This document shows, piece after piece, positions 1 to 64,000 of a stretch of DNA of 64,000 nucleotides. The first letter of the stretch is position 1. Each line of letters begins with the position of its first letter. The stretch lies in contig NZ_QJJK01000002.1 in NCBI RefSeq assembly GCF_003201475.1, forward strand, positions 124,001-188,000, written 5' to 3'. The stretch comes from Chelatococcus asaccharovorans (lineage in GTDB: Bacteria; Pseudomonadota; Alphaproteobacteria; Rhizobiales; Beijerinckiaceae). A program made the translations under genes and the position numbers. The notes below the pieces were generated by a model. It worked only from the letters and a program-made list of their open reading frames with translations. It was not told the DNA's origin and searched no databases.

Positions 1-885
1 GAGGATAAGAAGAAGCACACCGATGGCCGCCGCCTCGCCGAAATGATTGGCGCGGAACGCCGTGTTATAAAGCAGCGCCGGCAAGACTTCCGTCGCGCCG
101 ATGGGGCCACCGCCCGTCATCACCGCGATGATGTCGAACATCCGGATCGTATTGATGATGTCGAGCGTCGAGGCGACCACAATGAAATACTTCAGATTTG
201 GCAGCGTGATGTAGCGAAACTGCTGCAGAGGCGAGGCGCCGTCGATGCCAGCCGCCTCATACTGCTCCACCGGGATGGTCTGCAGACCGGCCAGCAGCAG
301 GAGCATGACGAAGGGCACGCCGCGCCAGACATCAACCGCGACGATCGAGCCGAAGGCGAGCGAGGGCTCGCCGAGCCAGGCCTTGTAGCTGTCGATCAGC
401 CCGACGGCCGAGAACAGATAGTTGACGACCCCGAACTGCGGCTCCAGCAGCCAGAGCCAGACCGTCGAGCCGATGGCCGGTGCCACCATCCAGGGCGTGA
501 GGAAGGCGACGCGCAGCACGGCACGCGCATGCACCACGCGATTGAGCAGCATCGCGAGGCCGAGCCCGATCGCCACATGCATGGCGACGCACAGCGCCGT
601 GAAGGACAGAGAGACCCGAAGCGAATTCCAGAAGGCCTCGCTCTCCAGCACGCGGGCATAGTTGTCGAAACCGACAAAGATCGTATTCAGCCCGCGTGTG
701 CGCTCGAGGCTGGTCCAGAACGCCTTAACGAGCGGCACGACGATGACGGCGCACAGGAAGATGAAGGCCGGCGCGATGAAGAGATACCCATGCCAGCGCT
801 CGCTTTCGAGGCCGGGCCGGGTGGCTTGGCCCCGGCGGCGCTGGGGCAGCGCCGGCCGGGAAAGGCTGTCGGAGACGACCGTCAT
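1..885 (-). CDS. Sugar-type ABC transporter permease (MalF-like), 3' end outside window
   Basis: Inner-membrane permease of a CUT1-type carbohydrate importer. From ATG 885 the minus strand stays open for 295 codons up to the window edge, so the C-terminus is missing. After a cytosolic leader of about 25 residues a first membrane segment (YLFIAPAFIFL) is visible, then further hydrophobic segments and a typical permease coupling loop (EAAGIDGASPLQQF). Its start overlaps the stop of the binding-protein gene by four bases (ATGA), so the two are translationally coupled. The second permease and the ATPase would be expected beyond the left edge. The substrate cannot be read from the sequence; the neighbouring dehydratase-like gene suggests a sugar or sugar acid. 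Confidence 0.9.
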   Translation of the reverse strand, partial: MTVVSDSLSRPALPQRRRGQATRPGLESERWHGYLFIAPAFIFLCAVIVVPLVKAFWTSLERTRGLNTIFVGFDNYARVLESEAFWNSLRVSLSFTALCVAMHVAIGLGLAMLLNRVVHARAVLRVAFLTPWMVAPAIGSTVWLWLLEPQFGVVNYLFSAVGLIDSYKAWLGEPSLAFGSIVAVDVWRGVPFVMLLLLAGLQTIPVEQYEAAGIDGASPLQQFRYITLPNLKYFIVVASTLDIINTIRMFDIIAVMTGGGPIGATEVLPALLYNTAFRANHFGEAAAIGVLLLIL

Positions 886-2162
886 TGGTCTTTCAGCTTA
901 CGATTGATCTTGGCATCGAGATCCTTGAACACCGTCTCGACCGTGTCCGGCGCGAGGAGTGCCTTCTGGACCGCATCGACGATGTCGCCGGCGGCGATAT
1001 CAGCCCAGATCGGCAGCGGCAGGGGATAGGGCTTCGCATTCTCACCGATCTTCAGGAAGGTCAGGAGCATCGGATCGCTCTTGATCTCCGGTTCGTTGGC
1101 GAGATCGCTGCGAATGGGCATCCAGTTCGCGACCTTGGCGCGCTTGATCGACCATTTCGCATCGGCCTCGAATTTGATGAACTTCCACGCGGCTTCCGGA
1201 TTTGGGCAATCGGCCGCGATGCTGGTCGACGTCATCGTCTTGAGGGTCGGCGCATTGGGGATCTGATGCGGTGCGGGCGCGACGATGAGCTTGCCCTTCA
1301 GCGCGGGGTTGTCTTCCTCGGCCTTGGCGATCGCCCAATTGGCATTCCGCATGGTGGCGATCTTGTTCTGCGCGAACATGACGGTCTGTTCGAGATAGTT
1401 CGTCGTGGTCGGCGCCGGCGCGGCGAAGCCGTCCTTTGCCATCCCGAGGTAAGCCTTGATGGCCTCAAGGCTCTTCGGGTTCTTGGCGAAGGTCGCCTCG
1501 GTCATGTCGGCGTTGAACACCTCACCGCCGTTGGAATAGATCCATGTCAGCAGGACGCGCGTGGTGGTATCGGTCTTGCCGCCCAGGATGGCGGTGGCCC
1601 ACTGGCCGTCCTTGGTGAGGGCCTTGGCCCAGGTCATGTAATCGGCCCAGCTCACCGGCGGCTTCGCGGGATCGAGCCCGGCGGCCGTCACGAGATCCTT
1701 GTTGTAGATCTCGGCATAGATGCCGCCCCAGATCGGCACGCCATAGAGCTTGCCCTGCCAGCGCGCGGCCTTCATGACCTCGTCGCTCCAGGCCTTCCGC
1801 CAGGCTTCCGGCTCCGCGTTCCAATAGCTGTCGAGCGCCATGAGATAGCCGTTATAGGCGGCCGTCGTGAGGTCCACGGAGACGAGGCAGGGCGCGCGGC
1901 GCGCCTGCGAAGCCGTCACAAATTTCGTCCAGTGGTCTTTGCGCGCAACGAGAACCGGCTCGATCTTGATGCCGGGATTGGCCGCCTCGAAGGCCGCGAC
2001 CATCTCCTTCCAGACCGGCTCGAACTGCTTCTCCGTCAAATTGGCGGTCTGCCATTGGAGAACGATCGGCTTGTCGGCGGTTTGCGCGGTCGCGCCGGCG
2101 GCGCCCATCAAGGCAAGCCCGCCAGCAATCCCGGACAACAATGTGCTGCGTGTCGATTTCAT
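882..2162 (-). CDS. Extracellular sugar-binding protein of an ABC importer (family 1)
   Basis: Periplasmic solute-binding protein of 426 residues. The N-terminus is a clear Sec signal peptide (MKSTRSTLLSGIAGGLALMG, cleavage probably after ATAQ near residue 27). The mature part looks like the MalE/UgpB family: an early strand (IVLQWQTANL), the segment PVWKEMVAAFEAANPGIKIE, and KLYGVPIWGGIYAEIYNKDL with the family's GVP motif. Length fits the family. It lies 32 bp downstream of the enolase-superfamily gene and overlaps the permease start by four bases, so the three probably form one transcript. The ligand is not identifiable. Confidence 0.9.
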   Translation of the reverse strand: MKSTRSTLLSGIAGGLALMGAAGATAQTADKPIVLQWQTANLTEKQFEPVWKEMVAAFEAANPGIKIEPVLVARKDHWTKFVTASQARRAPCLVSVDLTTAAYNGYLMALDSYWNAEPEAWRKAWSDEVMKAARWQGKLYGVPIWGGIYAEIYNKDLVTAAGLDPAKPPVSWADYMTWAKALTKDGQWATAILGGKTDTTTRVLLTWIYSNGGEVFNADMTEATFAKNPKSLEAIKAYLGMAKDGFAAPAPTTTNYLEQTVMFAQNKIATMRNANWAIAKAEEDNPALKGKLIVAPAPHQIPNAPTLKTMTSTSIAADCPNPEAAWKFIKFEADAKWSIKRAKVANWMPIRSDLANEPEIKSDPMLLTFLKIGENAKPYPLPLPIWADIAAGDIVDAVQKALLAPDTVETVFKDLDAKINRKLKDQ

Positions 2163-2194
2163 GAGTGTGGTCCTCCCTTAACTCTTCTGGATTG

Positions 2195-3328
2195 TCACCG
2201 AAACAGCGAGCCCGGCCGCTCACCAAACGGCTGGGGCTTGAAGGCGTGGTCCTTGAGCGCCTCGATGTCGGGCTCGAGGCCGAGGCCCGGGCCGTCGGGC
2301 AGGATGAAATGGCCGTCCTCGAACCGAATTGCCGGGCGGCTCACCGCGTCGCGAATGGCGCGCTGCGGCTCCATCTGCTCGAGGATGTAAAAGTTTGGAA
2401 TGCTGGCGGCGAGATGCATGGAGGCGACCGTGCAGATCGGTCCGCCCGGATTATGCGGCGCCACCGGGACATAATAGGTGTCAGCCATGGACGCGATGCG
2501 TCGCAACTCGGTGAACCCGCCGCCGTGCATGATGTCCGGCTGGATGATCTTGCAGCCGCCCTCCTCCAGCAGTTCGCGGAATTCATAACGCGACAGCAGG
2601 CGCTCCCCTGTGGCGATCGGCGTCCTGAGCTCGCGCTGGAGCCGTGCCATGACCTTGGCGTTCTCGAAGGGGATCGGTTCTTCGAACCAGCCGGGCCTGT
2701 ACGGCGAGAGGGCATCATCGAGCATCACGGCCGTGCGCGGCGACAGGAACTCGCTGCATTCATGGAAGATGTCGACATCCGGCCCGGCGCCCTCGCGCGC
2801 CGCCGCCATCATCTCGCGGGCGAGACGCAGTTCCCGCGCTTCGTTGGCGCGGAGGCCGTCATAGCTGATGAGGCAGCATTTGAAGCCCGTGAAGCCCCGG
2901 CGCACGGCTTCGCGCGCGCCCTCGAACGCTGCTTCCGGCGTGCGCACTCCGGAAAGCCAATGGCTGGCATAGACGCGCAGACGCGTGCGGTGCGCCCCGC
3001 CCAGCAGGCGGTGTACCGGCACGCCGAGCCGCTTGCCCTCAAGGTCCCACAGCGCGATGTCGATCCCGCTCAACGCACTTGTCAAAGTCGCGCCACCCCG
3101 CCAGCGCCAGGCGTTGTACAGGCGGTGCCAATGCTGCTCCGGGCCCGCGGGATCCTGGCCGATCAGATGCGGCGCCATTTCCCGTATGGCCGTTTCAACC
3201 GATTCGATCGGCCCATGCAGGGAAGCTTCGCCCCAGCCGATCAGCCCCTCATCTGTGGTGACGCGGACGAACAGCCAGTTGCACCAGTCAACCCAGAATT
3301 TAAACGTTTCAATTCCCGTGACTTTCAT
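2195..3328 (-). CDS. Mandelate racemase/enolase superfamily protein, sugar-acid dehydratase-like
   Basis: Probable acid-sugar dehydratase of 377 residues. Visible are the N-terminal capping domain (KVTGIETFKFWVDWCNWLFV), a metal-ligand Asp and nearby His in DIFHECSEF, then Glu in WFEEPIPFEN and PIATGERLLS, and a C-terminal APHNPGGP His, an arrangement typical of galactonate/gluconate dehydratase-like members. The barrel Lys motif region reads GFTGFKCC, so the usual KxK pair is incomplete. Start ATG 3328 was preferred over an upstream in-frame start at 3406 because family members begin at this point and GGGAAG lies 11 bases upstream. First gene of the uptake operon and divergent from the LacI gene. 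The exact substrate is unknown. Confidence 0.85.
   Translation of the reverse strand: MKVTGIETFKFWVDWCNWLFVRVTTDEGLIGWGEASLHGPIESVETAIREMAPHLIGQDPAGPEQHWHRLYNAWRWRGGATLTSALSGIDIALWDLEGKRLGVPVHRLLGGAHRTRLRVYASHWLSGVRTPEAAFEGAREAVRRGFTGFKCCLISYDGLRANEARELRLAREMMAAAREGAGPDVDIFHECSEFLSPRTAVMLDDALSPYRPGWFEEPIPFENAKVMARLQRELRTPIATGERLLSRYEFRELLEEGGCKIIQPDIMHGGGFTELRRIASMADTYYVPVAPHNPGGPICTVASMHLAASIPNFYILEQMEPQRAIRDAVSRPAIRFEDGHFILPDGPGLGLEPDIEALKDHAFKPQPFGERPGSLFR
3299..3312. promoter_or_regulatory. Candidate LacI-family operator inside the enolase-superfamily gene
   Basis: TTTAAACGTTTCAA is a near-perfect dyad with the central CG typical of LacI-family operators. It covers roughly codons 6-10 of the minus-strand gene. 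Its right half is the same as the left half of the site at 3364-3377 on the other strand. The two centres are 65 bp apart. Confidence 0.5.
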
Positions 3329-3363
3329 ATGGAGATGGTCTTCCCGGTTGGTGCGGCTTGTGA

Positions 3364-3377
3364 TTGAAACGTTCCAA
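3364..3377. promoter_or_regulatory. Candidate LacI-family operator in the divergent promoter region
   Basis: TTGAAACGTTCCAA is a 14-bp dyad with one imperfect pair around a central CG, the usual form of LacI/GalR operators. It lies between the divergent enolase-superfamily and lacI-type genes, 36 bp upstream of the former's ATG, where a repressor could block its promoter. Confidence 0.55.
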
Positions 3378-3568
3378 ACGTAAATTGAAATGGATATCGC
3401 CATCAAGCGAAATTCGCGACCGAACGCGCGAAATCACCGGAGTAGAGCCGAAGGGATGGTGCAACTCATTGACGACCTTCGCCATTTTCCGCATCTCCGC
3501 AATCGGTATGAAGACGGTGGATGGCCGGGCACGGGCCCGCTATCGTGCGCCGGAAGTGAGGGGCTTTC

Positions 3569-4615
3569 TTGAGCGTGACGCGCAAACCGACCATGCATGA
3601 CGTCGCCCGCCGCGCAGGCGTTTCGACGGGCACCGTCTCCAACGTCTTGAACGATCCGCATGTGGTCAGTGCGGACAAGCGTGAGCGGGTGCTCGCGGCC
3701 ATTGCGCATCTCGGGTATCTCCGCAACAGCTTGGCGCAGAGTCTGAAAAGCGAGAGTTCTCGCGTGATCGGGCTCTGCGTGCCCCATGCAGCCAGCGCCT
3801 ATTTCACGAGTTTGATCGACGCCCTCGAGGACATCGCCTACACGCGCGGGTTCGAGATGGTGCAGATTCTGAGCCGACACGATCCGGACATGGAGTATCG
3901 GCGGGTCGAAACGCTGCTCGCCCATCGCATAGCCGGCCTCATCATGGTGCCCAGCCAGTCACCGCATCGCACGTTCGACCTGCTCGACCGCGCGCGCATT
4001 CCAGCCATCATGGTGGACCGGTTCTGGTCGGACGAGCGCTTCGACTATGTGACGATGAACAATAGCGAAGCGATGACGGCAACGGTCGCCGGCCTCGTCG
4101 CCCATGGGCATCGCCACATTCTCTATACCGCGCGTTATCCGGACCTCGTCACCACCCAACAACGCATCACGGCCTTCGAGGCCGCGGGACGGGCTGCACC
4201 GGAACCCACGCGCACGACCGTTCTCGTCAGCGGCGAGGATGAGATCGCCTTCGGGCAAAGGCTCATCGCGGCCCTGCGCGCGCCCGATGCTCCGACGGCC
4301 GTCATCGCCAGCAACAGCGTCATCACCCTCTGGGTGCTTCGCGCCTTCAAGGCGGCAGGGATCACCTATCCCGACGATGTCTCCCTCGTTGCCTTCGACG
4401 AGCCGGTCTGGGCTGACGTGATGACGCCGCCGCTCTCGATCATCCGGCATCCCAGCATCGCGATCGCCGAGGCAACCTGGGAATTGCTGATGGAACGGCT
4501 GGGGGACAGCCGCAAGCCACCGGCAGAGGCCAAGCCGCGCCGGCACGTCCAGCTCCCGGCGACGCTCGAACTTCGCGGCTCGGTCGGCGCGCCGCGCATC
4601 CAAGCGCAGTCGTGA
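3569..4615 (+). CDS. LacI-family transcriptional regulator
   Basis: DNA-binding repressor of 348 residues. The N-terminal LacI helix-turn-helix is clear (MHDVARRAGVSTGTVSNVLN, residues 9-28) followed by a periplasmic-binding-protein-like sensor domain (VIGLCVPHAASAYFTSLIDA, VSLVAFDEPVWADVMTPPLS). A TTG start at 3569 is favoured because GAGGGG lies about 7 bases upstream; ATG 3593 (residue 9) is the alternative and would leave no leader before the HTH. Transcribed divergently from the dehydratase-binding protein-permease operon, which it very probably controls through the two dyads at 3299-3312 and 3364-3377. The inducer is probably the imported sugar or its product (inference). Confidence 0.93.
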   Translation: MSVTRKPTMHDVARRAGVSTGTVSNVLNDPHVVSADKRERVLAAIAHLGYLRNSLAQSLKSESSRVIGLCVPHAASAYFTSLIDALEDIAYTRGFEMVQILSRHDPDMEYRRVETLLAHRIAGLIMVPSQSPHRTFDLLDRARIPAIMVDRFWSDERFDYVTMNNSEAMTATVAGLVAHGHRHILYTARYPDLVTTQQRITAFEAAGRAAPEPTRTTVLVSGEDEIAFGQRLIAALRAPDAPTAVIASNSVITLWVLRAFKAAGITYPDDVSLVAFDEPVWADVMTPPLSIIRHPSIAIAEATWELLMERLGDSRKPPAEAKPRRHVQLPATLELRGSVGAPRIQAQS

Positions 4616-4719
4616 GGACGCCCCGCGCCGGAACGAACGCACCAAGCCTCGACGCTTTGCGCTTTGCGATTTAAATTCCTCGCCCGGCGAGACCGGACCC
4701 CGCACTCACATGGTGGACC

Positions 4720-5607
4720 ATGCCCCCATCCCCGTCACCCGCGCTTGTTCCTATCGAGAGCCACGGCTATCGCGCCGAAATCAATCCCGCTGGGGCTGAA
4801 CTGATGAGCCTCAGCCACGACGGCCGGCCCTTGCTCTGGCCAGGCGACGTGAACAGCTGGGCCGAGCGCGCACCCGTGCTGTTTCCGACCATCGGCCTTG
4901 TCACCAATGGTGAAATTCAGGTGGACGGACGCGCCTATCCGATGCCGCCGCACGGCTTCGCCAAACGCTCCGCATTCACCGTGGTGCAAAGCGAGCCAGA
5001 TCGCTGCAGCCTGACCCTCGAAGCAACAGCAGCGACCCGTACGCAGTACCCCTTCGACTTCGATTTGAAGCTGGATTACAGCCTCGGCGCCGATGGCCTG
5101 CGCATCGCCGCAACCATCACCAATCCCGGCAGCGAGGTCCTGCCCGCGAGCTTCGGCTTCCACCCCGGTTTTCGCTGGCCGCTGGAGTCCGGGGTGCCGA
5201 AGAATTCCTATACGGTGAGTTTTCCGGAAGACCGAAGCCTGACGACCAAGCGGCCTGTGCAGGGCTTCTTCACCGATGAGAGCGCGGTCGTCGATCTTCC
5301 AGACGGCCATCTCGCCCTCAATGACGACCTCTTCACAGGCGGCGGCCTTTTCATTGTCGCGCCGCAGAGTTCGCATGTGCGCTTTGGTGCGCCGGCCGGC
5401 AGGCTTGCGCTCAAGATCGGTTATGAGAACTGCCCTGACGTGATGCTGTGGATGAAGCCGGGAGCGGAATTCCTGTGCATCGAGCCCTGGCACGGCAGGC
5501 CGGACCCGCTCGGCTTTTCCGGAGACTTCCGCGGCAAGCCGGGTCTCGCATCCATCGCCCCCGGCCAATCGGTTGTCGTCGCGATGACGGTAACAGTGGA
5601 CGCCTAG
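4720..5607 (+). CDS. Aldose 1-epimerase family protein (LacX-like)
   Basis: Probable mutarotase of 295 residues that interconverts the anomers of a sugar in the cytoplasm. The galactose-mutarotase-like fold is suggested by MPPHGFAK (first conserved His), SFGFHPGFRW (second conserved His) and the C-terminal catalytic Glu in LCIEPWHG. Length is normal for the LacX/YphB-like branch. It follows the LacI gene by 104 bp in the same direction and probably serves the same sugar pathway. No strong Shine-Dalgarno is seen before ATG 4720. Confidence 0.87.
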   Translation: MPPSPSPALVPIESHGYRAEINPAGAELMSLSHDGRPLLWPGDVNSWAERAPVLFPTIGLVTNGEIQVDGRAYPMPPHGFAKRSAFTVVQSEPDRCSLTLEATAATRTQYPFDFDLKLDYSLGADGLRIAATITNPGSEVLPASFGFHPGFRWPLESGVPKNSYTVSFPEDRSLTTKRPVQGFFTDESAVVDLPDGHLALNDDLFTGGGLFIVAPQSSHVRFGAPAGRLALKIGYENCPDVMLWMKPGAEFLCIEPWHGRPDPLGFSGDFRGKPGLASIAPGQSVVVAMTVTVDA

Positions 5608-5681
5608 GGCAAATCCGACTTCGATGGAATCGTCCGATACCATCTCTATCAATGAATTTGCTCGTTAATTTTTGAGCGGAG

Positions 5682-5704
5682 CAAGTCCGCAAGAGACGGA
5701 CTTG
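5682..5704. terminator. Hairpin between convergent genes, possible terminator
   Basis: CAAGTCCG and CGGACTTG form a perfect 8-bp stem with a 7-base loop between the convergent epimerase and oxidoreductase genes. Neither side has a good T-run directly after the stem, so a role in termination is only likely from position. Confidence 0.35.
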
Positions 5705-5707
5705 GCG

Positions 5708-6265
5708 CTAGACGCCTGTGGCGATCCACTGCCGCAGGCGCGCCGCATAGTCCCGGCCTGCCTCGGCCAAGGCGGTGCAGGGCAGCGTGTTCGCCTCATA
5801 AAGCAGAAAAGGCTCGGCCCAGCGCAGGCCACACCGATGGGCTGTGACACGCAGGGGCGACAGCAGCGCCTCGAGCGGCACGAGGTTCGCGCCGGTCTCG
5901 GTATAGGTGCTTGCCTTGTTCCCCGCGGTTGCCGCAACGAGCAGCGGGCGGCCTTCCAAGAGTCGCCCCTCGGTCTGATAGTTCATATAGAACATCCGGG
6001 TGAGCACGACGTCCTGCCACGCCTTGAGTTGCGGCGGGGTCGAATACCACTGCACCGGAAACTGCATCACGATCCGCTCGGCCGCGAGCAGGCGCGCCAC
6101 CTCGACATCGGCATCGATGCGGCCATCCGGATAGTGGGACCTGACGTCGACCACGGTCACATCGTCGAGCGCTGCGGCCGCGTGGAGCAGCGACCTGTTG
6201 GCGCGTGATCGACTCATATCGGGGTGAAACATCAGGACAAGCGTGCGGGCGTGGCTCTGCGACAT
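5708..6265 (-). CDS. NAD(P)H-dependent flavodoxin-fold oxidoreductase (NQO/KefF-type)
   Basis: Probable FMN- or FAD-dependent NAD(P)H:quinone-type oxidoreductase of 185 residues. Features are the N-terminal strand and phosphate loop (TLVLMFHPDMSRSRANRSLL), the motif IVMQFPVQWYSTPPQLKAW, typical of the NQO1/KefF/MdaB group, and VAATAGNKASTYTETG. An AGGAGG sequence lies 6 bases before ATG 6265, a strong ribosome binding site. It is divergent from the LysR gene at 6380, a common layout in which the regulator induces the reductase in response to an electrophile or quinone (inference). Confidence 0.88.
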   Translation of the reverse strand: MSQSHARTLVLMFHPDMSRSRANRSLLHAAAALDDVTVVDVRSHYPDGRIDADVEVARLLAAERIVMQFPVQWYSTPPQLKAWQDVVLTRMFYMNYQTEGRLLEGRPLLVAATAGNKASTYTETGANLVPLEALLSPLRVTAHRCGLRWAEPFLLYEANTLPCTALAEAGRDYAARLRQWIATGV

Positions 6266-6350
6266 GGCGGCCTCCTCTGAGGGCAGTAGCTGGGTCAGGA
6301 GCGATGCTCGATGGAGAGAGGATGCAGGCCCGCCAAAAATTCTTCCAATC

Positions 6351-6373
6351 GATAATCAATATATGCAATTATC
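6351..6373. promoter_or_regulatory. LysR-type operator (T-N11-A dyad)
   Basis: GATAAT and ATTATC form a perfect 6-bp dyad separated by 11 bases, giving the T-N11-A core of LysR-family sites. It ends 6 bases before the lysR ATG at 6380, so binding here should affect the regulator's own promoter as well as the divergent oxidoreductase gene. Confidence 0.6.
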
Positions 6374-6379
6374 TATCCT

Positions 6380-7282
6380 ATGAATTTACGGGGATATGAT
6401 CTCAACCTGCTCGTCGTGCTCGACGCCCTGCTCGACGAGGCGCATGTCTCGCGCGCCGCGAAGCGCCTGGGGCTGTCGCAACCGGCCACCTCGAGCGCGC
6501 TCGAAAGGTGCCGGCATCTGTTTGGCGATCCCCTGCTCGAGCGCACCGGGGGCGGCATGCGGCGCTCGCCGCGGGCGGAGACCCTGCGCGCACGTTTGAA
6601 AACCCTGCTGGCGGAGGCCGCAGACCTCATCAAGCCGCCCATCCCCGACATCCGGGCAATCCGCCAGACCGTCCGCATCGTCATGGCGGACTATCCGGCT
6701 GTGATTGTCGTGGGACCGCTGCATGCCTCTCTCGCGCGGTCGGCCCCCGGCATAGACCTTGTCATCCAGCCCTGGCAGGGCGGCGCCGCCGCCCTTGATG
6801 GCCTCGCCAAGGGCACCATAGACCTCGCGGCCTCGGTGTTTCCCCGGCATGATCCGTCATTCACGCGCAAGGAAATGCTGCGGGAGCACTATCGCGTGCT
6901 GATGCGCCGGGATCATCCGGCGGCCGCCGACTTCACCCTGGACCGATGGCTCGATTTCCCGCATGTGCTGGTCTCCGCGCGCGGCGAGACGCGGGGAGAC
7001 CTCGATGACGCCTTGGCCGCAATCGGCCGACAACGCCATGTCGGTATTGTCGTGCCGAGCTTCATCATGGTGCCACCCTTGCTTGAGGGCGCCGATCTCA
7101 TTGCGATGCTGCCGAGCCGCTGCTTGCCACTGGATACTGCGGAGCGTTTCGTTGTGTTCGAGCCGCCTATTCCTGTTCCCGGCTTTCCTCTGCACCTTGC
7201 CTGGCATGTGCGTCGAAATGCCGATATTGCCGTGCAGCATGTCGCGGGCGTCATGACGGAGCTGTTGGAGGCAATGCCATGA
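6380..7282 (+). CDS. LysR-family transcriptional regulator
   Basis: Regulator of 300 residues. The N-terminal winged HTH is typical (LNLLVVLDALLDEAHVSRAA followed by KRLGLSQPATSSALERCRHL), then a periplasmic-binding-like effector domain (VRIVMADYPAVIVVGPLHAS onward). The RYDLNLL-type start and the pattern of the effector domain resemble the NodD/NahR/SyrM-like branch. Divergent from the flavodoxin-fold oxidoreductase, which it probably regulates. The dyad at 6351-6373 is the likely binding site. Confidence 0.92.
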   Translation: MNLRGYDLNLLVVLDALLDEAHVSRAAKRLGLSQPATSSALERCRHLFGDPLLERTGGGMRRSPRAETLRARLKTLLAEAADLIKPPIPDIRAIRQTVRIVMADYPAVIVVGPLHASLARSAPGIDLVIQPWQGGAAALDGLAKGTIDLAASVFPRHDPSFTRKEMLREHYRVLMRRDHPAAADFTLDRWLDFPHVLVSARGETRGDLDDALAAIGRQRHVGIVVPSFIMVPPLLEGADLIAMLPSRCLPLDTAERFVVFEPPIPVPGFPLHLAWHVRRNADIAVQHVAGVMTELLEAMP

Positions 7283-7339
7283 TCGCCACGCCGAACATCT
7301 CACTTGTCTCGCGCCAATCGCCAAGATCATCATTGGTAA

Positions 7340-7371
7340 TTGGCAGCGGCCGTACTCACATCCTATCTATG
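7340..7371 (+). promoter_or_regulatory. Possible heat-shock-type promoter before hsp20
   Basis: CCTATCTATG at 7362-7371 fits the CYTATNTNNG -10 consensus described for heat-shock promoters of alphaproteobacteria. The -35 candidate TTGGCA (7340-7345, spacer 16) is a poor match to CTTG. Supported mainly by position, 32 bases before the hsp20 start. Confidence 0.3.
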
Positions 7372-7403
7372 GTCATGACGAAGAAGCGCTGCGGAGGCCG
7401 AGA

Positions 7404-7823
7404 ATGAAGAACCGGGACCTGAAGGCCTGGATGTGGTCCGATGCTGTCGAGATGCTGGCACGTGCCGAGCGCATGCACCGGGACCTGTTTCGGCCTGCCT
7501 CCGGCGCCGGCGGCGGCCGGACCGCAACGCCCCAATGGGAGCCTCCCGTCGATGTCCTGGAAACCGACCATGAATTGCGCGTACTCGCCGCCCTGCCTGG
7601 CGTGGACCCGGATCATATTCAGGTCTCCATCGTCGGCGGCGTGCTCATCATCGCGGGCCAGCGGGTTCTGCCACCGGAGTTGAGAACGGCGACCATTCAT
7701 CGTCTCGAATTGCCGCAGGGCCGCTTCGAGAGGCAACTTCAACTGCCGAAGGGACGTTACGAGGTCGGTCGACCAACGGTCGACCATGGCTGTCTTCTCG
7801 TCGTGCTGCGCAAGCTTGTTTGA
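7404..7823 (+). CDS. Small heat-shock protein, Hsp20/alpha-crystallin family
   Basis: ATP-independent holdase chaperone of 139 residues. The alpha-crystallin domain starts near residue 45 (PVDVLETDHELRVLAALPGV) and includes the strand VSIVGGVLIIAGQR and the family's basic/hydrophobic FERQLQLPKG. A GGAGG ribosome binding site precedes ATG 7404. It is 13 bp upstream of an accessory lon gene, so a chaperone and a protease are made together, an arrangement known for stress loci. The C-terminal IxI motif is not obvious; the protein ends LVVLRKLV. Confidence 0.9.
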   Translation: MKNRDLKAWMWSDAVEMLARAERMHRDLFRPASGAGGGRTATPQWEPPVDVLETDHELRVLAALPGVDPDHIQVSIVGGVLIIAGQRVLPPELRTATIHRLELPQGRFERQLQLPKGRYEVGRPTVDHGCLLVVLRKLV

Positions 7824-7836
7824 TCAGGGCCCTGCC

Positions 7837-10266
7837 ATGATGTTTAAGAATTCCCCCAATTTCGCCCCAGATGCCAGCGGCGCGCCCAGCGCGGAGGCCA
7901 ACGCCAATACCAATGCGCGACCGATCGAGCTTCCAGCGGACGCTCTGATCATCGTGCCTGTGCGCAGCTTTGTCCTGTTCCCGGGCGTCGTCATGCCGAT
8001 CGTCATCGGCCGACCGGCTTCGATCGCGGCCGCCCAGCAGGCCGTGCGCGAGGGGCGCCAGATCGGCGTCCTGATGCAGCGCGACCCCGATGCGGAGCCT
8101 TCCCCTCTCGGCCTGCACCGCATGGGTGTCGTCGCCAATATCCTGCGCTTCGTCACCGCCCCGGATGGCTCGCATCACCTGATCTGCCAGGGCGATGGAC
8201 GCTTCTATGTCGAGGAGTTCATCAGGGAGACGCCATACCTCGCGGCGCAGGTGCGGCGCATCGAAGAGCCGGAGGGACACAGTCCCGACATCGAGGCGCG
8301 CTTCCTGCATCTGCAGGGGCAGGCCATGGAAGCCCTGCAGCTCCTGCCACAGGCCCCGCAGGAACTGCTGGCGGCCGTGCAGGGCGCGACATCGGCCTCG
8401 GCCCTGACCGACCTTGTCGCGGCCTATATCGACATATCGCCGAACGACAAGCAGGATATCCTCGAGACCGTGGATCTTCATGCGCGCATGGAGAAGGTCG
8501 CGAAGGTCCTCGCGCAGCGCATCGAGGTGCTGCGGCTGTCCCAGGAGATCGGCCGTCAGACGAAGGCCTCGCTCGACGAACGCCAGCGCGAAGTGCTGCT
8601 GCGCGAGCAGATGGCCGCCATCCAGCGCCAGCTCGGCGAGGGCGATGGCAAGGCCCAGGAGGTGGCGGAGCTCACCGAGGCGATCACCAAGGCTAAGATG
8701 CCCCCGGAGGTCGACCAGGCGGCGCGCAAGGAGCTGCGCCGGCTGGAGCGCATGCCCGACGCCTCCGCCGAATACGGCATGATCCGCACCTATCTCGATT
8801 GGCTGATCGAACTGCCCTGGGCTTTGCCCGAGGAAAAGCCGATCGACATCGCGGAGGCGCGGCGGATCCTCGACGAGGATCACTTTGGTCTCGACAAGAT
8901 TAAGACGCGCATCGTCGAATATCTTGCCGTGCGCAAGCTCGCGCCGCAGGGCAAGGCACCGATCCTGTGCTTCGCGGGCCCGCCCGGCGTTGGCAAGACC
9001 TCTCTCGGCCAGTCCATCGCGCGCGCGATGGGGCGGCGGTTCGGGCGCGTCAGCCTCGGCGGCGTCCATGACGAAGCGGAGATCCGCGGCCATCGCCGCA
9101 CCTATGTCGGTGCCCTCCCCGGCAACATCATCCAGGCGATCCGGAAGGCCGGCTCGCGCGACTGTGTGCTGATGCTCGACGAGATCGACAAGATGGGCGC
9201 CGGCGTCCAGGGCGATCCTTTCGCAGCCATGCTGGAGGTGCTCGACCCCGAGCAAAACAGCACGTTCCGGGACAATTATCTCGCCGTGCCGTTCGACCTG
9301 TCGCGCGTGGTCTTCATCGCCACGGCCAATATGCTCGATACGATACCCGGCCCGCTGCGCGACCGCATGGAAATCATCACCCTGTCGGGCTACACCGACA
9401 ACGAAAAGCTGGAGATCGCCAAGCGCTATCTGGTGCGCCGGCAGTTGGAAGCCAACGGCCTCAAGGCCGATCAGGTCGATATTGCCGATGACGCACTGAT
9501 GGCGATCATCCGCAGCTATACGCGTGAAGCCGGGGTCCGTAACCTCGAGCGGGAGGTGGGGCGAGCGCTCCGGCATATCGCGGTCGGCATCGCCGAAGGC
9601 AGCGCCGGCCACACGCATATCGGTGTGGACCAGCTCGATGACCTTCTTGGACCGCCGCGCTTCGAGGACGAGGTCGCGATGCGCGTCAGCGTCCCCGGCG
9701 TCGCAACGGGCCTCGCCTGGACGCCCGTCGGCGGTGACATCCTGTTCATCGAGGCGACGCGCACTCCGGGCGGCGGACGGCTGATCCTCACCGGTCAGCT
9801 TGGCGAGGTGATGCGGGAGAGCGCCCAGGCGGCGCTCAGCTTGGTCAAGAGCAAGGCCAGGGATGTCGGCATCGACCCCGCTCTCTTCGAGCGCAATGAT
9901 ATCCATATCCACGTCCCGGCCGGCGCCACGCCCAAGGATGGACCGAGTGCCGGCGTCGCGATGTTCACGGCGCTCGTCTCGGCGCTCACGGGGCGAACGG
10001 TGCGCAGCGACACGGCGATGACCGGCGAGATCAGCCTCCGCGGCCTGGTCCTGCCCGTCGGCGGGATCAAGGAAAAGGTGGTGGCTGCCGCCCGTGCGGG
10101 CCTCACGCGCGTGCTGTTGCCGGCACGCAACCGCCGGGACTACGAGGATATTCCGGAGGATGCGCGCAAGCGCCTCGCATTCGTCTGGCTGGAGCGTGTC
10201 GATGACGCCATCGCGCAAGCCCTGGAACCGGCGACCGAGGACAAGAAGACAGCCGCGGCGGAATAG
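7837..10266 (+). CDS. lon: ATP-dependent Lon protease (accessory copy)
   Basis: Cytoplasmic AAA+ serine protease of 809 residues. Order: LAN substrate-binding domain (LIIVPVRSFVLFPGVVMPIV near residue 35), coiled-coil helices around residues 240-290, Walker A GPPGVGKTS at 381-389, Walker B VLMLDEIDKMG, and the C-terminal protease domain with catalytic Ser704 in PKDGPSAG and Lys747 in GGIKEK. All key residues are present. ATG 7837 was chosen over an in-frame start at 7786 because the latter overlaps hsp20 and the LAN domain is complete without it. It lies behind hsp20, not next to clpX or hup, so it is probably a second, stress-linked Lon (inference). Confidence 0.93.
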   Translation: MMFKNSPNFAPDASGAPSAEANANTNARPIELPADALIIVPVRSFVLFPGVVMPIVIGRPASIAAAQQAVREGRQIGVLMQRDPDAEPSPLGLHRMGVVANILRFVTAPDGSHHLICQGDGRFYVEEFIRETPYLAAQVRRIEEPEGHSPDIEARFLHLQGQAMEALQLLPQAPQELLAAVQGATSASALTDLVAAYIDISPNDKQDILETVDLHARMEKVAKVLAQRIEVLRLSQEIGRQTKASLDERQREVLLREQMAAIQRQLGEGDGKAQEVAELTEAITKAKMPPEVDQAARKELRRLERMPDASAEYGMIRTYLDWLIELPWALPEEKPIDIAEARRILDEDHFGLDKIKTRIVEYLAVRKLAPQGKAPILCFAGPPGVGKTSLGQSIARAMGRRFGRVSLGGVHDEAEIRGHRRTYVGALPGNIIQAIRKAGSRDCVLMLDEIDKMGAGVQGDPFAAMLEVLDPEQNSTFRDNYLAVPFDLSRVVFIATANMLDTIPGPLRDRMEIITLSGYTDNEKLEIAKRYLVRRQLEANGLKADQVDIADDALMAIIRSYTREAGVRNLEREVGRALRHIAVGIAEGSAGHTHIGVDQLDDLLGPPRFEDEVAMRVSVPGVATGLAWTPVGGDILFIEATRTPGGGRLILTGQLGEVMRESAQAALSLVKSKARDVGIDPALFERNDIHIHVPAGATPKDGPSAGVAMFTALVSALTGRTVRSDTAMTGEISLRGLVLPVGGIKEKVVAAARAGLTRVLLPARNRRDYEDIPEDARKRLAFVWLERVDDAIAQALEPATEDKKTAAAE

Positions 10267-10291
10267 GCCCGCCGGGTCCAAAAGCCATCGA

Positions 10292-10323
10292 GCCTGCCGC
10301 CTGCCCATCGGCAAGCGGCAGGC
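10292..10323. terminator. Hairpin downstream of lon, possible terminator
   Basis: GCCTGCCGC and GCGGCAGGC form a perfect 9-bp GC-rich stem with a 14-base loop, starting 26 bases after the lon stop codon. There is no T-run, so it is a weak candidate for an intrinsic terminator. Confidence 0.35.
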
Positions 10324-10559
10324 ATTCCTGACGCGACGCACCCTGTGCACGGCGTGCTGTGGCGCACAGCCCGATCCTGAAACGGGGCATTCTCCCAATT
10401 TCGTCGTAAAATTTGCCTGTCGGCGACTGGCGCCGCGTCGGCTTGGCAAGTAGGGTCCGGCCTTCCCTTTTCCGGAACCGGAATCAGCGCCCGGGCCTGT
10501 CAGTCACGCCATCCCCGATGCAGGCGAGGTTCTGGCCCTTCCCGCTTCAAAGTGCCACG

Positions 10560-11486
10560 ATGCAACCCATCATTGCCATTTCCAATCTTTCGAAGACCTA
10601 CGCCTCGGGCTTCCAGGCGCTCAAGGGCATCGATCTCGCCATCAACACGGGCGAGATTTTCGCGCTGCTCGGTCCCAACGGGGCCGGCAAGACGACTTTG
10701 ATCAGCATCATCTGCGGCATCGTCAGCCCGAGCGAGGGCACGATCCTGGCCGACGGGCACGACATTACGGTCGAATATCGCGCGGCGCGTTCCAAGATCG
10801 GCCTCGTCCCGCAGGAATTGACCACCGACGCCTTTGAGACCGTTTGGGCAACGGTGAGCTTCAGCCGCGGCCTCTTCGGCAAGCCGGCCGATCCCGCACA
10901 TATCGAGAAGATCCTGCGCGACCTGTCGCTATGGGACAAGCGCAACAGCCCTATCCGCACCCTCTCCGGCGGCATGAAGCGCCGCGTCATGATCGCCAAG
11001 GCGCTCTCGCATGAACCGCAGATCCTCTTCCTCGACGAGCCGACCGCCGGCGTCGATGTCGAGCTGCGCCGCGACATGTGGGATGTGGTGCGCGGTCTCC
11101 GCGACCGCGGCGTCACCATCATTCTCACGACACACTATATCGAGGAAGCCGAGGAGATGGCCGATCGCATCGGCGTCATCGACAAGGGCCGCATCATTCT
11201 CGTGGAAGACAAGCACGAGTTGATGCAGAAGCTCGGCCAGAAGCGGCTGACCGTTCTGTTGCAGCAGAAGCTGAATCATATTCCGCCCGAGCTTGCCGCC
11301 TATAACCTCGAGCTGTCAGCCGACGGGCTTGAGCTTGTCTATACCTATGACACGCAGGGCGAGCGCACAGGCATTACCGACCTCCTGAGCGCACTCCGGA
11401 GTGCGGGCGTCACATTCAAGGATCTGCAGACGACGCAAAGTTCGCTCGAGGAGATCTTCGTCAATCTCGTGAGGAACGGCGCATGA
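10560..11486 (+). CDS. ABC-2 type exporter ATP-binding protein (CcmA/NodI-like)
   Basis: Cytoplasmic ATPase of 308 residues that powers the permease encoded next to it. Walker [10 protein letters not shown], signature LSGGMKRR, Walker B ILFLDEPT and the switch His in [16 protein letters not shown] are all present. The C-terminal extension (about 80 residues after [11 protein letters not shown]) is typical of NodI/YadG-type exporters. ATG 10560 fits the family start ([13 protein letters not shown]); an in-frame start at 10413 would add about 49 unrelated residues. The stop overlaps the permease start (ATGA). Confidence 0.9.
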
Positions 11487-12244
11487 ACTATTATGCCATT
11501 CGCTCGATCTACAAGTTCGAAATGGCGCGCGCCTGGCGGACGCTGCTGCAGAGCATCATAGCCCCGGTCATCTCCACGTCGCTCTATTTCATCGTGTTCG
11601 GCGCGGCCATCGGCAGCCATATGCAGGAAATCGATGGCGTCAGCTATGGCGCTTTCATCGTGCCGGGCCTCATCATGCTGTCCCTGCTCACACAGAGCGT
11701 CTCCAACGCCTCCTTCGCCATCTATTTTCCGAAGTTCACCGGGACCATCTACGAGCTTCTCTCCGCACCGATCTCGCCACTGGAAATCGTCGTCAGCTAC
11801 GTCGGAGCGGCTGCCACCAAGTCGGTCATTCTCGGGCTGATCATCCTCGCGACGGCTTATCTCTTCGTGCCGCTCAGGATCGAGCACCCGGGCTGGATGG
11901 TGCTCTTTCTCATCCTGACGGCGATCACCTTCAGCCTGCTCGGCTTCATCATCGGCATCTGGGCCGACGGTTTCGAGAAACTGCAACTCGTGCCGCTTCT
12001 TGTCGTCACACCCCTCACCTTTCTCGGCGGCAGCTTCTATTCGATCACGATGCTGCCGCCCTTCTGGCAGACGGTGGCGTTGTTCAACCCCGTCGTTTAT
12101 CTCGTCAGTGGTTTCCGCTGGAGCTTCTTTGGCGTGTCCGACGTCGACGTCACGATCAGCGTCGGCATGGTCATCGTCTTCCTCATCCTGTGCCTCGGCG
12201 TCGTCACCTGGATCTTCAAGACGGGGTATCGGCTGAAAAGCTGA
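11483..12244 (+). CDS. ABC-2 type exporter permease (YadH/NodJ-like)
   Basis: Inner-membrane permease of 253 residues with six hydrophobic segments by eye, among them [47 protein letters not shown], and the C-terminal [16 protein letters not shown]. The stretch [20 protein letters not shown] matches the conserved ABC-2 signature region before the last helices. Coupled to the ATPase gene by a 4-base overlap. Substrate unknown; relatives export polysaccharide, lipo-oligosaccharide or drugs. Transcription probably ends at the long hairpin directly downstream. Confidence 0.9.
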
Positions 12245-12292
12245 GCCTGGAGCATATTCGGTGAATTCCGGTTCACCGAATATGCTCCAGGC
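12245..12292. terminator. Perfect 21-bp inverted repeat, strong hairpin after ABC-2 operon
   Basis: Two perfect 21-base arms (12245-12265 and 12272-12292) enclose a 6-base loop, immediately after the permease stop codon and followed by CTTTGATTTT. It can act as a terminator for the exporter operon, and from the other side for the convergent diguanylate cyclase gene. The arm contains GAGCAT(A)TTC, which resembles the end of the dispersed repeat next to it. Confidence 0.7.
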
Positions 12293-12353
12293 CTTTGATT
12301 TTACGCATTGTCTTCACGCGAACCGGTTTCCACTTCGCTCGAAAATGCTCTAA
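12293..12353. repeat. Dispersed intergenic repeat of a type common in Hyphomicrobiales
   Basis: Read on the minus strand this segment begins TTAGAGCATTTTCGAGCG and continues through AGTGGAAACCGGTTCGCG to a GACAATGCG-type end. I recognise this pattern from memory as a frequent intergenic repeat in genomes of this order (established knowledge, not checked here). It sits in the gap between the convergent ABC-2 and diguanylate cyclase genes. Confidence 0.6.
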
Positions 12354-12368
12354 TCCGGCGGTGGCGTG

Positions 12369-13874
12369 TCAGGAGCGCGCACCGCCCGTGCGGCCGCGAC
12401 GGCGGTCGTTCTGTGAGCTGGAGTAGTAGGTGCGCTTGGCCTTGAGCATCAGCATGTCGGCACGACTGACGACGGCTTCCAGACGCTCATCCGCCTGGCT
12501 GGTGGCCACCCCGAGCGAGAGCGTGAGCGGCAGGCCGGAATAGAACTGGTTGTTCAACTCGATCAGTTTTTCGAGCTCCTCCATCACCGCCTCGCCCTCC
12601 TCCTGCCCCACGCCAGGCATGAGCACGGCAAACTCATCGCCGCCGATGCGCGCCACGTGATTCGGCTTTTCGACGAGCTTGCCGAGCACTTCGCCGGCCC
12701 GGCGCAGCAGCCCATCGCCGGCAGCATGGCCGAGCTGGTCATTCACGCGCTTCAGGCCGTTGAGGTCGGCCATGATGATCGTCACGGGCCGTGGGCCGCG
12801 CCGCTCGAGCCTGTTCAATTCCTCCACGAAGAAGGAGCGATTGTAGAGCTTGGTCAGCACATCATGCTTGCCGAGAAATTCGAGATAGGCCTCAGCCTTT
12901 TTGCGTGCGCTGATATCGGTGAGGGCCACTTGAACGAGTGACCAGTCGTTCTCGTAGCCCGGCAGGACAGAGAACTGCATATGCAGGGTCAGCTCCTTGC
13001 CCTCGAGGTCGTAATTCACGACCTCGCGTTGCTGGAACAGCCGGTTGTTCCAGAGATCGATGAGCTGCTCCTTGAAATGCTGCTCCATGCCGTCGCGGAA
13101 GACGTCGGCGAGCCGCCGCAGCAGCGTCGGCTTATCCGGCGCGCAGAAAAGCTCAAGGGTATGCCGGTTGACATCGAGCACGCGAATCTCGGCCATACAG
13201 CGCGAGATGAACTCCGGATGGACGTCGATGAAGACGCGAAAATCGACGATCCCCCGTTCGCGAACCTCATCGATCAGCTGCTTGATGCTGGAAAAATCCT
13301 CGACCCATAAAGAGACGGGCGAATGCTCGAACAAGCCGCGGGCATATTCCTCCGCAGCGATGATGCGACGCCGTGCGTGTTCGCGCTCCGAGACGTCCTC
13401 TATGGAAACGAGCACACGCTCCCAGCTCGTCTCGTAGCCCGGCAGGATGGATCCGTGGAGCTGGATATCGAGCCGCTTGCCGGACAGGGAGAAGTTGATC
13501 GTATGACTGAAGAAATGTGTCTTGCCCTCCCACATCGTGACGAGTTCTTCGATATGGGCGTCGAGCATGTCATCGCGGAAGATGCGACCCAAATTCTCGA
13601 CAAGGTGCCCGACATCGCTCGCCTCGAACAACGACAGGGTCTTGCGGTTGACCTTGATGATGCGGATGGCGCCGGAGCACTGCCTGACCCGGTCGAGATC
13701 GGCCAGGAGATGGGCGCGCAGATCCGTGACGCCCGACGCGCGCCAAGCATCGAAAATCTGTCGGAGCCCGCTGTAGTCCTCAAGCCAGAGAGAGACTGGC
13801 GCAAGCTCGAACATCTCGGTGTCATCATTGCCAGTACCTGGCGCACCGGAATGCATGAACTCAGGATGGTGCAT
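12369..13874 (-). CDS. Diguanylate cyclase with two tandem PAS-like sensor domains
   Basis: Cytoplasmic signalling enzyme of 501 residues that should make cyclic di-GMP from two GTP. Two related sensor repeats are visible, beginning APVSLWLEDYSGLRQIFDAW (about residue 25) and SPVSLWVEDFSSIKQLIDEV (about 186), followed by a GGDEF domain from LGKHDVLTKLYNRSFFVEEL. The active site is intact (GGDEF at 411-415). The inhibitory RxxD I-site expected five residues upstream reads EKPN, so product inhibition is probably absent. No transmembrane segment is seen, so the input is cytosolic. The gene stands alone and convergent to the ABC-2 exporter. Confidence 0.92.
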   Translation of the reverse strand: MHHPEFMHSGAPGTGNDDTEMFELAPVSLWLEDYSGLRQIFDAWRASGVTDLRAHLLADLDRVRQCSGAIRIIKVNRKTLSLFEASDVGHLVENLGRIFRDDMLDAHIEELVTMWEGKTHFFSHTINFSLSGKRLDIQLHGSILPGYETSWERVLVSIEDVSEREHARRRIIAAEEYARGLFEHSPVSLWVEDFSSIKQLIDEVRERGIVDFRVFIDVHPEFISRCMAEIRVLDVNRHTLELFCAPDKPTLLRRLADVFRDGMEQHFKEQLIDLWNNRLFQQREVVNYDLEGKELTLHMQFSVLPGYENDWSLVQVALTDISARKKAEAYLEFLGKHDVLTKLYNRSFFVEELNRLERRGPRPVTIIMADLNGLKRVNDQLGHAAGDGLLRRAGEVLGKLVEKPNHVARIGGDEFAVLMPGVGQEEGEAVMEELEKLIELNNQFYSGLPLTLSLGVATSQADERLEAVVSRADMLMLKAKRTYYSSSQNDRRRGRTGGARS

Positions 13875-14202
13875 CGGATACCAACCCTTGGCAACGGCAG
13901 CCCCTACGCGGCTGCCGCGCTAACACTGATAAGACCGGTCCCTTGTGCCAGCAAGCTCCACCGTTCGGCAAGCCTCCGTTAACCATATTTTTCACCTTCG
14001 ACACCGGTACAATCACATCGTTCACCCGATCCGGACGGGAACGCATCGATCCACGCCAAAAAATAATGCAAAGTTGAGGGATGCGGCGTGCGATAGCAGG
14101 CAGCGCCGCAAAACTCACAAGCACCGCCGCTGACATGTGCGTGCGCAGAAAGCTGTGCAGAGTGGCGCTGCGAGCACCGAAACAGAGGGAAAGGCCAAAC
14201 GC
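13875..14202. other. Divergent intergenic region, no gene seen
   Basis: 328 bases between the divergent diguanylate cyclase and FAD oxidoreductase genes. It must hold both promoters, but no convincing -35/-10 pair, operator dyad or RNA gene could be picked out. A short AT-rich patch (about 14055-14075) is the most promoter-like part. Confidence 0.5.
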
Positions 14203-15312
14203 GTGGAAGACGTCGATGTCGTTGTTGTCGGTGCCGGCGTTGTCGGCCTTGCCATCGCGCGCTGCCTCGCCCAGGCGGGGCGGGATGTCCTCGTCCTCGA
14301 AGCCGCCGGGGCCATCGGCACAGAGACATCCGCGCGCAACAGCGAGGTGATCCATGCGGGCATCTATTATCCCCATGGCAGCCTGATGGCACGCTTCTGC
14401 GTGGAGGGTCGCAGGAGGCTTTACGCTTATTGTGCCGAGCGTGGCATCCCGCACCGGGCCTGTGGCAAACTGATCGTTGCCACTGACGACAGCGAGCGCG
14501 AGCGCATCGCCGGTATCGCGGCGCATGCGGCCGCCAATGGCGTGGAGGGATTACGCTTTCTGACCGCCATCGAAGCCCAGGCGCTCGAGCCGGCCCTCCA
14601 TTGCGCCGGAGCACTGCTCTCGCCGGCAACCGGCATCATCGACAGCCACGCCTATATGCTCTCGCTGCAGGGTGACGCGGAGAACGCCGGCGCGAGCTTC
14701 GCCTTTCGCTGTCTTGTCCGCGCGGGAGAGGTCATGAAGACCGGGATCGCACTGACAATCGACGACGGCCATGAGACACGGCTTCATGCCCGCACCGTCG
14801 TCAATGCGGCCGGGCTCCATGCCCCCGCCCTGGCCAGCGCCATTCGCGGCATGCCGCCCGCGAAAGTGCCGCAGGCCTATTTTGCCAAGGGCAACTATTT
14901 CGGCCTCAGCACGCGTGCCCCTTTCGCGCATTTGATCTATCCCGTCCCGGTGCCGGGCGGGCTAGGCACCCACCTCACGCTGGATCTCGCCGGCCGGGCG
15001 CGCTTCGGGCCCGATGTCGAATGGATCGATCACATCGACTATGCCGTCGATCCCGCGCGGGCCGCCTCCTTCTACGGCGCGATCCGGCGCTACTGGCCCG
15101 AACTGCCTGATGGTGCTCTCCAGCCCGACTATTCCGGCATCCGCCCCAAGATCGCTCCCGCGCGCGCCGGCACCCAGGACTTTCGTATCGAGGGTGCCGA
15201 GACCCATGGCGTCCCGGGCCTCGTGAACCTGTTCGGCATCGAATCGCCGGGCCTGACATCCTCGCTGGCGATTGCCGACCATGTCGCCATGCTCGCGGAC
15301 ATGAGCGCCTGA
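14203..15312 (+). CDS. FAD-dependent oxidoreductase, L-2-hydroxyglutarate oxidase-like
   Basis: Flavoenzyme of about 369 residues of the DAO/GlpD superfamily. The N-terminal Rossmann motif is clear ([20 protein letters not shown]), and [20 protein letters not shown] plus the C-terminal [18 protein letters not shown] are hallmarks of LhgO/YgaF-like enzymes. GTG 14203 was chosen because GGGAAAGG lies about 9 bases before it and the Rossmann fold follows at once; a GTG at 14137 would add 22 residues. It is convergent with the peptide importer operon, with only 6 bp between stop codons. The substrate is a 2-hydroxy acid by family (inference). Confidence 0.87.
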
Positions 15313-15318
15313 AGGTGC

Positions 15319-16149
15319 TTACAGGGTCGCATCGCGTGGGTCGAAGAGGTCACGCAGGCCGTCGCCGACCAGGCTGAAGCCGAGGACCGCGAAGGCGATG
15401 GCGAGGCCTGGGGCAAGCGCCAGCCAGGGAGCGCTCTCCAGATAGGTCTGGGCCTCGGCCAGCATGCGGCCCCAGGTCGGCGCAGGCGGCGGAAGGCCAA
15501 GGCCGAGGAAGCTGAGGCCCGCCTCGGTGAGGATGGCGAGACCGAGCTGGATCATGACCTGAACCACAATCTGCCCGGCGATATTGGGCATGACATGGGC
15601 GACCATGATGCCGCCCTCGCCACGGCCGATGCTGCGCGCCGCCAGCACGTAGTCGCGGGACTGGACCTGCAGGGCGATGCCGCGCGTCATGCGGGCGAAG
15701 ACCGGCACCATGAAGACGGCAATGGCAAGGATCGCGCTCATAGCCCCCGTGCCCATGAGTACGCCGAGCACCATGGCCGAGAGCACGGGCGGGAAGGCGA
15801 AGATCACGTCGCAGACGCGCATCAGGACGGCCTCGGCAAGACCCCGCCGTCGGGCCGCGGCAAGGCCTGTCAGGACACCGGCGCTGGCGCCGAGGGCGAC
15901 CGCCAGGACAGCGATGGACAGGGAGTTCCAGGCCCCGGCCATGAGCAGGGAGGTGACGTCTCTCCCGAACTGGTCCGTGCCGAGCCAGCCGCTCGCAAAC
16001 GGCGGCTTGAGCCTCGCCAGGATGTTCATGCGCGCCGGTGGAGCCGGCGTCCAGACCAGGGATAGGCAGGCGCCGGTGACGAGCATGGTGATGATCGCCG
16101 TGCCGATGGCGAGTTTCACATGTCGCAACGCCGTCCGCCACACAACCAT
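15319..16149 (-). CDS. Peptide/nickel-type ABC transporter permease (DppC-like)
   Basis: Second inner-membrane permease of a peptide-type (PepT) importer, 276 residues. The family marks are LGTDQFGRDVTSLLMAGAWN after the first membrane segment, the coupling loop YVLAARSIGRGEGGIMVAHV, and the C-terminal SFLGLGLPPPAPTWGRML and FSLVGDGLRDLFDPR. ATG 16149 overlaps the upstream permease stop by one base (TGATG), so they are coupled. Last gene of the operon: no ATPase genes follow, and the next gene is convergent. Confidence 0.92.
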   Translation of the reverse strand: MVVWRTALRHVKLAIGTAIITMLVTGACLSLVWTPAPPARMNILARLKPPFASGWLGTDQFGRDVTSLLMAGAWNSLSIAVLAVALGASAGVLTGLAAARRRGLAEAVLMRVCDVIFAFPPVLSAMVLGVLMGTGAMSAILAIAVFMVPVFARMTRGIALQVQSRDYVLAARSIGRGEGGIMVAHVMPNIAGQIVVQVMIQLGLAILTEAGLSFLGLGLPPPAPTWGRMLAEAQTYLESAPWLALAPGLAIAFAVLGFSLVGDGLRDLFDPRDATL

Positions 16150-17096
16150 CAGCGCCTGTCCCGCATGCGGGGATCGAGAAGGAGATAGCAGAGGTCGACG
16201 ACGAAATTCACCACGATGACGAGGGCCGCAAGGAGAAGGACGACCGATTGCAGGACGACGATGTCCCGCTGCGCCACGGCCTGGAACGCAAGGCGCCCCA
16301 GGCCGGGCAGGCTGAAGACATTCTCGACGAGGACCGCGCCCGCGATGAGGAAGGTGAACTGCAGGCCGATGATGGTGATGATCGGTACGACCGTATTTGG
16401 CACGATGTGCCGCCACAGGATGAGGCGCGGCGGCAGCCCCTTGGCACGCGCCGCGCGAATAAAATCATCGCCGCTCAGCTCCACGACGGCGGTGCGCGCC
16501 ACGCGGGCGAGGACACCCGCCTGCGGCAATGCCAGCGCCAGAGCTGGAAGCACCAGCGCTCCGAAGGCCGGCGTGACCCCGGCCTGCCAGCCCGGGAACC
16601 CGCCGGCCGGCAGCCAGCCGAGCCATGTGGAGAAAACGAGGATCAGAATAAGGCCGATCCAGAAATTCGGCAGCGACATCGCCGCTTGCGCAAAAGCCAT
16701 GGCGCCGTAGTCGACCGGCTTGTCGCGGCGAGCGCCGGCGGCGATGCCGAGCGGCAGGGCGAGCACCATCGCCATGGCGATCGACAAGACCGCGAGTGGC
16801 AGCGTCACCAAAAGCCGCGCCGCGATCAATTCCGCCACCGGCACGCCATAGGTTATCGACGTGCCGAGATTGCCCGTCAGCATGCCGCCAAGCCAGGCGA
16901 GATAGCGGAGAACGGCCGGCTGGTCGAGGCCAAGTTCCTGGCGCAGCGCCGCCAATGTGTCCGGTCGGGCCGACGTGCCGAGCATGATGGCCGCCGGATC
17001 ACCCGGCAGCACGCTCATCACCGTGAAAACAAGCAGCGAGACAAGCGCCAGGGTCAGCACCAGGCCCAGCAGGCGCCGGACGATGAGAGCGATCAT
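16149..17096 (-). CDS. Peptide/nickel-type ABC transporter permease (DppB-like)
   Basis: First inner-membrane permease of the peptide-type importer, 315 residues. It starts with the usual DppB segment (MIALIVRRLLGLVLTLALVS), has GDPAAIMLG near residue 32, the conserved LGTSITYGVPVAELIAARL, and the coupling loop DFIRAARAKGLPPRLILWRH. Ends with LLLDPRMRDRR. It starts 10 bp after the binding-protein gene and overlaps the DppC-like gene by one base. Confidence 0.92.
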   Translation of the reverse strand: MIALIVRRLLGLVLTLALVSLLVFTVMSVLPGDPAAIMLGTSARPDTLAALRQELGLDQPAVLRYLAWLGGMLTGNLGTSITYGVPVAELIAARLLVTLPLAVLSIAMAMVLALPLGIAAGARRDKPVDYGAMAFAQAAMSLPNFWIGLILILVFSTWLGWLPAGGFPGWQAGVTPAFGALVLPALALALPQAGVLARVARTAVVELSGDDFIRAARAKGLPPRLILWRHIVPNTVVPIITIIGLQFTFLIAGAVLVENVFSLPGLGRLAFQAVAQRDIVVLQSVVLLLAALVIVVNFVVDLCYLLLDPRMRDRR

Positions 17097-17106
17097 CGCG
17101 CCACCA

Positions 17107-18738
17107 TCAATCCTCCCAGAACACCTCGGTCAGGTCGTTCGACGGGATTGGCTCGTTGGCCCAGAGCCCCTTCAGCTTCTTGTCCCAGATGCCGAGCTTG
17201 GGCATGACAAAAAGATAGAGCGCCGGCACATCCTCGGCGAGCATTGTCTGTGCCTCGCCATAGAGCTTGAGGCGGGCCTCCTCGTCGGTCGTCTGCTCGG
17301 CGCGCCGGATGGTCGCGTCGAAGGCCGCGTTGCGATAGCCGAAGTAGTAGTCCGGCCGCGCGTAGATGCCGATGTCCATCGGTTCGGCATGCGCGACAAT
17401 GGTCATGTCGAAATCATGACCGGTCATGACCTCGCTGACCCATTTTGCGGGAAATTCGGTGGGCACGATGGTCATGGTCACGCCGATCTCGGCCAGCATC
17501 GCCTGCAGCACCTCGGCCGAGCGCCTCGCATAGCTCATCTGCGGCACCTTGATCGTGAAGGTGAAGCCATTGGGGTAGCCGGCCTCGCTCAGAAGCGCAC
17601 GCGCCCTGGCCTTGTCCGCGGGGTAGACACCCGTCAGGTCGATGAAGCCCGGATCATTGGGCGTGTAGTGGCTGCCGATTGCCTGCCCCAGGCCCGACCA
17701 GGCCCCTTCGATCAGCAATGGGCGATCGACCGCGAGCATCAGCGCCTGCCGCACCCTCTTGTCGTCAAAGGGCTTAATCCGGTTGTTCATGCCGGCCACC
17801 ACCTTGAGCTCAGTGTTCCCGACCACGGCGGCAAAACGGCTGTCCTTCTGGAAGGTGCCATAGAGTTCCGGAGCAGCGAATTCGGGAAAGGCGTCGACGT
17901 CTCCGGCCCGCAGCGCCGCGGCCTGGGCCTGGGGATCCCCGATGAACCGAAACGTGGCCCGCTGGAGCTGGACGGGCTTCGCCGTGTTCCAATAATTCGC
18001 ATCACGCTCCAGAACGACCCGGTCCCCTTTTGCCCAGCGCACAAATTTGAAGGGGCCGGTGCCGACGGGTTCAGTCCTGTTGGATTGGGCCGACTTCGGC
18101 TCGACCATGACGGATGCGGGCCAGCCCAGCCAATAGAGCAGATTGCCCGCCGGCTCCTTGAGCGTGACGACGAGGGTCGCAGGATCCTGCGCCGTGACCG
18201 TATCGATCACGCTGAAGAATTGTTTCTGCGGGTTGGTCGAGGCCGCTCCCCTGGCCCGGTCGAGCGCAAATTTCGCTGTCGCGGCGTCGAAAGCCTCGCC
18301 GTTGTGGAATTTGACGCCCTTGCGGAGCGAGAATGTGTAGGTCAAGCCGTCCGGCGACACAGTCCAGCCTTCCGCGAGCTGGGGTTGGACCTTGCCGTCA
18401 CGGTCGATGCGAACGAGGCCCTGATAGATGTTCTGCCAGGTGACCTGGCCGATCGCCACCGGCGCGGCCGCTGTCGGGTCCAGGCCCTGCGGCTCGACGG
18501 ACATGCCGACGACCACATGGCCGCGCCCTGCGAAAGCGGCGGGGCTCAGAATGGCACAACACGCGAGCGCCAGGACGGCCCTTGCGACAGGGCGATGCCG
18601 AGAGGTCCGCGACCCCCGCCCCGGGGTGGGGCGAACGCCAAAGAGGCTCATCACGCGAAGGCCCATCGCGCGAAGACCCATGACTCGAAGGCCTGTGGTG
18701 CTAAGCCCTGTGGCGATCCGTGCCGGCCTCACGTCCAT
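17107..18738 (-). CDS. Peptide-type ABC transporter substrate-binding protein (family 5)
   Basis: Periplasmic binding protein of about 543 residues of the DppA/OppA family. After the signal peptide (AVLALACCAILSPAAFA) the mature chain shows VVVGMSVEPQGLDPT, WTVSPDGLTYTFSLRKGVKF and HNGEAFDAATAKFALDR, diagnostic for SBP_bac_5. ATG 18738 was preferred because AGAGGGGG lies about 7 bases upstream; ATG 18651 would give a more usual signal-peptide length. The 87-base difference encodes a repetitive leader with four pentapeptides of the type (M/T)GLRV. First gene of the importer operon. The ligand cannot be told; family members bind peptides, glutathione or opines. Confidence 0.9.
   Translation of the reverse strand: MDVRPARIATGLSTTGLRVMGLRAMGLRVMSLFGVRPTPGRGSRTSRHRPVARAVLALACCAILSPAAFAGRGHVVVGMSVEPQGLDPTAAAPVAIGQVTWQNIYQGLVRIDRDGKVQPQLAEGWTVSPDGLTYTFSLRKGVKFHNGEAFDAATAKFALDRARGAASTNPQKQFFSVIDTVTAQDPATLVVTLKEPAGNLLYWLGWPASVMVEPKSAQSNRTEPVGTGPFKFVRWAKGDRVVLERDANYWNTAKPVQLQRATFRFIGDPQAQAAALRAGDVDAFPEFAAPELYGTFQKDSRFAAVVGNTELKVVAGMNNRIKPFDDKRVRQALMLAVDRPLLIEGAWSGLGQAIGSHYTPNDPGFIDLTGVYPADKARARALLSEAGYPNGFTFTIKVPQMSYARRSAEVLQAMLAEIGVTMTIVPTEFPAKWVSEVMTGHDFDMTIVAHAEPMDIGIYARPDYYFGYRNAAFDATIRRAEQTTDEEARLKLYGEAQTMLAEDVPALYLFVMPKLGIWDKKLKGLWANEPIPSNDLTEVFWED
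18652..18711. repeat. Four imperfect 15-bp tandem repeats in the binding-protein leader
   Basis: Units at 18652-18666, 18667-18681, 18682-18696 and 18697-18711 share the core CGAAGGCCCAT (for example CACGCGAAGGCCCAT and CGCGCGAAGACCCAT). On the minus strand they encode TGLST, TGLRV, MGLRA, MGLRV, and three of the units supply or neighbour an in-frame ATG. Confidence 0.7.
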
Positions 18739-19395
18739 CGCAGCCCCCTCTCCGCTCCCAACCCCCATGCCGATCTCCACTGTTCTTGCCTTCAGAATGG
18801 CGCGGGCTTCGTGATAGCCCATAGACAACGCCATTGCTGCAATCGCGAACAGCGCTGGCGGCATAGTGAATGGCACAGCGAACGCCCGACAACAATGACC
18901 TTGCCGGACCAATCAGCCGGCTGCTGGCGCGGCGTTAGCCCGTCGCCGATTGCCCAGGGGGAGGCCATTGCGTCCATCAGGGGCATTGCAGGCTATCCCC
19001 ACCTGACGGGGCCTGTCGCAAGCGGCTGCTGGCGAAGGAAGCTGTTGAGAACTATAATGGGATTCACGCTAAACGATTCGCATTTGGCGTCCGCCGGAAT
19101 GCGGATGTTGACGCTGAAAGCCGCACTGGGTGCTACACGCTGACGCGCCCAGACAACATTCGCCTGTCATCGCTTGTAGTTTGGCCCCGAAAACACCATT
19201 TCAATAAGCGGAAATTTCCGAGACGATGTGTGCACATGCAGCATTGTGATCGAATACAGGCTAGCACGACGACGCATTGTAGGCGATCCTGCTGATAAGT
19301 GAGCGTCCGTAATAGCGTTTATTAAGTCGAGCACGTAAACTCTCTGCAACGGCACGCTTTAGGGTTATAATGCTTCGTTAGGGCAAAGGTACACA
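18739..19395. other. Divergent intergenic region with prkA promoter candidate, no gene seen
   Basis: 657 bases between the divergent peptide-binding-protein gene and prkA. Short open frames here have no recognisable product. TATAAT at 19366-19371 in the context GGGTTATAATGC, 25 bases before the prkA ATG, is a possible -10 box, but it has no good -35 partner. I saw neither an EcfG-type GGAAC/CGTT pair nor a sigma-54 element. Confidence 0.4.
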
Positions 19396-21339
19396 ATGCT
19401 CCCGAGCGACGACCTCTTCACAAGCTACACCAGGGCCTTCGAGGCCCGGCGGCAGACTGAGATGTCTCTGGCGGACTATCTCAAGGGATGCCGCAGCGAT
19501 CCCATGCTGTATGCAAGCGCCCCGGAGCGTTTGCTGGCGGCGATCGGAGAGCCCGAAATCGTGGACACCTCGAAGGATCCGCGTCTCGGCCGCATCTTCA
19601 TGAACCGCACAATCCGCACCTATAAGAGCTTCGCGGAATTTTACGGCATGGAAGAGACGATCGAACGGATCGTCTCGTTCTTCCGTCACGCGGCGCAGGG
19701 GCTCGAGGAGCGCAAGCAGATCCTTTATCTGCTGGGCCCGGTCGGCGGCGGCAAATCGTCGCTCGCGGAGCGGCTGAAAGCCCTCATGGAGGTGCATCCG
19801 ATCTACGTGCTCAAGGCGGGCGATGAAATCAGCCCTGTCTTCGAGAGCCCGCTCGGGCTGTTCGGGCCCGATATGGGCCCTGTCCTTGAGGACGAATACG
19901 GCATTCCCCGGCGTCGCCTGACCGGCCTGGTCAGCCCGTGGTGCCGCAAGCGCCTGGATGAGTTCGGCGGTGACATCTCCCGTTTCCGCGTCGTGCGGAT
20001 CATGCCGTCCCGCTTGAGGCAGGAGGGTATCGCCAAGACCGAGCCAGGAGACGAGAACAACCAGGATATATCCTCGCTCGTCGGCAAGGTGGATATCCGG
20101 AAGCTCGAGACCCTGTCGCAGAACGATCCGGACGCCTACAGCTATTCCGGCGGTCTCAATCGCGCCAACCAGGGCCTTCTCGAATTTGTCGAGATGTTCA
20201 AGGCGCCGATCAAGATGCTGCATCCCCTTCTCACGGCGACGCAGGAAGGCAATTACGTCGGCACGGAGAATATCGGCGCTATTCCCTTCACTGGCGTGAT
20301 CATGGCGCATTCCAACGAGTCGGAATGGCAGAATTTCAAGAACAACAAAAATAACGAGGCCTTTATCGACCGCATTTATGTGATCAAGGTTCCTTATTGC
20401 CTGCGCGTGACCGAGGAGCGGCAAATCTATGAGAAGCTGGTCCGTGGGTCCGAACTGACGGATGCCGCCTGCGCGCCGGGAACGCTCGAACTCCTCGCGC
20501 GCTTCTCGGTCTTGTCGCGCCTCCGGGAACACGAGAATTCCAACCTGTTCTCGAAGATGCGCGTCTATGACGGTGAGAGCCTGCGCGAGGTCGATCCCCG
20601 CGCGCGCAGCCTCCAGGAATACAAGGATGCCGCCGGTGTGGACGAGGGCATGGACGGCGTGTCGACGCGTTTCGCCTTCAAGGCCCTGGCCGCTGCTTTC
20701 AACCACGATACGGCAGAAATTTCGGCTGATCCCGTCCACCTGATGTATGTTCTCGAACAGATGGTGCGGCAGGAGCAGTTGCCCGCTGAGGTGGAGAAGC
20801 GATACCTCGAATTCCTGAAGGCCGAACTGGCGCCACGTTACGCCGAATTCATTGGCCATGAGATCCAGAAAGCCTATCTTGAGTCATACCATGACTATGG
20901 ACAGAATCTGTTCGATCGCTACGTGGCCTATGCGGATGCGTGGATCGAAGATCAGGACTTCAAGGACCCGGATACGGGGCAATTGCTCAATCGTGAGCTC
21001 GTCAATCAGGAATTGACCAAGATCGAGAAGCCTGCCGGTATCGCCAATCCAAAGGACTTCCGCAACGAGGTCGTCAAATTTGCATTGCGTACGCGGGCAA
21101 GCCATGGTGGGCACAACCCCTCCTGGACGAGCTACGAGAAGATCCGCGAAGTCATCGAGCGCCGCATGTTCAGCCAGGTCGAGGACCTTCTGCCGGTCAT
21201 CAGTTTCGGCACCAAGAAGGACGGCGAGGCGGAAAAGAAGCATGGCGAATTCGTGGAGCGCATGACGTCACGAGGCTACACCGAGCGACAGGTCCGGCGG
21301 TTGGTGGAGTGGTATATGAGGGTGAAGCAGGCGGGCTGA
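19396..21339 (+). CDS. prkA: PrkA family AAA+ serine protein kinase (YeaG homologue)
   Basis: Cytosolic stress protein of 647 residues. The N-terminal AAA-type domain has Walker A GPVGGGKSS (114-122) after KQILYLLG. The conserved PrkA core LLTATQEGNYVGTENIGAIP and MAHSNESEWQNFKNNKNNEA is intact, and the C-terminal PrkA kinase-like domain follows (from about residue 400). Length matches YeaG. Homologues act with YeaH and SpoVR in nitrogen-starvation and stationary-phase responses in enterobacteria and in sporulation in Bacillus; both kinase and protease activity have been reported for the family. First of a run of five genes in the same direction. Confidence 0.95.
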   Translation: MLPSDDLFTSYTRAFEARRQTEMSLADYLKGCRSDPMLYASAPERLLAAIGEPEIVDTSKDPRLGRIFMNRTIRTYKSFAEFYGMEETIERIVSFFRHAAQGLEERKQILYLLGPVGGGKSSLAERLKALMEVHPIYVLKAGDEISPVFESPLGLFGPDMGPVLEDEYGIPRRRLTGLVSPWCRKRLDEFGGDISRFRVVRIMPSRLRQEGIAKTEPGDENNQDISSLVGKVDIRKLETLSQNDPDAYSYSGGLNRANQGLLEFVEMFKAPIKMLHPLLTATQEGNYVGTENIGAIPFTGVIMAHSNESEWQNFKNNKNNEAFIDRIYVIKVPYCLRVTEERQIYEKLVRGSELTDAACAPGTLELLARFSVLSRLREHENSNLFSKMRVYDGESLREVDPRARSLQEYKDAAGVDEGMDGVSTRFAFKALAAAFNHDTAEISADPVHLMYVLEQMVRQEQLPAEVEKRYLEFLKAELAPRYAEFIGHEIQKAYLESYHDYGQNLFDRYVAYADAWIEDQDFKDPDTGQLLNRELVNQELTKIEKPAGIANPKDFRNEVVKFALRTRASHGGHNPSWTSYEKIREVIERRMFSQVEDLLPVISFGTKKDGEAEKKHGEFVERMTSRGYTERQVRRLVEWYMRVKQAG

Positions 21340-21359
21340 TCAGGTCGGATGACGCATCT

Positions 21360-22670
21360 GTGTATATCATTGATCGACGCCTCAATCCCGGTGGCAAGAG
21401 TTTTGCCAATCGCCAGCGCTTTTTGCGACGCGCGAAAGCGCTGGTTCAGCGTGCCGTCCGTGACAATTTCAAGAGCCGCAGCATCAAGGATCTCGACCAG
21501 GGCGGCGAGATAGGAATCACGCGGCAGGGGGTGCACGAACCCACATTGCGGCGTGCAGCGAGCGGCGGTCAGCGCGACCATGTGCTTCCCGGCAACAAGG
21601 ACTATCTGGAAGGCGACACCATCCCGCGGCCGAGCGGCGGTGGTGGCGGGTCGGGCTCCCAGCCCGGCCAGGGGGGCGACGGCGAGGACGAATTTCGCTT
21701 CGTCCTGACGAAAGAGGAATATCTCGATCTCTTTCTCGATGATCTCGAATTGCCGGATCTCGCCAAGCGCCGCCTTATGGATACCGAGGCCAAGGAGATC
21801 CAGCGCGCCGGATATTCAACGACGGGGTCGCCCGCCAGCCTTGCGGTCGCGCGAACCATGCGGTTGTCGCTCGCCCGCCGCCTCGCGTTGCGCAGGCCGA
21901 GTGCCAGCGAAATTCTGGAGCTCGAGCGGGAAATCGCGCGCCTGGAGCAGCAGGGTGGGCATGAGAGCCAGATTACGGCGCTCAAGGAGGAGTACGAACG
22001 CCTTGTCCGGCGGAACCGGCGCATCTCCTATATCGACCCGATCGACCTGCGCTATCGCCGCTATGAATCCAATCCGAAGCCGGTCGCCCAGGCGGTGATG
22101 TTCTGCCTCATGGATGTGTCAGGCTCCATGAGCGAGCATATGAAGGATCTCGCGAAGCGTTTCTTCGCCTTGCTGCATCTCTTCCTGACACGATGCTACA
22201 GCCATGTGGACATCGTCTTCATCCGCCACACCGATCGCGCCGAGGAGGTCGACGAGCAGACCTTCTTCTATTCGACGGAGACCGGCGGCACCATCGTCTC
22301 GACCGCGCTTGAGGAGATGCTGACGATCATGCGCCAGCGCTACAATCCGGCCGACTGGAACATCTATGTCGCCCAGGCCTCCGACGGCGACAATATGGGA
22401 AGCGACAGCGTCAAGGCCGCGACGCTCCTGCACGACGAGATCCTGCCTGCCTGCCAGTATTTCGCTTATCTCGAGGTCGGCCGGGAGGAAGACCCCATGC
22501 CGACGGGAACGGCACCGCGGCCGAGCGATCTCTGGCGCACCTATGAGACAATCGCCACTGCGGATGGGCATTTCGTCATGCGTAAGGTCTGGCATCGGCG
22601 CGAGATCTACCCCGTATTCCGCGAGTTGTTCCGGCGCAGGGGGTCCAATGTCCGCGGCGGTGCGGCATGA
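21360..22670 (+). CDS. yeaH: YeaH/DUF444 family protein with VWA-like domain
   Basis: Partner protein of PrkA, about 436 residues. The family start YIIDRRLNPGGKSFANRQRF is immediate at GTG 21360, which avoids overlap with prkA; a GTG at 21309 would add 17 residues overlapping the prkA end. A glycine-rich linker (RPSGGGGGSGSQPGQGG) is followed by a C-terminal von Willebrand A-like domain with a metal-site motif MDVSGSMSE (DxSxS). The end overlaps spoVR by four bases. Its biochemical role is not established in any organism I know of; co-occurrence with PrkA and SpoVR is very stable. Confidence 0.92.
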   Translation: MYIIDRRLNPGGKSFANRQRFLRRAKALVQRAVRDNFKSRSIKDLDQGGEIGITRQGVHEPTLRRAASGGQRDHVLPGNKDYLEGDTIPRPSGGGGGSGSQPGQGGDGEDEFRFVLTKEEYLDLFLDDLELPDLAKRRLMDTEAKEIQRAGYSTTGSPASLAVARTMRLSLARRLALRRPSASEILELEREIARLEQQGGHESQITALKEEYERLVRRNRRISYIDPIDLRYRRYESNPKPVAQAVMFCLMDVSGSMSEHMKDLAKRFFALLHLFLTRCYSHVDIVFIRHTDRAEEVDEQTFFYSTETGGTIVSTALEEMLTIMRQRYNPADWNIYVAQASDGDNMGSDSVKAATLLHDEILPACQYFAYLEVGREEDPMPTGTAPRPSDLWRTYETIATADGHFVMRKVWHRREIYPVFRELFRRRGSNVRGGAA

Positions 22671-24223
22671 CGGCAGACCTGCCCCGCGGCCGCACGCATC
22701 CGCTCCTGTTTTCCGGCACGGACTGGGATTTCGACACCATCCGTCGCATTTATGAAGCGGTGGAGGAAGCCGCACGCAACGAGCTCGGGCTCGATACCTA
22801 TCCCAACCAGATCGAGGTCATCACCGCCGAGCAGATGCTGGATGCCTATTCGTCCACCGGCATGCCGCAGCTCTATAAGCATTGGTCCTTCGGCAAGCAG
22901 TTCGCCCATCACGAGCTTGTCTATCGCAAGGGCATGCGCGGGCTCGCCTATGAGCTCGTGATCAACTCCGATCCCTGCATCAGCTATGTGATGGAGGAGA
23001 ACTCGGCGATGATGCAGACGCTCGTCATCGCCCATGCGGCCTTTGGCCATAATCACTTCTTCAAGAACAACTATCTGTTCCGGCAATGGACCGACGCGGA
23101 GGGCATCCGCGACTATCTCGAATTCGCCAAGGGCTATGTTGCTTCCTGCGAGGAGCGCTATGGCCAGGCGGCCGTCGAGCAGCTCATCGATGCCGCCCAT
23201 TCGCTGATGAACCAGGGCGTGCATCGCTATCCCCGGCGGCAGCGGCTGGACCTCAAGGCGGAGGAGCAGCGGGAGGCGGAGCGCCACGCCTATCAGGAGC
23301 GCTTCTACAATGACCTCTGGCGCACCATACCGACCGGGGCACAGCAGGCCTCGCGCCAGAGCGAGGACAAGCGCCGTGCACTCCTCGAACTCCCGGAGGA
23401 GAATATCCTCTATTTCCTGGAGAAAACCGCGCCCAAGCTCGCCCCCTGGCAGCGCGAGATCCTGCGTATCGTCAGGCATGTCGCCCAGTATTTCTATCCG
23501 CAGTCACAGACCAAGGTGATGAACGAAGGCTGCGCGACCTATTGTCATTATCGCATCATGACGCGCCTGCATCGGCAAGGCTCGATCAACGACGGCGCTT
23601 TCCTCGAGTTTCTGCAGTCGCATACCAATGTGGTGGCGCAGCCGACCTTCGACACGCCCTATTACAACGGCATCAATCCCTATGCCCTTGGCTTTGCCAT
23701 GATGGAGGACATCGCGCGCATCTGTAACGACCCGCGCGACGAGGATCGGGAGTGGTTTCCCGATATCGCCGGCAAAGGTGATGCCGACAATGTCCTCAAG
23801 CATATCTGGGCGAACTACCGCGACGAGAGTTTCATCGCCCAGTTCCTCAGCCCGCGGCTGATCCGCGAATGGCGCATTTTCCACGTCCTCGACAACGCCA
23901 ACAAGAACGTGCTCGAGATCGCCGCGATCCATGACGAGCGGGGTTACCGCCGCATCCGCCGCGCGCTGGCGCGCCAATACGACATTGCCTGGCAGCAGGC
24001 GGACATCCAGGTGGTCGATGTGGATCTGGCGGGCGATCGCCACCTCATCCTGCAGCACGAGGTGGTCAACGGCATTCTGCTCGCGGAGGGCGACACCGCC
24101 CAGGTGCTACAGAACCTTGCCACCCTGTGGGGTTACAATGTAATCCTGCGTGAGGTCGATCCAGCGACTCGCAAGGTGCTGAAGGAGCATGTTGCGCGGG
24201 CAACGCCTGCCATCGCGGCGTAG
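22667..24223 (+). CDS. spoVR: SpoVR family protein (YcgB homologue)
   Basis: Cytosolic protein of 518 residues. Conserved SpoVR segments are visible: DTYPNQIEVITAEQMLDAYS, GMPQLYKHWSFGKQF, and the central NEGCATYCHYRIMTRLH and NPYALGFAMMEDIARIC. Required for spore cortex in Bacillus, of unclear function in non-sporulating Proteobacteria. Coupled to yeaH by ATGA overlap, and 31 bp before the cyclase/HATPase fusion gene. Confidence 0.95.
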   Translation: MTADLPRGRTHPLLFSGTDWDFDTIRRIYEAVEEAARNELGLDTYPNQIEVITAEQMLDAYSSTGMPQLYKHWSFGKQFAHHELVYRKGMRGLAYELVINSDPCISYVMEENSAMMQTLVIAHAAFGHNHFFKNNYLFRQWTDAEGIRDYLEFAKGYVASCEERYGQAAVEQLIDAAHSLMNQGVHRYPRRQRLDLKAEEQREAERHAYQERFYNDLWRTIPTGAQQASRQSEDKRRALLELPEENILYFLEKTAPKLAPWQREILRIVRHVAQYFYPQSQTKVMNEGCATYCHYRIMTRLHRQGSINDGAFLEFLQSHTNVVAQPTFDTPYYNGINPYALGFAMMEDIARICNDPRDEDREWFPDIAGKGDADNVLKHIWANYRDESFIAQFLSPRLIREWRIFHVLDNANKNVLEIAAIHDERGYRRIRRALARQYDIAWQQADIQVVDVDLAGDRHLILQHEVVNGILLAEGDTAQVLQNLATLWGYNVILREVDPATRKVLKEHVARATPAIAA

Positions 24224-24254
24224 AGGGCGTCAAGGCGTTAGGGATCCGTGGACG

Positions 24255-25949
24255 ATGACTGCGCCAGCCACGATTGTCATCTGCGCCGGGCAGCCGGTCG
24301 ATACGGGCGGGCTACGCGGTGCCTTCCCGGAAGAGCTCGTGCCCGCCGTCCGGGATGCGCTGCGCGCGCACTTGGCCGCTTTTCCCGCCTTCATCGGCTA
24401 CTCATCGGCCACGGCCGGTGCGGACATCCTCTTCGGAGAAGAGGTCCTGGCTCTGGGTGGCCAGCTCAATCTCGTCCTGCCCTGCGAAATCAGTGATTTC
24501 ATCGCCCAGTATGTCGCGCCCGCCGGTGATGCCTGGGTGGCGCGCTTTCACGATCTGCGGACACGGGCATCGCGCGTCGAGATCAGCTGCGAGGAGCGCC
24601 TCCTCGGCGATGAAACGCTGGTGCGCTTCAACAATCAGATTCTGCAGGGGCTGGCGCGGCTCGAGGCCGACCGCCTCAAGGCCGAGACCCATCTCGTCAT
24701 CGTCTGTAACCTCGGAACGCCCCCCGAGCCCGGCAGCCCGACCGATTTCATGGTCCATTGGCCGGATGACGAGCGCCTGACAGTGATCGATCTGGACGCG
24801 CTCGCGAGTTCCACCGGCGTGGCGACGGGACCACTGGCGCGAGCCGGCATTCCCTTCGACGGCAACATGATCTTCGGGACCAGTCCGCGCGCCATTCGCG
24901 CCATCATGTTCGCCGACATCGCCACTTTCACGAAAACGTTCCAGGATGACCAGCTGCCGCTCCTCTGGGATTTCCTGGCGGAGGCCCAGCAGACGATCGA
25001 GAGCACGGCGAAGACGCCGATCCTCATCAACGCCTGGGGCGACGGGGTGCATGCCGCGGCCGAGACGGCGCACGATCTCGCTGACTACGCCGCCGCGCTG
25101 GCTGCGAGCGTGCTCGAAATCGATCCCGCGGCCTATGGCCTGTCGGCGCGGCCGCGCTTCCGCATCGCCCTGCATGCCGGTCCCGTCTTCGTCGGTCTTC
25201 ACCCCCTGACCGGCCATGGCATGATCTATGGTCACCATGTCAACCGGGCCGCACGCATCGAGCCGGTGGCGCTCCCCGGCCAGATGTATGCCTCGCGTTA
25301 CTTCGTGGCGCTGCTGCGGGCTGAAATGGACGCACGTGACTATGCGGCACGGGAGGCGGGGATTGCCTATGCGCCACGCTACAGGGCCGATTATATCGGT
25401 CAGATTGACCTGCCGAAGCATTTCGGCAGAGAAGCTGTCTATCGTCTCGTTGATCTCAACGCGGCTTTAGCTGCGACGGATGAGCCTCAACGCGCCATGA
25501 AAAGACTGCACGCGCCTTGCTTGAAGCTGTCGGTCAAGAACGATCTCAGCGAGATCAGCCGTCTGGCCGAGGAGATCGACGCCTTCTGCGCGAAGGTCGG
25601 CATCGGCGAGGACGCGGCCTATGCGGTGAACCTCGCGCTGGATGAGCTCCTCACCAATACGATCAGCTATGGATTCAAGGATCAGGCGGCGCACGCGATC
25701 GATGTGGCGCTGTCCCTGGAAGCCGACGTCCTTGTCATCACCATCCGGGATGACGGGGTCGCCTTCGATCCGTCCATTCCCCCGACCCCCGATGTTCATG
25801 CGGAGATCGAGGACCGTGATATCGGCGGGCTCGGCGTCCATTTCGTCCATACGGTGATGGATGAGATCGACTATCACCGACGCGACGGGCATAACGAACT
25901 CACGTTGAAAAAGAACGTCGCCGCGTCCGCGCGCGATACGGGACAGTAG
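24255..25949 (+). CDS. Fusion of Rossmann-like domain, class III nucleotide cyclase and RsbW-like HATPase
   Basis: Cytosolic signalling protein of 564 residues in three parts. Residues 1-190: an alpha/beta domain with FIGYSSATAGADILFGEE, resembling nucleotide-binding SLOG/TIR-like domains found before cyclases. Residues 215-410: a class III cyclase domain with both metal Asp (MFADIATFT and AWGDGVHAA) and the Asn/Arg pair in GHHVNRAARIEP, so it may be active. Residues 425-560: a GHKL anti-sigma-kinase-type ATPase with the N box (EDAAYAVNLALDELLTNTIS) and G1 box IRDDGVAFDP. Downstream, 10 bp away, is a STAS protein, the classic substrate of such kinases. I do not know a characterised protein of this architecture. 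Confidence 0.85.
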   Translation: MTAPATIVICAGQPVDTGGLRGAFPEELVPAVRDALRAHLAAFPAFIGYSSATAGADILFGEEVLALGGQLNLVLPCEISDFIAQYVAPAGDAWVARFHDLRTRASRVEISCEERLLGDETLVRFNNQILQGLARLEADRLKAETHLVIVCNLGTPPEPGSPTDFMVHWPDDERLTVIDLDALASSTGVATGPLARAGIPFDGNMIFGTSPRAIRAIMFADIATFTKTFQDDQLPLLWDFLAEAQQTIESTAKTPILINAWGDGVHAAAETAHDLADYAAALAASVLEIDPAAYGLSARPRFRIALHAGPVFVGLHPLTGHGMIYGHHVNRAARIEPVALPGQMYASRYFVALLRAEMDARDYAAREAGIAYAPRYRADYIGQIDLPKHFGREAVYRLVDLNAALAATDEPQRAMKRLHAPCLKLSVKNDLSEISRLAEEIDAFCAKVGIGEDAAYAVNLALDELLTNTISYGFKDQAAHAIDVALSLEADVLVITIRDDGVAFDPSIPPTPDVHAEIEDRDIGGLGVHFVHTVMDEIDYHRRDGHNELTLKKNVAASARDTGQ

Positions 25950-25959
25950 GAGAGTTCTG

Positions 25960-26298
25960 TTGAATATCGAACGGCTGGAAATCGACGGCGTCAGCGTGGC
26001 GGCCCCGGTGGGCCGCGTCGACAGCAACACGGCCCGCGAGCTCGAGGCGACGCTCGTGCCGCTTTTCGACGAGGCGAAGGCGATTGCGGTCGACTTCGAA
26101 CGCCTCACCTACATCTCGAGTGCCGGCTTGCGCGTGGTCCTGATCGCCGCCAAATTGTCAAAGGCCAAGAACGTCCCGCTCGCCCTCGCCGGTTTGTCGC
26201 AGCCCGTGCGGGAAGTGTTCCAGATTTCCGGCTTTGCGAAGCTGTTCGACATTCACGAGAGGCGCGCGGACGCCGTCGCGGCCTTGGCGAAAGCTTAG
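25960..26298 (+). CDS. STAS domain anti-anti-sigma factor-like protein (RsbV/SpoIIAA type)
   Basis: Single-domain protein of 112 residues. The phosphorylation loop TYISSAGLRVVL carries the conserved Ser of RsbV-like proteins, preceded by VDFERL. It starts with TTG 25960, supported by TAGGAGAG about 7 bases upstream that begins in the previous stop codon. Expected to be phosphorylated by the HATPase domain of the fusion protein encoded just upstream and dephosphorylated by a PP2C enzyme, for which the gene at 34805 is the obvious local candidate (inference). It ends convergent with the alanine racemase operon. Confidence 0.9.
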   Translation: MNIERLEIDGVSVAAPVGRVDSNTARELEATLVPLFDEAKAIAVDFERLTYISSAGLRVVLIAAKLSKAKNVPLALAGLSQPVREVFQISGFAKLFDIHERRADAVAALAKA

Positions 26299-26357
26299 AG
26301 CAGGCTGATTTTTACACGGAACCACCGCGTCGTCCGGGGCGGCCCCAGGGGAAGCGC

Positions 26358-27524
26358 CTATTCATTATAGACCTTGCGCGTGCCGGCACCGATCGCCGTC
26401 AGAAGTGTGTTGGGGGCACAGTCGCATGCCTGGGCCAAGGGCTCGAGCGGCAAGCCGGCATCGAGAAAAACGACCTCGGGATGTCCTTCGAGATCCCGCG
26501 GATCCATATCGGTGACGTCGACCATCGTCAGATTCATGGCAATCCCACCGACCGTCTCGACCAGCATATCCCCGATACGCGCGTGAAGGCATTGCCCGAA
26601 ACGCTGCGGCAGGCCATTGGCATAGCCGATCGCGACCGTCGCGATCCGCGACGCACGCGTGAGTTCCGTCCCGGCGTAGCCAAGCCGGCGCCCGGCCGCA
26701 TAGTCGGCAATGCGGAGGATCCGCCCGGACAGGCGATAGCAGGGCACGAGGCCGTCCTGCCAGACGCGTGACGTCTGCACGCCATAAAGCGCACTGCCGA
26801 CCCGCGCGATATCGAAATGCCATGGCGATGGCCAATAGACCCCGGAGGACGAAGCAAGGCTGACCGGCGCCTCGGGAAGTCCCGCCAACCACTGGGTCAG
26901 CCGGTGGTGCTGCTCGTCATTGCGCGCATCGGCGGGCTGGTCGAAGGCGGCGAGATGCGAAACCCAGGCCTTGACGTCGAGGTGGCGCCACAAGGGATCG
27001 AGCATCGCCCTGTCGCTGAGTTCCTCGCCGGTGAGGCCGAGGCGCCCAAGCCCGGTGTCGATCTGGATCGCGACCGGAACAGCGATACCCGCGGCGGCGG
27101 CAAAGGCCGCGACCGCGCGCATCTCGGCAAGGCTCACGAGGACGGGGATGACCTCAGCGCGCCGGAACGCGATAGGCTCGCGCCCGGCGAGGCCAAGAAG
27201 GGTATACACGGTTGCAGCCGGCGCCAGGGCGCGCACACGCAGGGCCTCGTCCAGATCATCGACCCAGAAGGTATCGCAGCCTGCGGCCAACAGGCTTGCG
27301 ACCACAGGCTCGAGGCCGAGGCCATAGGCGTCCGACTTGACGACGGCCGTGACGGAGCGCCCCGTAAAACGCCGCCGCATCTCCGCAAAATTGGCGCGCA
27401 CGGCCGCAAGATCAACGTCCAGGCGCGCCTCTGCAATTCCCTCGACCTTCGGAGACGGGCGAAACGCATCCGGGATCACCAGCTCATGCGGAAGTACAGC
27501 CACCTGATAACTCCGCGGCGTCAT
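26358..27524 (-). CDS. alr: Alanine racemase family PLP enzyme
   Basis: PLP-dependent racemase of 388 residues. The barrel begins ARLDVDLAAVRANFAEMRRR, with the PLP Lys in AVVKSDAYGLGLEP. The second catalytic residue Tyr is in LGYAGTELTR, and the phosphate-binding segments (VSHLAAFD, IARVGSALYG) are present. An N-terminal extension of about 30 residues precedes the fold. It is the last gene of an operon with a GNAT enzyme, an orphan periplasmic binding protein and sensor/MFS proteins, which is not the usual cell-wall context, so a role in D-amino acid signalling or use rather than peptidoglycan is possible (inference). Confidence 0.9.
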   Translation of the reverse strand: MTPRSYQVAVLPHELVIPDAFRPSPKVEGIAEARLDVDLAAVRANFAEMRRRFTGRSVTAVVKSDAYGLGLEPVVASLLAAGCDTFWVDDLDEALRVRALAPAATVYTLLGLAGREPIAFRRAEVIPVLVSLAEMRAVAAFAAAAGIAVPVAIQIDTGLGRLGLTGEELSDRAMLDPLWRHLDVKAWVSHLAAFDQPADARNDEQHHRLTQWLAGLPEAPVSLASSSGVYWPSPWHFDIARVGSALYGVQTSRVWQDGLVPCYRLSGRILRIADYAAGRRLGYAGTELTRASRIATVAIGYANGLPQRFGQCLHARIGDMLVETVGGIAMNLTMVDVTDMDPRDLEGHPEVVFLDAGLPLEPLAQACDCAPNTLLTAIGAGTRKVYNE

Positions 27525-28261
27525 GCCAACCTCGCAAAGAGGATCTCATAACCGCCGTCATCGCGCCTGCGCCAGGCGACGCCCGCGCGCCCCTCCTCCA
27601 TCAGCCTCTGGGTTGCCCTGACGTCGGTGGCAGCAACCCAGACGCCCGCACCATCGGCCGGCGGCGACGGCCCCCTCTCGACGGCCCGGAAGACCAGATA
27701 CCGCCAATGGCCCCCGTATTTCCGCCTGAGCGCACGAATCTGGAAGCCCGCATCGAGGAGATTGGTCCAGCTGCTCGCATTGCCAGGGGCCGCCGTGGCA
27801 TAGACCTGCGCCACGCCAGCCTGCCGCGCGGCCTGCAGCCGCTGGTCGATGAGGGCTCCATGGAGCCGCCTGCCCCAATCGGCGGGACGGACCGACGCGC
27901 CTGCAAATTTCGCGAGCTTGACCGACGGCGCGAGGCCGATGACGGGTCGGGCATCCTCGGACCGCGGCAGCGCGAGCTGCAACACCCCATAAGCCGCGAG
28001 CCCCTTGTCGTCGAAGGCGCCGACGATGCGTCCCCCACCGGCAAGGATTCCGGCAAAGAATTCACGCGTCTCCGGTTTCACCAGGGACGGGTCGCTCATG
28101 GCCGCGATCGCCTGACCGTGCAGCGCATAGACGTCATCGAGATCCGCGACGACAAGCGGCCGCCATGACAGCGGCTTTGCCGCAGGAACCGCCTCCGGCA
28201 GGTCGCCGGGCCGGCGTGGATCCGTGACGTGACCGACGATCGCCCCCATCGTTTTCATCAT
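27521..28261 (-). CDS. GNAT-like acetyltransferase family protein
   Basis: Probable N-acyltransferase of 246 residues. The GNAT pattern is moderate: WRPLVVADLDDVYALHGQAI at the start of the domain, the central strand and turn around RRLHGALIDQRLQAARQAGV, then VYATAAPGNASSWTNLLDAG and FQIRALRRKYGGHWRYLVFR. The acetyl-CoA loop is not a textbook Q/RxxGxG/A. ATGA overlaps link it to both the binding-protein gene upstream and the alanine racemase downstream. An amino acid or D-amino acid substrate would fit the neighbour (inference). Confidence 0.75.
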   Translation of the reverse strand: MMKTMGAIVGHVTDPRRPGDLPEAVPAAKPLSWRPLVVADLDDVYALHGQAIAAMSDPSLVKPETREFFAGILAGGGRIVGAFDDKGLAAYGVLQLALPRSEDARPVIGLAPSVKLAKFAGASVRPADWGRRLHGALIDQRLQAARQAGVAQVYATAAPGNASSWTNLLDAGFQIRALRRKYGGHWRYLVFRAVERGPSPPADGAGVWVAATDVRATQRLMEEGRAGVAWRRRDDGGYEILFARLA

Positions 28262-29268
28262 CCCGTCAGCACTTCCGCATAGTTCAGCATCTCGATCGGC
28301 GGATAGAGATCGAGCTCTTTGGCGACCGGCATATTGATGATCAACGAGAAACGTTTGAGACTTTCAATGGGTATCTGCGCAGGGGGTATGCCCTGGCGCA
28401 GGATCTTCACGGCTTTCGACGCCGCAAGCTGGCCGACGGAATAATAGCGGGTCACGAGGGCCACCAGCGCCCCGCCCTCGCGGATGGCAAGTTCGGCGGC
28501 GCCGAATGTCGGAAGCTTCTCTTTCAGCGCCGCCGGCACGACGCGCTTGTATTGCGTACCGAGGAACGTGTCCGGCAGGAGATAGAGCCAATTGGCCCCG
28601 GCCCCTTTGATCTCCGCAATCAATTCCTCGATCCCGTCGGCGATCGGCCGCCCGGCCGAATCGACCCGGAACTGGCGCGCGACGAGTTCAAATTTCATCG
28701 TCGGCTGGAGAGCCTTCACCTCCTCGACGATCGCCACCGAATTCTGCTCGGTCTGGGTATAGAGGATGCCGAGCTTCTCGATCGGACGGTAGGAACTCAT
28801 GGCCCGAAGCTGGATCGCCGTCGGCACCACATGCACCGCACCGGTCACATTGCGTCCGGGGTCGGCGAGGCTCGGCACGATACCGGCATTCACCGGCGCG
28901 GCGACCAGGGTGAAGACGATCGGCGTTTCGGTGATGAACGCGGCCTTGTCGGCCGCGTCAAAGCGGCCGGCGACGCCCAGGGTGACCGGCGTTCCCCATG
29001 TATAGACGAGATCCGGCTTGAGCTGGCGGATCTCCGCGACGAAATCGCTGAGCTTGGCCTTGCCTCGGTCGGCATCGCGCTCGATGAACGTCGCCTCGAC
29101 CTTGTTGGCGGCCAGATAGTCGTCGAAGCCGTCCTCGACCTCGGTGCGGCCGCGATAGGTGATGCGGTAGATCTTGAAAGGCCCGTTGCGCGCCTGCGCA
29201 AAGGCGCCACCGGCCGCGAGCGCGGCGGTGCCACCGGCTGCAAGCTGCAGAAACGAACGACGACGCAT
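28258..29268 (-). CDS. Periplasmic ABC-type substrate-binding protein (ABC_sub_bind family), orphan
   Basis: Binding protein of 336 residues. It starts with a twin-arginine-like signal (MRRRSFLQLAAGGTAALAAG, cleavage after AFAQ), and the mature part has IYRITYRGRTEVEDGFDDYL, LVYTWGTPVTLGVAG and the repeated lobes of the COG2984 family (KLGILYTQTEQNSVAIVEEV, PTFGAAELAIREGGALVALV). AAGGGG precedes ATG 29268. No permease or ATPase gene is in the vicinity. It is placed between a sensor/MFS fusion and a GNAT enzyme, so it may feed ligand to the membrane sensors rather than to an ABC importer (inference). Confidence 0.87.
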   Translation of the reverse strand: MRRRSFLQLAAGGTAALAAGGAFAQARNGPFKIYRITYRGRTEVEDGFDDYLAANKVEATFIERDADRGKAKLSDFVAEIRQLKPDLVYTWGTPVTLGVAGRFDAADKAAFITETPIVFTLVAAPVNAGIVPSLADPGRNVTGAVHVVPTAIQLRAMSSYRPIEKLGILYTQTEQNSVAIVEEVKALQPTMKFELVARQFRVDSAGRPIADGIEELIAEIKGAGANWLYLLPDTFLGTQYKRVVPAALKEKLPTFGAAELAIREGGALVALVTRYYSVGQLAASKAVKILRQGIPPAQIPIESLKRFSLIINMPVAKELDLYPPIEMLNYAEVLTG

Positions 29269-29293
29269 CACAAACCCCTTCTGCCCCCGCCTC

Positions 29294-31312
29294 TTATTCT
29301 GCCTGTACGGCCGTTGCATGACGCGACGACCGCCAGTAGGCAAAAACGGCCACGAACACAGCCGAAGCGAAGGCCATGCCAAGTCCGATAACGATCACGG
29401 CCGAGGTAAATCCGTACCGCCCCAACAGAAAGCCCGCACAGGCCGGACCCAGCGCGTTGCCCGTGCGTTCGACGAGGCGGAAGATACCATAAAGTGAGCT
29501 GTCACTGATATCGCCTGCCAACGCGCGGCCAAATTCGCCGACCAGCGCCGATTGCGGTGCGATGCTGATGGCCTGGCCGATACCGAACAGGCCGAGCATC
29601 AAGGCAAGAACCAAGGGCTCCTCGGCGCTGATGAGGACGCTGAGCCCCGAAAGCCCGGCGACGATTCCGCCGAGCGCCACGAAAGGCGCCCTCTGGTTGA
29701 ACCGGCTTGCCAGCGCGGCGAAGACCGGCACCAGGATGACCATCGCGATGGGATAGACCATCAGGAGCCTCCCGGTCGCGGCCTGCCCCGCCCCCAGCGC
29801 CTGCATATGCAGGGGGACGAGGAAGAAGCAATAGGCGACCAGGATGATCTTGGCGGGCAGCGCACAGAGGAAGAACAGGCAGGCGAGCGGCGGCGAGGCG
29901 AGGATCGGCCCGAAGTCGCGCCAGCGTATGGTTGGCCCCTTCGGCACTGCGGTGTGTTCCCCCCGGCGCGCGCGCGGCATGGCGATGAGCGCGAGGACGA
30001 GACTGGCACCGGCCACCAGGCCGGCGATGACGAAAGTCGCGCGGATGCCGAGACGATCGGCCAGAATCCCGCCGATCGGCGGGCCGCACAGGCCGGCGAC
30101 CAGGATGGCGCCGATGAACATGGCCATGCCGCTGGCCCGTTGGCGCAGATCCGTATTGTCGATGACATAGCCCTGCGCGCTGACGAACACGGCGGCGAAG
30201 CCAAGCCCCGAAATCATGCGGGCGAGCGTGAGCATGATGAGGTCCGTCGCCATCGCCGAACCGATGTAGCCGGCCAGCCCAAGGGCCGCGCCGACGACGA
30301 GGCTCGTGCGCCGCCCGAGCCGATCCGTCACACCGCCGAGAATGGGCTGGGAGAGCGCGACGACGGCGAGAAAGGCGACCATCGGCAGGCTGGTGACCAT
30401 ATCCGGCGAAAGTCCGGGGATCGGCGCCGCGAGATCCTTGATGTAGATGGGAAGAAAGGGTCGCGTGAGCTCTTCCGCGAGCATGAAGATGAAGAGCGGC
30501 GCGCGCACCGCGATAACCGAAACCGGTGCTTCGCTGGAGCCTTCGCCGAGCTTGAAATCCCTGCGCAACCCATCGACGACGGCTTGCCGCAGAGCATCGC
30601 CCTGGGCCGCGAGCCGGGCGACGAGTGCCAAATAGCGGCGATTGAGCTCGACGAGCCGGCGATCGATCCGCGCGGCAAGGCGACCGAACTCGCTGCCGCC
30701 GTCAACCGCCGGATGCAGGCTGAGATCATCGCGGGCGATCGTGTCGAGCCGCGTCTCGACACCCTCGATGGCGCCATAGAGCCCCGCGCCGAAGGCGATG
30801 TGCATGAGTTCAAGCGCCACCAGCGCCGTGACGATCATGATGATTGCGAGATCGATCCAAAGCTCCGACACGACCTTGCGGGCGAAGGCGGGATCGAGCC
30901 CCAGCGTCAGCACGGCCGGGCTGGCGGGGCCACTGCGCACAGCGACGGATAAGGTCGCTTGGGACCGATCGAGACCAAGCGCCAGCGGCGGCATCCCGCC
31001 GGGAAGCGCGCCCGCCGCATTGAGGACGGCGCCATCGGGCGCGCGCAGCATCGCAAAAGCGATGTCGGGATTGCCCGCGACCGTGCGATCGAGATAGGGG
31101 CCGACGCCCTGCAGCCTGTCGAGGGGAATGCCGAGATCAAGCGCCCTGCCGATCAGGCTGGCGACCGAATCGGCAACCGTCGCAGCCTTCGCCTCGAGTT
31201 CCGGGAGCAGCACGGTCTCGGCGCGGCCGGCCGTGCGCCAGCTGAAGGCGGCAAGCGCCATCACCAGCACGAGGACCAGGATGGCCGACAACTGTATCCG
31301 GACGCTCTTCAC
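29294..31312 (-). CDS. MFS transporter with N-terminal extracytoplasmic sensor-like module
   Basis: Membrane protein of 672 residues combining a receptor-like front with a transporter. Residues 1-175: a first membrane helix (LSAILVLVLVMALAAF), an extracytoplasmic domain with ALDLGIPLDRLQGVGPYLDR, and a second helix (DLAIIMIVTALVALELM). Residues 180-260: a HAMP-like helical linker (RLAARIDRRLVELNRRYLAL). Residues 270-660: a full MFS fold with motif A GGVTDRLGRRTSL. Start is GTG 31312, overlapping the stop of the upstream sensor gene (GTGA). The same extracytoplasmic motif recurs in three neighbours. Ordinary MFS transporters are about 400 residues, so the front 260 residues are an added module. 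Confidence 0.88.
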   Translation of the reverse strand: MKSVRIQLSAILVLVLVMALAAFSWRTAGRAETVLLPELEAKAATVADSVASLIGRALDLGIPLDRLQGVGPYLDRTVAGNPDIAFAMLRAPDGAVLNAAGALPGGMPPLALGLDRSQATLSVAVRSGPASPAVLTLGLDPAFARKVVSELWIDLAIIMIVTALVALELMHIAFGAGLYGAIEGVETRLDTIARDDLSLHPAVDGGSEFGRLAARIDRRLVELNRRYLALVARLAAQGDALRQAVVDGLRRDFKLGEGSSEAPVSVIAVRAPLFIFMLAEELTRPFLPIYIKDLAAPIPGLSPDMVTSLPMVAFLAVVALSQPILGGVTDRLGRRTSLVVGAALGLAGYIGSAMATDLIMLTLARMISGLGFAAVFVSAQGYVIDNTDLRQRASGMAMFIGAILVAGLCGPPIGGILADRLGIRATFVIAGLVAGASLVLALIAMPRARRGEHTAVPKGPTIRWRDFGPILASPPLACLFFLCALPAKIILVAYCFFLVPLHMQALGAGQAATGRLLMVYPIAMVILVPVFAALASRFNQRAPFVALGGIVAGLSGLSVLISAEEPLVLALMLGLFGIGQAISIAPQSALVGEFGRALAGDISDSSLYGIFRLVERTGNALGPACAGFLLGRYGFTSAVIVIGLGMAFASAVFVAVFAYWRSSRHATAVQAE

Positions 31313-31968
31313 CGGAGTTGATCCATGGCGGCGCCGTCCTGATGGAGCGTGTCGAGAGCAGCGGTGGCCCGCGCAAGGGGACTGGCTTCGCCACGCGCCT
31401 CGACGGCAGCACGGGCACGGGCCAGAAGATGCCGCAGCACCAGAAAACAGCCGAAGCTGCCGGCCAGGACGGCGGCGAAGCCGATGGGCAGAGCGTCCTG
31501 CGCAGCCGCCGCGCGGATCGTCGCGACCCCACGCGTGACCGCGGCATCGTCGAACCGGATGGCGACATTGCCGATGGGGGCGCCGAAGTCATTGACCAAT
31601 GGCTGGTCGTAACGAAACGCCTGCCGGTCGTCCGCCCGTCTGTCCGGGTGCCCGGCGCGCGCCGGGTCGCTGCTGAAGAGCACCGTGCCGTCGACGCCGC
31701 TGACATCGATGGACAGCGTGAGCGGGTCGGCGGCCGCCTGGCGGGCGAGCACCGCCGGCAAGGTTATCTGCTCGGAGAGCCTGAGGCCAAGGGCAAGCGC
31801 GTTGTTGATGTCGTCGGCGATGTCCTGCGCCACCATGGCCATGCGCGAGCGAATGAGGTCGCGATAGGCGGTACTGACGCCCGACGCCGTCATGAAAGCG
31901 GCGAGCGCCATCGCCAGTCCGATGATGATCGCAAATAACGGCAAGGTCCGAAGTGACAGCCTGATCAT
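31309..31968 (-). CDS. Two-helix membrane protein with extracytoplasmic sensor-like domain
   Basis: Protein of 219 residues without a recognised enzymatic domain. A first helix (LFAIIIGLAMALAAFMTA), about 110 extracytoplasmic residues with NNALALGLRLSEQITLPAVL and SIDVSGVDGTVLFSSD, a second helix (GFAAVLAGSFGCFLVL) and a short cytosolic tail. It resembles the receptor half of the MFS fusion encoded directly downstream, with which it overlaps by four bases. ATG 31968 follows a GGGGGG run about 6 bases upstream. Probably a sensor subunit acting together with the fusion protein (inference). Confidence 0.75.
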   Translation of the reverse strand: MIRLSLRTLPLFAIIIGLAMALAAFMTASGVSTAYRDLIRSRMAMVAQDIADDINNALALGLRLSEQITLPAVLARQAAADPLTLSIDVSGVDGTVLFSSDPARAGHPDRRADDRQAFRYDQPLVNDFGAPIGNVAIRFDDAAVTRGVATIRAAAAQDALPIGFAAVLAGSFGCFLVLRHLLARARAAVEARGEASPLARATAALDTLHQDGAAMDQLR

Positions 31969-32168
31969 CTCGTGCCCCCCGCACCTGCTGCTCAACCACA
32001 CCTAACCGGCGTCGACGCGTCGGCGCCGAACTTCCCATTTCGAAAGACATAGCATAACCGCAAGAAATCAACGGCAAATATAGCGCATGCGGTGACAGTG
32101 GCGAACAGTTCCGATACCGTTCGATTCACCTGCATCCTGCCTGATCCGCCAATTGTGTCACTGAGCGC
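31969..32168. promoter_or_regulatory. Divergent promoter region between two sensor operons
   Basis: 200 bases between the minus-strand sensor/MFS operon and the plus-strand sensor-PP2C operon. It is the only place for both promoters, so both arms are probably expressed in a coordinated way. A GC-rich palindromic stretch ACCGGCGTCGACGCGTCGG (about 32003-32021) stands out. No clear sigma-factor match was found. Confidence 0.4.
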
Positions 32169-32957
32169 ATGTCTCCCGCTGTCCGAACAATTTTGGCCCT
32201 CCTCGGCCTGACCGGCGCTGGAATTCTTCTGGCCGGCGCCCTTGTATTCGGCGGACTGGACCGTCTGCGGCTCCGGGTGGTCGAGGCGAATATCGACTTC
32301 GTGCTGACGCAGCTGCGTGATTCCATCGAGGCCAATGTCAGCCTGGGCATTCCGCTGCAGGATCTGCGCGTGGTGCAGGATCTCCTCGAGCGATCGCGAA
32401 TCGGCAACCCGAGCCTCCTCGCCGTGGAGGTTTTCTCGCCGGCCGGCATATCCCTCTTCAATACGGATCGCGGCAGTATCGGCGAGGACATCACATCGAC
32501 ATGGCGCGATGGCGTCCGTCACGCCGGCAACGGCGACCGCTGGCGTGTCGAGGAATTTGGCAATCTCATCGTCGGCCAGGCCATCCGCAATGATTTCGGT
32601 GAACCTGTCGGCTATGTCGCCGTGACGGTCGCCGGCCCGACGGGACAATCGCCGATCGTGTCCGTCATCGTCGCCAGCGCCTGGCGTTTTGCCGTCGTCC
32701 TGCCGGCAGGATTGTTCGGCGTGGGTCTGGTCGTCTGGTTCATGTTCCGATGGCGTTCCCGCGAGATCATGGACGTCACCGCGCGTCTTTCGGCGAGCGG
32801 CTCGCCCCCCTTGCCGGCGCCCCCTCCCGACGCGGACCTTGTCCGCCTCGCCGACCAGGTCGGCGAAGCGGTCGACGCCGCGGTGAAGCAGCTTGATCAG
32901 ACAACGACAGCCGTGCTGAAACTCGACGACGATGGCGTGCGCGATGCGGCGGCTTGA
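32169..32957 (+). CDS. Two-helix membrane protein with the shared sensor-like motif
   Basis: Protein of 262 residues. A first helix (TILALLGLTGAGILLAGALV), an extracytoplasmic domain containing NVSLGIPLQDLRVVQDLLER and VEVFSPAGISLFNTD, a second helix (FAVVLPAGLFGVGLVVWFMF) and a 65-residue cytosolic tail with a proline-rich PPLPAPPP and a helix. The LGIPL...V..L pattern matches the MFS fusions on both sides. First gene of a plus-strand operon that ends with the PP2C phosphatase; its end overlaps the next gene by 26 bases. Confidence 0.75.
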   Translation: MSPAVRTILALLGLTGAGILLAGALVFGGLDRLRLRVVEANIDFVLTQLRDSIEANVSLGIPLQDLRVVQDLLERSRIGNPSLLAVEVFSPAGISLFNTDRGSIGEDITSTWRDGVRHAGNGDRWRVEEFGNLIVGQAIRNDFGEPVGYVAVTVAGPTGQSPIVSVIVASAWRFAVVLPAGLFGVGLVVWFMFRWRSREIMDVTARLSASGSPPLPAPPPDADLVRLADQVGEAVDAAVKQLDQTTTAVLKLDDDGVRDAAA

Positions 32958-34791
32958 GGCGCGATCCCTGCGCGACCGGCTGGCCGCGATGGTGATTGCG
33001 ATCGCCGTTGCCATGGCCATCGCCGCCGGGGGCTGGCGCGTGCTCGATGCGGCCTGGGCGGAAAGCGCCCCGGGGCTCGACGGCGCCACGCGGCTCGGCG
33101 CCGAGGCGGTCGGGCGTGCGCTGAGCGGCCAGATCGAGCATGCGCTCGCCCTCGGGATACCGCTCGACAAGCTGGTCCGTGTCGAAGATTATCTGAAATC
33201 CGTGGTCGCCTCGGCGCCCCAGGTCGACGCCGTAGCCCTTCTCGACGAGGCCGGCCGGCCGATCTTCACGACACGCGAAGGCGTCGCGGGCCTCACCTTC
33301 CCCGTCAATGGCGGGGGGCAGCGCGCGACACTGGTTCTCTCGACAGAATCACCCTTTCTCAATGCTGCGACGGTTCGTCTGGAAATCCTCCTGGGCGCCA
33401 CCGCCCTACTCGGGGGCATGATCGCGTTCCTCATCGCGAGCCTGTTTCTCGAGATGCATCTCGCTCCCGCGCGGGCAAGGCTCGCTCTGGCACTCGCCCG
33501 GGCTGCCCGGGGCGATTTCGCCGTCGCGATTCCGACGACCGGGCGCGGGCGGACAACGGCCGCCTTCCGTGCCCTGGCGCGGCGGATCGAGCCCGTCCAT
33601 GTGGCCGCACGCCATATCGCCGATGGCATTGCGACCGTGCGGGCGATCGACTTTGACGGCAGCCTGAGCAAACGGCTCGATCCATTGCTCGCAACGGTCG
33701 CCGCCACGCGCGGCCTCGCCGATATCGACCCCGGCGAAACACCGCGCTCGACGGTGCCCAGTCCCGCCGCCATCGCGACGCGCGTGCTCCTTCTGGTCAG
33801 CCTTTATGCCGGTGCCTGGCCGTTGCTCGCGAATTTCGCGATCGACCGCGGCACGGACATGATCCCGGCGCCCTGGCGTCCGGTTACGCCCCTCTTTGCC
33901 GAGGCTGTCGCCGTTGTCCTCGGCATGTTGATCTGCCGTTCCATCGCACCGTCAGCATCCCGCGTCGCGGCCGCCCTGGGGACCGCGCTCACCGCCCTCG
34001 CCTTCACGGCCGTCTTCTGGTGCCGCTCCTACGATCTTTTCGTGGCCTTGCGGGCCGCGGCCGGCCTGGGTCTTGGCGTCGCCCTCACGCCCCTGCTGCG
34101 CGACCCGCGCCTCACCGCGCATCCGCGCGGGCTCGTGGCGCTCATAGGCCTCACCGGCCTCGTGATCGGGCCACTGTTCGGTGGACTGGTGGCGGAGGCC
34201 ATCGGCCGACGGGGCACCTTTGCCCTCCTGGGCATCGCATTGCTGGCGATCGCCCCGCGGGCTGCCGCAATGCCTGCCGCTGCAGCGGGAGACACGGCCC
34301 TGCGGCTCAACTTCCCCGCGCAGGCCGGGCGTCTGCTCCAGCTTCTCTCGCTCATGACGCTCGCGGCGCTCGTGCTCGTCATCGTTCCGTCAGGACCGGG
34401 CTTCGACAACTATGCCGTCGGGGCGGGCCTGATCGTTGCAGCCGGCTTGGGCCTGGTCGTGGCGCCGGCCACCCTGCCGCCGGTCTTCGCGGGTCTCCTG
34501 GTCGGGGTGGCGGGCGCGCTGTGGCTTTCCGCCGCCGGCGCGGTGCTGCCCGAGGCATGGCGATGGCCCGTCAGCAGCATGCTGATCGGCATCGGCGTGG
34601 GCAGCCTTCTGAAATGGCAAGCCGCGGGCCTGTTCCGACATGGCCGGTCGGCAATCGCGGGGCTTGCGCTCGGCGCCGTGGTGGCCCCTGTCGCAACCAT
34701 CCCGGGCTTCGCCGCGATGAGTATCATGCTGCCCCTCGGCGTCCTCCTCGCGGGAGTTTCGATGCTTGCCCGCGGCCGGCGTAACCCATGA
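32932..34791 (+). CDS. Second sensor-like/MFS-like fusion membrane protein
   Basis: Membrane protein of 619 residues. The front matches the other sensors: a first helix (AAMVIAIAVAMAIAAGGW), an extracytoplasmic HALALGIPLDKLVRVEDYLK with ALLDEAGRPIFTT, a second helix (LLGGMIAFLIASLFL) and a helical linker. From about residue 280 follow some 10-12 hydrophobic segments with an MFS-like layout, including FGGLVAEAIGRRGTF, a motif A-like loop. The transporter part is more degenerate than in the fusion at 29294-31312, so it may act as a receptor rather than a carrier (inference). ATG 32944 is an alternative start; neither has a good ribosome binding site. Confidence 0.78.
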   Translation: MACAMRRLEARSLRDRLAAMVIAIAVAMAIAAGGWRVLDAAWAESAPGLDGATRLGAEAVGRALSGQIEHALALGIPLDKLVRVEDYLKSVVASAPQVDAVALLDEAGRPIFTTREGVAGLTFPVNGGGQRATLVLSTESPFLNAATVRLEILLGATALLGGMIAFLIASLFLEMHLAPARARLALALARAARGDFAVAIPTTGRGRTTAAFRALARRIEPVHVAARHIADGIATVRAIDFDGSLSKRLDPLLATVAATRGLADIDPGETPRSTVPSPAAIATRVLLLVSLYAGAWPLLANFAIDRGTDMIPAPWRPVTPLFAEAVAVVLGMLICRSIAPSASRVAAALGTALTALAFTAVFWCRSYDLFVALRAAAGLGLGVALTPLLRDPRLTAHPRGLVALIGLTGLVIGPLFGGLVAEAIGRRGTFALLGIALLAIAPRAAAMPAAAAGDTALRLNFPAQAGRLLQLLSLMTLAALVLVIVPSGPGFDNYAVGAGLIVAAGLGLVVAPATLPPVFAGLLVGVAGALWLSAAGAVLPEAWRWPVSSMLIGIGVGSLLKWQAAGLFRHGRSAIAGLALGAVVAPVATIPGFAAMSIMLPLGVLLAGVSMLARGRRNP

Positions 34792-34804
34792 TGAGGTGGC
34801 GCTG

Positions 34805-37015
34805 ATGTTCCTCAGAACCCGGGTCGCGCTCCTCGTCTCGATCGTGCTTGTCATCGCGCTTGGTGCCGTGGTGTTGCTCGGCCTGCAACGCGAAAACCTT
34901 GCAGCCCGGCCCTATACGGCGATCGCCATCACCGGACAGGATGCCTTATGGCGGGAGATCCTTGCCTCGCAGACGGACGAACTCACCGCGACGGTGAACG
35001 GGATCGCCGGCGACGAGCGTCTTCAGGCCGCGTTGATTGCCGGCGACCTGCCGCGCATCCGCACGCTGCTCTTCAACTTCGCAAGTTCTGGCGCCAATGC
35101 ACATGTTGGAGCCAACTCAGGTCCTGGCGCAAACTCCGTTCTTGGCGCAAACTCCGTTCTTGGCCTCGACGCCAACGCGCTGGAGGAGTTGCAGATCATC
35201 GACCGTCAGGGTCGGGTGGTCGCAACGAGTTCCCTCGTGCCGGAGCCGCCACGCCTGCTCGACATCAGCACGGTCGAGGCCGTGCTGGATGGGGCGCGCC
35301 CTGCGGGCATCCGCCAGGTGGGATCGGATCAGTTCCGGGTGCTCGCCACGTCGGTCCTCTCCGTGCCATCCGGCGATCGTTGGGTCATCATCGCGGCCGC
35401 TCCGACCACACAGCCGCTGACGCATTTTTCGACGGCCATGGGCGGCGAGGCCTTCATGCTCTCGACGCGCGGCCGGCTGATCGACGGCACAGATCTCGAC
35501 CTCTGGCGCAGCCTGGCCCTGGAGCTGCCGCAGCGCACGGCGACCGTCACCCAGGCCGAGCTCGGTGACCACCTCTACGCCGTCACAGCGGTCCCGATGA
35601 CGGATCTCTCGGCCGGCTTCGCGGGGCTGCTCGTCGTCGTGCAGGACGCGACGGCAAGCCTGAGCGCCGTGCGCATGCTGACGCGCCTCGGCCTGGTGAT
35701 GGCCGGCTGCGTGCTGCTGCTGACGCTGGCGGGCTTCTATCTCTACCTGCGGCGGAGCTTCGCGCCGCTCGAGCAGGCCGTTGACGTGCTCGACGCGCTC
35801 GGACGCGGCGACACCTCGGTCCGGCTGAGCGGAGGCGGCAACGATGAGATCGGCCGCATCGCGCGGGCGGTTGTGGAACTGCGCCGCAGCCTTGTCACGC
35901 TCGACCAGACACGCCGGCAGCGTGAGCTCCAGCGCCGCAGGCAGGAACGCTTCGTGCGCCGGCAGATGGAGGAACTCGCCGGCACATTGGAACCGGGCGC
36001 GCGCGAGGAGGTTCTCGGCGATCTCGGCCGTATCGTCGCGGCCACCTCCACCCAGGGCGAGAAGCCCGGCGAACCAGCCGATCCGATCGCGCAACTCATC
36101 CGCCACGACGATCAGCTCGGGCCGCTTGCGGCGGTGCTGCAGCAGATGTCCGGCCGCGTCGTCGAGCAGCATCGGCGGTTGTCCGAGCTTGTGGCCCGCC
36201 TGCGCGAGGCCCTGGTGCGCGAGACCCAGCTCGCGACGCTGCAGCAGGAGCTCGCGATCGCCCATGACCTGCAGCAATCCGTCATTCCCGACGATTTTCC
36301 CGACCGGCCCAGTTTCTCGATTTCCGGCTTCATGGAATCGGCCCGCGAGGTCGGTGGTGACTTCTACGACTTCTTCGAGCGTGCGGACGGCAAGCTCGTC
36401 TTCGTCATTGCCGACGTGTCCGGCAAAGGTATCCCCGCCGCCTTCTTCATGGCGATTTCGCGCACGCTTCTGAAGGCGATCGCACTGTTCGAGAATGATC
36501 CGAGCGTGTGTATCCGACAGCTCAACGAACTCCTGGCCGCCGACAATGACCAGATGATGTTCGTCACCCTGTTCTTCGGGATCTTCGATTCCACGACCGG
36601 CCATCTCGACTATGTGAATGCCGGCCATGGCCCACCGGTGCGGCTTGGCGCGAATGGCACAATCTCCATGCTGCCGATCACCGACGATATGGCGGTTGCC
36701 ATCATGGAGTCCGTGCCGTTCACAACGCGCTCGATCGACCTCGCGCCGGGCGACAACCTCGTTCTCTATACGGACGGTGTGACCGAGGCCTTCAATGCCG
36801 CCGGCGAGCAATATGGCGAAAGCCGGCTGATGGAAATCCTGAGCCAGGTGTCGCTCGACGACGCGCCGGGCGCGCTCTCGTCAGCGGTCGCAGACGATGT
36901 CGCGCGATTCGAATCCGGATGCGACCGTTCCGACGACATCACGCTCGTGGTGTTGCGCTACAAGGGCCTATCCGCCGCGGTGGATCGCCATCAGCGAACG
37001 GCCCAGGCCCTGTAG
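34805..37015 (+). CDS. SpoIIE-type PP2C phosphatase with extracytoplasmic sensor and HAMP domain
   Basis: Membrane-bound Ser/Thr phosphatase of 736 residues. A first helix (ALLVSIVLVIALGAVVLL), about 270 extracytoplasmic residues including an 18-bp tandem repeat region, a second helix (LVMAGCVLLLTLAGFYLYL), a HAMP domain (RRSFAPLEQAVDVLDALGRG) and coiled coil, then a PP2C domain with AREVGGDFYDFF, FVIADVSGKGIPAAFFMA, LVLYTDGVTEAFN and DRSDDITLVVL; the metal-binding Asp residues are present. ATG 34805 has AGGTGG 6 bases upstream; an upstream TTG 34766 is less likely. Expected target is a phosphorylated STAS protein, such as the one at 25960 (inference). The 3' end overlaps the convergent DUF1612-type gene by 25 bases. 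Confidence 0.92.
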   Translation: MFLRTRVALLVSIVLVIALGAVVLLGLQRENLAARPYTAIAITGQDALWREILASQTDELTATVNGIAGDERLQAALIAGDLPRIRTLLFNFASSGANAHVGANSGPGANSVLGANSVLGLDANALEELQIIDRQGRVVATSSLVPEPPRLLDISTVEAVLDGARPAGIRQVGSDQFRVLATSVLSVPSGDRWVIIAAAPTTQPLTHFSTAMGGEAFMLSTRGRLIDGTDLDLWRSLALELPQRTATVTQAELGDHLYAVTAVPMTDLSAGFAGLLVVVQDATASLSAVRMLTRLGLVMAGCVLLLTLAGFYLYLRRSFAPLEQAVDVLDALGRGDTSVRLSGGGNDEIGRIARAVVELRRSLVTLDQTRRQRELQRRRQERFVRRQMEELAGTLEPGAREEVLGDLGRIVAATSTQGEKPGEPADPIAQLIRHDDQLGPLAAVLQQMSGRVVEQHRRLSELVARLREALVRETQLATLQQELAIAHDLQQSVIPDDFPDRPSFSISGFMESAREVGGDFYDFFERADGKLVFVIADVSGKGIPAAFFMAISRTLLKAIALFENDPSVCIRQLNELLAADNDQMMFVTLFFGIFDSTTGHLDYVNAGHGPPVRLGANGTISMLPITDDMAVAIMESVPFTTRSIDLAPGDNLVLYTDGVTEAFNAAGEQYGESRLMEILSQVSLDDAPGALSSAVADDVARFESGCDRSDDITLVVLRYKGLSAAVDRHQRTAQAL
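35090..35161. repeat. Four 18-bp tandem repeats in the phosphatase sensor domain
   Basis: Units at 35090-35107, 35108-35125, 35126-35143 and 35144-35161. The last two are identical (GGCGCAAACTCCGTTCTT); the first two are diverged. They encode GANAHV, GANSGP, GANSVL and GANSVL in frame, so copy number can change without breaking the reading frame. Confidence 0.85.
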
Positions 37016-38109
37016 CGGCCGCGGCCGGTCACTTCCTTTAAGGTCGGGCTCAATGCGCCGATCAGATCAAGGGCGCCGCGCGCCGTGATCCTGAGCTCCT
37101 TCGCAACGAGCTGCGGCGTCACCAGCGGCTTGGCCAGCACGAGCTCAACAAGACCGGGCAGGCGCGAATGCGACCGCCGGTTCGTCAGAAACCGTTCGAG
37201 CTGTGTGCGCGCCAGCATCAGCCTGTCGTGCTCCTGCAGGCCCGCCTCGGCCGCCGCTTTGATGGCATTCAGCATGGCGACCTTCGGCGGCGCCATCGCA
37301 TAGCCGTGCAACGTGGACCCGCCCTTGGCGCGACGCGACTCGCGCAGGCCGAGACTGACGCAGGCGAGATGATGCGCGGTCTTGCCGCCCGCCCGCAGAA
37401 CGGCGGCGACCAACAGGGGCCCGAGCCAGGGCATTGTCTGCAGGGGGGCGAGATCGACCCAGGCCTCCCATGCGTCGAGCGCCGCAAGAACGGGGGGCCG
37501 TTCCAGATCGATACGGTCCCGCCAATGCGTAAGCAATTCGTCGTCATCGCGCTCGGAATCGTAGAGGCCGAGATCGGCCAGGCCGGACACGCGTCCCGGC
37601 GCCGGCAGGCGCGCATTGACGATGGTCCGGTTGGAGCGCGCCAGAAGCGCATCGATATCGGCGAACGCACGCTCCGCCTCACCGTCGACATCCGCGCCGA
37701 CGAGGTCCTTGACCCGTTGCGAGGACAGCGAGGCCTCGTCATCGAGCCACGACGGATTGCGGCCGCTCAAGGCACCAAGGCCCGCGGCGCTCAAGGCCCA
37801 GCCGGGCGGATGGTTCGCGATGCTGCGATGGGCTCTCAGCACCGCCGAAGCGCGTGTCAGCTCGTGGGTGGGCGTGCGAATGTCCATCGCCGCATCGTTC
37901 AGCACGAGATCTTCGAGGTGAACGAGCTCACCGGCAATCCAGCGTGCCGCACATGCCTCATTGAAGTGGCTGCGGCTCATCCATGCGTCGCGCACAGGGC
38001 TCGCCCTGAGACGCTCGTCGAGGCGCGCGAGCGCATCCTCCGCGAGGAGAAGCGGACCCATCAAGCTCTCTGACGAAGCCGCAGCACTCGGTTTGCGAAT
38101 CATGCTCAT
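36991..38109 (-). CDS. RHE_PE00001/DUF1612 family protein with C-terminal HTH
   Basis: Protein of 372 residues of a family I recognise from rhizobial plasmids and genomes. Visible are GPLLLAEDALARLDERLRAS near the N-terminus, the central SWLDDEASLSSQRVKDLVGA, and a C-terminal segment LVLAKPLVTPQLVAKELRIT followed by ARGALDLIGALSPTLKEVTG that looks like a helix-turn-helix. It resembles Fic-like or plasmid-associated regulators in general plan, but no function is established. Convergent with and overlapping the PP2C gene by 25 bases at the 3' end. Confidence 0.8.
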   Translation of the reverse strand: MSMIRKPSAAASSESLMGPLLLAEDALARLDERLRASPVRDAWMSRSHFNEACAARWIAGELVHLEDLVLNDAAMDIRTPTHELTRASAVLRAHRSIANHPPGWALSAAGLGALSGRNPSWLDDEASLSSQRVKDLVGADVDGEAERAFADIDALLARSNRTIVNARLPAPGRVSGLADLGLYDSERDDDELLTHWRDRIDLERPPVLAALDAWEAWVDLAPLQTMPWLGPLLVAAVLRAGGKTAHHLACVSLGLRESRRAKGGSTLHGYAMAPPKVAMLNAIKAAAEAGLQEHDRLMLARTQLERFLTNRRSHSRLPGLVELVLAKPLVTPQLVAKELRITARGALDLIGALSPTLKEVTGRGRYRAWAVR

Positions 38110-38185
38110 ATGTCAGCATCTTGCACGATCAGAGCGGGCACGTCAGCCAGGCGCCATTGATCAGTGTGCAGGTGTTGGACATGAA

Positions 38186-38211
38186 CCCGCGCGAACGCCT
38201 GTTGACGCGGG
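38186..38211 (-). terminator. Hairpin downstream of the polyamine-type importer operon
   Basis: CCCGCG and CGCGGG form a 6-bp GC stem (7 with a G-U pair) about 20 bases after the stop of the last permease gene. The T-rich tail is short, so this is a weak terminator candidate. Confidence 0.3.
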
Positions 38212-38229
38212 CTTGATGTGCAGATCCGC

Positions 38230-39039
38230 TCAGCGTTGCATGACGCGGCGTAGCCCGGCCATACGGTCGATGACCACCATCGCAACTGCCGAGATCAGGA
38301 TGAGCGAACTGGCGAGCGCCGCGCCGACCGCGTCATACTGGAACTTGATGTAGGAAAATAGCTCCACGGGCAGGGGGGTCCAGCCGGGCGGTGCCAAAAA
38401 GACCGAGATCGGGAAATCGTTCCACGACAGCACGAAGCACAGGACAAAGCTCGAAACGAGGCCCGTCTTGATGACCGGCAGCGTGATCGACACCATCGTG
38501 CGCAGGGGACCGGCGCCGACATTACGTGCCGCCTCTTCCAATGACGTGTCGAAATTCTGCATGCTGGCGGTCAGGATGCGGACCGCAAAAGGCAGCACAT
38601 GGATGGAATGGCCAATGATCAGCGCCGGAATGCCCGCGCCGAAGCCGAGCCGCGCGAAGAAGACGTAAAGGGCCAGGCTGAAGATCGTGGTCGGAATCAA
38701 CAGCGGCGACATGATGAGGAGGTTGATGAAGGCCTTGCCCTTGAAATCGTAGCGCACCATTGCGAGCACCGCCAGAAAGGCGAGCGTATTGGCGATGACG
38801 GATGCAGTCAGCCCGAGCGATAGACTGACACCCATGGCGCGCACGAAGGTGTCCGACGTCCACGCGGCATGGAACCATTCCAGCGTGAACCCCGTCGGCG
38901 GCAGGATGAACTCCCTCGGATTGACCGAGACCATGAGGGTGATCACAATGGGGAAGAACAGGAAGGCCATCGCCACATAGGTGAAGAGGCGCAGCGCGAG
39001 CGTTCCGACGTCCGGTGAGCGCATGAAGGGGGTCCTCAT
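38230..39039 (-). CDS. Polyamine-type ABC transporter permease (PotC-like)
   Basis: Second inner-membrane permease of the importer, 269 residues with six membrane segments. Family marks: MAFLFFPIVITLMVSVNP at the first helix, SLEEAARNVGAGPLRTMVSI as the coupling loop, and SWNDFPISVFLAPPGWTPLP. The start overlaps the PotB-like stop (ATGA). Last gene of a six-gene minus-strand operon that begins with the aldehyde dehydrogenase. Confidence 0.92.
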   Translation of the reverse strand: MRTPFMRSPDVGTLALRLFTYVAMAFLFFPIVITLMVSVNPREFILPPTGFTLEWFHAAWTSDTFVRAMGVSLSLGLTASVIANTLAFLAVLAMVRYDFKGKAFINLLIMSPLLIPTTIFSLALYVFFARLGFGAGIPALIIGHSIHVLPFAVRILTASMQNFDTSLEEAARNVGAGPLRTMVSITLPVIKTGLVSSFVLCFVLSWNDFPISVFLAPPGWTPLPVELFSYIKFQYDAVGAALASSLILISAVAMVVIDRMAGLRRVMQR

Positions 39040-39895
39040 CGCTTGACCTCCAGCCTGTTGAGAATGAGCTTGCCGAACACGAAGGCCATGCCCATCAGGA
39101 TGGTCGCGTTGGCGGCAATCATGATGACCGACAGGCTTGAAGCGAAAGGCAGGTCATTGTTGAGGAGCGCTTCACGATAGATCACGAGACCGATCATCTG
39201 GGTATCGTTCGCCCCGACCATCAGCGGCACGGCAAAGGCCGAGAAATTCAGGGTGAAGACGATGACGAGGCCCGCATAGAGGCCGGGCAGGGTCAGGGGG
39301 AACGTGATCCGCCAGAAGGCTGTCCAGCGATTGGCCCCGACATTGCGTGCCGCTTCCACGAAGGAGGGATTGAGGCGCTCGATGGAATCGAGCAGGGACA
39401 ATACGATATAGGGCATCCCGATATAGACGAGCAGGATGATGACGCCCTTCAGGTCCCACATGTAGCGCACGGGCTCATCATAGACCTGCAGCGCGATCAT
39501 CAGCGAGTTCAGGAGGCCACCGCCACGAAAGATGACGATCCAGCCGTAGACGAGGGTGACGAGCCCGATCAGCAGCGGCGACAGGACCATCGTCACCAGA
39601 ATGCTCCGCTGCAACCCGCGGGTCTGCGCGATGTAGAGCGCCACGGGATAACCGAGAAGCACGGAGATCAGCGTCGTGACGATGGCGACGCGGATGGAAA
39701 ACCAGAGCGTATTGATGAGATACCAGCTTGAGCCGAGAAAGCGCGTGTAGTTGTCGAAGGTAAAGGCCGACACCATATAGGCGCCGTCGACGGTCTCGTT
39801 GAAGCTGGTGCGGACGACCCACAGCAGCGGCAGCACGACGAAGATCGTGAGCGCGATAACGGCCGGGGCGAGAAGTGTAGCAGCGCCGCGCGACT

Positions 39896-39899
<4 letters not shown>
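39036..39899 (-). CDS. Polyamine-type ABC transporter permease (PotB-like)
   Basis: First inner-membrane permease, 287 residues. Helices include LLAPAVIALTIFVVLPLLWV and IRVAIVTTLISVLLGYPVAL; the coupling loop is SFVEAARNVGANRWTAFWRI. ATG 39899 overlaps the ATPase stop by four bases and gives the normal family length; an in-frame ATG at 39959 would add 20 residues inside the ATPase gene. Together with the binding protein and ATPase it makes a complete spermidine/putrescine-family (PotABCD-type) importer, whose substrate in this setting may be another amine or an amino acid. Confidence 0.92.
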
Positions 39900-40996
<1,097 letters not shown>

Positions 40997-41149
40997 TTCA
41001 AAACGCTCTCCAGGATGCATCCGGCGCTGACGGTGCGCGACGACCACAGACGGCAGACTGGCTACCGCGCTGGACCGATTGCAAAGCATAGGGATAAAGG
41101 GGCGTGGCCGGGAAGCCCCCTTGGCTTCCCGGCGGTTGGCGTCAAGATG

Positions 41150-42175
41150 TTACTTGCTCGTCATCTTGTTGAGCTCGTTCTGCCATTTCGCCTTGTTGGC
41201 CGTGATTTTCTCCTGATCCGGCAGGAAGAGGCGCTTGAACTGCTCGTTCTGCACGAGGAGATCCTTGTAGACGAAGTCGGCAGGGATCGTGACATTCTGA
41301 ACCGTCGGCGCGTAAAGATTGCGTGTCGCAAAAGCGAGCTGCACCTCAGGGCTCAGGATATAATTGACAAACGCCTGCGCCTTGTCCGGGTTCTTCGCCG
41401 CCTTGGTGATATTGACGCTGGTGATCAGCGGGAATGTCCCCTCCTCAGGCCGCACGAACTTGACGTTCTTGGCGCCCTTCTCGAGGAGTTCCTTCATGCG
41501 GCCGGTCGCCAGCATGCCGAGCCATGCGTCTTCGGTCTGGAACAGCGACACCATCTGGCTCTCCACATCGAGAGAACCGATGAGATTGCCGCTCTTCACG
41601 AGCGCCGCCATCTTGTCGAGCCCAGGCTGGATATTGTCGATGCTGCCGCCGTTCTTCTGGGCCTGCAGGACCGTCAGGCTGAGCGTCGGGATATGCTCGA
41701 AGCCGTAGATGACCACGTGGTTCTTGTAGGCCGGCTTCCACAATTCATCCCACGATGTCGGCGCGGCCTTCACCTTGTCCGTGTTGTAGGCCAGCACATA
41801 GTCGCCGACATTCGCGAAGACGGTATAGGGCGAATAGATCGCGTTGCTATAGAGATTGGCCATATTCGGGATCTTGCTCTTGTCGAGCTCCATCCAGAGG
41901 CCTTCCTTCTCGCCGGCAATCGAGTTCAGCAATGTATTCGTGGCGACATCGACCTGACCGAGGCGGGACTTCACGAGATGGTCGGGGCTCGCGCCGACGA
42001 CCCACTCGATCTTGCACTTTTCCTTTTCCTCGAAGGCTTTGGCCACGGACTCGTAGGTCTTCTGGTAGCTGCCGCCCCAGGTCGTGACACGCAGCGTGCA
42101 GTCCTGCGCGAAGGCCGGCTGCGCGAATACACCGAGAGCTCCAGCAAGGAGCAACGCTGACATTGATTTTTTCAT
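41150..42175 (-). CDS. Extracellular binding protein of the polyamine-type importer (PotD-like)
   Basis: Periplasmic binding protein of 341 residues. Signal peptide MKKSMSALLLAGALGVFAQP with cleavage at AFAQ-D. The mature start LRVTTWGGSYQKTYESVAKA and QVDVATNTLLNSIAGEKEGL, together with YNTDKVKAAPTSWDELWKPA, match the PotD/extracellular-binding family 1/13-type proteins. AAGGGG is 8 bases before ATG 42175. Ligand unknown. It sits behind the TPP enzyme and aldehyde dehydrogenase genes, so the substrate probably enters the pathway these enzymes serve. Confidence 0.92.
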   Translation of the reverse strand: MKKSMSALLLAGALGVFAQPAFAQDCTLRVTTWGGSYQKTYESVAKAFEEKEKCKIEWVVGASPDHLVKSRLGQVDVATNTLLNSIAGEKEGLWMELDKSKIPNMANLYSNAIYSPYTVFANVGDYVLAYNTDKVKAAPTSWDELWKPAYKNHVVIYGFEHIPTLSLTVLQAQKNGGSIDNIQPGLDKMAALVKSGNLIGSLDVESQMVSLFQTEDAWLGMLATGRMKELLEKGAKNVKFVRPEEGTFPLITSVNITKAAKNPDKAQAFVNYILSPEVQLAFATRNLYAPTVQNVTIPADFVYKDLLVQNEQFKRLFLPDQEKITANKAKWQNELNKMTSK

Positions 42176-42304
42176 GTCCAAATCCCCTTTGGATGGCGAT
42201 GGGCCGTTTCGGTCCCGGTAGCACTGCCTCTCTTCTGGCGGAGAGGTTGAATAACCCTTGCATGATCTGCCGAGGCGCGCCGTCTCCCTAGGGCGACGGT
42301 GCCA

Positions 42305-44005
42305 TCAGCGCTTCGCCTCGCGGCGCGCCCTGAGATCACTCAGGGAATAACGCGCGTGGATAGCCTCCTGGTCGATGCACATCTCGATCAGGGCGGGCTT
42401 GCCGGCGTCGAGGCAACGCTCGAATGCCAGTGCGAATTCCTCGGTTTTGGTCACGCGCTCCGCGTGGGCGCCATAGGCCTTCGCGAGTGCATGGAAATCC
42501 GGATTGACGAGCTGCGTGCCGTTGACCCGTCCTTCCAGACGATTTTCCTCATGAATACGGATCGTGCCGTACATATTGTTGTTGAAGAGAACGACAATAA
42601 TATTGGCGCCATACTGTACGGCGGTCGCCAGCTCTTCCGAACTCATCTGGTAACAGCCGTCGCCGACAAAATCGACGACGATACGCGCGGGATAAAGAAG
42701 CTTGGCGGAAATCGCCGCCGGCAGGCTGTAACCCATCGAGCCGCTGATAGGGCCGAGCTGCGTGTGCAGCCTGTAATGGGCGAAATAGCGCTGGCTCCAC
42801 GTCGCATAGGCCCCGACGCCGTTGGTGACGATGGCATCCTCCGGAAGTCGCTGGCGCAGCCACTTCATGATCTGCGGCAGATCGATGGGGCCTGGGCACG
42901 GTCCGGGCCGCGTCTCGCTATCGAAGGTCTCGCGGAGCGTCGCCGTCCATCCGGCCCAAGCGCTTGAGGAGGTGGGTGCGTGGACGGCGAGTGCTGCGGT
43001 GAAGCCGTCGTTGTCGGCGAGCAGGGCGAGCTCGACCTGAAAGACGCGGTTGAGCTCGGCAAAGCTGCTGGTGACATGCACGATCTTCTGTTGCGGAACC
43101 GGAATATTGAAGAGTGTGAACCCCTCCATATACCCGGCGCCGATCGTATTCACGTCGCTCAGCGAGTCGTTGCACATGATGACGAAGTCGGCATTCTTGA
43201 TATGCGCCAGCAAGGCCGGGTTGGATCCGATGCCGATTTCGCCGACGTAGCACGGCAACCGGTGATCAATGATATCGCGGCGGCGGAATGTGGTGACGAC
43301 CGGGACGTTGTTTTGTGTGGCGAAGGCCTGCACGTTGTCGCGCGCCGCTTCCGTCCAGCCGGAGCCGCCGACGATCAGGAGCGGCCGCTCGGCCTCGGCC
43401 AGCATGGCGAAGATGCGCGCGATGTCGTCCGGCGCGGGGATCCCGGCCGAGGCCGGCACACTCGGCTTTCCGGCGGGAACCGTGGCGTCTTCTTCCAGCA
43501 CATCCTCGGGGATGACGAGCACCACGGGCCCCATCCGCCCGGTCATCGCGGTCTGGTAGGCGCGCTGGATGAACTCCGGAATCCGCGCTGCATCATCGAT
43601 CTGCGCGACCCACTTCGTCATGGGCGCGAATAGTGTGCGGAAATCATAGGCCATGAAGGCCTCACGTTCCATCAAGGCGCGCTTCACCTGCCCGACGATG
43701 AGGATCATCGGGGAGGAATCCTGGTAGGCGGTATGGACAGCGTTCACCGCGTTGGTCGCGCCGGGGCTGCGGGTGACGAAGGCAATCCCCGGTCGTCCCG
43801 TCAGTTTGCCATAGGCCTCCGCCATCTGCGCGGCGCCATTCTCATGCCGGCAGCTGATGGCGCGGATGTCGGGATGGCGGACGCCAAGCGCATCGAGCGC
43901 GCAGAGGAAGCTTTCTCCCGGCACGTGATAGACGATATCCGTCCCGTTGAGCTTAAGCTCATCTGCGAGAATTTCACTGCCTTTGCGCTTGGTCATCATG
44001 GCCAT
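42305..44005 (-). CDS. Thiamine diphosphate-dependent enzyme, acetolactate synthase/2-oxo acid decarboxylase family
   Basis: TPP enzyme of about 566 residues. The catalytic Glu is in SCRHENGAAQMAEAYGKLTG, the central domain follows from residue 190, and the TPP/Mg motif is VGDGCYQMSSEEL ending in VVLFNN. The C-terminal NNNMYGTIRIHEENRLEGRV is typical of acetolactate synthase-like and benzoylformate decarboxylase-like members. Start is one of ATG 44005, 43999 or 43996; 44005 is the first. Between the aldehyde dehydrogenase and the importer genes. A decarboxylase that makes an aldehyde for the neighbouring dehydrogenase is more likely than acetolactate synthesis (inference). Confidence 0.88.
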   Translation of the reverse strand: MAMMTKRKGSEILADELKLNGTDIVYHVPGESFLCALDALGVRHPDIRAISCRHENGAAQMAEAYGKLTGRPGIAFVTRSPGATNAVNAVHTAYQDSSPMILIVGQVKRALMEREAFMAYDFRTLFAPMTKWVAQIDDAARIPEFIQRAYQTAMTGRMGPVVLVIPEDVLEEDATVPAGKPSVPASAGIPAPDDIARIFAMLAEAERPLLIVGGSGWTEAARDNVQAFATQNNVPVVTTFRRRDIIDHRLPCYVGEIGIGSNPALLAHIKNADFVIMCNDSLSDVNTIGAGYMEGFTLFNIPVPQQKIVHVTSSFAELNRVFQVELALLADNDGFTAALAVHAPTSSSAWAGWTATLRETFDSETRPGPCPGPIDLPQIMKWLRQRLPEDAIVTNGVGAYATWSQRYFAHYRLHTQLGPISGSMGYSLPAAISAKLLYPARIVVDFVGDGCYQMSSEELATAVQYGANIIVVLFNNNMYGTIRIHEENRLEGRVNGTQLVNPDFHALAKAYGAHAERVTKTEEFALAFERCLDAGKPALIEMCIDQEAIHARYSLSDLRARREAKR

Positions 44006-44097
44006 GCTTTCCAAAACGGACGGGATGGGAAAGGAGGCCGTTGCTGCGGCCGCCCTTCCGTATAACGTCACTGTGTCGTAACCGGGTCGTCGTGTTG

Positions 44098-45594
44098 TCA
44101 CCCGATGACGAAGGGATTGTCGATCTCTTCGGCGGTCGACAGCCAGACGGCCTTGGTCTGCAGATATTCGCGAATTCCCTCGACGCCGTTCTCGCGGCCG
44201 ATGCCGCTCTTCTTGTATCCGCCGAAGGGCGTCGTATAGGAGATGTCGCGGTAAGTATTCACCCACACGCTGCCCGCCTCGAGCATTTCGGACATCCGCA
44301 GAGCCTGGCGCATGTTGGCCGTCCAGACGCCGGCGGCAAGGCCGAACTCGCTGTCATTGGCAATCTCGACGGCTTCTTCCATCTCATCAAAGATGATGGT
44401 GGACAGAACCGGGCCGAAGACTTCCTCGCGGGCGATGCGCATTTCGTTGTTCACGCCGGTGAAGATCGTCGGCTCGATGAAGAAGCCTTCGGCACATTCG
44501 GCAATGTCGGGGCGCTTGCCGCCCAACACCAGTTCCGCCCCCTCCTGCCGCGCGATGTCGATATAGCCGAGCACCTTGTCATATTGCATGCGGTTGGCGA
44601 TCGGCCCGATCTGGGTCGTGATATCGCGCGGATTGCCGATGCGGGCCGACTTCGAGAAGGCCGCGAGCTTCTCCACGAACTGATCATGGATGCCGCGTTG
44701 GACGAGCAAGCGCGACCCGGCGATGCAGGTCTGGCCAACGGCGCCGAAGATGCCGCCGACCACGCCCCGCACCGCATTGTCGATGTCGGCGTCGCTGAAC
44801 ACGATGTTCGGGGACTTGCCGCCGAGCTCAAGACTAGCCCGCTTCACATCCTTGGCCGCGAGCGAATAGAGATAGGCACCCGTCGCGGTCGAACCGGTGA
44901 AGCCGAGATGGCGCGTCAGCGGATGCGTGACGAGCGGCTCGCCCGCCTCCTTGCCGAAGCCTGTGACGACATTGATGACGCCCGGCGGGAAGCCCGCGGC
45001 CTCGACGAGTTCCATGAGCTTGAGCGCCGTCGCGGAGGTATATTCCGCCGGCTTCATGACGATGGTGTTGCCCGCCGCCAGTGCCGGCGCCGCCTTGAGC
45101 GAGAGTAAGAGGAGCGGCGCGTTCCAGGGCACGATGCCGACGCAGACACCGAGCGGCTCGGGCCGCGAGAAGCTCAGCGCAGGCTTGTCGCAGGGATGGA
45201 CGACGCCCTCGATCTTGTCGGCAAGCCCGGCATAATAATAGAACCACTTCGGGATATAGCGGATCTGGTGCTGCATCTCGGCCAGCAGACGCCCGTTGTC
45301 GCGAACCTCGATCTCCGCCAGCGCGTCCGCATGCTCCTCGATCAGCTGGCCCAGGCGATAGATGAGCTTGCCGCGCTCGGAGGGGTGCATCTTGCCCCAA
45401 GGGCCTTCCTTGAAAGCCTTGTGTGCGGCCTGGATCGCCCGGTCCGCATCCGCCGCACCACCGCGCGCGACCATGGCCCACGGACGCGCGGTGAAGGGAT
45501 CGACGGTCTCGAAATACTCACCCGACGCGGGTTTAACCCACTCGCCTCCGATATACATATCCAATCGCGGCAGCTCGCCCGCATGCGATGTCAT
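44098..45594 (-). CDS. NAD(P)-dependent aldehyde dehydrogenase
   Basis: Oxidises an aldehyde to the acid in the cytoplasm; 498 residues, a normal length. Visible: the Asn of VPWNAPLLLLSLK, cofactor-site KPAEYTS, the general base Glu in LELGGKSPNIVFSDAD, the catalytic Cys in GQTCIAGSRLL, and the C-terminal GGYKKSGIGRENGVEGIREY. First gene of the minus-strand operon and divergent from the GntR gene. The relation to benzaldehyde or betaine-aldehyde enzymes cannot be decided by eye; with the TPP enzyme next to it, an aldehyde from a 2-oxo acid is the likely substrate (inference). Confidence 0.94.
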   Translation of the reverse strand: MTSHAGELPRLDMYIGGEWVKPASGEYFETVDPFTARPWAMVARGGAADADRAIQAAHKAFKEGPWGKMHPSERGKLIYRLGQLIEEHADALAEIEVRDNGRLLAEMQHQIRYIPKWFYYYAGLADKIEGVVHPCDKPALSFSRPEPLGVCVGIVPWNAPLLLLSLKAAPALAAGNTIVMKPAEYTSATALKLMELVEAAGFPPGVINVVTGFGKEAGEPLVTHPLTRHLGFTGSTATGAYLYSLAAKDVKRASLELGGKSPNIVFSDADIDNAVRGVVGGIFGAVGQTCIAGSRLLVQRGIHDQFVEKLAAFSKSARIGNPRDITTQIGPIANRMQYDKVLGYIDIARQEGAELVLGGKRPDIAECAEGFFIEPTIFTGVNNEMRIAREEVFGPVLSTIIFDEMEEAVEIANDSEFGLAAGVWTANMRQALRMSEMLEAGSVWVNTYRDISYTTPFGGYKKSGIGRENGVEGIREYLQTKAVWLSTAEEIDNPFVIG

Positions 45595-45700
45595 TCAACA
45601 CTCTCCCACAACTCAACCGAGCCGACGGCCCGCACGGCTATCCCCGATCGCGCGCTGCACCGCTGCGGCCGCCACATAATCTATCATTGAGTGATCGTTT

Positions 45701-45729
45701 TGATATCTCTTTTATGGATAGTGATATCA
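45701..45729. promoter_or_regulatory. Two candidate GntR operators, 21 bp apart
   Basis: TGATATCTC (GATATC 45702-45707) and GTGATATCAT (GATATC 45723-45728) have centres 21 bp apart, two helical turns, in the intergenic region between the divergent aldehyde dehydrogenase and GntR genes. The GT-ATAT-AC-like core fits the HutC/GntR group. Confidence 0.55.
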
Positions 45730-45817
45730 TTGAAAACCTGCTGTCAAGCGCCTGCAAGGCAAATTCATTGGAATGGCAGACTGGACAATTGTCTAAAGCG
45801 CGGCGTATCGTGTGAAT

Positions 45818-45830
45818 AGTGATATCCATT
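45818..45830. promoter_or_regulatory. Candidate GntR operator close to the regulator start
   Basis: AGTGATATCCATT, with GATATC at 45821-45826, lies 26 bases before the gntR ATG and repeats the core of the two sites at 45701-45729. It suggests autoregulation. Confidence 0.5.
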
Positions 45831-45852
45831 TATTCGCACCGCTGGATGGCGC

Positions 45853-46641
45853 ATGAGCGAGCAGCTTCCCGTAACGCAGCCCCTTTACGGCCAGATCAAA
45901 TCGGCGATCGAGAAGCGCATCCGTGCAGCCGAGTGGCCGGCAGACTTTCAAGTTCCGCGCGAAGAGGAACTGGCCGAGGAGTTCCGCGCATCGCGGCTCA
46001 CGGTTCGCCGCGCGCTGCGTGAACTCCAGACCGAGGGGATGCTGGTCCGCATCCAGGGCCGCGGCACCTTCGTCATCGGCCCGCGTATGCAATGCGCTAT
46101 CTTCGAGCTGCCCGACGTATCGGAAGAGATCGAGGATGGCGGCGGCGTGCATACCTGCGAAGTGATATCACTTTGCACCTTGCCCCGCGACAGCAGCCTC
46201 GCCAGCCTTCTCGCCGTGCCGAATGGGGGAGCGGTGTTCCACTCGCGCCTCCTGCACAAGGAGGATGGCACGCCGATCCAGATCGAGGACCGGTTCGTGA
46301 ATGCGGCGGAAGCGCCTGACTATCTGAAGCAGGACTTCACCCGCATCACGCCGCATGCCTATCTCCTGCGGGAGACGGAAGTCACCTATGTCGACAACAC
46401 GATCCGCGCCATCCGCCCGGACGAGGAGAGCCGGGCTGCGCTGCAGATCGACGGCAACCAGCCGTGCCTGCTCCTCGATCGCCGCACCTGGCGCGGTGAC
46501 ATCCCCGTCACGCGCAGCCGCTTTCTCTATCCCGGAGATCGCTATCGTCTTCGCAGCTCCCATGAAGCCACCACAAGTAGTGCGCGGTCGGGCGCGGCGT
46601 CCTCCACACCAATGAACGCATCCCCCCGGAGAATTCGATGA
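45853..46641 (+). CDS. GntR-family (HutC subfamily) transcriptional regulator
   Basis: Regulator of 262 residues. The GntR winged HTH is at the N-terminus (LYGQIKSAIEKRIRAAEWPA, then PREEELAEEFRASRLTVRRA and GRGTFVIG), followed by a UTRA ligand domain (VFHSRLLHKEDGTPIQIEDR, SRFLYPGDRYRL). It sits between two divergent operons and, through an ATGA overlap, is the first gene of the UbiD/UbiX operon. GATATC-centred dyads in the intergenic region and inside its own coding sequence at 46160-46173 are likely binding sites. Confidence 0.93.
   Translation: MSEQLPVTQPLYGQIKSAIEKRIRAAEWPADFQVPREEELAEEFRASRLTVRRALRELQTEGMLVRIQGRGTFVIGPRMQCAIFELPDVSEEIEDGGGVHTCEVISLCTLPRDSSLASLLAVPNGGAVFHSRLLHKEDGTPIQIEDRFVNAAEAPDYLKQDFTRITPHAYLLRETEVTYVDNTIRAIRPDEESRAALQIDGNQPCLLLDRRTWRGDIPVTRSRFLYPGDRYRLRSSHEATTSSARSGAASSTPMNASPRRIR
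46160..46173. promoter_or_regulatory. Perfect 14-bp palindrome inside gntR, candidate operator
   Basis: AAGTGATATCACTT is a perfect palindrome with the same GTGATATC core as the intergenic sites. It lies about 310 bases inside the regulator gene, which could allow looping or roadblock repression of the downstream operon. Confidence 0.5.
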
Positions 46642-47963
46642 GGGACTACATTGCGCGTTTGCGCGCGCGCGGCGATCTTCTGGTCGTCGACAAGGAGATC
46701 GATCCGTTTCATGAGCTGGCGGCCGTCACCGCCGCAGCGCAGAAGCGTTGGGACAAGCCCATTCTCTTCAACAAGGTGAAGGGGACGCGCTTTCCAGTCG
46801 TCACCAATGTCTATGGCTCGCGCGAGCGCCTCGCCGAGGTCATCGGCATCGACGCGAAGGATTTTTGCCGGCAATGGAGCAATCTGGCTGCTCTCGGCAA
46901 GGGAACCGCTGGAGCCGACCCGTTCGCCAGGGTTGAAGACGACGGGCTGATCGAATGCAAACTATCCGATCTACCGCTCATTACTTATTCAGACCGGGAT
47001 GCGGCCCCCTATTTCACCTCGGCGATGTTCATCGCCAAGGATCCGGAGACCGGCGTCGGCAACCTCTCCTATCATCGCTCGATGTATGTCAGCGACGATG
47101 AGCTGCGTTGCCGTCTCGCCCCGCGCCATCACCTCACAATCTATCACGAAAAGGCCGAGAAGATGGGCAAGCCGCTGGAGGCGGCGATGCTCATCGGCGC
47201 CCCGGCGACGTCCTTCCTCACCGCCGCCGCCCCCCTGCCCTATGACGTCGACGAGCTCGAGGTCGCCGCGCGCCTCAAGGGCGCGCCGATCGCCATGCGC
47301 AAGTGCAAGTACATCGACCTCGAGGTGCCGGCGGACACCGAAATCGTCATCGAGGGACGCTTCCTGCCCAACGAGCGCCGCGCCGAGGGCCCCTTCGGCG
47401 AGTTCATGGGCTACTATGTGCCCGAGGGCCCCAACGCCGTCTTCGAGGTGCTTGGCGTCACCGTGCGCCGCGACGCGGTGTTCCACAGCATTCTGTGCGG
47501 CTCGCCGGAGGAGGTGCTGACGCTGGAACTATCGGTCTCCGCGAATATCTATCAGCGCCTGAGTGCGGCCCTGCCCGGCATCCTCGATGTCACCTGCCAG
47601 CCCTTCGTGACCCATGCGATCATCAAGATCGACCCGCAGTTCGAGGGCCATGCCCGCCAGGTCATGCTCGCCACCATCGGCGCCGAACCGATCTGGGCCA
47701 AGGTGGTCACCGTCGTCGATGACGACGTGAACATCTACGACATGGATGACGTGATGTGGGCAATCCTCACCCGTTGCCGGCCGGATAAGGACATGCTGAT
47801 CATCCCTGAGACGCCGTCCTTCTATCGCGACGACGCCAAGGACCACTGGGGCCGTCTCCTGATCGACGCCACCAAGCCGTTCAACCGGCGTGAGGAATTC
47901 GAGCGCAAGAAGATTAGGCTTGCCGACACGGTCAATCTGGCGGACTGGTTCCCGAACGCCTGA
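46638..47963 (+). CDS. UbiD-family prenylated-FMN decarboxylase
   Basis: Reversible (de)carboxylase of 441 residues that uses prenylated FMN. Markers are TYSDRDAAPYFTSAMFIAKD, GVGNLSYHRSMY with the conserved Arg, and EGPFGEFMGYYVPEGPN carrying the catalytic Glu residues of the E-R-E set. Length is close to UbiD-type aromatic acid decarboxylases. It starts in the gntR stop codon and is followed in TGATG overlap by the gene for the enzyme that makes its cofactor. The substrate is probably an aromatic or alpha,beta-unsaturated acid, as for the family, and not the quinone precursor (inference from the operon). Confidence 0.93.
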   Translation: MRDYIARLRARGDLLVVDKEIDPFHELAAVTAAAQKRWDKPILFNKVKGTRFPVVTNVYGSRERLAEVIGIDAKDFCRQWSNLAALGKGTAGADPFARVEDDGLIECKLSDLPLITYSDRDAAPYFTSAMFIAKDPETGVGNLSYHRSMYVSDDELRCRLAPRHHLTIYHEKAEKMGKPLEAAMLIGAPATSFLTAAAPLPYDVDELEVAARLKGAPIAMRKCKYIDLEVPADTEIVIEGRFLPNERRAEGPFGEFMGYYVPEGPNAVFEVLGVTVRRDAVFHSILCGSPEEVLTLELSVSANIYQRLSAALPGILDVTCQPFVTHAIIKIDPQFEGHARQVMLATIGAEPIWAKVVTVVDDDVNIYDMDDVMWAILTRCRPDKDMLIIPETPSFYRDDAKDHWGRLLIDATKPFNRREEFERKKIRLADTVNLADWFPNA

Positions 47964-48583
47964 TGGGACACGGGATGACTGGAGCAGAACCACAACGCAT
48001 CATCGTCGGGATCAGCGGCGCATCCGGGGCCATATATGGCGTCCGCGCCCTTGACCTGTTGCAGGCCGCGGGGGTGGAGACGCATCTCGTCGTCACGCGC
48101 TCCGCCCATCTCACACTATCGCAGGAGCTCGGGCTTGCGCCGGCCGCGCTCGCCGAGAAGGCGACCGTCGTGCATAACGTGGCCGATATCGGCGCGTCGA
48201 TTTCCAGCGGCTCGTTCCGCACGCTCGGAATGCTGATCGCGCCCTGCTCGGTGCGCACGATGTCGGAGATCGCGACCGGCGTCACCTCGAGCCTCATGAG
48301 CCGCGCTGCCGACGTCGTCCTGAAGGAGCGGCGCAAGCTCGTGCTGATGGTGCGCGAGACACCGCTCCACCTGGGGCATCTGCGTACGATGACCGCACTC
48401 AGCGAGATGGGGGCGATCATCATGCCGCCGGTCCCGGCCTTCTATGCCCTGCCCACCTCTTTGGCGGACATGGTGGACCATTCGGTCGGACGGGCGCTCG
48501 ATCTGTTCGACATCGAGACGGGTTCGGTCCGCCGCTGGGCGGGCATGGCGGCAGCCCGCAAGGCCGATCCCGACTTGCCTTGA
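47963..48583 (+). CDS. ubiX: UbiX-type flavin prenyltransferase
   Basis: Makes prenylated FMN, the cofactor of UbiD-type enzymes; 206 residues. The flavoprotein start IIVGISGASGAIYGVRALDL, SISSGSFRTLGMLIAPCSVR and KLVLMVRETPLHLGHLRTMT are diagnostic. It overlaps the UbiD gene by one base. A dedicated ubiX copy next to a ubiD-type gene is usual for catabolic UbiD systems. Confidence 0.95.
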   Translation: MGHGMTGAEPQRIIVGISGASGAIYGVRALDLLQAAGVETHLVVTRSAHLTLSQELGLAPAALAEKATVVHNVADIGASISSGSFRTLGMLIAPCSVRTMSEIATGVTSSLMSRAADVVLKERRKLVLMVRETPLHLGHLRTMTALSEMGAIIMPPVPAFYALPTSLADMVDHSVGRALDLFDIETGSVRRWAGMAAARKADPDLP

Positions 48584-48608
48584 ACGCATGCCTGGAGACT
48601 TCCGCGTC

Positions 48609-49355
48609 ATGACATTCCCATCGGCTCGCATCGAGCGCCCCCGTCCCGTGCATGGCACGACAGTCGGCATCATGGTGCTGGATACGCGCTTTCATCGCCT
48701 GCCCGGCGACGTCGCGAATGCAGAGACCTGGCCGTTTCCCGTCCAGTTTCGCGTGGTGCGCGGCGTGCGCCCGCAGGACGTCATCGCGGGCAACCCGGCT
48801 GACGCACTTGCGCGCTTCTACGAGGCGATCGACGACCTTGTTGGCACAGGCGTCGCGGGCATCACGACGAGTTGCGGCTTTCTCGCGGCCGTGCACCCGG
48901 AGTTGCGCCGCTACAGCCCGGTACCGATCGCCACATCGAGCCTGATGCAGATCCCGCTTGCCCTGTCCCTCCTGCCCGAGGCACAGACGGTCGGTATCAT
49001 CGTGTCCGACAAGGCCGCCCTCAAGGACGCGCATTTCCGCAATAGCGGCGCGCCCCTCGGCCTGCCGATGGGGGAACTCCCCTTCGATGGCCCGATCCGC
49101 TCGCATATGCGCGACAACGCCCCCCTTGCCGACCATGCCGCGCAGGAACGCGAGGTTCTGGAGGTGGTGGAGCGGATGCTGACGGAAACCCCGTCGATCG
49201 GCGCCATCGTATCTGAATGCGCCAACCTGCCCCCGTTCTCCGCCGCTATCCGGCAAACCTTCGGGCTGCCGGTCTATGATATCGTCTCGCTGGTCGAATG
49301 GATGTATGCCGGGCTCAAGCCGCGCCGCTTCGACGATGCCACGCGGGCGCGCTGA
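48609..49355 (+). CDS. Aspartate/glutamate/hydantoin racemase family protein
   Basis: Protein of about 248 residues of the cofactor-independent two-cysteine racemase superfamily. The first Cys is in ITTSCGFLA and the second in VSECANLPPFS, and VGIIVSDKAALKD and VYDIVSLVEWMYAG fit the fold. ATG 48609 has CTGGAGA about 10 bases upstream; ATG 48588 is possible. It overlaps the next gene by one base (TGATG). Probably racemises an amino acid so that one enantiomer can be used by the flavin dehydrogenase encoded behind it (inference). Confidence 0.85.
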   Translation: MTFPSARIERPRPVHGTTVGIMVLDTRFHRLPGDVANAETWPFPVQFRVVRGVRPQDVIAGNPADALARFYEAIDDLVGTGVAGITTSCGFLAAVHPELRRYSPVPIATSSLMQIPLALSLLPEAQTVGIIVSDKAALKDAHFRNSGAPLGLPMGELPFDGPIRSHMRDNAPLADHAAQEREVLEVVERMLTETPSIGAIVSECANLPPFSAAIRQTFGLPVYDIVSLVEWMYAGLKPRRFDDATRAR

Positions 49356-50470
49356 TGCCGCCGACGTCGACCCATGACCTCATCGTCGTCGGGGGTGGGC
49401 TGATCGGCTCCGCCATTGCCTGGGGTGCGAGCCGGGCCGGCGCGGATGTCATCCTTCTCGATGAGGGCGACGTCGCCTTCCGTGCGGCGCGCGGCAATTT
49501 CGGCCTGATCTGGCTTCAGGGCAAGGGGGTGGGCAAGCCGCCCTATATGCGCTGGTCGCTCCAGGCCGGACATCTCTGGCGCGAGTTCGCGACCCTTCTC
49601 GTCGAAGAAACGGGGATCGATATCGGCTGGAGCCAGCCGGGCGGCCTGCAATTCTGCTTCTCCGAAGCCGATATTGAGAAATGCCGGCGCATCGAAGCTG
49701 AGACACGGACCGACGGCGGCGACATCGCCATTACGGTGATGGATCGCGCCGGCGTCGAGGCGCTTGTTCCCGCCATCGGACCCGAGGTCATCGGCGGCGC
49801 CTATTCGACCCTCGATTCGCATGTGAGCCCGCTTTATCTGCTGCGCGCCCTGCAGCAGGGGCTACAAGCCCGCGGCGGTCACTACTGGTCAGCTGCGCCA
49901 GCCACCGCAGTCCGGCGGGACCAAGGCGCTTTCGCCGTCGAGACCCCGCGTGGCCGCGTGGCTGGCAAGCGCATCGTCATCGCGGCAGGGCTCGGTGCGG
50001 CGAAGCTCGCGCCCGAGGTCGGCCTCGCCATGCCGGTACGGCCCGAGCGCGGGCAGATCGTCGTGACCGAGCGGGTGAAGCCGTTCTTTCCCTATGTCGG
50101 ATCCGGCGTGCGGCAAACCGTGGAAGGCTCCTTCCTGATCGGCAGCAGCCACGAGGAGGCCGGCTTCAGCGAGGCAACGGACGTCAGCACGGGCGCGGCC
50201 CTTTGTGCCTCCGCCATCCGCGCCTTCCCCCAGCTCGCAGAGGTGGGCGTGGTGCGGAGCTGGGGGTCGCTGCGGGTGATGACGCCCGACGGCATGCCGA
50301 TCTATGAGGAATCAGAGCGCTGCCCGGGCGCCTACAGCGCCACCTGCCACAGCGGCGTGACGCTTTGCAGCGCCCATGCCCTCATCCTCGGCCCGGCGCT
50401 TGCCGCCGGCACATTGCCCGAGGCCGTTTCCTATTTCCGGAGCGATCGGTTCGATGTTCAGGCGCATTGA
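49355..50470 (+). CDS. FAD-dependent amino acid dehydrogenase, DadA/beta-subunit type
   Basis: Flavoprotein of 371 residues of the DAO family. FAD-binding DLIVVGGGLIGSAIAWGASR at the N-terminus, then ARGNFGLIWLQGKG, the C-terminal VRSWGSLRVMTPDGMPIYEE and GAYSATCHSGVTLCSAHALI. It is the substrate-oxidising (beta) subunit in assemblies like HcnC, OoxB/NoxB and LhpB. The two other subunit genes follow directly, with 17-base and 4-base overlaps. Together they oxidise an amino or imino acid and pass electrons to the respiratory chain (inference by family). Confidence 0.9.
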   Translation: MPPTSTHDLIVVGGGLIGSAIAWGASRAGADVILLDEGDVAFRAARGNFGLIWLQGKGVGKPPYMRWSLQAGHLWREFATLLVEETGIDIGWSQPGGLQFCFSEADIEKCRRIEAETRTDGGDIAITVMDRAGVEALVPAIGPEVIGGAYSTLDSHVSPLYLLRALQQGLQARGGHYWSAAPATAVRRDQGAFAVETPRGRVAGKRIVIAAGLGAAKLAPEVGLAMPVRPERGQIVVTERVKPFFPYVGSGVRQTVEGSFLIGSSHEEAGFSEATDVSTGAALCASAIRAFPQLAEVGVVRSWGSLRVMTPDGMPIYEESERCPGAYSATCHSGVTLCSAHALILGPALAAGTLPEAVSYFRSDRFDVQAH

Positions 50471-50762
50471 CGGCGGCGACAACGGTACGGCCGGCGCCCT
50501 GTCCTTCGACGGACAGGCCATCCCGTTTCGAGCCGGGGACACGGTCGCAGCAGCCTTGCTCGCCGCGGGGGTCGCCGATGTCCGCGATAATCCCGTCGAT
50601 GGCTCGCGGCGCGCGCCCTATTGCATGATGGGCGTCTGCTTCGAATGCCTTGTCGAAATCGACGGCCGGCAGAATCAGCAGGCCTGCCTCGTCGCCGCAA
50701 AGCCTGGCATGCGGATCCGCCGGCAGGCCGGTGCCCGGCTCCTGCCGGAGGGCGCGTTGTGA
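50454..50762 (+). CDS. Small [2Fe-2S] subunit of the flavin dehydrogenase
   Basis: Ferredoxin-like subunit of 102 residues (gamma subunit; compare HcnA and LhpF). The cluster motif is PYCMMGVCFECLVEIDG with a fourth Cys in QQACLV. Start ATG 50454 lies inside the end of the beta-subunit gene, and its stop overlaps the GTG of the next gene. Confidence 0.92.
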   Translation: MFRRIDGGDNGTAGALSFDGQAIPFRAGDTVAAALLAAGVADVRDNPVDGSRRAPYCMMGVCFECLVEIDGRQNQQACLVAAKPGMRIRRQAGARLLPEGAL

Positions 50763-52168
50763 GCGAGCCCTGGGATGCGGTCGTCATCGGCGCGGGGCCG
50801 GCCGGCATGGCGGCTGCGTCGACGCTGGCCGAGGGCGGCGTGCGCACGCTCCTCGTGGACGAGCAGGCGGAGCTCGGCGGCCAGATCTATCGCGCGATCG
50901 AGCGCAACCGCGCCGATCCGGCGCTCGCCCGTATCCTCGGGCCCGACTATCTCAAGGGCGGGATGCTGGTCGACCGGCTCAGGGCGAGCCCCGCGCAACT
51001 GGCCCTCAGCACGCTCGTCTGGCGCATCGACGATGATCTGACGGTCTGGACGCGGACCGCCGGCACGGTTGCGGCCGTCCGGGCGAGCGCGATCATTGTC
51101 GCGACCGGCGCCATGGAACGGCCGGCCCCGACGGCGGGCTGGACGCTGCCGGGGGTGATGACCATCGGCGCCCTGCAGATCCTGCTCAAATCGGCGCGGC
51201 TCACCCCGTCCGGCCGCCTCGTTCTCGCGGGCAGCGGCCCGCTGTTCTATCTCTTCGCACGCCAATGCGTAGCGGCGGGCGTCAAGGATCTCACCCTGCT
51301 CGATACGGCGCCGACGCGGCAGATGTGGAGCGCCTTGCCCCTCCTGCCGAGCGCGCTCGGCGGCGAAGGCTGGCGCTATCTCACGAAGGGCGTGAAACTG
51401 CTGGCCGCCCTGCGCCTGGCGCGTGTGCCGGTCTATCGCGATGTGCGGGACATCGCCATCGAAGGCGACGGCCGTGCGGAGGCGGTCCGCTTCACCACAG
51501 GCCGACGCGCCCATCGCCTGCCGTGCGACACGGTGGGGCTGCATGAGGGCGTCATTCCGCACCAGCAGATGACGCGTTCTCTCGATGTCGCGCATGATTT
51601 CGACGAAGCGCAGCGCTGTTTCCGGCCACGGCACGACGCGTCCGGCCGCCTGTCGAAGCCCGGCATTTTCGTGGCCGGCGATGCCGGCGGCATCATCGGT
51701 GCGGAAGCGAGTGCCCAGGATGGGGCGATCGCGGCGCTCTCGGCCCTCCACGATCTAGGGCGCCTGACCGACGAGGCGCGCGACCGCCGCATCGCGGAGG
51801 CCGGGCGCGTGCGACGCGCGCATCTCACCGCCCGCCCGTTTCTCGACAGGCTTTATCAGCCGCGGGCCGCGGTTCTCGACCCGCCCGACGCGGTCACCGT
51901 CTGCCGCTGCGAGGTCGTCACGGCGGGAGCACTCCGCGACGTCGCCAATAAGGGCGCGCCTGGCCCGAACCAGGCCAAGGCCTTCCTGCGCTGCGGCATG
52001 GGACCATGCCAGGGCCGGCTGTGCGGACCCACCGTGACCGCGGTGTTCGCGCGCGAAACCGGCCTCGACCCGGCGGAGACGGGCTACTACCACATCCGCA
52101 GCCCGCTGAAGCCCATTACGGTGGGCGAGCTCGCAGGGGCGGCTGGCGCGGTGGAACGGGAGGGCTAA
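50759..52168 (+). CDS. FAD/NAD(P)-binding alpha subunit with C-terminal [2Fe-2S] domain
   Basis: Subunit of 469 residues (compare HcnB, OoxA/NoxA, LhpE). Dinucleotide fold DAVVIGAGPAGMAAASTLAE at the N-terminus, a second nucleotide site GRLVLAGSGPLFYLFARQC, and a C-terminal BFD-like cluster domain with VTVCRCEVV and RCGMGPCQGRLCG supplying the cysteines. GTG 50759 is used, overlapping the previous stop (GTGA). Completes a three-subunit flavin dehydrogenase. Confidence 0.92.
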   Translation: MSEPWDAVVIGAGPAGMAAASTLAEGGVRTLLVDEQAELGGQIYRAIERNRADPALARILGPDYLKGGMLVDRLRASPAQLALSTLVWRIDDDLTVWTRTAGTVAAVRASAIIVATGAMERPAPTAGWTLPGVMTIGALQILLKSARLTPSGRLVLAGSGPLFYLFARQCVAAGVKDLTLLDTAPTRQMWSALPLLPSALGGEGWRYLTKGVKLLAALRLARVPVYRDVRDIAIEGDGRAEAVRFTTGRRAHRLPCDTVGLHEGVIPHQQMTRSLDVAHDFDEAQRCFRPRHDASGRLSKPGIFVAGDAGGIIGAEASAQDGAIAALSALHDLGRLTDEARDRRIAEAGRVRRAHLTARPFLDRLYQPRAAVLDPPDAVTVCRCEVVTAGALRDVANKGAPGPNQAKAFLRCGMGPCQGRLCGPTVTAVFARETGLDPAETGYYHIRSPLKPITVGELAGAAGAVEREG

Positions 52169-52268
52169 GATCCGAAGGGTTGATTCGTGATTTTCCCGCA
52201 TGGGGGTCATCCGGAGGTCGAACGACTTTCTCGGATCCATGCTGGAGCCCTTGGACCGGAGCCGCGCC

Positions 52269-52793
52269 ATGACCTCCCCCCTCAAGACACCGCTCTGGGA
52301 CTTCGCGCTCGACCTTTACGGCCGCCCCGGCGTATCGCAGGCCTGCCTGACCTTGCAGGACGAGGCAGGCGTCGACGTCATCCATCTCATCGTCATTGCC
52401 TATGCCGACCACGTCGGTTCGCCACTGAGCGCGGACGAAATCCGCGCTTTGCACGAGGCCATGGCGGACTGGCGCACCGGCGCGGTGCTGCCACTGCGGG
52501 CCGCCCGCCGCTTCCTGAAGGCACCGCTGCCGGTCCTCGACGCGGAGAAGGAGGCCCTGCGTGATGCGGTGAAAGCCGTCGAGCTCAAGGCCGAACAGTT
52601 GCAGCTCGCGATGGCCTATGGCTGGCTCACTGCACGTGCAGACAAGGAAGGCTTGCCGAAGGAAGGCCTGCCGCTCGCGCAGGCCCTGGGCAACCTGCTG
52701 GTTTCCTCGCATGGCCAAGCTGGCATGCTACCCGCGGTTGAGCAGGCGCTCGCGACGGTGATCGACGCCGTCAAAACGATCGACCGGCGGTAA
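52269..52793 (+). CDS. TIGR02444 family protein
   Basis: Cytosolic protein of about 174 residues, mostly alpha-helical. The conserved front PLWDFALDLYGRPGVSQACL and EAGVDVIHLIVIAYADHVGS are characteristic of this family of unknown function. GGAG is 8 bases before ATG 52269. It is in the same direction as the dehydrogenase genes, 100 bp behind them, but the family occurs in unrelated contexts, so a functional link is doubtful. Confidence 0.85.
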   Translation: MTSPLKTPLWDFALDLYGRPGVSQACLTLQDEAGVDVIHLIVIAYADHVGSPLSADEIRALHEAMADWRTGAVLPLRAARRFLKAPLPVLDAEKEALRDAVKAVELKAEQLQLAMAYGWLTARADKEGLPKEGLPLAQALGNLLVSSHGQAGMLPAVEQALATVIDAVKTIDRR

Positions 52794-52918
52794 CGGGTAG
52801 CTCGGAGCGAACGCCGCCGTCATCTGCCTCCGCCCTCTGCCGGCCCCGCCCCACACACATCTTGAAGCACCGCGTGTGGCGCGCCGACGGCGCGATGTCG
52901 TGCCCCGGACGCAGGCAA

Positions 52919-52939
52919 AATTTGAATGATAATCAAATT
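52919..52939. promoter_or_regulatory. Dyad with Fur-box-like core
   Basis: AATTTGA and TCAAATT form a perfect 7-bp inverted repeat with 7 bases between. The inside contains AATGATAATCA, identical to 11 bases of the classical Fur box. May equally be the site of a different regulator. Confidence 0.35.
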
Positions 52940-53039
52940 CCTGAACGACAGGTTCCGCGCGGGATGCCGCCGCGCGGAGCATTTCAAACTTGAACCGGCT
53001 CGCCCCGAGCAGTACCCGAATTTTATTATAATAGAAAAT

Positions 53040-53059
53040 ATTTGAAGTAATATTCAAAT
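53040..53059. promoter_or_regulatory. ATTTGAA-N6-TTCAAAT dyad before the monooxygenase
   Basis: Perfect 7-bp inverted repeat, 65 bases upstream of ATG 53125. It shares the TTTGAA half-site with the dyad at 52919-52939 and with TTCAAACTTGAA near 52984, so one regulator may bind all three. Confidence 0.45.
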
Positions 53060-53124
53060 CGTGCAGAATGGCAGCCAAGATCGGAGCCCGCGTCGCGCCG
53101 TCTCAGAATAAATGGAGGTGGGAA

Positions 53125-54423
53125 ATGTCCCAGATGCATCTTGGCGTGTTCGTTCTCGGAACGGGACACCATGTATCCGCTTGGAAGCTCCCCGACTCTT
53201 GGGGTAATGCCGAAGACCTGAGCCTGCTGCAGCACGTCGCAAAGACGGCCGAGCGCGGAAAATTCGATCTGATCTTCTTTGCCGATGCACTGAATACCGG
53301 ACCGAACGTGCATCCCTCCATGATGGTGCGGCTCGAACCTCTCACACTTTTGTCCGCCCTTGCGATGACGACGAGCCATATCGGGCTCGCGGCGACGGCG
53401 TCAGCGACCTACAGCGAGCCCTACAATCTCGCGCGTCTGTTCGCGTCGCTCGATCACATCAGCGGCGGGCGTGCGGCCTGGAACGTCGTCACCGGCGCCT
53501 TTCCTGAAGCGGCCTTGAACTTCAGCCGCGATCACCATCCCCCGCATGCCCAGCGCTATGCCTCCGCGACGGAATTCGTCCAGGTCGCCAAGGGCCTCTG
53601 GGACAGCTGGGATGACGGCGCCATCGTCATGGACAAGCGCGAGGGCCGCTTCGCCGATACGTCGCGCATGCATGTCCTCGACCACAAGGGCGAATTCTAT
53701 ACAGTCAAAGGGCCGTTGAATATTTCGCGGCCGCCGCAAGGCCATCCCGTCATCATCCAGGCAGGCGCCTCCGATGCCGGCCGGGCGCTTGCCGCCTCGA
53801 TTGCCGAGATCGTCTTCGCCGTCCAGCAGGACCTCAATGCGGCGAAAGCTTTCCGTGCCGATCTCCGCGAACTCGCCAGCCAATCAGGCCGCAATCCCGA
53901 CCACATGAAGGTCATGCCCGGCGTTTCGCCCATCATCGGCGAGACCGAGGCCGACGCCAAGGCAAAGCTCGCCATGCTCGTCGAGATGATGGATCCGAAA
54001 TCGGCACTCAAGGTTCTGTCAGAGCGCCTCGGGCAGGATCTGTCGGACTACCCGCTCGATGGCCCGGTTCCCGATCTGCCGCCGTCGAGCATGATGCAGG
54101 GACACGCCGTCACACTGACCGCGATGGCCAAGGCGAAGAACATGACCCTGCGGGAGTTGCGCGATTATGCGGCGGCGGCCATGGGGCACCGCCTGCTCGT
54201 CGGCACGCCCGAGATGGTGGCCGATGGGCTCGAGGAGTGGTTCGTCGCCGGTGCTGCCGACGGCTTCAATGTCATGCCGTCCTGGTTCCCCGGCGCCTTC
54301 GACGACTTCGTCGATCACGTCGTCCCCATCCTCCAGAAGCGCGGCCTGTTCCGCACGGACTATACCGGGCGGACGTTGCGCGATCACCTCGGCCTGCCGC
54401 GACCGGCCGCGCCGACGCGCTAG
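53125..54423 (+). CDS. FMNH2-dependent monooxygenase, NtaA/SnaA/DszA family
   Basis: Luciferase-fold flavin monooxygenase of 432 residues. Family signs: MHLGVFVLGTGHHVSAWKLP, FDLIFFADALNTGPNVHPSM, SGGRAAWNVVTGAFPEAALN and RYASATEFVQVAKGLWDSWD. GGAGGTGGG lies directly before ATG 53125, so this start is secure. Such enzymes cleave C-S or C-N bonds in sulfur compounds, nitrilotriacetate or related chelators with reduced FMN from a separate reductase, which is not encoded nearby. The substrate cannot be assigned. Confidence 0.92.
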   Translation: MSQMHLGVFVLGTGHHVSAWKLPDSWGNAEDLSLLQHVAKTAERGKFDLIFFADALNTGPNVHPSMMVRLEPLTLLSALAMTTSHIGLAATASATYSEPYNLARLFASLDHISGGRAAWNVVTGAFPEAALNFSRDHHPPHAQRYASATEFVQVAKGLWDSWDDGAIVMDKREGRFADTSRMHVLDHKGEFYTVKGPLNISRPPQGHPVIIQAGASDAGRALAASIAEIVFAVQQDLNAAKAFRADLRELASQSGRNPDHMKVMPGVSPIIGETEADAKAKLAMLVEMMDPKSALKVLSERLGQDLSDYPLDGPVPDLPPSSMMQGHAVTLTAMAKAKNMTLRELRDYAAAAMGHRLLVGTPEMVADGLEEWFVAGAADGFNVMPSWFPGAFDDFVDHVVPILQKRGLFRTDYTGRTLRDHLGLPRPAAPTR

Positions 54424-54639
54424 GTTCAATCGACATTCAAGAATTGGCGCAAGAGTTACATTGTCATCACCGGGCTTGTCCCGGTGATCTCCATCGGAAA
54501 GGTGCCTCGGTTCATCGGGATGGCAACGGAACTCAGCTATTGCCGAGTTCCGCGTTGGTCAAGTCGAAGTCGGGCAAGCCCAACTTCAATGACAAGCCCG
54601 GCCATGACGGCGGAGGACGCTGAATGTCGATTGAGCCTA
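54421..54639. repeat. 219-bp nested palindromic element between convergent genes
   Basis: The outer arms 54421-54439 and 54621-54639 are inverted copies of TAGGYTCAATCGACATTCA with one mismatch in 19. Each begins with the TAG stop codon of the gene it flanks. Inside lie a second imperfect pair (about 54461-54480 and 54591-54610, 15 of 20 matching), a perfect hairpin ATCACCGGG-CTTGT-CCCGGTGAT, and a central hairpin GGAACTCAGC-TATT-GCCGAGTTCC (one mismatch). The CCGGGCTTGTCCCGG part resembles a repeat widespread in this order (recalled, not checked). Confidence 0.75.
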
Positions 54640-55626
54640 GTCATCCAGCACAGGCGGGCGCCTGAGGCCATACTGGTCGAGCATGGCCGCGAATGCCTTG
54701 AGGCGCTCGCGGCGATAGGCATCGATGTCAAGATTTTCGTAGTCGAGAAACCCTTTGCCGGTCTTCAAGCCGATGCGGCCGTCCGCCATGTTGCGCTCGA
54801 TGATGGCGGCCGGCGCATGACGCTGGTCATCGAGCGCCTTCGCCAGGTAATGGCTGGCATAGTAGAGAATATCGCCGCCGCCCCAGTCGATGAACTCAAG
54901 CAAACCCAGAACCGCGAAACGGAAACCGAATCCATATTTGATGGCCTTGTCGAGCTCTTCCGCCGTGGCCACACCTTCCGCGACCATGCGCGCGGCCTCG
55001 TTCATGGCAAGCGCCTGGATGCGCGGCACGATGTAGCCGGGGCTCGGGGCACAGGTCACCGGCACCTTGCCGACGGCCTCCAGCAAGGCGCGCAGCCGCG
55101 CCGTGACGGCCGGATCCGTCGCCTTGCCCGGCGACAGCTCGACCAGCGGTACGAGATAGGCGGGGTTGAGCCAATGGGCATTGAGAAATCGCTCGGGATG
55201 CTCCACCGCGCCGGAGAGATCGTCCACGAGGATCGTGGACGTGGTCGAGGCGATGATCGGTTCCGGCCCGGCGAGCCGGGACGCCCTGGCCAGCGCCTCG
55301 CGCTTGAGATCGAGCACCTCCGGCACGCCCTCGAAGATCACGGCGGCACCGGACAGCGCGGCACCTGCCTCGGCCTCCGGCACCACCGAAACCCTTGCCG
55401 CAAGCTGATCGACGGCCGCGCCGTCAAACAGGCCGAGCTCCGCCAGCATGCCAAGCGTGCTGCGCACCTCACCCAGCGCCTCGGCCGCGAGGCGCGCGAA
55501 ATCCTCGGCCGGGCGGGCCTTGAGATCGACGATGGCGACGGGATGGCCGGCATAGGCAAAGACCGCGGCGATGCCGCGTCCCATGCGGCCGGCGCCGAGA
55601 CAGGCGATGCGTTCGCGCCCACTCAT
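54637..55626 (-). CDS. 3-hydroxyacyl-CoA dehydrogenase family protein
   Basis: NAD-dependent dehydrogenase of 329 residues. Rossmann motif IACLGAGRMGRGIAAVFAYA; the central STTSTILVDDLSGAVEHPER with HWLNPAYLVPLVELSPG gives the catalytic His-Glu region, and the C-terminal domain has SPGYIVPRIQALAMNEAARM and GIGLKTGKGFLDY-like ending RIGLKTGKGFLDYE. Start overlaps the previous gene (ATGA). Similar proteins include carnitine dehydrogenases, so the substrate need not be a CoA ester. Last gene of a five-gene operon; its stop codon is the first three bases of the inverted repeat arm. Confidence 0.9.
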   Translation of the reverse strand: MSGRERIACLGAGRMGRGIAAVFAYAGHPVAIVDLKARPAEDFARLAAEALGEVRSTLGMLAELGLFDGAAVDQLAARVSVVPEAEAGAALSGAAVIFEGVPEVLDLKREALARASRLAGPEPIIASTTSTILVDDLSGAVEHPERFLNAHWLNPAYLVPLVELSPGKATDPAVTARLRALLEAVGKVPVTCAPSPGYIVPRIQALAMNEAARMVAEGVATAEELDKAIKYGFGFRFAVLGLLEFIDWGGGDILYYASHYLAKALDDQRHAPAAIIERNMADGRIGLKTGKGFLDYENLDIDAYRRERLKAFAAMLDQYGLRRPPVLDD

Positions 55627-56729
55627 TGGAAACCATTCCTCAAAAGCGTCTGCAGCGCGGCGCGGTCGTAGTTGCCGAAGCCGATGCCGGAAAGCGTGCG
55701 GCCGGTCTGCATGAAATCCTGACCGCAGACCGCGCCGCCGATCGCCGTGAAGGCCCGCATCAACGGCGTTTCAACGCCGGCCAGTTCCCCGACCGAACGG
55801 AAGAACGACAGGCCGATGCGCGTGTCCTCCATCATGTAGCGATGCTCTGTCAGCACGATGTTTTCGCGCCAGTCGCCGGAATCGGTGAGCCGGTCGTGCG
55901 AGCCGCGCCCATACATCCATTCCTCGCCCTCGCGCGCATAGTGATGGGCGAGCGGGAAATGCGGCCCGCCGTAGCCCAAAGCCTCGCGAATGGCGATGCG
56001 CTCCGCATCGAGCGCATCGGTCACGCGGCGGATGGCGGGCTGCGTGCCCTCCTTGTGGATGTCCCAGCGGGGGAAATGCTCCAGCGGCCCCGCGTTCATG
56101 GTGATGAGCGGCGGGTGGATGATCGGCCCGGCATTCATCAGCGCGCCGGACAGGGCATCGCCACAATCTTCGATCACGCCCGGAAAGGCCCGACCGATGA
56201 CGTCGAGCGCATGGGCCTTGCGCGTGAGCGGGAAGACGCCGGTCGGCAGGCGCTTCGCGCGCACGGTGATCGCCACCTCGAAGGGGCCGTGCTTGCGCGT
56301 CAGCCAGGGCAGCGTGCCGGTCTCGGCGAAGGCGACCGCCGCGCGGTTGCCGGCATCATGGGCGGCCTTGGCGAAGATCATCGAGCCGAAAGTCCCCGGC
56401 GGCAGATAGACCACCTGGCCGTCAGTGAGATGGGGGGCGAGCCAGCGCGCAATATCGGGCTGGGCGGTCGCGGGCGCCGGGCAGACGATGAGTTCGGCAT
56501 CACGCACGGCGGCGGCGATATCATCGGTGATGAGCCCGACGGTCGCCTCGTGCCGACCTGCGAAATCCTTGATCGCAATGGTGCGGCCGGCGGCGTTGTG
56601 GGCCTTCACCGCTTCCCCGTCGCGCCGCCACAGCCGGACGTCATGGCCCGCAAGCGCGAAATCTCCGGCCGCCGCGAACGAGCCGTTGCCTCCGCCAAGA
56701 ACGGCAATCTTCATCACGGCAATCTTCAT
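55623..56729 (-). CDS. NAD/NADP octopine/nopaline dehydrogenase family protein
   Basis: Opine-dehydrogenase-fold protein of 368 residues. N-terminal Rossmann MKIAVLGGGNGSFAAAGDFA, the opine catalytic segment GPIIHPPLITMNAGPLEHFP with conserved His, and the C-terminal helical domain. GGGAG is 8 bases before ATG 56729. The first 15 bases are duplicated, giving MKIAV twice and a second usable ATG at 56714. In a fatty-acid-like operon, its role could be reduction or oxidation of an N-substituted amino acid (inference). Confidence 0.88.
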   Translation of the reverse strand: MKIAVMKIAVLGGGNGSFAAAGDFALAGHDVRLWRRDGEAVKAHNAAGRTIAIKDFAGRHEATVGLITDDIAAAVRDAELIVCPAPATAQPDIARWLAPHLTDGQVVYLPPGTFGSMIFAKAAHDAGNRAAVAFAETGTLPWLTRKHGPFEVAITVRAKRLPTGVFPLTRKAHALDVIGRAFPGVIEDCGDALSGALMNAGPIIHPPLITMNAGPLEHFPRWDIHKEGTQPAIRRVTDALDAERIAIREALGYGGPHFPLAHHYAREGEEWMYGRGSHDRLTDSGDWRENIVLTEHRYMMEDTRIGLSFFRSVGELAGVETPLMRAFTAIGGAVCGQDFMQTGRTLSGIGFGNYDRAALQTLLRNGFQ

Positions 56730-56742
56730 CAGGGATCTCCCA

Positions 56743-58248
56743 TCACGCCTGTTGTTGCTTGAGAATGAAATGCTGCACCTTGCCCATGGCATTGCGCGGC
56801 AGGCTGTCGACGAAGACGATCTCGCGCGGCACCTTGAAGCGGGCGAGATTGTCGCGCGCATGGGCGATGAGCGCCTCGGCGTCGACCGCGCAGTCGCGGC
56901 GGACCACCACATAGGCAACCGGCACTTCCTGCCATCGCGGATCCGGGGCGCCGATCACCGCGACTTCCGCGACCGCGGCATGCTCGCCGAGAACACGTTC
57001 CAGCTCGGCCGGATAGATATTCTCCCCGCCCGAGATGATGACATTCTTCTTGCGGTCATGGATGTGGAAATAGCCGTCCGCGTCGCGCGTGCCGATATCG
57101 CCGGTGTGATACCAGCCGTTCTTCAAGGCCTCGCCCGTCGCGGCCTCGTTGCCCCAATATTCGAAGAAGACGCTCGGCCCGCGCACGACGACCTCACCGG
57201 CGGTGCCATGCGGCACCTCCGCGCCCTGGTCATTGACGATGCGGGCCTCGCAATGAAGGCCCGGCAGGCCGGTCGAGGTGCCGCGCGGCGCGCCGCCGAG
57301 GCGCGTGTAGACGGCGATCGGGCAGGTCTCGGTCGAGCCATAGACCTGCAGCACCGGGATGCCGCGCGCAGCGACCGCGTCGATCAGCGGCTGCGGCACG
57401 TTGACGGAGCCGGTGGACAAGGCCCGCAGGCTGGAGAGATCCGTCGTCGCCCAATGCGGGTGTTCGACCACCGCCTGGATGGTGGTGGGCACGAGCACCG
57501 TATGCGTCGGACGGTCCTTGGCGATCGCCGCCAACGTCGCGTCGGGCGCGAAACGGCGATGGATGGTGACGGTCGCGCCCAGCTGCAGCGCGGGCGTCGT
57601 CTGGATATTCAGGCCGCCCACGTGGAAGAACGGCAGCACCGTGAGGATATGGTCGTCGCTCGTCAGGCCGTGCATGTGCAGGCTCATGGCGGCGTTCCAC
57701 ACCAGAGCCTCCTGCCGCAGCACCGCTCCCTTCGGCCGCCCCGTTGTGCCTGACGTGTAGACGATCAGGAGCGGGCAGGAATAATCGATATGGGGATTGC
57801 GTCCGTCACCCGTGCCCACGGCCAGGAATTCGTCGAAGGCAATCGCATCCGGGGGGGCGAATTCAAGCCCGACGACGCGCGTCTCCGGCGCGGCCTCGGC
57901 CAGGGGAGCAAGCACAGCCGCGTAGGTCTCCTCGACGAACAGCACCTTCACCGAGGCGTCGGTGAGGATGAACACCTGCTCCGGCACCGCAAGCCGCCAG
58001 TTGATCGGCACGAGCATCGCCCCGAGCCGCGCGCAGGCATAGAGCAGCACGAGATAGTCGGGATGATTGGCGGCGAGGATCGCCACCCGGTCGCCGCGCC
58101 CCACGCCGAGATGCGACTTCAGCGCGCGCGCCGTTGCGGCGATCCGCTGCGACAGGTCGCGATAGGTGAGTGTCGCGCCCTCGAAGCGGATCGCCAGCTT
58201 GTCGGGCGTGAAGGCCGCGTTGCGGTCGATGAGATCCGACAGATCCAT
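56743..58248 (-). CDS. AMP-dependent acyl-CoA synthetase/ligase
   Basis: Activates a carboxylic acid to its CoA thioester; 501 residues. Motif LLIVYTSGTTGRPKGAVL (P-loop), substrate-site VLQVYGSTETCPIAVY, NGWYHTGDIGTRDADGYFHI, RKKNVIISGGENIYPAELER, and the C-terminal catalytic Lys in SLPRNAMGKVQHF. ATG 58248 follows GAGAAAA and lies 8 bp after the acyl-CoA dehydrogenase stop. The product should feed the dehydrogenases of the same operon. Confidence 0.93.
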   Translation of the reverse strand: MDLSDLIDRNAAFTPDKLAIRFEGATLTYRDLSQRIAATARALKSHLGVGRGDRVAILAANHPDYLVLLYACARLGAMLVPINWRLAVPEQVFILTDASVKVLFVEETYAAVLAPLAEAAPETRVVGLEFAPPDAIAFDEFLAVGTGDGRNPHIDYSCPLLIVYTSGTTGRPKGAVLRQEALVWNAAMSLHMHGLTSDDHILTVLPFFHVGGLNIQTTPALQLGATVTIHRRFAPDATLAAIAKDRPTHTVLVPTTIQAVVEHPHWATTDLSSLRALSTGSVNVPQPLIDAVAARGIPVLQVYGSTETCPIAVYTRLGGAPRGTSTGLPGLHCEARIVNDQGAEVPHGTAGEVVVRGPSVFFEYWGNEAATGEALKNGWYHTGDIGTRDADGYFHIHDRKKNVIISGGENIYPAELERVLGEHAAVAEVAVIGAPDPRWQEVPVAYVVVRRDCAVDAEALIAHARDNLARFKVPREIVFVDSLPRNAMGKVQHFILKQQQA

Positions 58249-58256
58249 GCGTTTTC

Positions 58257-59549
58257 TCAGTCGTCCTTCTCGCCCGGCTCGTAGAGGGCCTCGCGACCGA
58301 TGCGGTCGACGCAGATTTCGGCGGTCCAGGGCAGCATGAGCGCGCCGCAGCGGCTGTCGCGGTAGATGCGCTCGAGCGGCAGGCTCTTCAGCATGGCCTG
58401 CCCGCCGCAGGTGCGGATCGCCTTCACGGCGATCGCATTGGCGTTCTCCATCACCGTGTGCTGCGCCGCATAGGCACGCAGGACCTGCTCGCGGCTCGGA
58501 TTGGCGCGCGCCTCCGTGATGGCCTGGAACCACAGCGCCTTGGTCTGCTCCAGCATGATGCGCATCTCGGCGACGGCGATCTGCTTGGTGGGGAACATGC
58601 GCCGCTTCACCGGCGGCATGCCCGGCAGTTCGCCGCGCAGATAGCCCACGGTGAAATCATAGGCCGCCTGCGCCAGCCCCATATAGGTCGGCGACAGGGT
58701 GATGAACATGTGCGGCCAGCGGCTCGCCGCCTGGAAATAGACGCCGTGCGGCATCAGCATCGCGTCCTCGGGCACGAACACATCCTTGAAGAGAAGCGTC
58801 CGCGAGACCGTGCCGCGCATCCCAAGCGGGTCCCAGTCGCCGACCACGGATACCCCTTCCGCATTGGCCGGCACAGCGAGATAGAGCGTGTTGCGCCGGC
58901 TCGCCGCCTCGCCCTCGGCGCGTTCCGTGCACAGCACGCCGTAATAGTCGGCAGCGCCCGACAGCGAAGCGAAGATCTTCTTGCCGTTGACGATGAAGCC
59001 GCCCGCGACCGGCCGCGCCTCCGTGCCGAAGGCGATGGCCCCGGCGGCCGCGGCCCCGCCCTCCGAGAAGGGCTGGGCATAGACCGCGCCGTCATTGACG
59101 ATGCGCTGATAGTGGACGCTGCGGCGGGCCCGGTGCGCGGCGCGATCCGCGGGCGTCATCTCGAGCTCGTCGGCCAGGGGGCCGGACCACAGCGTCGAGC
59201 AGACATGCATGTTCCAGGAGAGCGCGGTCGCCCCGCAATAGCGGCCGAGTTCGGCGGCTGCGAGACAATAGGTCTGGAAGTCCGCGCCGAGCCCGCCCTC
59301 ATCCTTTGAAATGCAGAGCCTGAGAAGCCCCTCGCCATGCATGTCGCGGAAATTCTCGATCGGGAAGGTCGCCTCCCGGTCGTGGAACGCGGCGCGCGGC
59401 GCCACCACGCGCTTGCCAAAGGCGCGGACCTTGGCGGTCAGCGCGGCCTGCTCGTCGCTCAGCCGGAAAGCGTCCGGCGCGAACAAGGGCGCGTCGATGG
59501 TTTCGCGGTCGAGACCGGTGGTTCCGGCATCATGGGCTTGGGCGCTCAT
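58257..59549 (-). CDS. Acyl-CoA dehydrogenase family flavoprotein
   Basis: FAD-dependent dehydrogenase of 430 residues. Segments typical of the family: FRDMHGEGLLRLCISKDEGG, the flavin-site PFSEGGAAAAGAIAFGTEA, FIVNGKKIFASLSGAADYYG and the C-terminal AIRTCGGQAMLKSLPLERIY. The usual catalytic-base region before the C-terminus reads RDSRCGALMLPWTAEI, so a different base or a desaturase-independent reaction cannot be excluded. AAGGAAA precedes the start. Second gene of the operon. Confidence 0.91.
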   Translation of the reverse strand: MSAQAHDAGTTGLDRETIDAPLFAPDAFRLSDEQAALTAKVRAFGKRVVAPRAAFHDREATFPIENFRDMHGEGLLRLCISKDEGGLGADFQTYCLAAAELGRYCGATALSWNMHVCSTLWSGPLADELEMTPADRAAHRARRSVHYQRIVNDGAVYAQPFSEGGAAAAGAIAFGTEARPVAGGFIVNGKKIFASLSGAADYYGVLCTERAEGEAASRRNTLYLAVPANAEGVSVVGDWDPLGMRGTVSRTLLFKDVFVPEDAMLMPHGVYFQAASRWPHMFITLSPTYMGLAQAAYDFTVGYLRGELPGMPPVKRRMFPTKQIAVAEMRIMLEQTKALWFQAITEARANPSREQVLRAYAAQHTVMENANAIAVKAIRTCGGQAMLKSLPLERIYRDSRCGALMLPWTAEICVDRIGREALYEPGEKDD

Positions 59550-59562
59550 CGGAACGTTTCCT

Positions 59563-60360
59563 TCATCGGTTCTGGTCGAGCTCTGCCAGACAATCGAGAA
59601 TGGCGGCGTTGAATAGGGCTGGCGCCTCGCAGTTCGGCAGGTGGCCGACGCCGGGCAGAAGCCGAAAACGCGCGCCGGGGATGCGCGAGGCCATGCGCTC
59701 CATCATCTGGGGAGGCGCGTTGCGGTCATGCTCGCCGACGAGGCACAGCACGGGCACGCGGATAGCGCCGAGATTGGCGCGCTCGTCGAAATTCACGAGG
59801 CACAGCACCGCCGCGCGATAGGTCGCGGCAGGGGTCACGGCCATGGTCGCGATGGCGAGCGCGCGCCCCTGCGCTTCGGGGTGCGGCCCCATCATGCCGT
59901 CGACCATCTCCGGCGCGAGCTCCGCCATGGTCCGGCCGCTCGCGAGCGGCGCGAGCCGCGCGGCCACGAAAGCCTTCTGGAAGTCGCCCTGCGGGTTGCC
60001 GAAGGCGGGGCTGGTGCCGACCAGGACGGCGGCATGATAGGCGTCCGGTTTCCGCCGCAGCATCGTCTGCACCACCATGCCGCCCATGGAATGGCCGACA
60101 AGGACGGGCTTCAGTTCGCCGACCTCCCCGATCGCCGCCTCGACATCGGCGGCGAGCTCCTCGAAATCCATGGTGGTGACGGCCGGACGGGCGCCATAGC
60201 CCGGCATGTCGAGCGGCACGGGCCGGAAGCCCGCCGCAGCGAAAGCCGCCATCTGCGGATCCCATACCCGCGCGCTGCCGCCGATGCCGTGGATGAACAC
60301 GACCGCGCGCCTTCCGTCATTCCCCTCGCCGAGGTGATCGCCTCGCGCGTCCGCGCTCAT
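59563..60360 (-). CDS. Alpha/beta-fold hydrolase
   Basis: Hydrolase of 265 residues. Oxyanion segment VVFIHGIGGSARVWDPQMAA, nucleophile elbow VLVGHSMGGMVVQ with Ser, acid VLCLVGEHDRNAPPQ and the final His in LLPGVGHLPNCEAP: the full triad. Start ATG 60360 is preceded by GGGAGG. First gene of the operon and thus probably an early step, such as ester or thioester hydrolysis (inference). Confidence 0.92.
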   Translation of the reverse strand: MSADARGDHLGEGNDGRRAVVFIHGIGGSARVWDPQMAAFAAAGFRPVPLDMPGYGARPAVTTMDFEELAADVEAAIGEVGELKPVLVGHSMGGMVVQTMLRRKPDAYHAAVLVGTSPAFGNPQGDFQKAFVAARLAPLASGRTMAELAPEMVDGMMGPHPEAQGRALAIATMAVTPAATYRAAVLCLVNFDERANLGAIRVPVLCLVGEHDRNAPPQMMERMASRIPGARFRLLPGVGHLPNCEAPALFNAAILDCLAELDQNR

Positions 60361-60547
60361 ATGGGCCTCCCGAGCGTTCTTACGCAGCGTGCATGCTAGC
60401 AAACCCCATCTATATGAAAAGGAATATTTCTAGGCAGTGCCGGATAGAAAACAGGCGACCGCCCGGTCAGGCCCGCGGCCTGGCAGGCAGTCGCCTGGTG
60501 CGTATGATCGCCTTTGGAGTGCGAACAGGGCTGGCCTGCGGACCGAT

Positions 60548-60811
60548 TCAGCCCTGCGTGACGCTTGCCGCCGCCTTGAGCCACAGCGCAACGGCCTCCG
60601 CGCCCGGATCCGGATAGCCCAGCGCGCGCGCCGATATAGCTGGAACGCCCCCGGCGCGGCATCATGTCGGCTGTGCGGGCAGCGCCCTTGCTGGCGGCCT
60701 CGGCGGCGGCGCGCAATTGCGCGGCGATCCCGCCGCCCGGGCCATGGCTTCGGCGGCCGGCCAAAGCGCATCCACCATGGTGCGGTCGCCCGCCTTGGCC
60801 CTCACATTCAG
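60548..60811 (-). pseudogene. Decayed C-terminal fragment of dihydroxyacetone kinase subunit DhaL
   Basis: Read on the minus strand from 60811: NVRAKAGDRTMVDALWPAAE in one frame, then, after a shift near 60740, GIAAQLRAAAEAASKG and TADMMPRRGRSSYIG in a second frame, then back in the first frame RALGYPDPGAEAVALWLKAA and SVTQG with a stop at 60548. This is the C-terminal half of DhaL (GDRTM, RGRASYLGERS-like and DPGA motifs). The second shift falls in a GGCGCGCGCGC run, which points to slippage. The N-terminal half is absent: its place is taken by the methyltransferase gene, whose stop codon touches the fragment. Confidence 0.75.
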
Positions 60812-61611
60812 GCGCGGCCGCGAATGGCCCACGCGCGCGTCGTGAAGCGAAGGGTGCCGTCCTGCGCGGGGGCAAGGGTTGCGGCGAGCTTGTCCGCGAG
60901 ATGCCGGCGCGTGTCCGGGCTCAGGCGCGCGCAATAGCCCGAGGCCGGCCCGGTGCCGAGGGTGAACGGGTGCCAGAAATCGTCGAAATTCCGGAAGACG
61001 GCCTCCGCCTCGATGGCCCGCGCCTCGACTGCAACGAACCCGCCGCGCTCCGCCAGCGCGCTGAGCTCAACGGGCGTGCAGAAGGGAAAGCGCTTGTTTT
61101 CCTGGAGCTCTTCCGCCGCGGGGTCGATCTCCGCCGCGGCGGCCCAGAAGGCGCGCACGAAGCCGAGCCCACCGCCCGGATAATCCCACACATAAAAGCC
61201 CACCGCGCCGCCGGGACGCGTGACGCGCCGCATTTCCGCAAGCGCCCGCTCGCGATCGGGCACGAAATTGAGCACGAGGGCTGATACCACGACATCGCGG
61301 CTGCCGGTCTCGACGGGCAGCGCGCCCGCCTCCCCTATCTGGAAGACGGCCCGAGGATCGTGCACATGGGCGCGTGCACGCTCGAGAAAGCCCTCAGAGG
61401 GATCGATGCCGAGGAGACTGCGCGGATTGGCGCGCGCCAGCACGGTCGCGGACAGCGCGCCTGTTCCGCATCCCACCTCGAGCCAGTCGCGCCCCTCGCC
61501 GGCATCGAGCCAGTCGATGAAAATCGGCGCGATCTGCCGGCTCCAGCGGCCCATGTAAAGGTCGTAGCTATCGCCTGCCACCCAGGCGTCATGACGGGAT
61601 GTATCGGGCAT
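60808..61611 (-). CDS. Class I SAM-dependent methyltransferase
   Basis: Methyltransferase of 267 residues. SAM-binding WLEVGCGTGALSATVLARAN (motif I), LLGIDPSEGFLERARAHV, motif post-II ALPVETGSRDVVVSALVLNF, and EMRRVTRPGGAVGFYVWDYP. It resembles the UbiE/Methyltransf_11 group; the acceptor is unknown. GGAG is about 9 bases before ATG 61611. A much longer open frame in the same phase upstream is antisense to the ABC-F gene and is not part of it. The stop overlaps the dhaL remnant. Confidence 0.9.
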   Translation of the reverse strand: MPDTSRHDAWVAGDSYDLYMGRWSRQIAPIFIDWLDAGEGRDWLEVGCGTGALSATVLARANPRSLLGIDPSEGFLERARAHVHDPRAVFQIGEAGALPVETGSRDVVVSALVLNFVPDRERALAEMRRVTRPGGAVGFYVWDYPGGGLGFVRAFWAAAAEIDPAAEELQENKRFPFCTPVELSALAERGGFVAVEARAIEAEAVFRNFDDFWHPFTLGTGPASGYCARLSPDTRRHLADKLAATLAPAQDGTLRFTTRAWAIRGRA

Positions 61612-61746
61612 GGCACGCGCTCCGGCCCCCGTGACCCGGCGGGAGGTTACACCCAAACCGCGCCACCGGGAACGCCGGCCCTTTCGCCGCAGCGCAACAT
61701 GGCCTAAAGCCACGGGCAAAGTCCCTCGACAGGTTCCCGTGCGCGC

Positions 61747-63369
<1,623 letters not shown>

Positions 63370-63746
63370 TGGGGGGTGAGGACAGCCAAGCTCTGATTAT
63401 CCCACACTATTAGCGATGAATTATTGCCGGATGATACCCCACTAAGCGACGGCGAAAGCACGGTGAGAGAATTGCCCCGATCTGATCGGCCATTTTATCC
63501 AATAACATACGAAATTACATTGTCGCATGGCATGTAAGATTATCAACCTGTAGCTGTCGTATCGTCAATCGTCACGGCGATATTTAAACCATTCCTTAGC
63601 TAGAATCGAGAATCGTCGATAAACCGGTCCGCGAAACTATGCTCGGATCTAGGGCACCGCGGATGTCTATAGAACATAAAATTTGCTGAAAAAAAGCTCA
63701 TCTGCTACCTTCCGTCAAGGGGATCGATCTACTGGGGCAGGAGCGA
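63370..63746. other. AT-richer intergenic region, possible island boundary
   Basis: 377 bases without a recognisable gene. Base composition changes from very GC-rich at 63370 to clearly AT-richer within about 50 bases and stays so to the window end. TTGCTG (63683-63688) and TACCTT (63706-63711) with a 17-base spacer form a possible promoter for the GHKL gene. No tRNA, integrase or direct repeat was identified. Confidence 0.45.
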
Positions 63747-64000
63747 ATGAATAAGGAAGCTCATTTTTCCGTCCATACGAGGTTGACTAGAATCCTTGGA
63801 GAAACATATCGCTCTAGTGAAGTCGCTATTAAGGAACTTGTTGATAATGCCTGGGATGCAGACGCCCAACATGTGTGGATCAATCTGCCCGATCCGTTAT
63901 CAAACGAAGCTATTGTTGTAAGGGATGACGGCACCGGAATGACATCCCGAGAGATACGCAGTGAGTATCTCAATATCGCGAGTGACAAACGCACTCGAAC
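63747..64000 (+). CDS. GHKL (HSP90-like) ATPase, N-terminal part, 3' end outside window
   Basis: First 84 codons of a longer gene. SEVAIKELVDNAWDADAQHV is an N-box (Glu and Asn for Mg-ATP) and VVRDDGTGM is the G1 box, as in HSP90, MutL, MORC and several phage-defence ATPases. AGGAG lies just before ATG 63747. Codon use is visibly less GC-biased than in every other gene of the window, which suggests transfer. The rest of the protein, which would decide the family, lies outside. Confidence 0.8.
   Translation, partial: MNKEAHFSVHTRLTRILGETYRSSEVAIKELVDNAWDADAQHVWINLPDPLSNEAIVVRDDGTGMTSREIRSEYLNIASDKRTR

Follow-up and report, generated by a model that had tools for sequence, protein, structure and literature searches.

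The window, a stretch of 64,000 nucleotides of the Chelatococcus asaccharovorans genome, contains one island of genes at positions 24255 to 37015, and it belongs to a conserved bacterial gene island that is apparently undescribed. The island encodes a cyclase-HATPase fusion, a STAS protein, a racemase, a GNAT-like protein, a PF04392 binding protein, two small sensors, two sensor-MFS proteins and a HAMP-SpoIIE phosphatase. Its features are as follows.

24255-25949, plus strand: SLOG-like domain, class III cyclase and RsbW-type HATPase in one protein (Pfam, fold matches)
25960-26298, plus strand: stand-alone STAS protein with an ISSAGL motif (Pfam, motif)
26358-27524, minus strand: alanine-racemase-like PLP enzyme (159 bits; the NCBIfam alr cut-off, 168, is narrowly missed)
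27521-28261, minus strand: GNAT-like protein (weak Pfam match; kept in the island of relatives)
28258-29268, minus strand: orphan ABC-type substrate-binding protein, PF04392 (Pfam E 7e-30)
29294-31312, minus strand: sensor-MFS fusion 1 (MFS_1 E 1e-37; 13 hydrophobic segments; alignment)
31309-31968, minus strand: small membrane sensor 1 (two hydrophobic segments; conserved)
31969-32168, no strand: intergenic region between the divergent genes of sensors 1 and 2 (gene spacing)
32169-32957, plus strand: small membrane sensor 2, single-Cache fold (predicted model, structure matches)
32932-34791, plus strand: sensor-MFS fusion 2 with a divergent MFS part (13 hydrophobic segments; position conserved)
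34805-37015, plus strand: membrane receptor phosphatase with extracytoplasmic input, HAMP and SpoIIE PP2C domains (Pfam, motifs)

The start of sensor 1 was set at MIRLSL and that of the binding protein at a twin-arginine-like signal. The intergenic region has a single promoter-like match, on the minus strand, which is not evidence of function. Pfam bears out an earlier claim that an RsbW-like kinase domain, a STAS protein and a membrane SpoIIE phosphatase lie at one locus, each at the coordinates above. The racemase and the GNAT-like protein are further members that the earlier note did not name. A profile search of the whole genome found one SpoIIE domain, one HATPase_c_2 domain above the cut-off and one short-frame STAS protein.

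The first gene of the island joins a cyclase to a switch kinase. Its Guanylate_cyc domain (24900-25325, E 1e-7) scores 32.1 bits against a Pfam cut-off of 21.9, and its HATPase_c_2 domain (25539-25913, E 2e-25) has an intact ELLTNT motif. The N-terminal domain (about 24255-24824) is SLOG-like, with weak Foldseek matches (E 1e-3 to 8e-3) to DprA, ShosA, Moco carrier protein and TM1055, which we take to be members of the SLOG superfamily; the model of the whole protein is weak overall (mean pLDDT 76, pTM 0.42). The HATPase is neither an equivalog RsbW (45.8 bits, cut-off 145) nor an equivalog SpoIIAB (31 bits, cut-off 135). The STAS protein matches its Pfam family with E 4.5e-15. In the receptor phosphatase, HAMP lies at about 35747-35896 and the SpoIIE domain at 36386-36961 (E 6e-49), and the motifs GGDFYD, DVSGKG and SDDIT are intact. 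The phosphatase is not SiaA, as it scores 46.7 bits against an equivalog cut-off of 700. A PP2C phosphatase, a STAS protein and a HATPase_c_2 kinase are thus encoded together, which is the RsbU/V/W type of gene set.

The four membrane proteins interleaved with the switch genes (29294-31312, 31309-31968, 32169-32957 and 32932-34791) had been said to share an extracytoplasmic motif, and an extracytoplasmic LG-x-x-L region was found in all of them. Profiles of the small sensors match all four with E 6e-14 or better, E-values that are partly circular because the profiles were iterated over mixed hits. The predicted model of sensor 2 (mean pLDDT 85) has a single-Cache fold between transmembrane helices and matches the sensor domains of WalK, DcuS and CitA. 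Sensor-MFS 2 has no Pfam match, and an MFS model gives it only 16 bits. The binding protein is an orphan, as the earlier note proposed, with no ABC permease or ATPase among the island genes scanned; a permease pair lies outside the island at 38230-39959. Assignment to the TrpX tryptophan ABC system was rejected (94.4 bits, equivalog cut-off 390). The GNAT-like protein scores 18 bits, below the Pfam cut-off of 25, and its one match among solved structures (E 0.12) is not meaningful.

The same genes occur in the same order in other families of the order, so the arrangement of the island is more than chance. A sensor-MFS profile matches 98 of 101 stretches collected from genomes; removal of 8 duplicates and of 20 stretches with less than 6.5 kb of flank on one or both sides of the gene leaves 70 non-redundant relatives. 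SpoIIE is found in 50 of these, and SpoIIE, HATPase and STAS are all kept in 37. Conserved synteny had been set as the check on the island, and it was found across families. Among the best 80 of 95 relatives, the records in which the island occurs bear the labels Alpha-, Beta- and Gammaproteobacteria, and a plasmid search with sensor-MFS gave 11 records, all from Azospirillum. In L028 and L032 the HATPase and STAS genes were not found in the stretch, and HATPase matches are on other contigs. In L063 a gene of the Na/Pi-cotransporter family lies between HATPase and STAS. Loci L039-L041 have SpoIIE with STAS and/or HATPase and no sensor-MFS gene, and they are therefore unrelated.

The cyclase has been associated with the switch repeatedly. 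Cyclase and HATPase form one open reading frame in the window and in L022-L025, L046 and L048, they are neighbouring separate frames in L042 (Mesorhizobium) and in L047 and L049 (Albimonas), and in the genome of L043 they are side by side beyond the fetched stretch. All 11 genomes of a second clade have a cyclase match at a distance of about 220-780 bp from that of SpoIIE, and here a separate, differently built PAS-cyclase gene (PAS plus Guanylate_cyc by Pfam in the three examined) stands in for the fused cyclase. One relative that has this separate gene is Amorphus coralli (L053). A cyclase is within the cluster in all 15 genomes tested, where about 0.04 matches per 20 kb are expected (150 matches in about 80 Mb). 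In L087 a dCache-HAMP-cyclase receptor occupies the place of SpoIIE. Its input is homologous to that of the window phosphatase (E 1.3e-57, with a profile built from the window sequence alone). In L074 a dCache-HAMP-cyclase lies just upstream of the sensor, sensor-MFS and binding protein genes, and no match of its input to the same profile was detected. A tree was built by a quick method, without bootstraps and with long branches flagged, from the 59 of 70 relatives with more than 400 matched residues. Cyclase presence requires five changes on it, and the two dCache-cyclases are on separate branches, that of L074 being long. The association rests on about four lineages and not on 23 loci.

Class III cyclases have two metal-binding aspartates, a transition-state asparagine and arginine, and a lysine and an aspartate that select the purine (adenine). 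In an alignment of 11 sequences Asp221 and Asp263, presumably the metal-binding pair, and Arg334 are invariant, and Asn330, which we take to act with Arg334 on the transition state, is nearly so. The presumed purine-selecting positions 259 and 328 of the fused type hold Asn and His in place of the usual Lys and Asp. The fused domain thus passes the Pfam cut-off and has the metal-binding and transition-state residues but not the adenine-selecting pair. It may therefore lack activity or act on a different substrate. The PAS-cyclases of the second clade, unlike the fused type, retain the purine-selecting Lys.

Partner switches are best known as controllers of sigma factors. Sigma-70 region 2 was not detected in the 101 stretches, with a leave-one-out control recovering 10 of 10, and on the contig of the window it has no match, while 10 matches lie elsewhere in the genome. 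The earlier statement that no sigma factor is linked is upheld, and with its low equivalog scores the HATPase does not qualify as a sigma-controlling RsbW or SpoIIAB. The earlier note offered the cyclase domain or PrkA as the output. The prkA gene is present in the window stretch only (1 of 101), so PrkA is unsupported; the repeated association makes the cyclase likely, and from the sequence data the output of the switch is best read as the cyclase. It is unlikely that the switch acts on a sigma factor or another regulator that is unlinked to it and that the fused cyclase has degenerated into a regulatory or nucleotide-binding domain. The sigma-70 matches elsewhere in the genome, the altered purine-selecting residues and an rpoH annotated in L132 about 7 kb from a related, sensor-poor MFS gene agree with this explanation. 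So do the 29 of 50 SpoIIE-bearing relatives with no cyclase detected nearby, and the loci of Xanthobacter, Azorhizobium and Aquabacter keep SpoIIE, HATPase and STAS with no cyclase detected nearby. However, the metal-binding aspartates and Arg334 are retained in all 11 sequences, the second clade keeps the Lys, no sigma factor was detected in any of the 101 stretches, and in L087 a cyclase stands in the place of SpoIIE.

Overall it appears, with a probability of roughly 0.6, that the island is a transmembrane signalling system in which a partner switch sets the fused class III cyclase. The SpoIIE receptor phosphatase would sense an extracytoplasmic solute and dephosphorylate STAS at the serine of ISSAGL; both small Cache-type sensors, both sensor-MFS proteins and the binding protein would probably share in the sensing. 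The RsbW-type HATPase would phosphorylate this serine and bind or release STAS. Through the fusion to the class III cyclase domain, the binding state of the HATPase would set cyclase activity, giving a cyclic nucleotide as the output rather than a freed sigma factor. RsbW-type HATPase and class III cyclase domains are both normally homodimers. We infer the two STAS reactions, a direct action on the cyclase, the direction of that action and the ligand. The presence of a single SpoIIE, HATPase_c_2 and short-frame STAS in the genome favours this reading. Against it stand the SpoIIE loci with no cyclase detected nearby, the altered purine-selecting residues, the stretches of L028 and L032 in which HATPase and STAS were not found, the unmatched input of the L074 cyclase, the small number of lineages and the weak model of the fusion protein. 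A broader proposal is tentative. The sensor-MFS proteins, Cache sensors and binding protein may be an undescribed sensing core that is linked to transport and whose outputs can be exchanged: a partner switch with a class III cyclase, a receptor that is itself a cyclase, and perhaps a response regulator. Where the output is the partner switch, a canonical set of RsbW, STAS and SpoIIE would directly gate the class III cyclase, whose nucleotide product may be unusual.

Two other explanations are less probable than an unlinked regulator. Unphosphorylated STAS or the HATPase might gate the sensor-MFS proteins or another transporter, with the cyclase as an accessory branch. The 18 of 70 loci with the core and no SpoIIE, HATPase, STAS or cyclase, and the cotransporter gene of L063, are consistent with this rather improbable scheme, but it leaves the cyclase-HATPase fusion and the exchange of SpoIIE for a cyclase unexplained. 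A transport or metabolism operon and an adjacent partner switch carried together without cooperating would fit the patchy distribution (a SpoIIE match in 28 of 297 genomes, the window genome included, and in none of the 11 same-family genomes listed; neighbourhoods were fetched for 20 of the 28, leaving out G010, G099, G130, G158, G224, G225 and G278), but this is highly improbable, as the interleaving and order are kept across families and the three switch genes stay with the core in 37 of 70 relatives. The island is conserved as a unit, in agreement with the earlier proposal of one interleaved system.

The proposed control of a cyclase by the switch has partial parallels. RsbU/RsbV/RsbW and SpoIIE/SpoIIAA/SpoIIAB have the same domain families and motifs, but they free a sigma factor, whereas the island has no linked one. 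SiaABCD of Pseudomonas aeruginosa is not known to include sensor-MFS proteins, a binding protein or a racemase, and in HsbA-HsbD of the same species a switch protein is linked to a cyclase. A literature search found no description of a partner switch acting on a class III cyclase, nor of any system of this composition, as the earlier note had supposed. With kinase and cyclase in one protein, the switch has a target open to a single-tube assay, and transporter-like proteins with their own extracytoplasmic sensors would connect solute transport with second-messenger signalling in a new way. Some proteobacterial switches, such as RbaVW, have no known target according to the available part of PMC3999984. 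As described there, RbaV/RbaW/RbaY of Rhodobacter capsulatus resembles the window in being an alphaproteobacterial set of STAS, HATPase and PP2C with no sigma factor found, and differs in having a receiver domain on the PP2C protein, no cyclase and no such island. In the available part of PMC7647112, SiaABCD, like the window, encodes a PP2C phosphatase, a switch kinase and a switch protein with a cyclase, its authors suggest control of cyclase activity by the switch, and the Moorella switch kinase MtT is cited as binding a diguanylate cyclase. The cyclases of SiaABCD (PMC7647112) and HsbA-HsbD (PMC5085249, as far as its available part describes it) are diguanylate cyclases, unlike the class III cyclase of the window. 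A word search for GGDEF gave 5 open reading frames in 5 stretches.

The sensing and partner-switch genes in the window form a real and conserved island. Its main features and the adjoining genes are the following:

19396-24223: PrkA-DUF444-SpoVR set (Pfam), directly upstream of the fusion gene
24255-25949, plus strand: fusion of a cyclase and an RsbW-type HATPase kinase
25960-26298, plus strand: STAS protein
29294-31312, minus strand: sensor-MFS 1
32169-32957, plus strand: sensor 2
32932-34791, plus strand: sensor-MFS 2
34805-37015, plus strand: HAMP-SpoIIE receptor phosphatase
36991-38109: DUF1612/HTH_13 gene, convergent with the SpoIIE gene and overlapping its 3' end

The fusion and STAS genes are at the left end of the island with a gap of 10 bp. 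A minus-strand group encodes a racemase, a GNAT-like protein, a PF04392 binding protein, sensor-MFS 1, and sensor 1, with overlaps of 4 bp or gaps of 25 bp; a divergent region of 200 bp leads to sensor 2, sensor-MFS 2, and the SpoIIE gene, with an overlap of 26 bp or a gap of 13 bp, the starts of the binding protein and sensor 1 being manually selected. The racemase scores 159 bits, slightly below the NCBIfam alr cut-off of 168, and the Pfam match of the GNAT-like protein is weak. In relatives from a second clade, a PAS-cyclase gene occupies the place of the DUF1612/HTH_13 gene.

Across 297 genomes of the order, the window SpoIIE protein has matches in 28, a count that includes its own genome, and in none of 11 other listed genomes of the same family, showing that the island is patchy. 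The earlier note proposed searching the order for conserved synteny, and it is present: among 20 neighbourhoods compared, 15 (relatives' loci L022-L036) keep the island in the same gene order. Some genes are undetected in these, namely the racemase in L028-L036, STAS in L026, and both STAS and HATPase in L028 and L032, where HATPase matches sit on other contigs. L037 and L038 are reduced forms, and L039-L041 are other SpoIIE loci. In an alignment scan of named genomes with sensor-MFS, the best 80 of 95 relatives carry labels of Rhizobiales, Rhodospirillales, Rhodobacterales, Betaproteobacteria, and Gammaproteobacteria, and many are metagenome bins. Seventy non-redundant relatives have a sensor-MFS gene and at least 6.5 kb on each side. 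SpoIIE is found in 50 of them and the full switch of SpoIIE, HATPase, and STAS in 37, while the binding protein is found in 68, the GNAT-like protein in 60, a class III cyclase in 23, and the racemase in 19.

The most likely output of the partner switch, which is accompanied by transport-linked sensors, is a class III cyclase. The cyclase and HATPase are fused into a single ORF in L022-L025, L046, and L048, as they are in the window. The same two proteins are encoded by two ORFs 2 bp apart in Mesorhizobium sp. LHD-90 and by separate ORFs in Albimonas (L047, L049); in Jiella (L044) the HATPase frame appears broken, and in M. ephedrae the two are adjacent on contig C16, outside the stretch compared. 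The second clade (11 loci on the tree) has a stand-alone HATPase, and a separate cyclase gene adjoins SpoIIE, the matches of the two being about 220-780 bp apart in the 11 members with genome data. Three of these genes were examined with Pfam and have PAS and Guanylate_cyc domains (E 3e-13 to 2e-18); the remainder were matched by a cyclase profile search. In 15 genomes (about 80 Mb) there are 150 cyclase matches, or about 0.04 expected per 20 kb, and a cyclase was observed in 15 of 15 clusters, which shows conservation and not 15 events because the genomes are related. Ten of the 15 have a single SpoIIE domain.

Cyclase domains also appear on receptors. In L087 the place of SpoIIE next to sensor-MFS 2 is taken by a dCache-HAMP-cyclase. 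The input regions of this protein and of the window SpoIIE match at E 1.3e-57 (profile from the window sequence alone): the receptor is the same and its output domain has been exchanged. L074, a bin labelled Bordetella, has another dCache-HAMP-cyclase just upstream of a sensor, sensor-MFS, and binding protein; no match of its input to the same single-sequence profile was detected. Cyclase presence requires five changes on the sensor-MFS tree. Together these results suggest that a single sensing core has recruited class III cyclases more than once.

The switch proteins are probably mutual partners. The 7.25-Mb genome of the window contains a single SpoIIE domain, and a single HATPase_c_2 match exceeds the curated cut-off, with 10 weaker matches below it. 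STAS is matched five times in this genome; the frame in the window is 129 aa long, and the rest are 390-625 aa. By exclusion, there are no other obvious partners in the genome.

Other outputs of the core are indicated by loci that lack a cyclase. No cyclase was detected nearby in 29 of the 50 SpoIIE-bearing loci, and the Xanthobacter group retains the switch genes without one. SpoIIE, HATPase, STAS, and cyclase were all undetected beside the core in 18 of the 70 loci, 11 of them from Azospirillum. The partner switch is thus one of several core outputs, and the cyclase is not universal. In L063 (14134-16848) and its kin from Xanthobacter, Azorhizobium, and Aquabacter, the HATPase gene and a STAS gene are separated by a gene of the Na/Pi-cotransporter family (PF02690), whose product is a possible alternative target of the switch. 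Two STAS genes are present in each of L063, L065, L067, and L080. The annotation of L132, a locus outside the 101 stretches compared, places rpoH about 7 kb away from a related MFS gene. PrkA, which the earlier note suggested as a possible output, is not supported, since prkA is present in one of the 70 loci and the PrkA-DUF444-SpoVR set is not common to the relatives' stretches.

The fused cyclase may have an unusual substrate or may have lost activity, judging from its residues. Asp221, Asp263, and Arg334 are invariant in 11 sequences and Asn330 is nearly so, but Asn259 and His328 replace the usual purine-selecting Lys and Asp. In the PAS-cyclases the Lys is conserved, and the Asp is replaced by Asn (His in L029). 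The fusion model has low confidence (mean pLDDT 76, pTM 0.42) and is informative for individual domains only: the HATPase matches SpoIIAB/RsbW, the cyclase matches Rv1900c, and the N-terminus has weak SLOG-type matches to DprA, ShosA, Moco carrier protein, and TM1055. The sensor 2 model (mean pLDDT 85) shows two TM helices flanking a single-Cache domain and matches WalK, DcuS, and CitA. The C-terminus of sensor 2 has a short conserved tail around Asp253, invariant in 19 sequences, which may serve for docking.

A class III cyclase as the most likely output and transport-linked sensors distinguish the island from known partner switches. For the SiaABC switch, control of the diguanylate cyclase SiaD has been proposed (PMC7647112), and a cognate sigma factor of RbaW was reportedly not found (PMC3999984). 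The word "cyclase" is absent from the main text of a review (PMC8256260). Neither a partner switch acting on a class III cyclase nor a sensor-MFS island was found in searches of an open-access library, most subscription papers being outside this scope. The island, for which the earlier note knew of no counterpart, is apparently undescribed so far.

Genes next to the core in some relatives encode PALP enzymes, class III aminotransferases, an ATP-grasp enzyme, or ABC transporters, and the window binding protein is distantly related to TrpX (94 bits, cut-off 390). An amino acid or derivative is a tentative guess for the sensed ligand, and a rather doubtful one. PALP enzymes and ABC transporter genes are near the core in L111 (605-4099, 15197-19780), L112, and L113, and L111 also has a small NRPS-like protein (AMP-binding, methyltransferase, PP-binding, thioesterase); a natural-product context is possible for these cores. 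In L083 (Azospirillum; 7742-8839 and 13843-15075), where the core lacks SpoIIE, its neighbours are an ATP-grasp enzyme and a response regulator that has a MarR-like HTH. In L097 (13127-15703), and likewise in L103, a single ORF is matched by the SpoIIE profile as well as the HATPase profile. Genes for an alpha/beta hydrolase and a histidine phosphatase come after this ORF in L097, and such a pair is also annotated in Azospirillum sp. B510 (L132), next to a chemoreceptor and an MFS gene.
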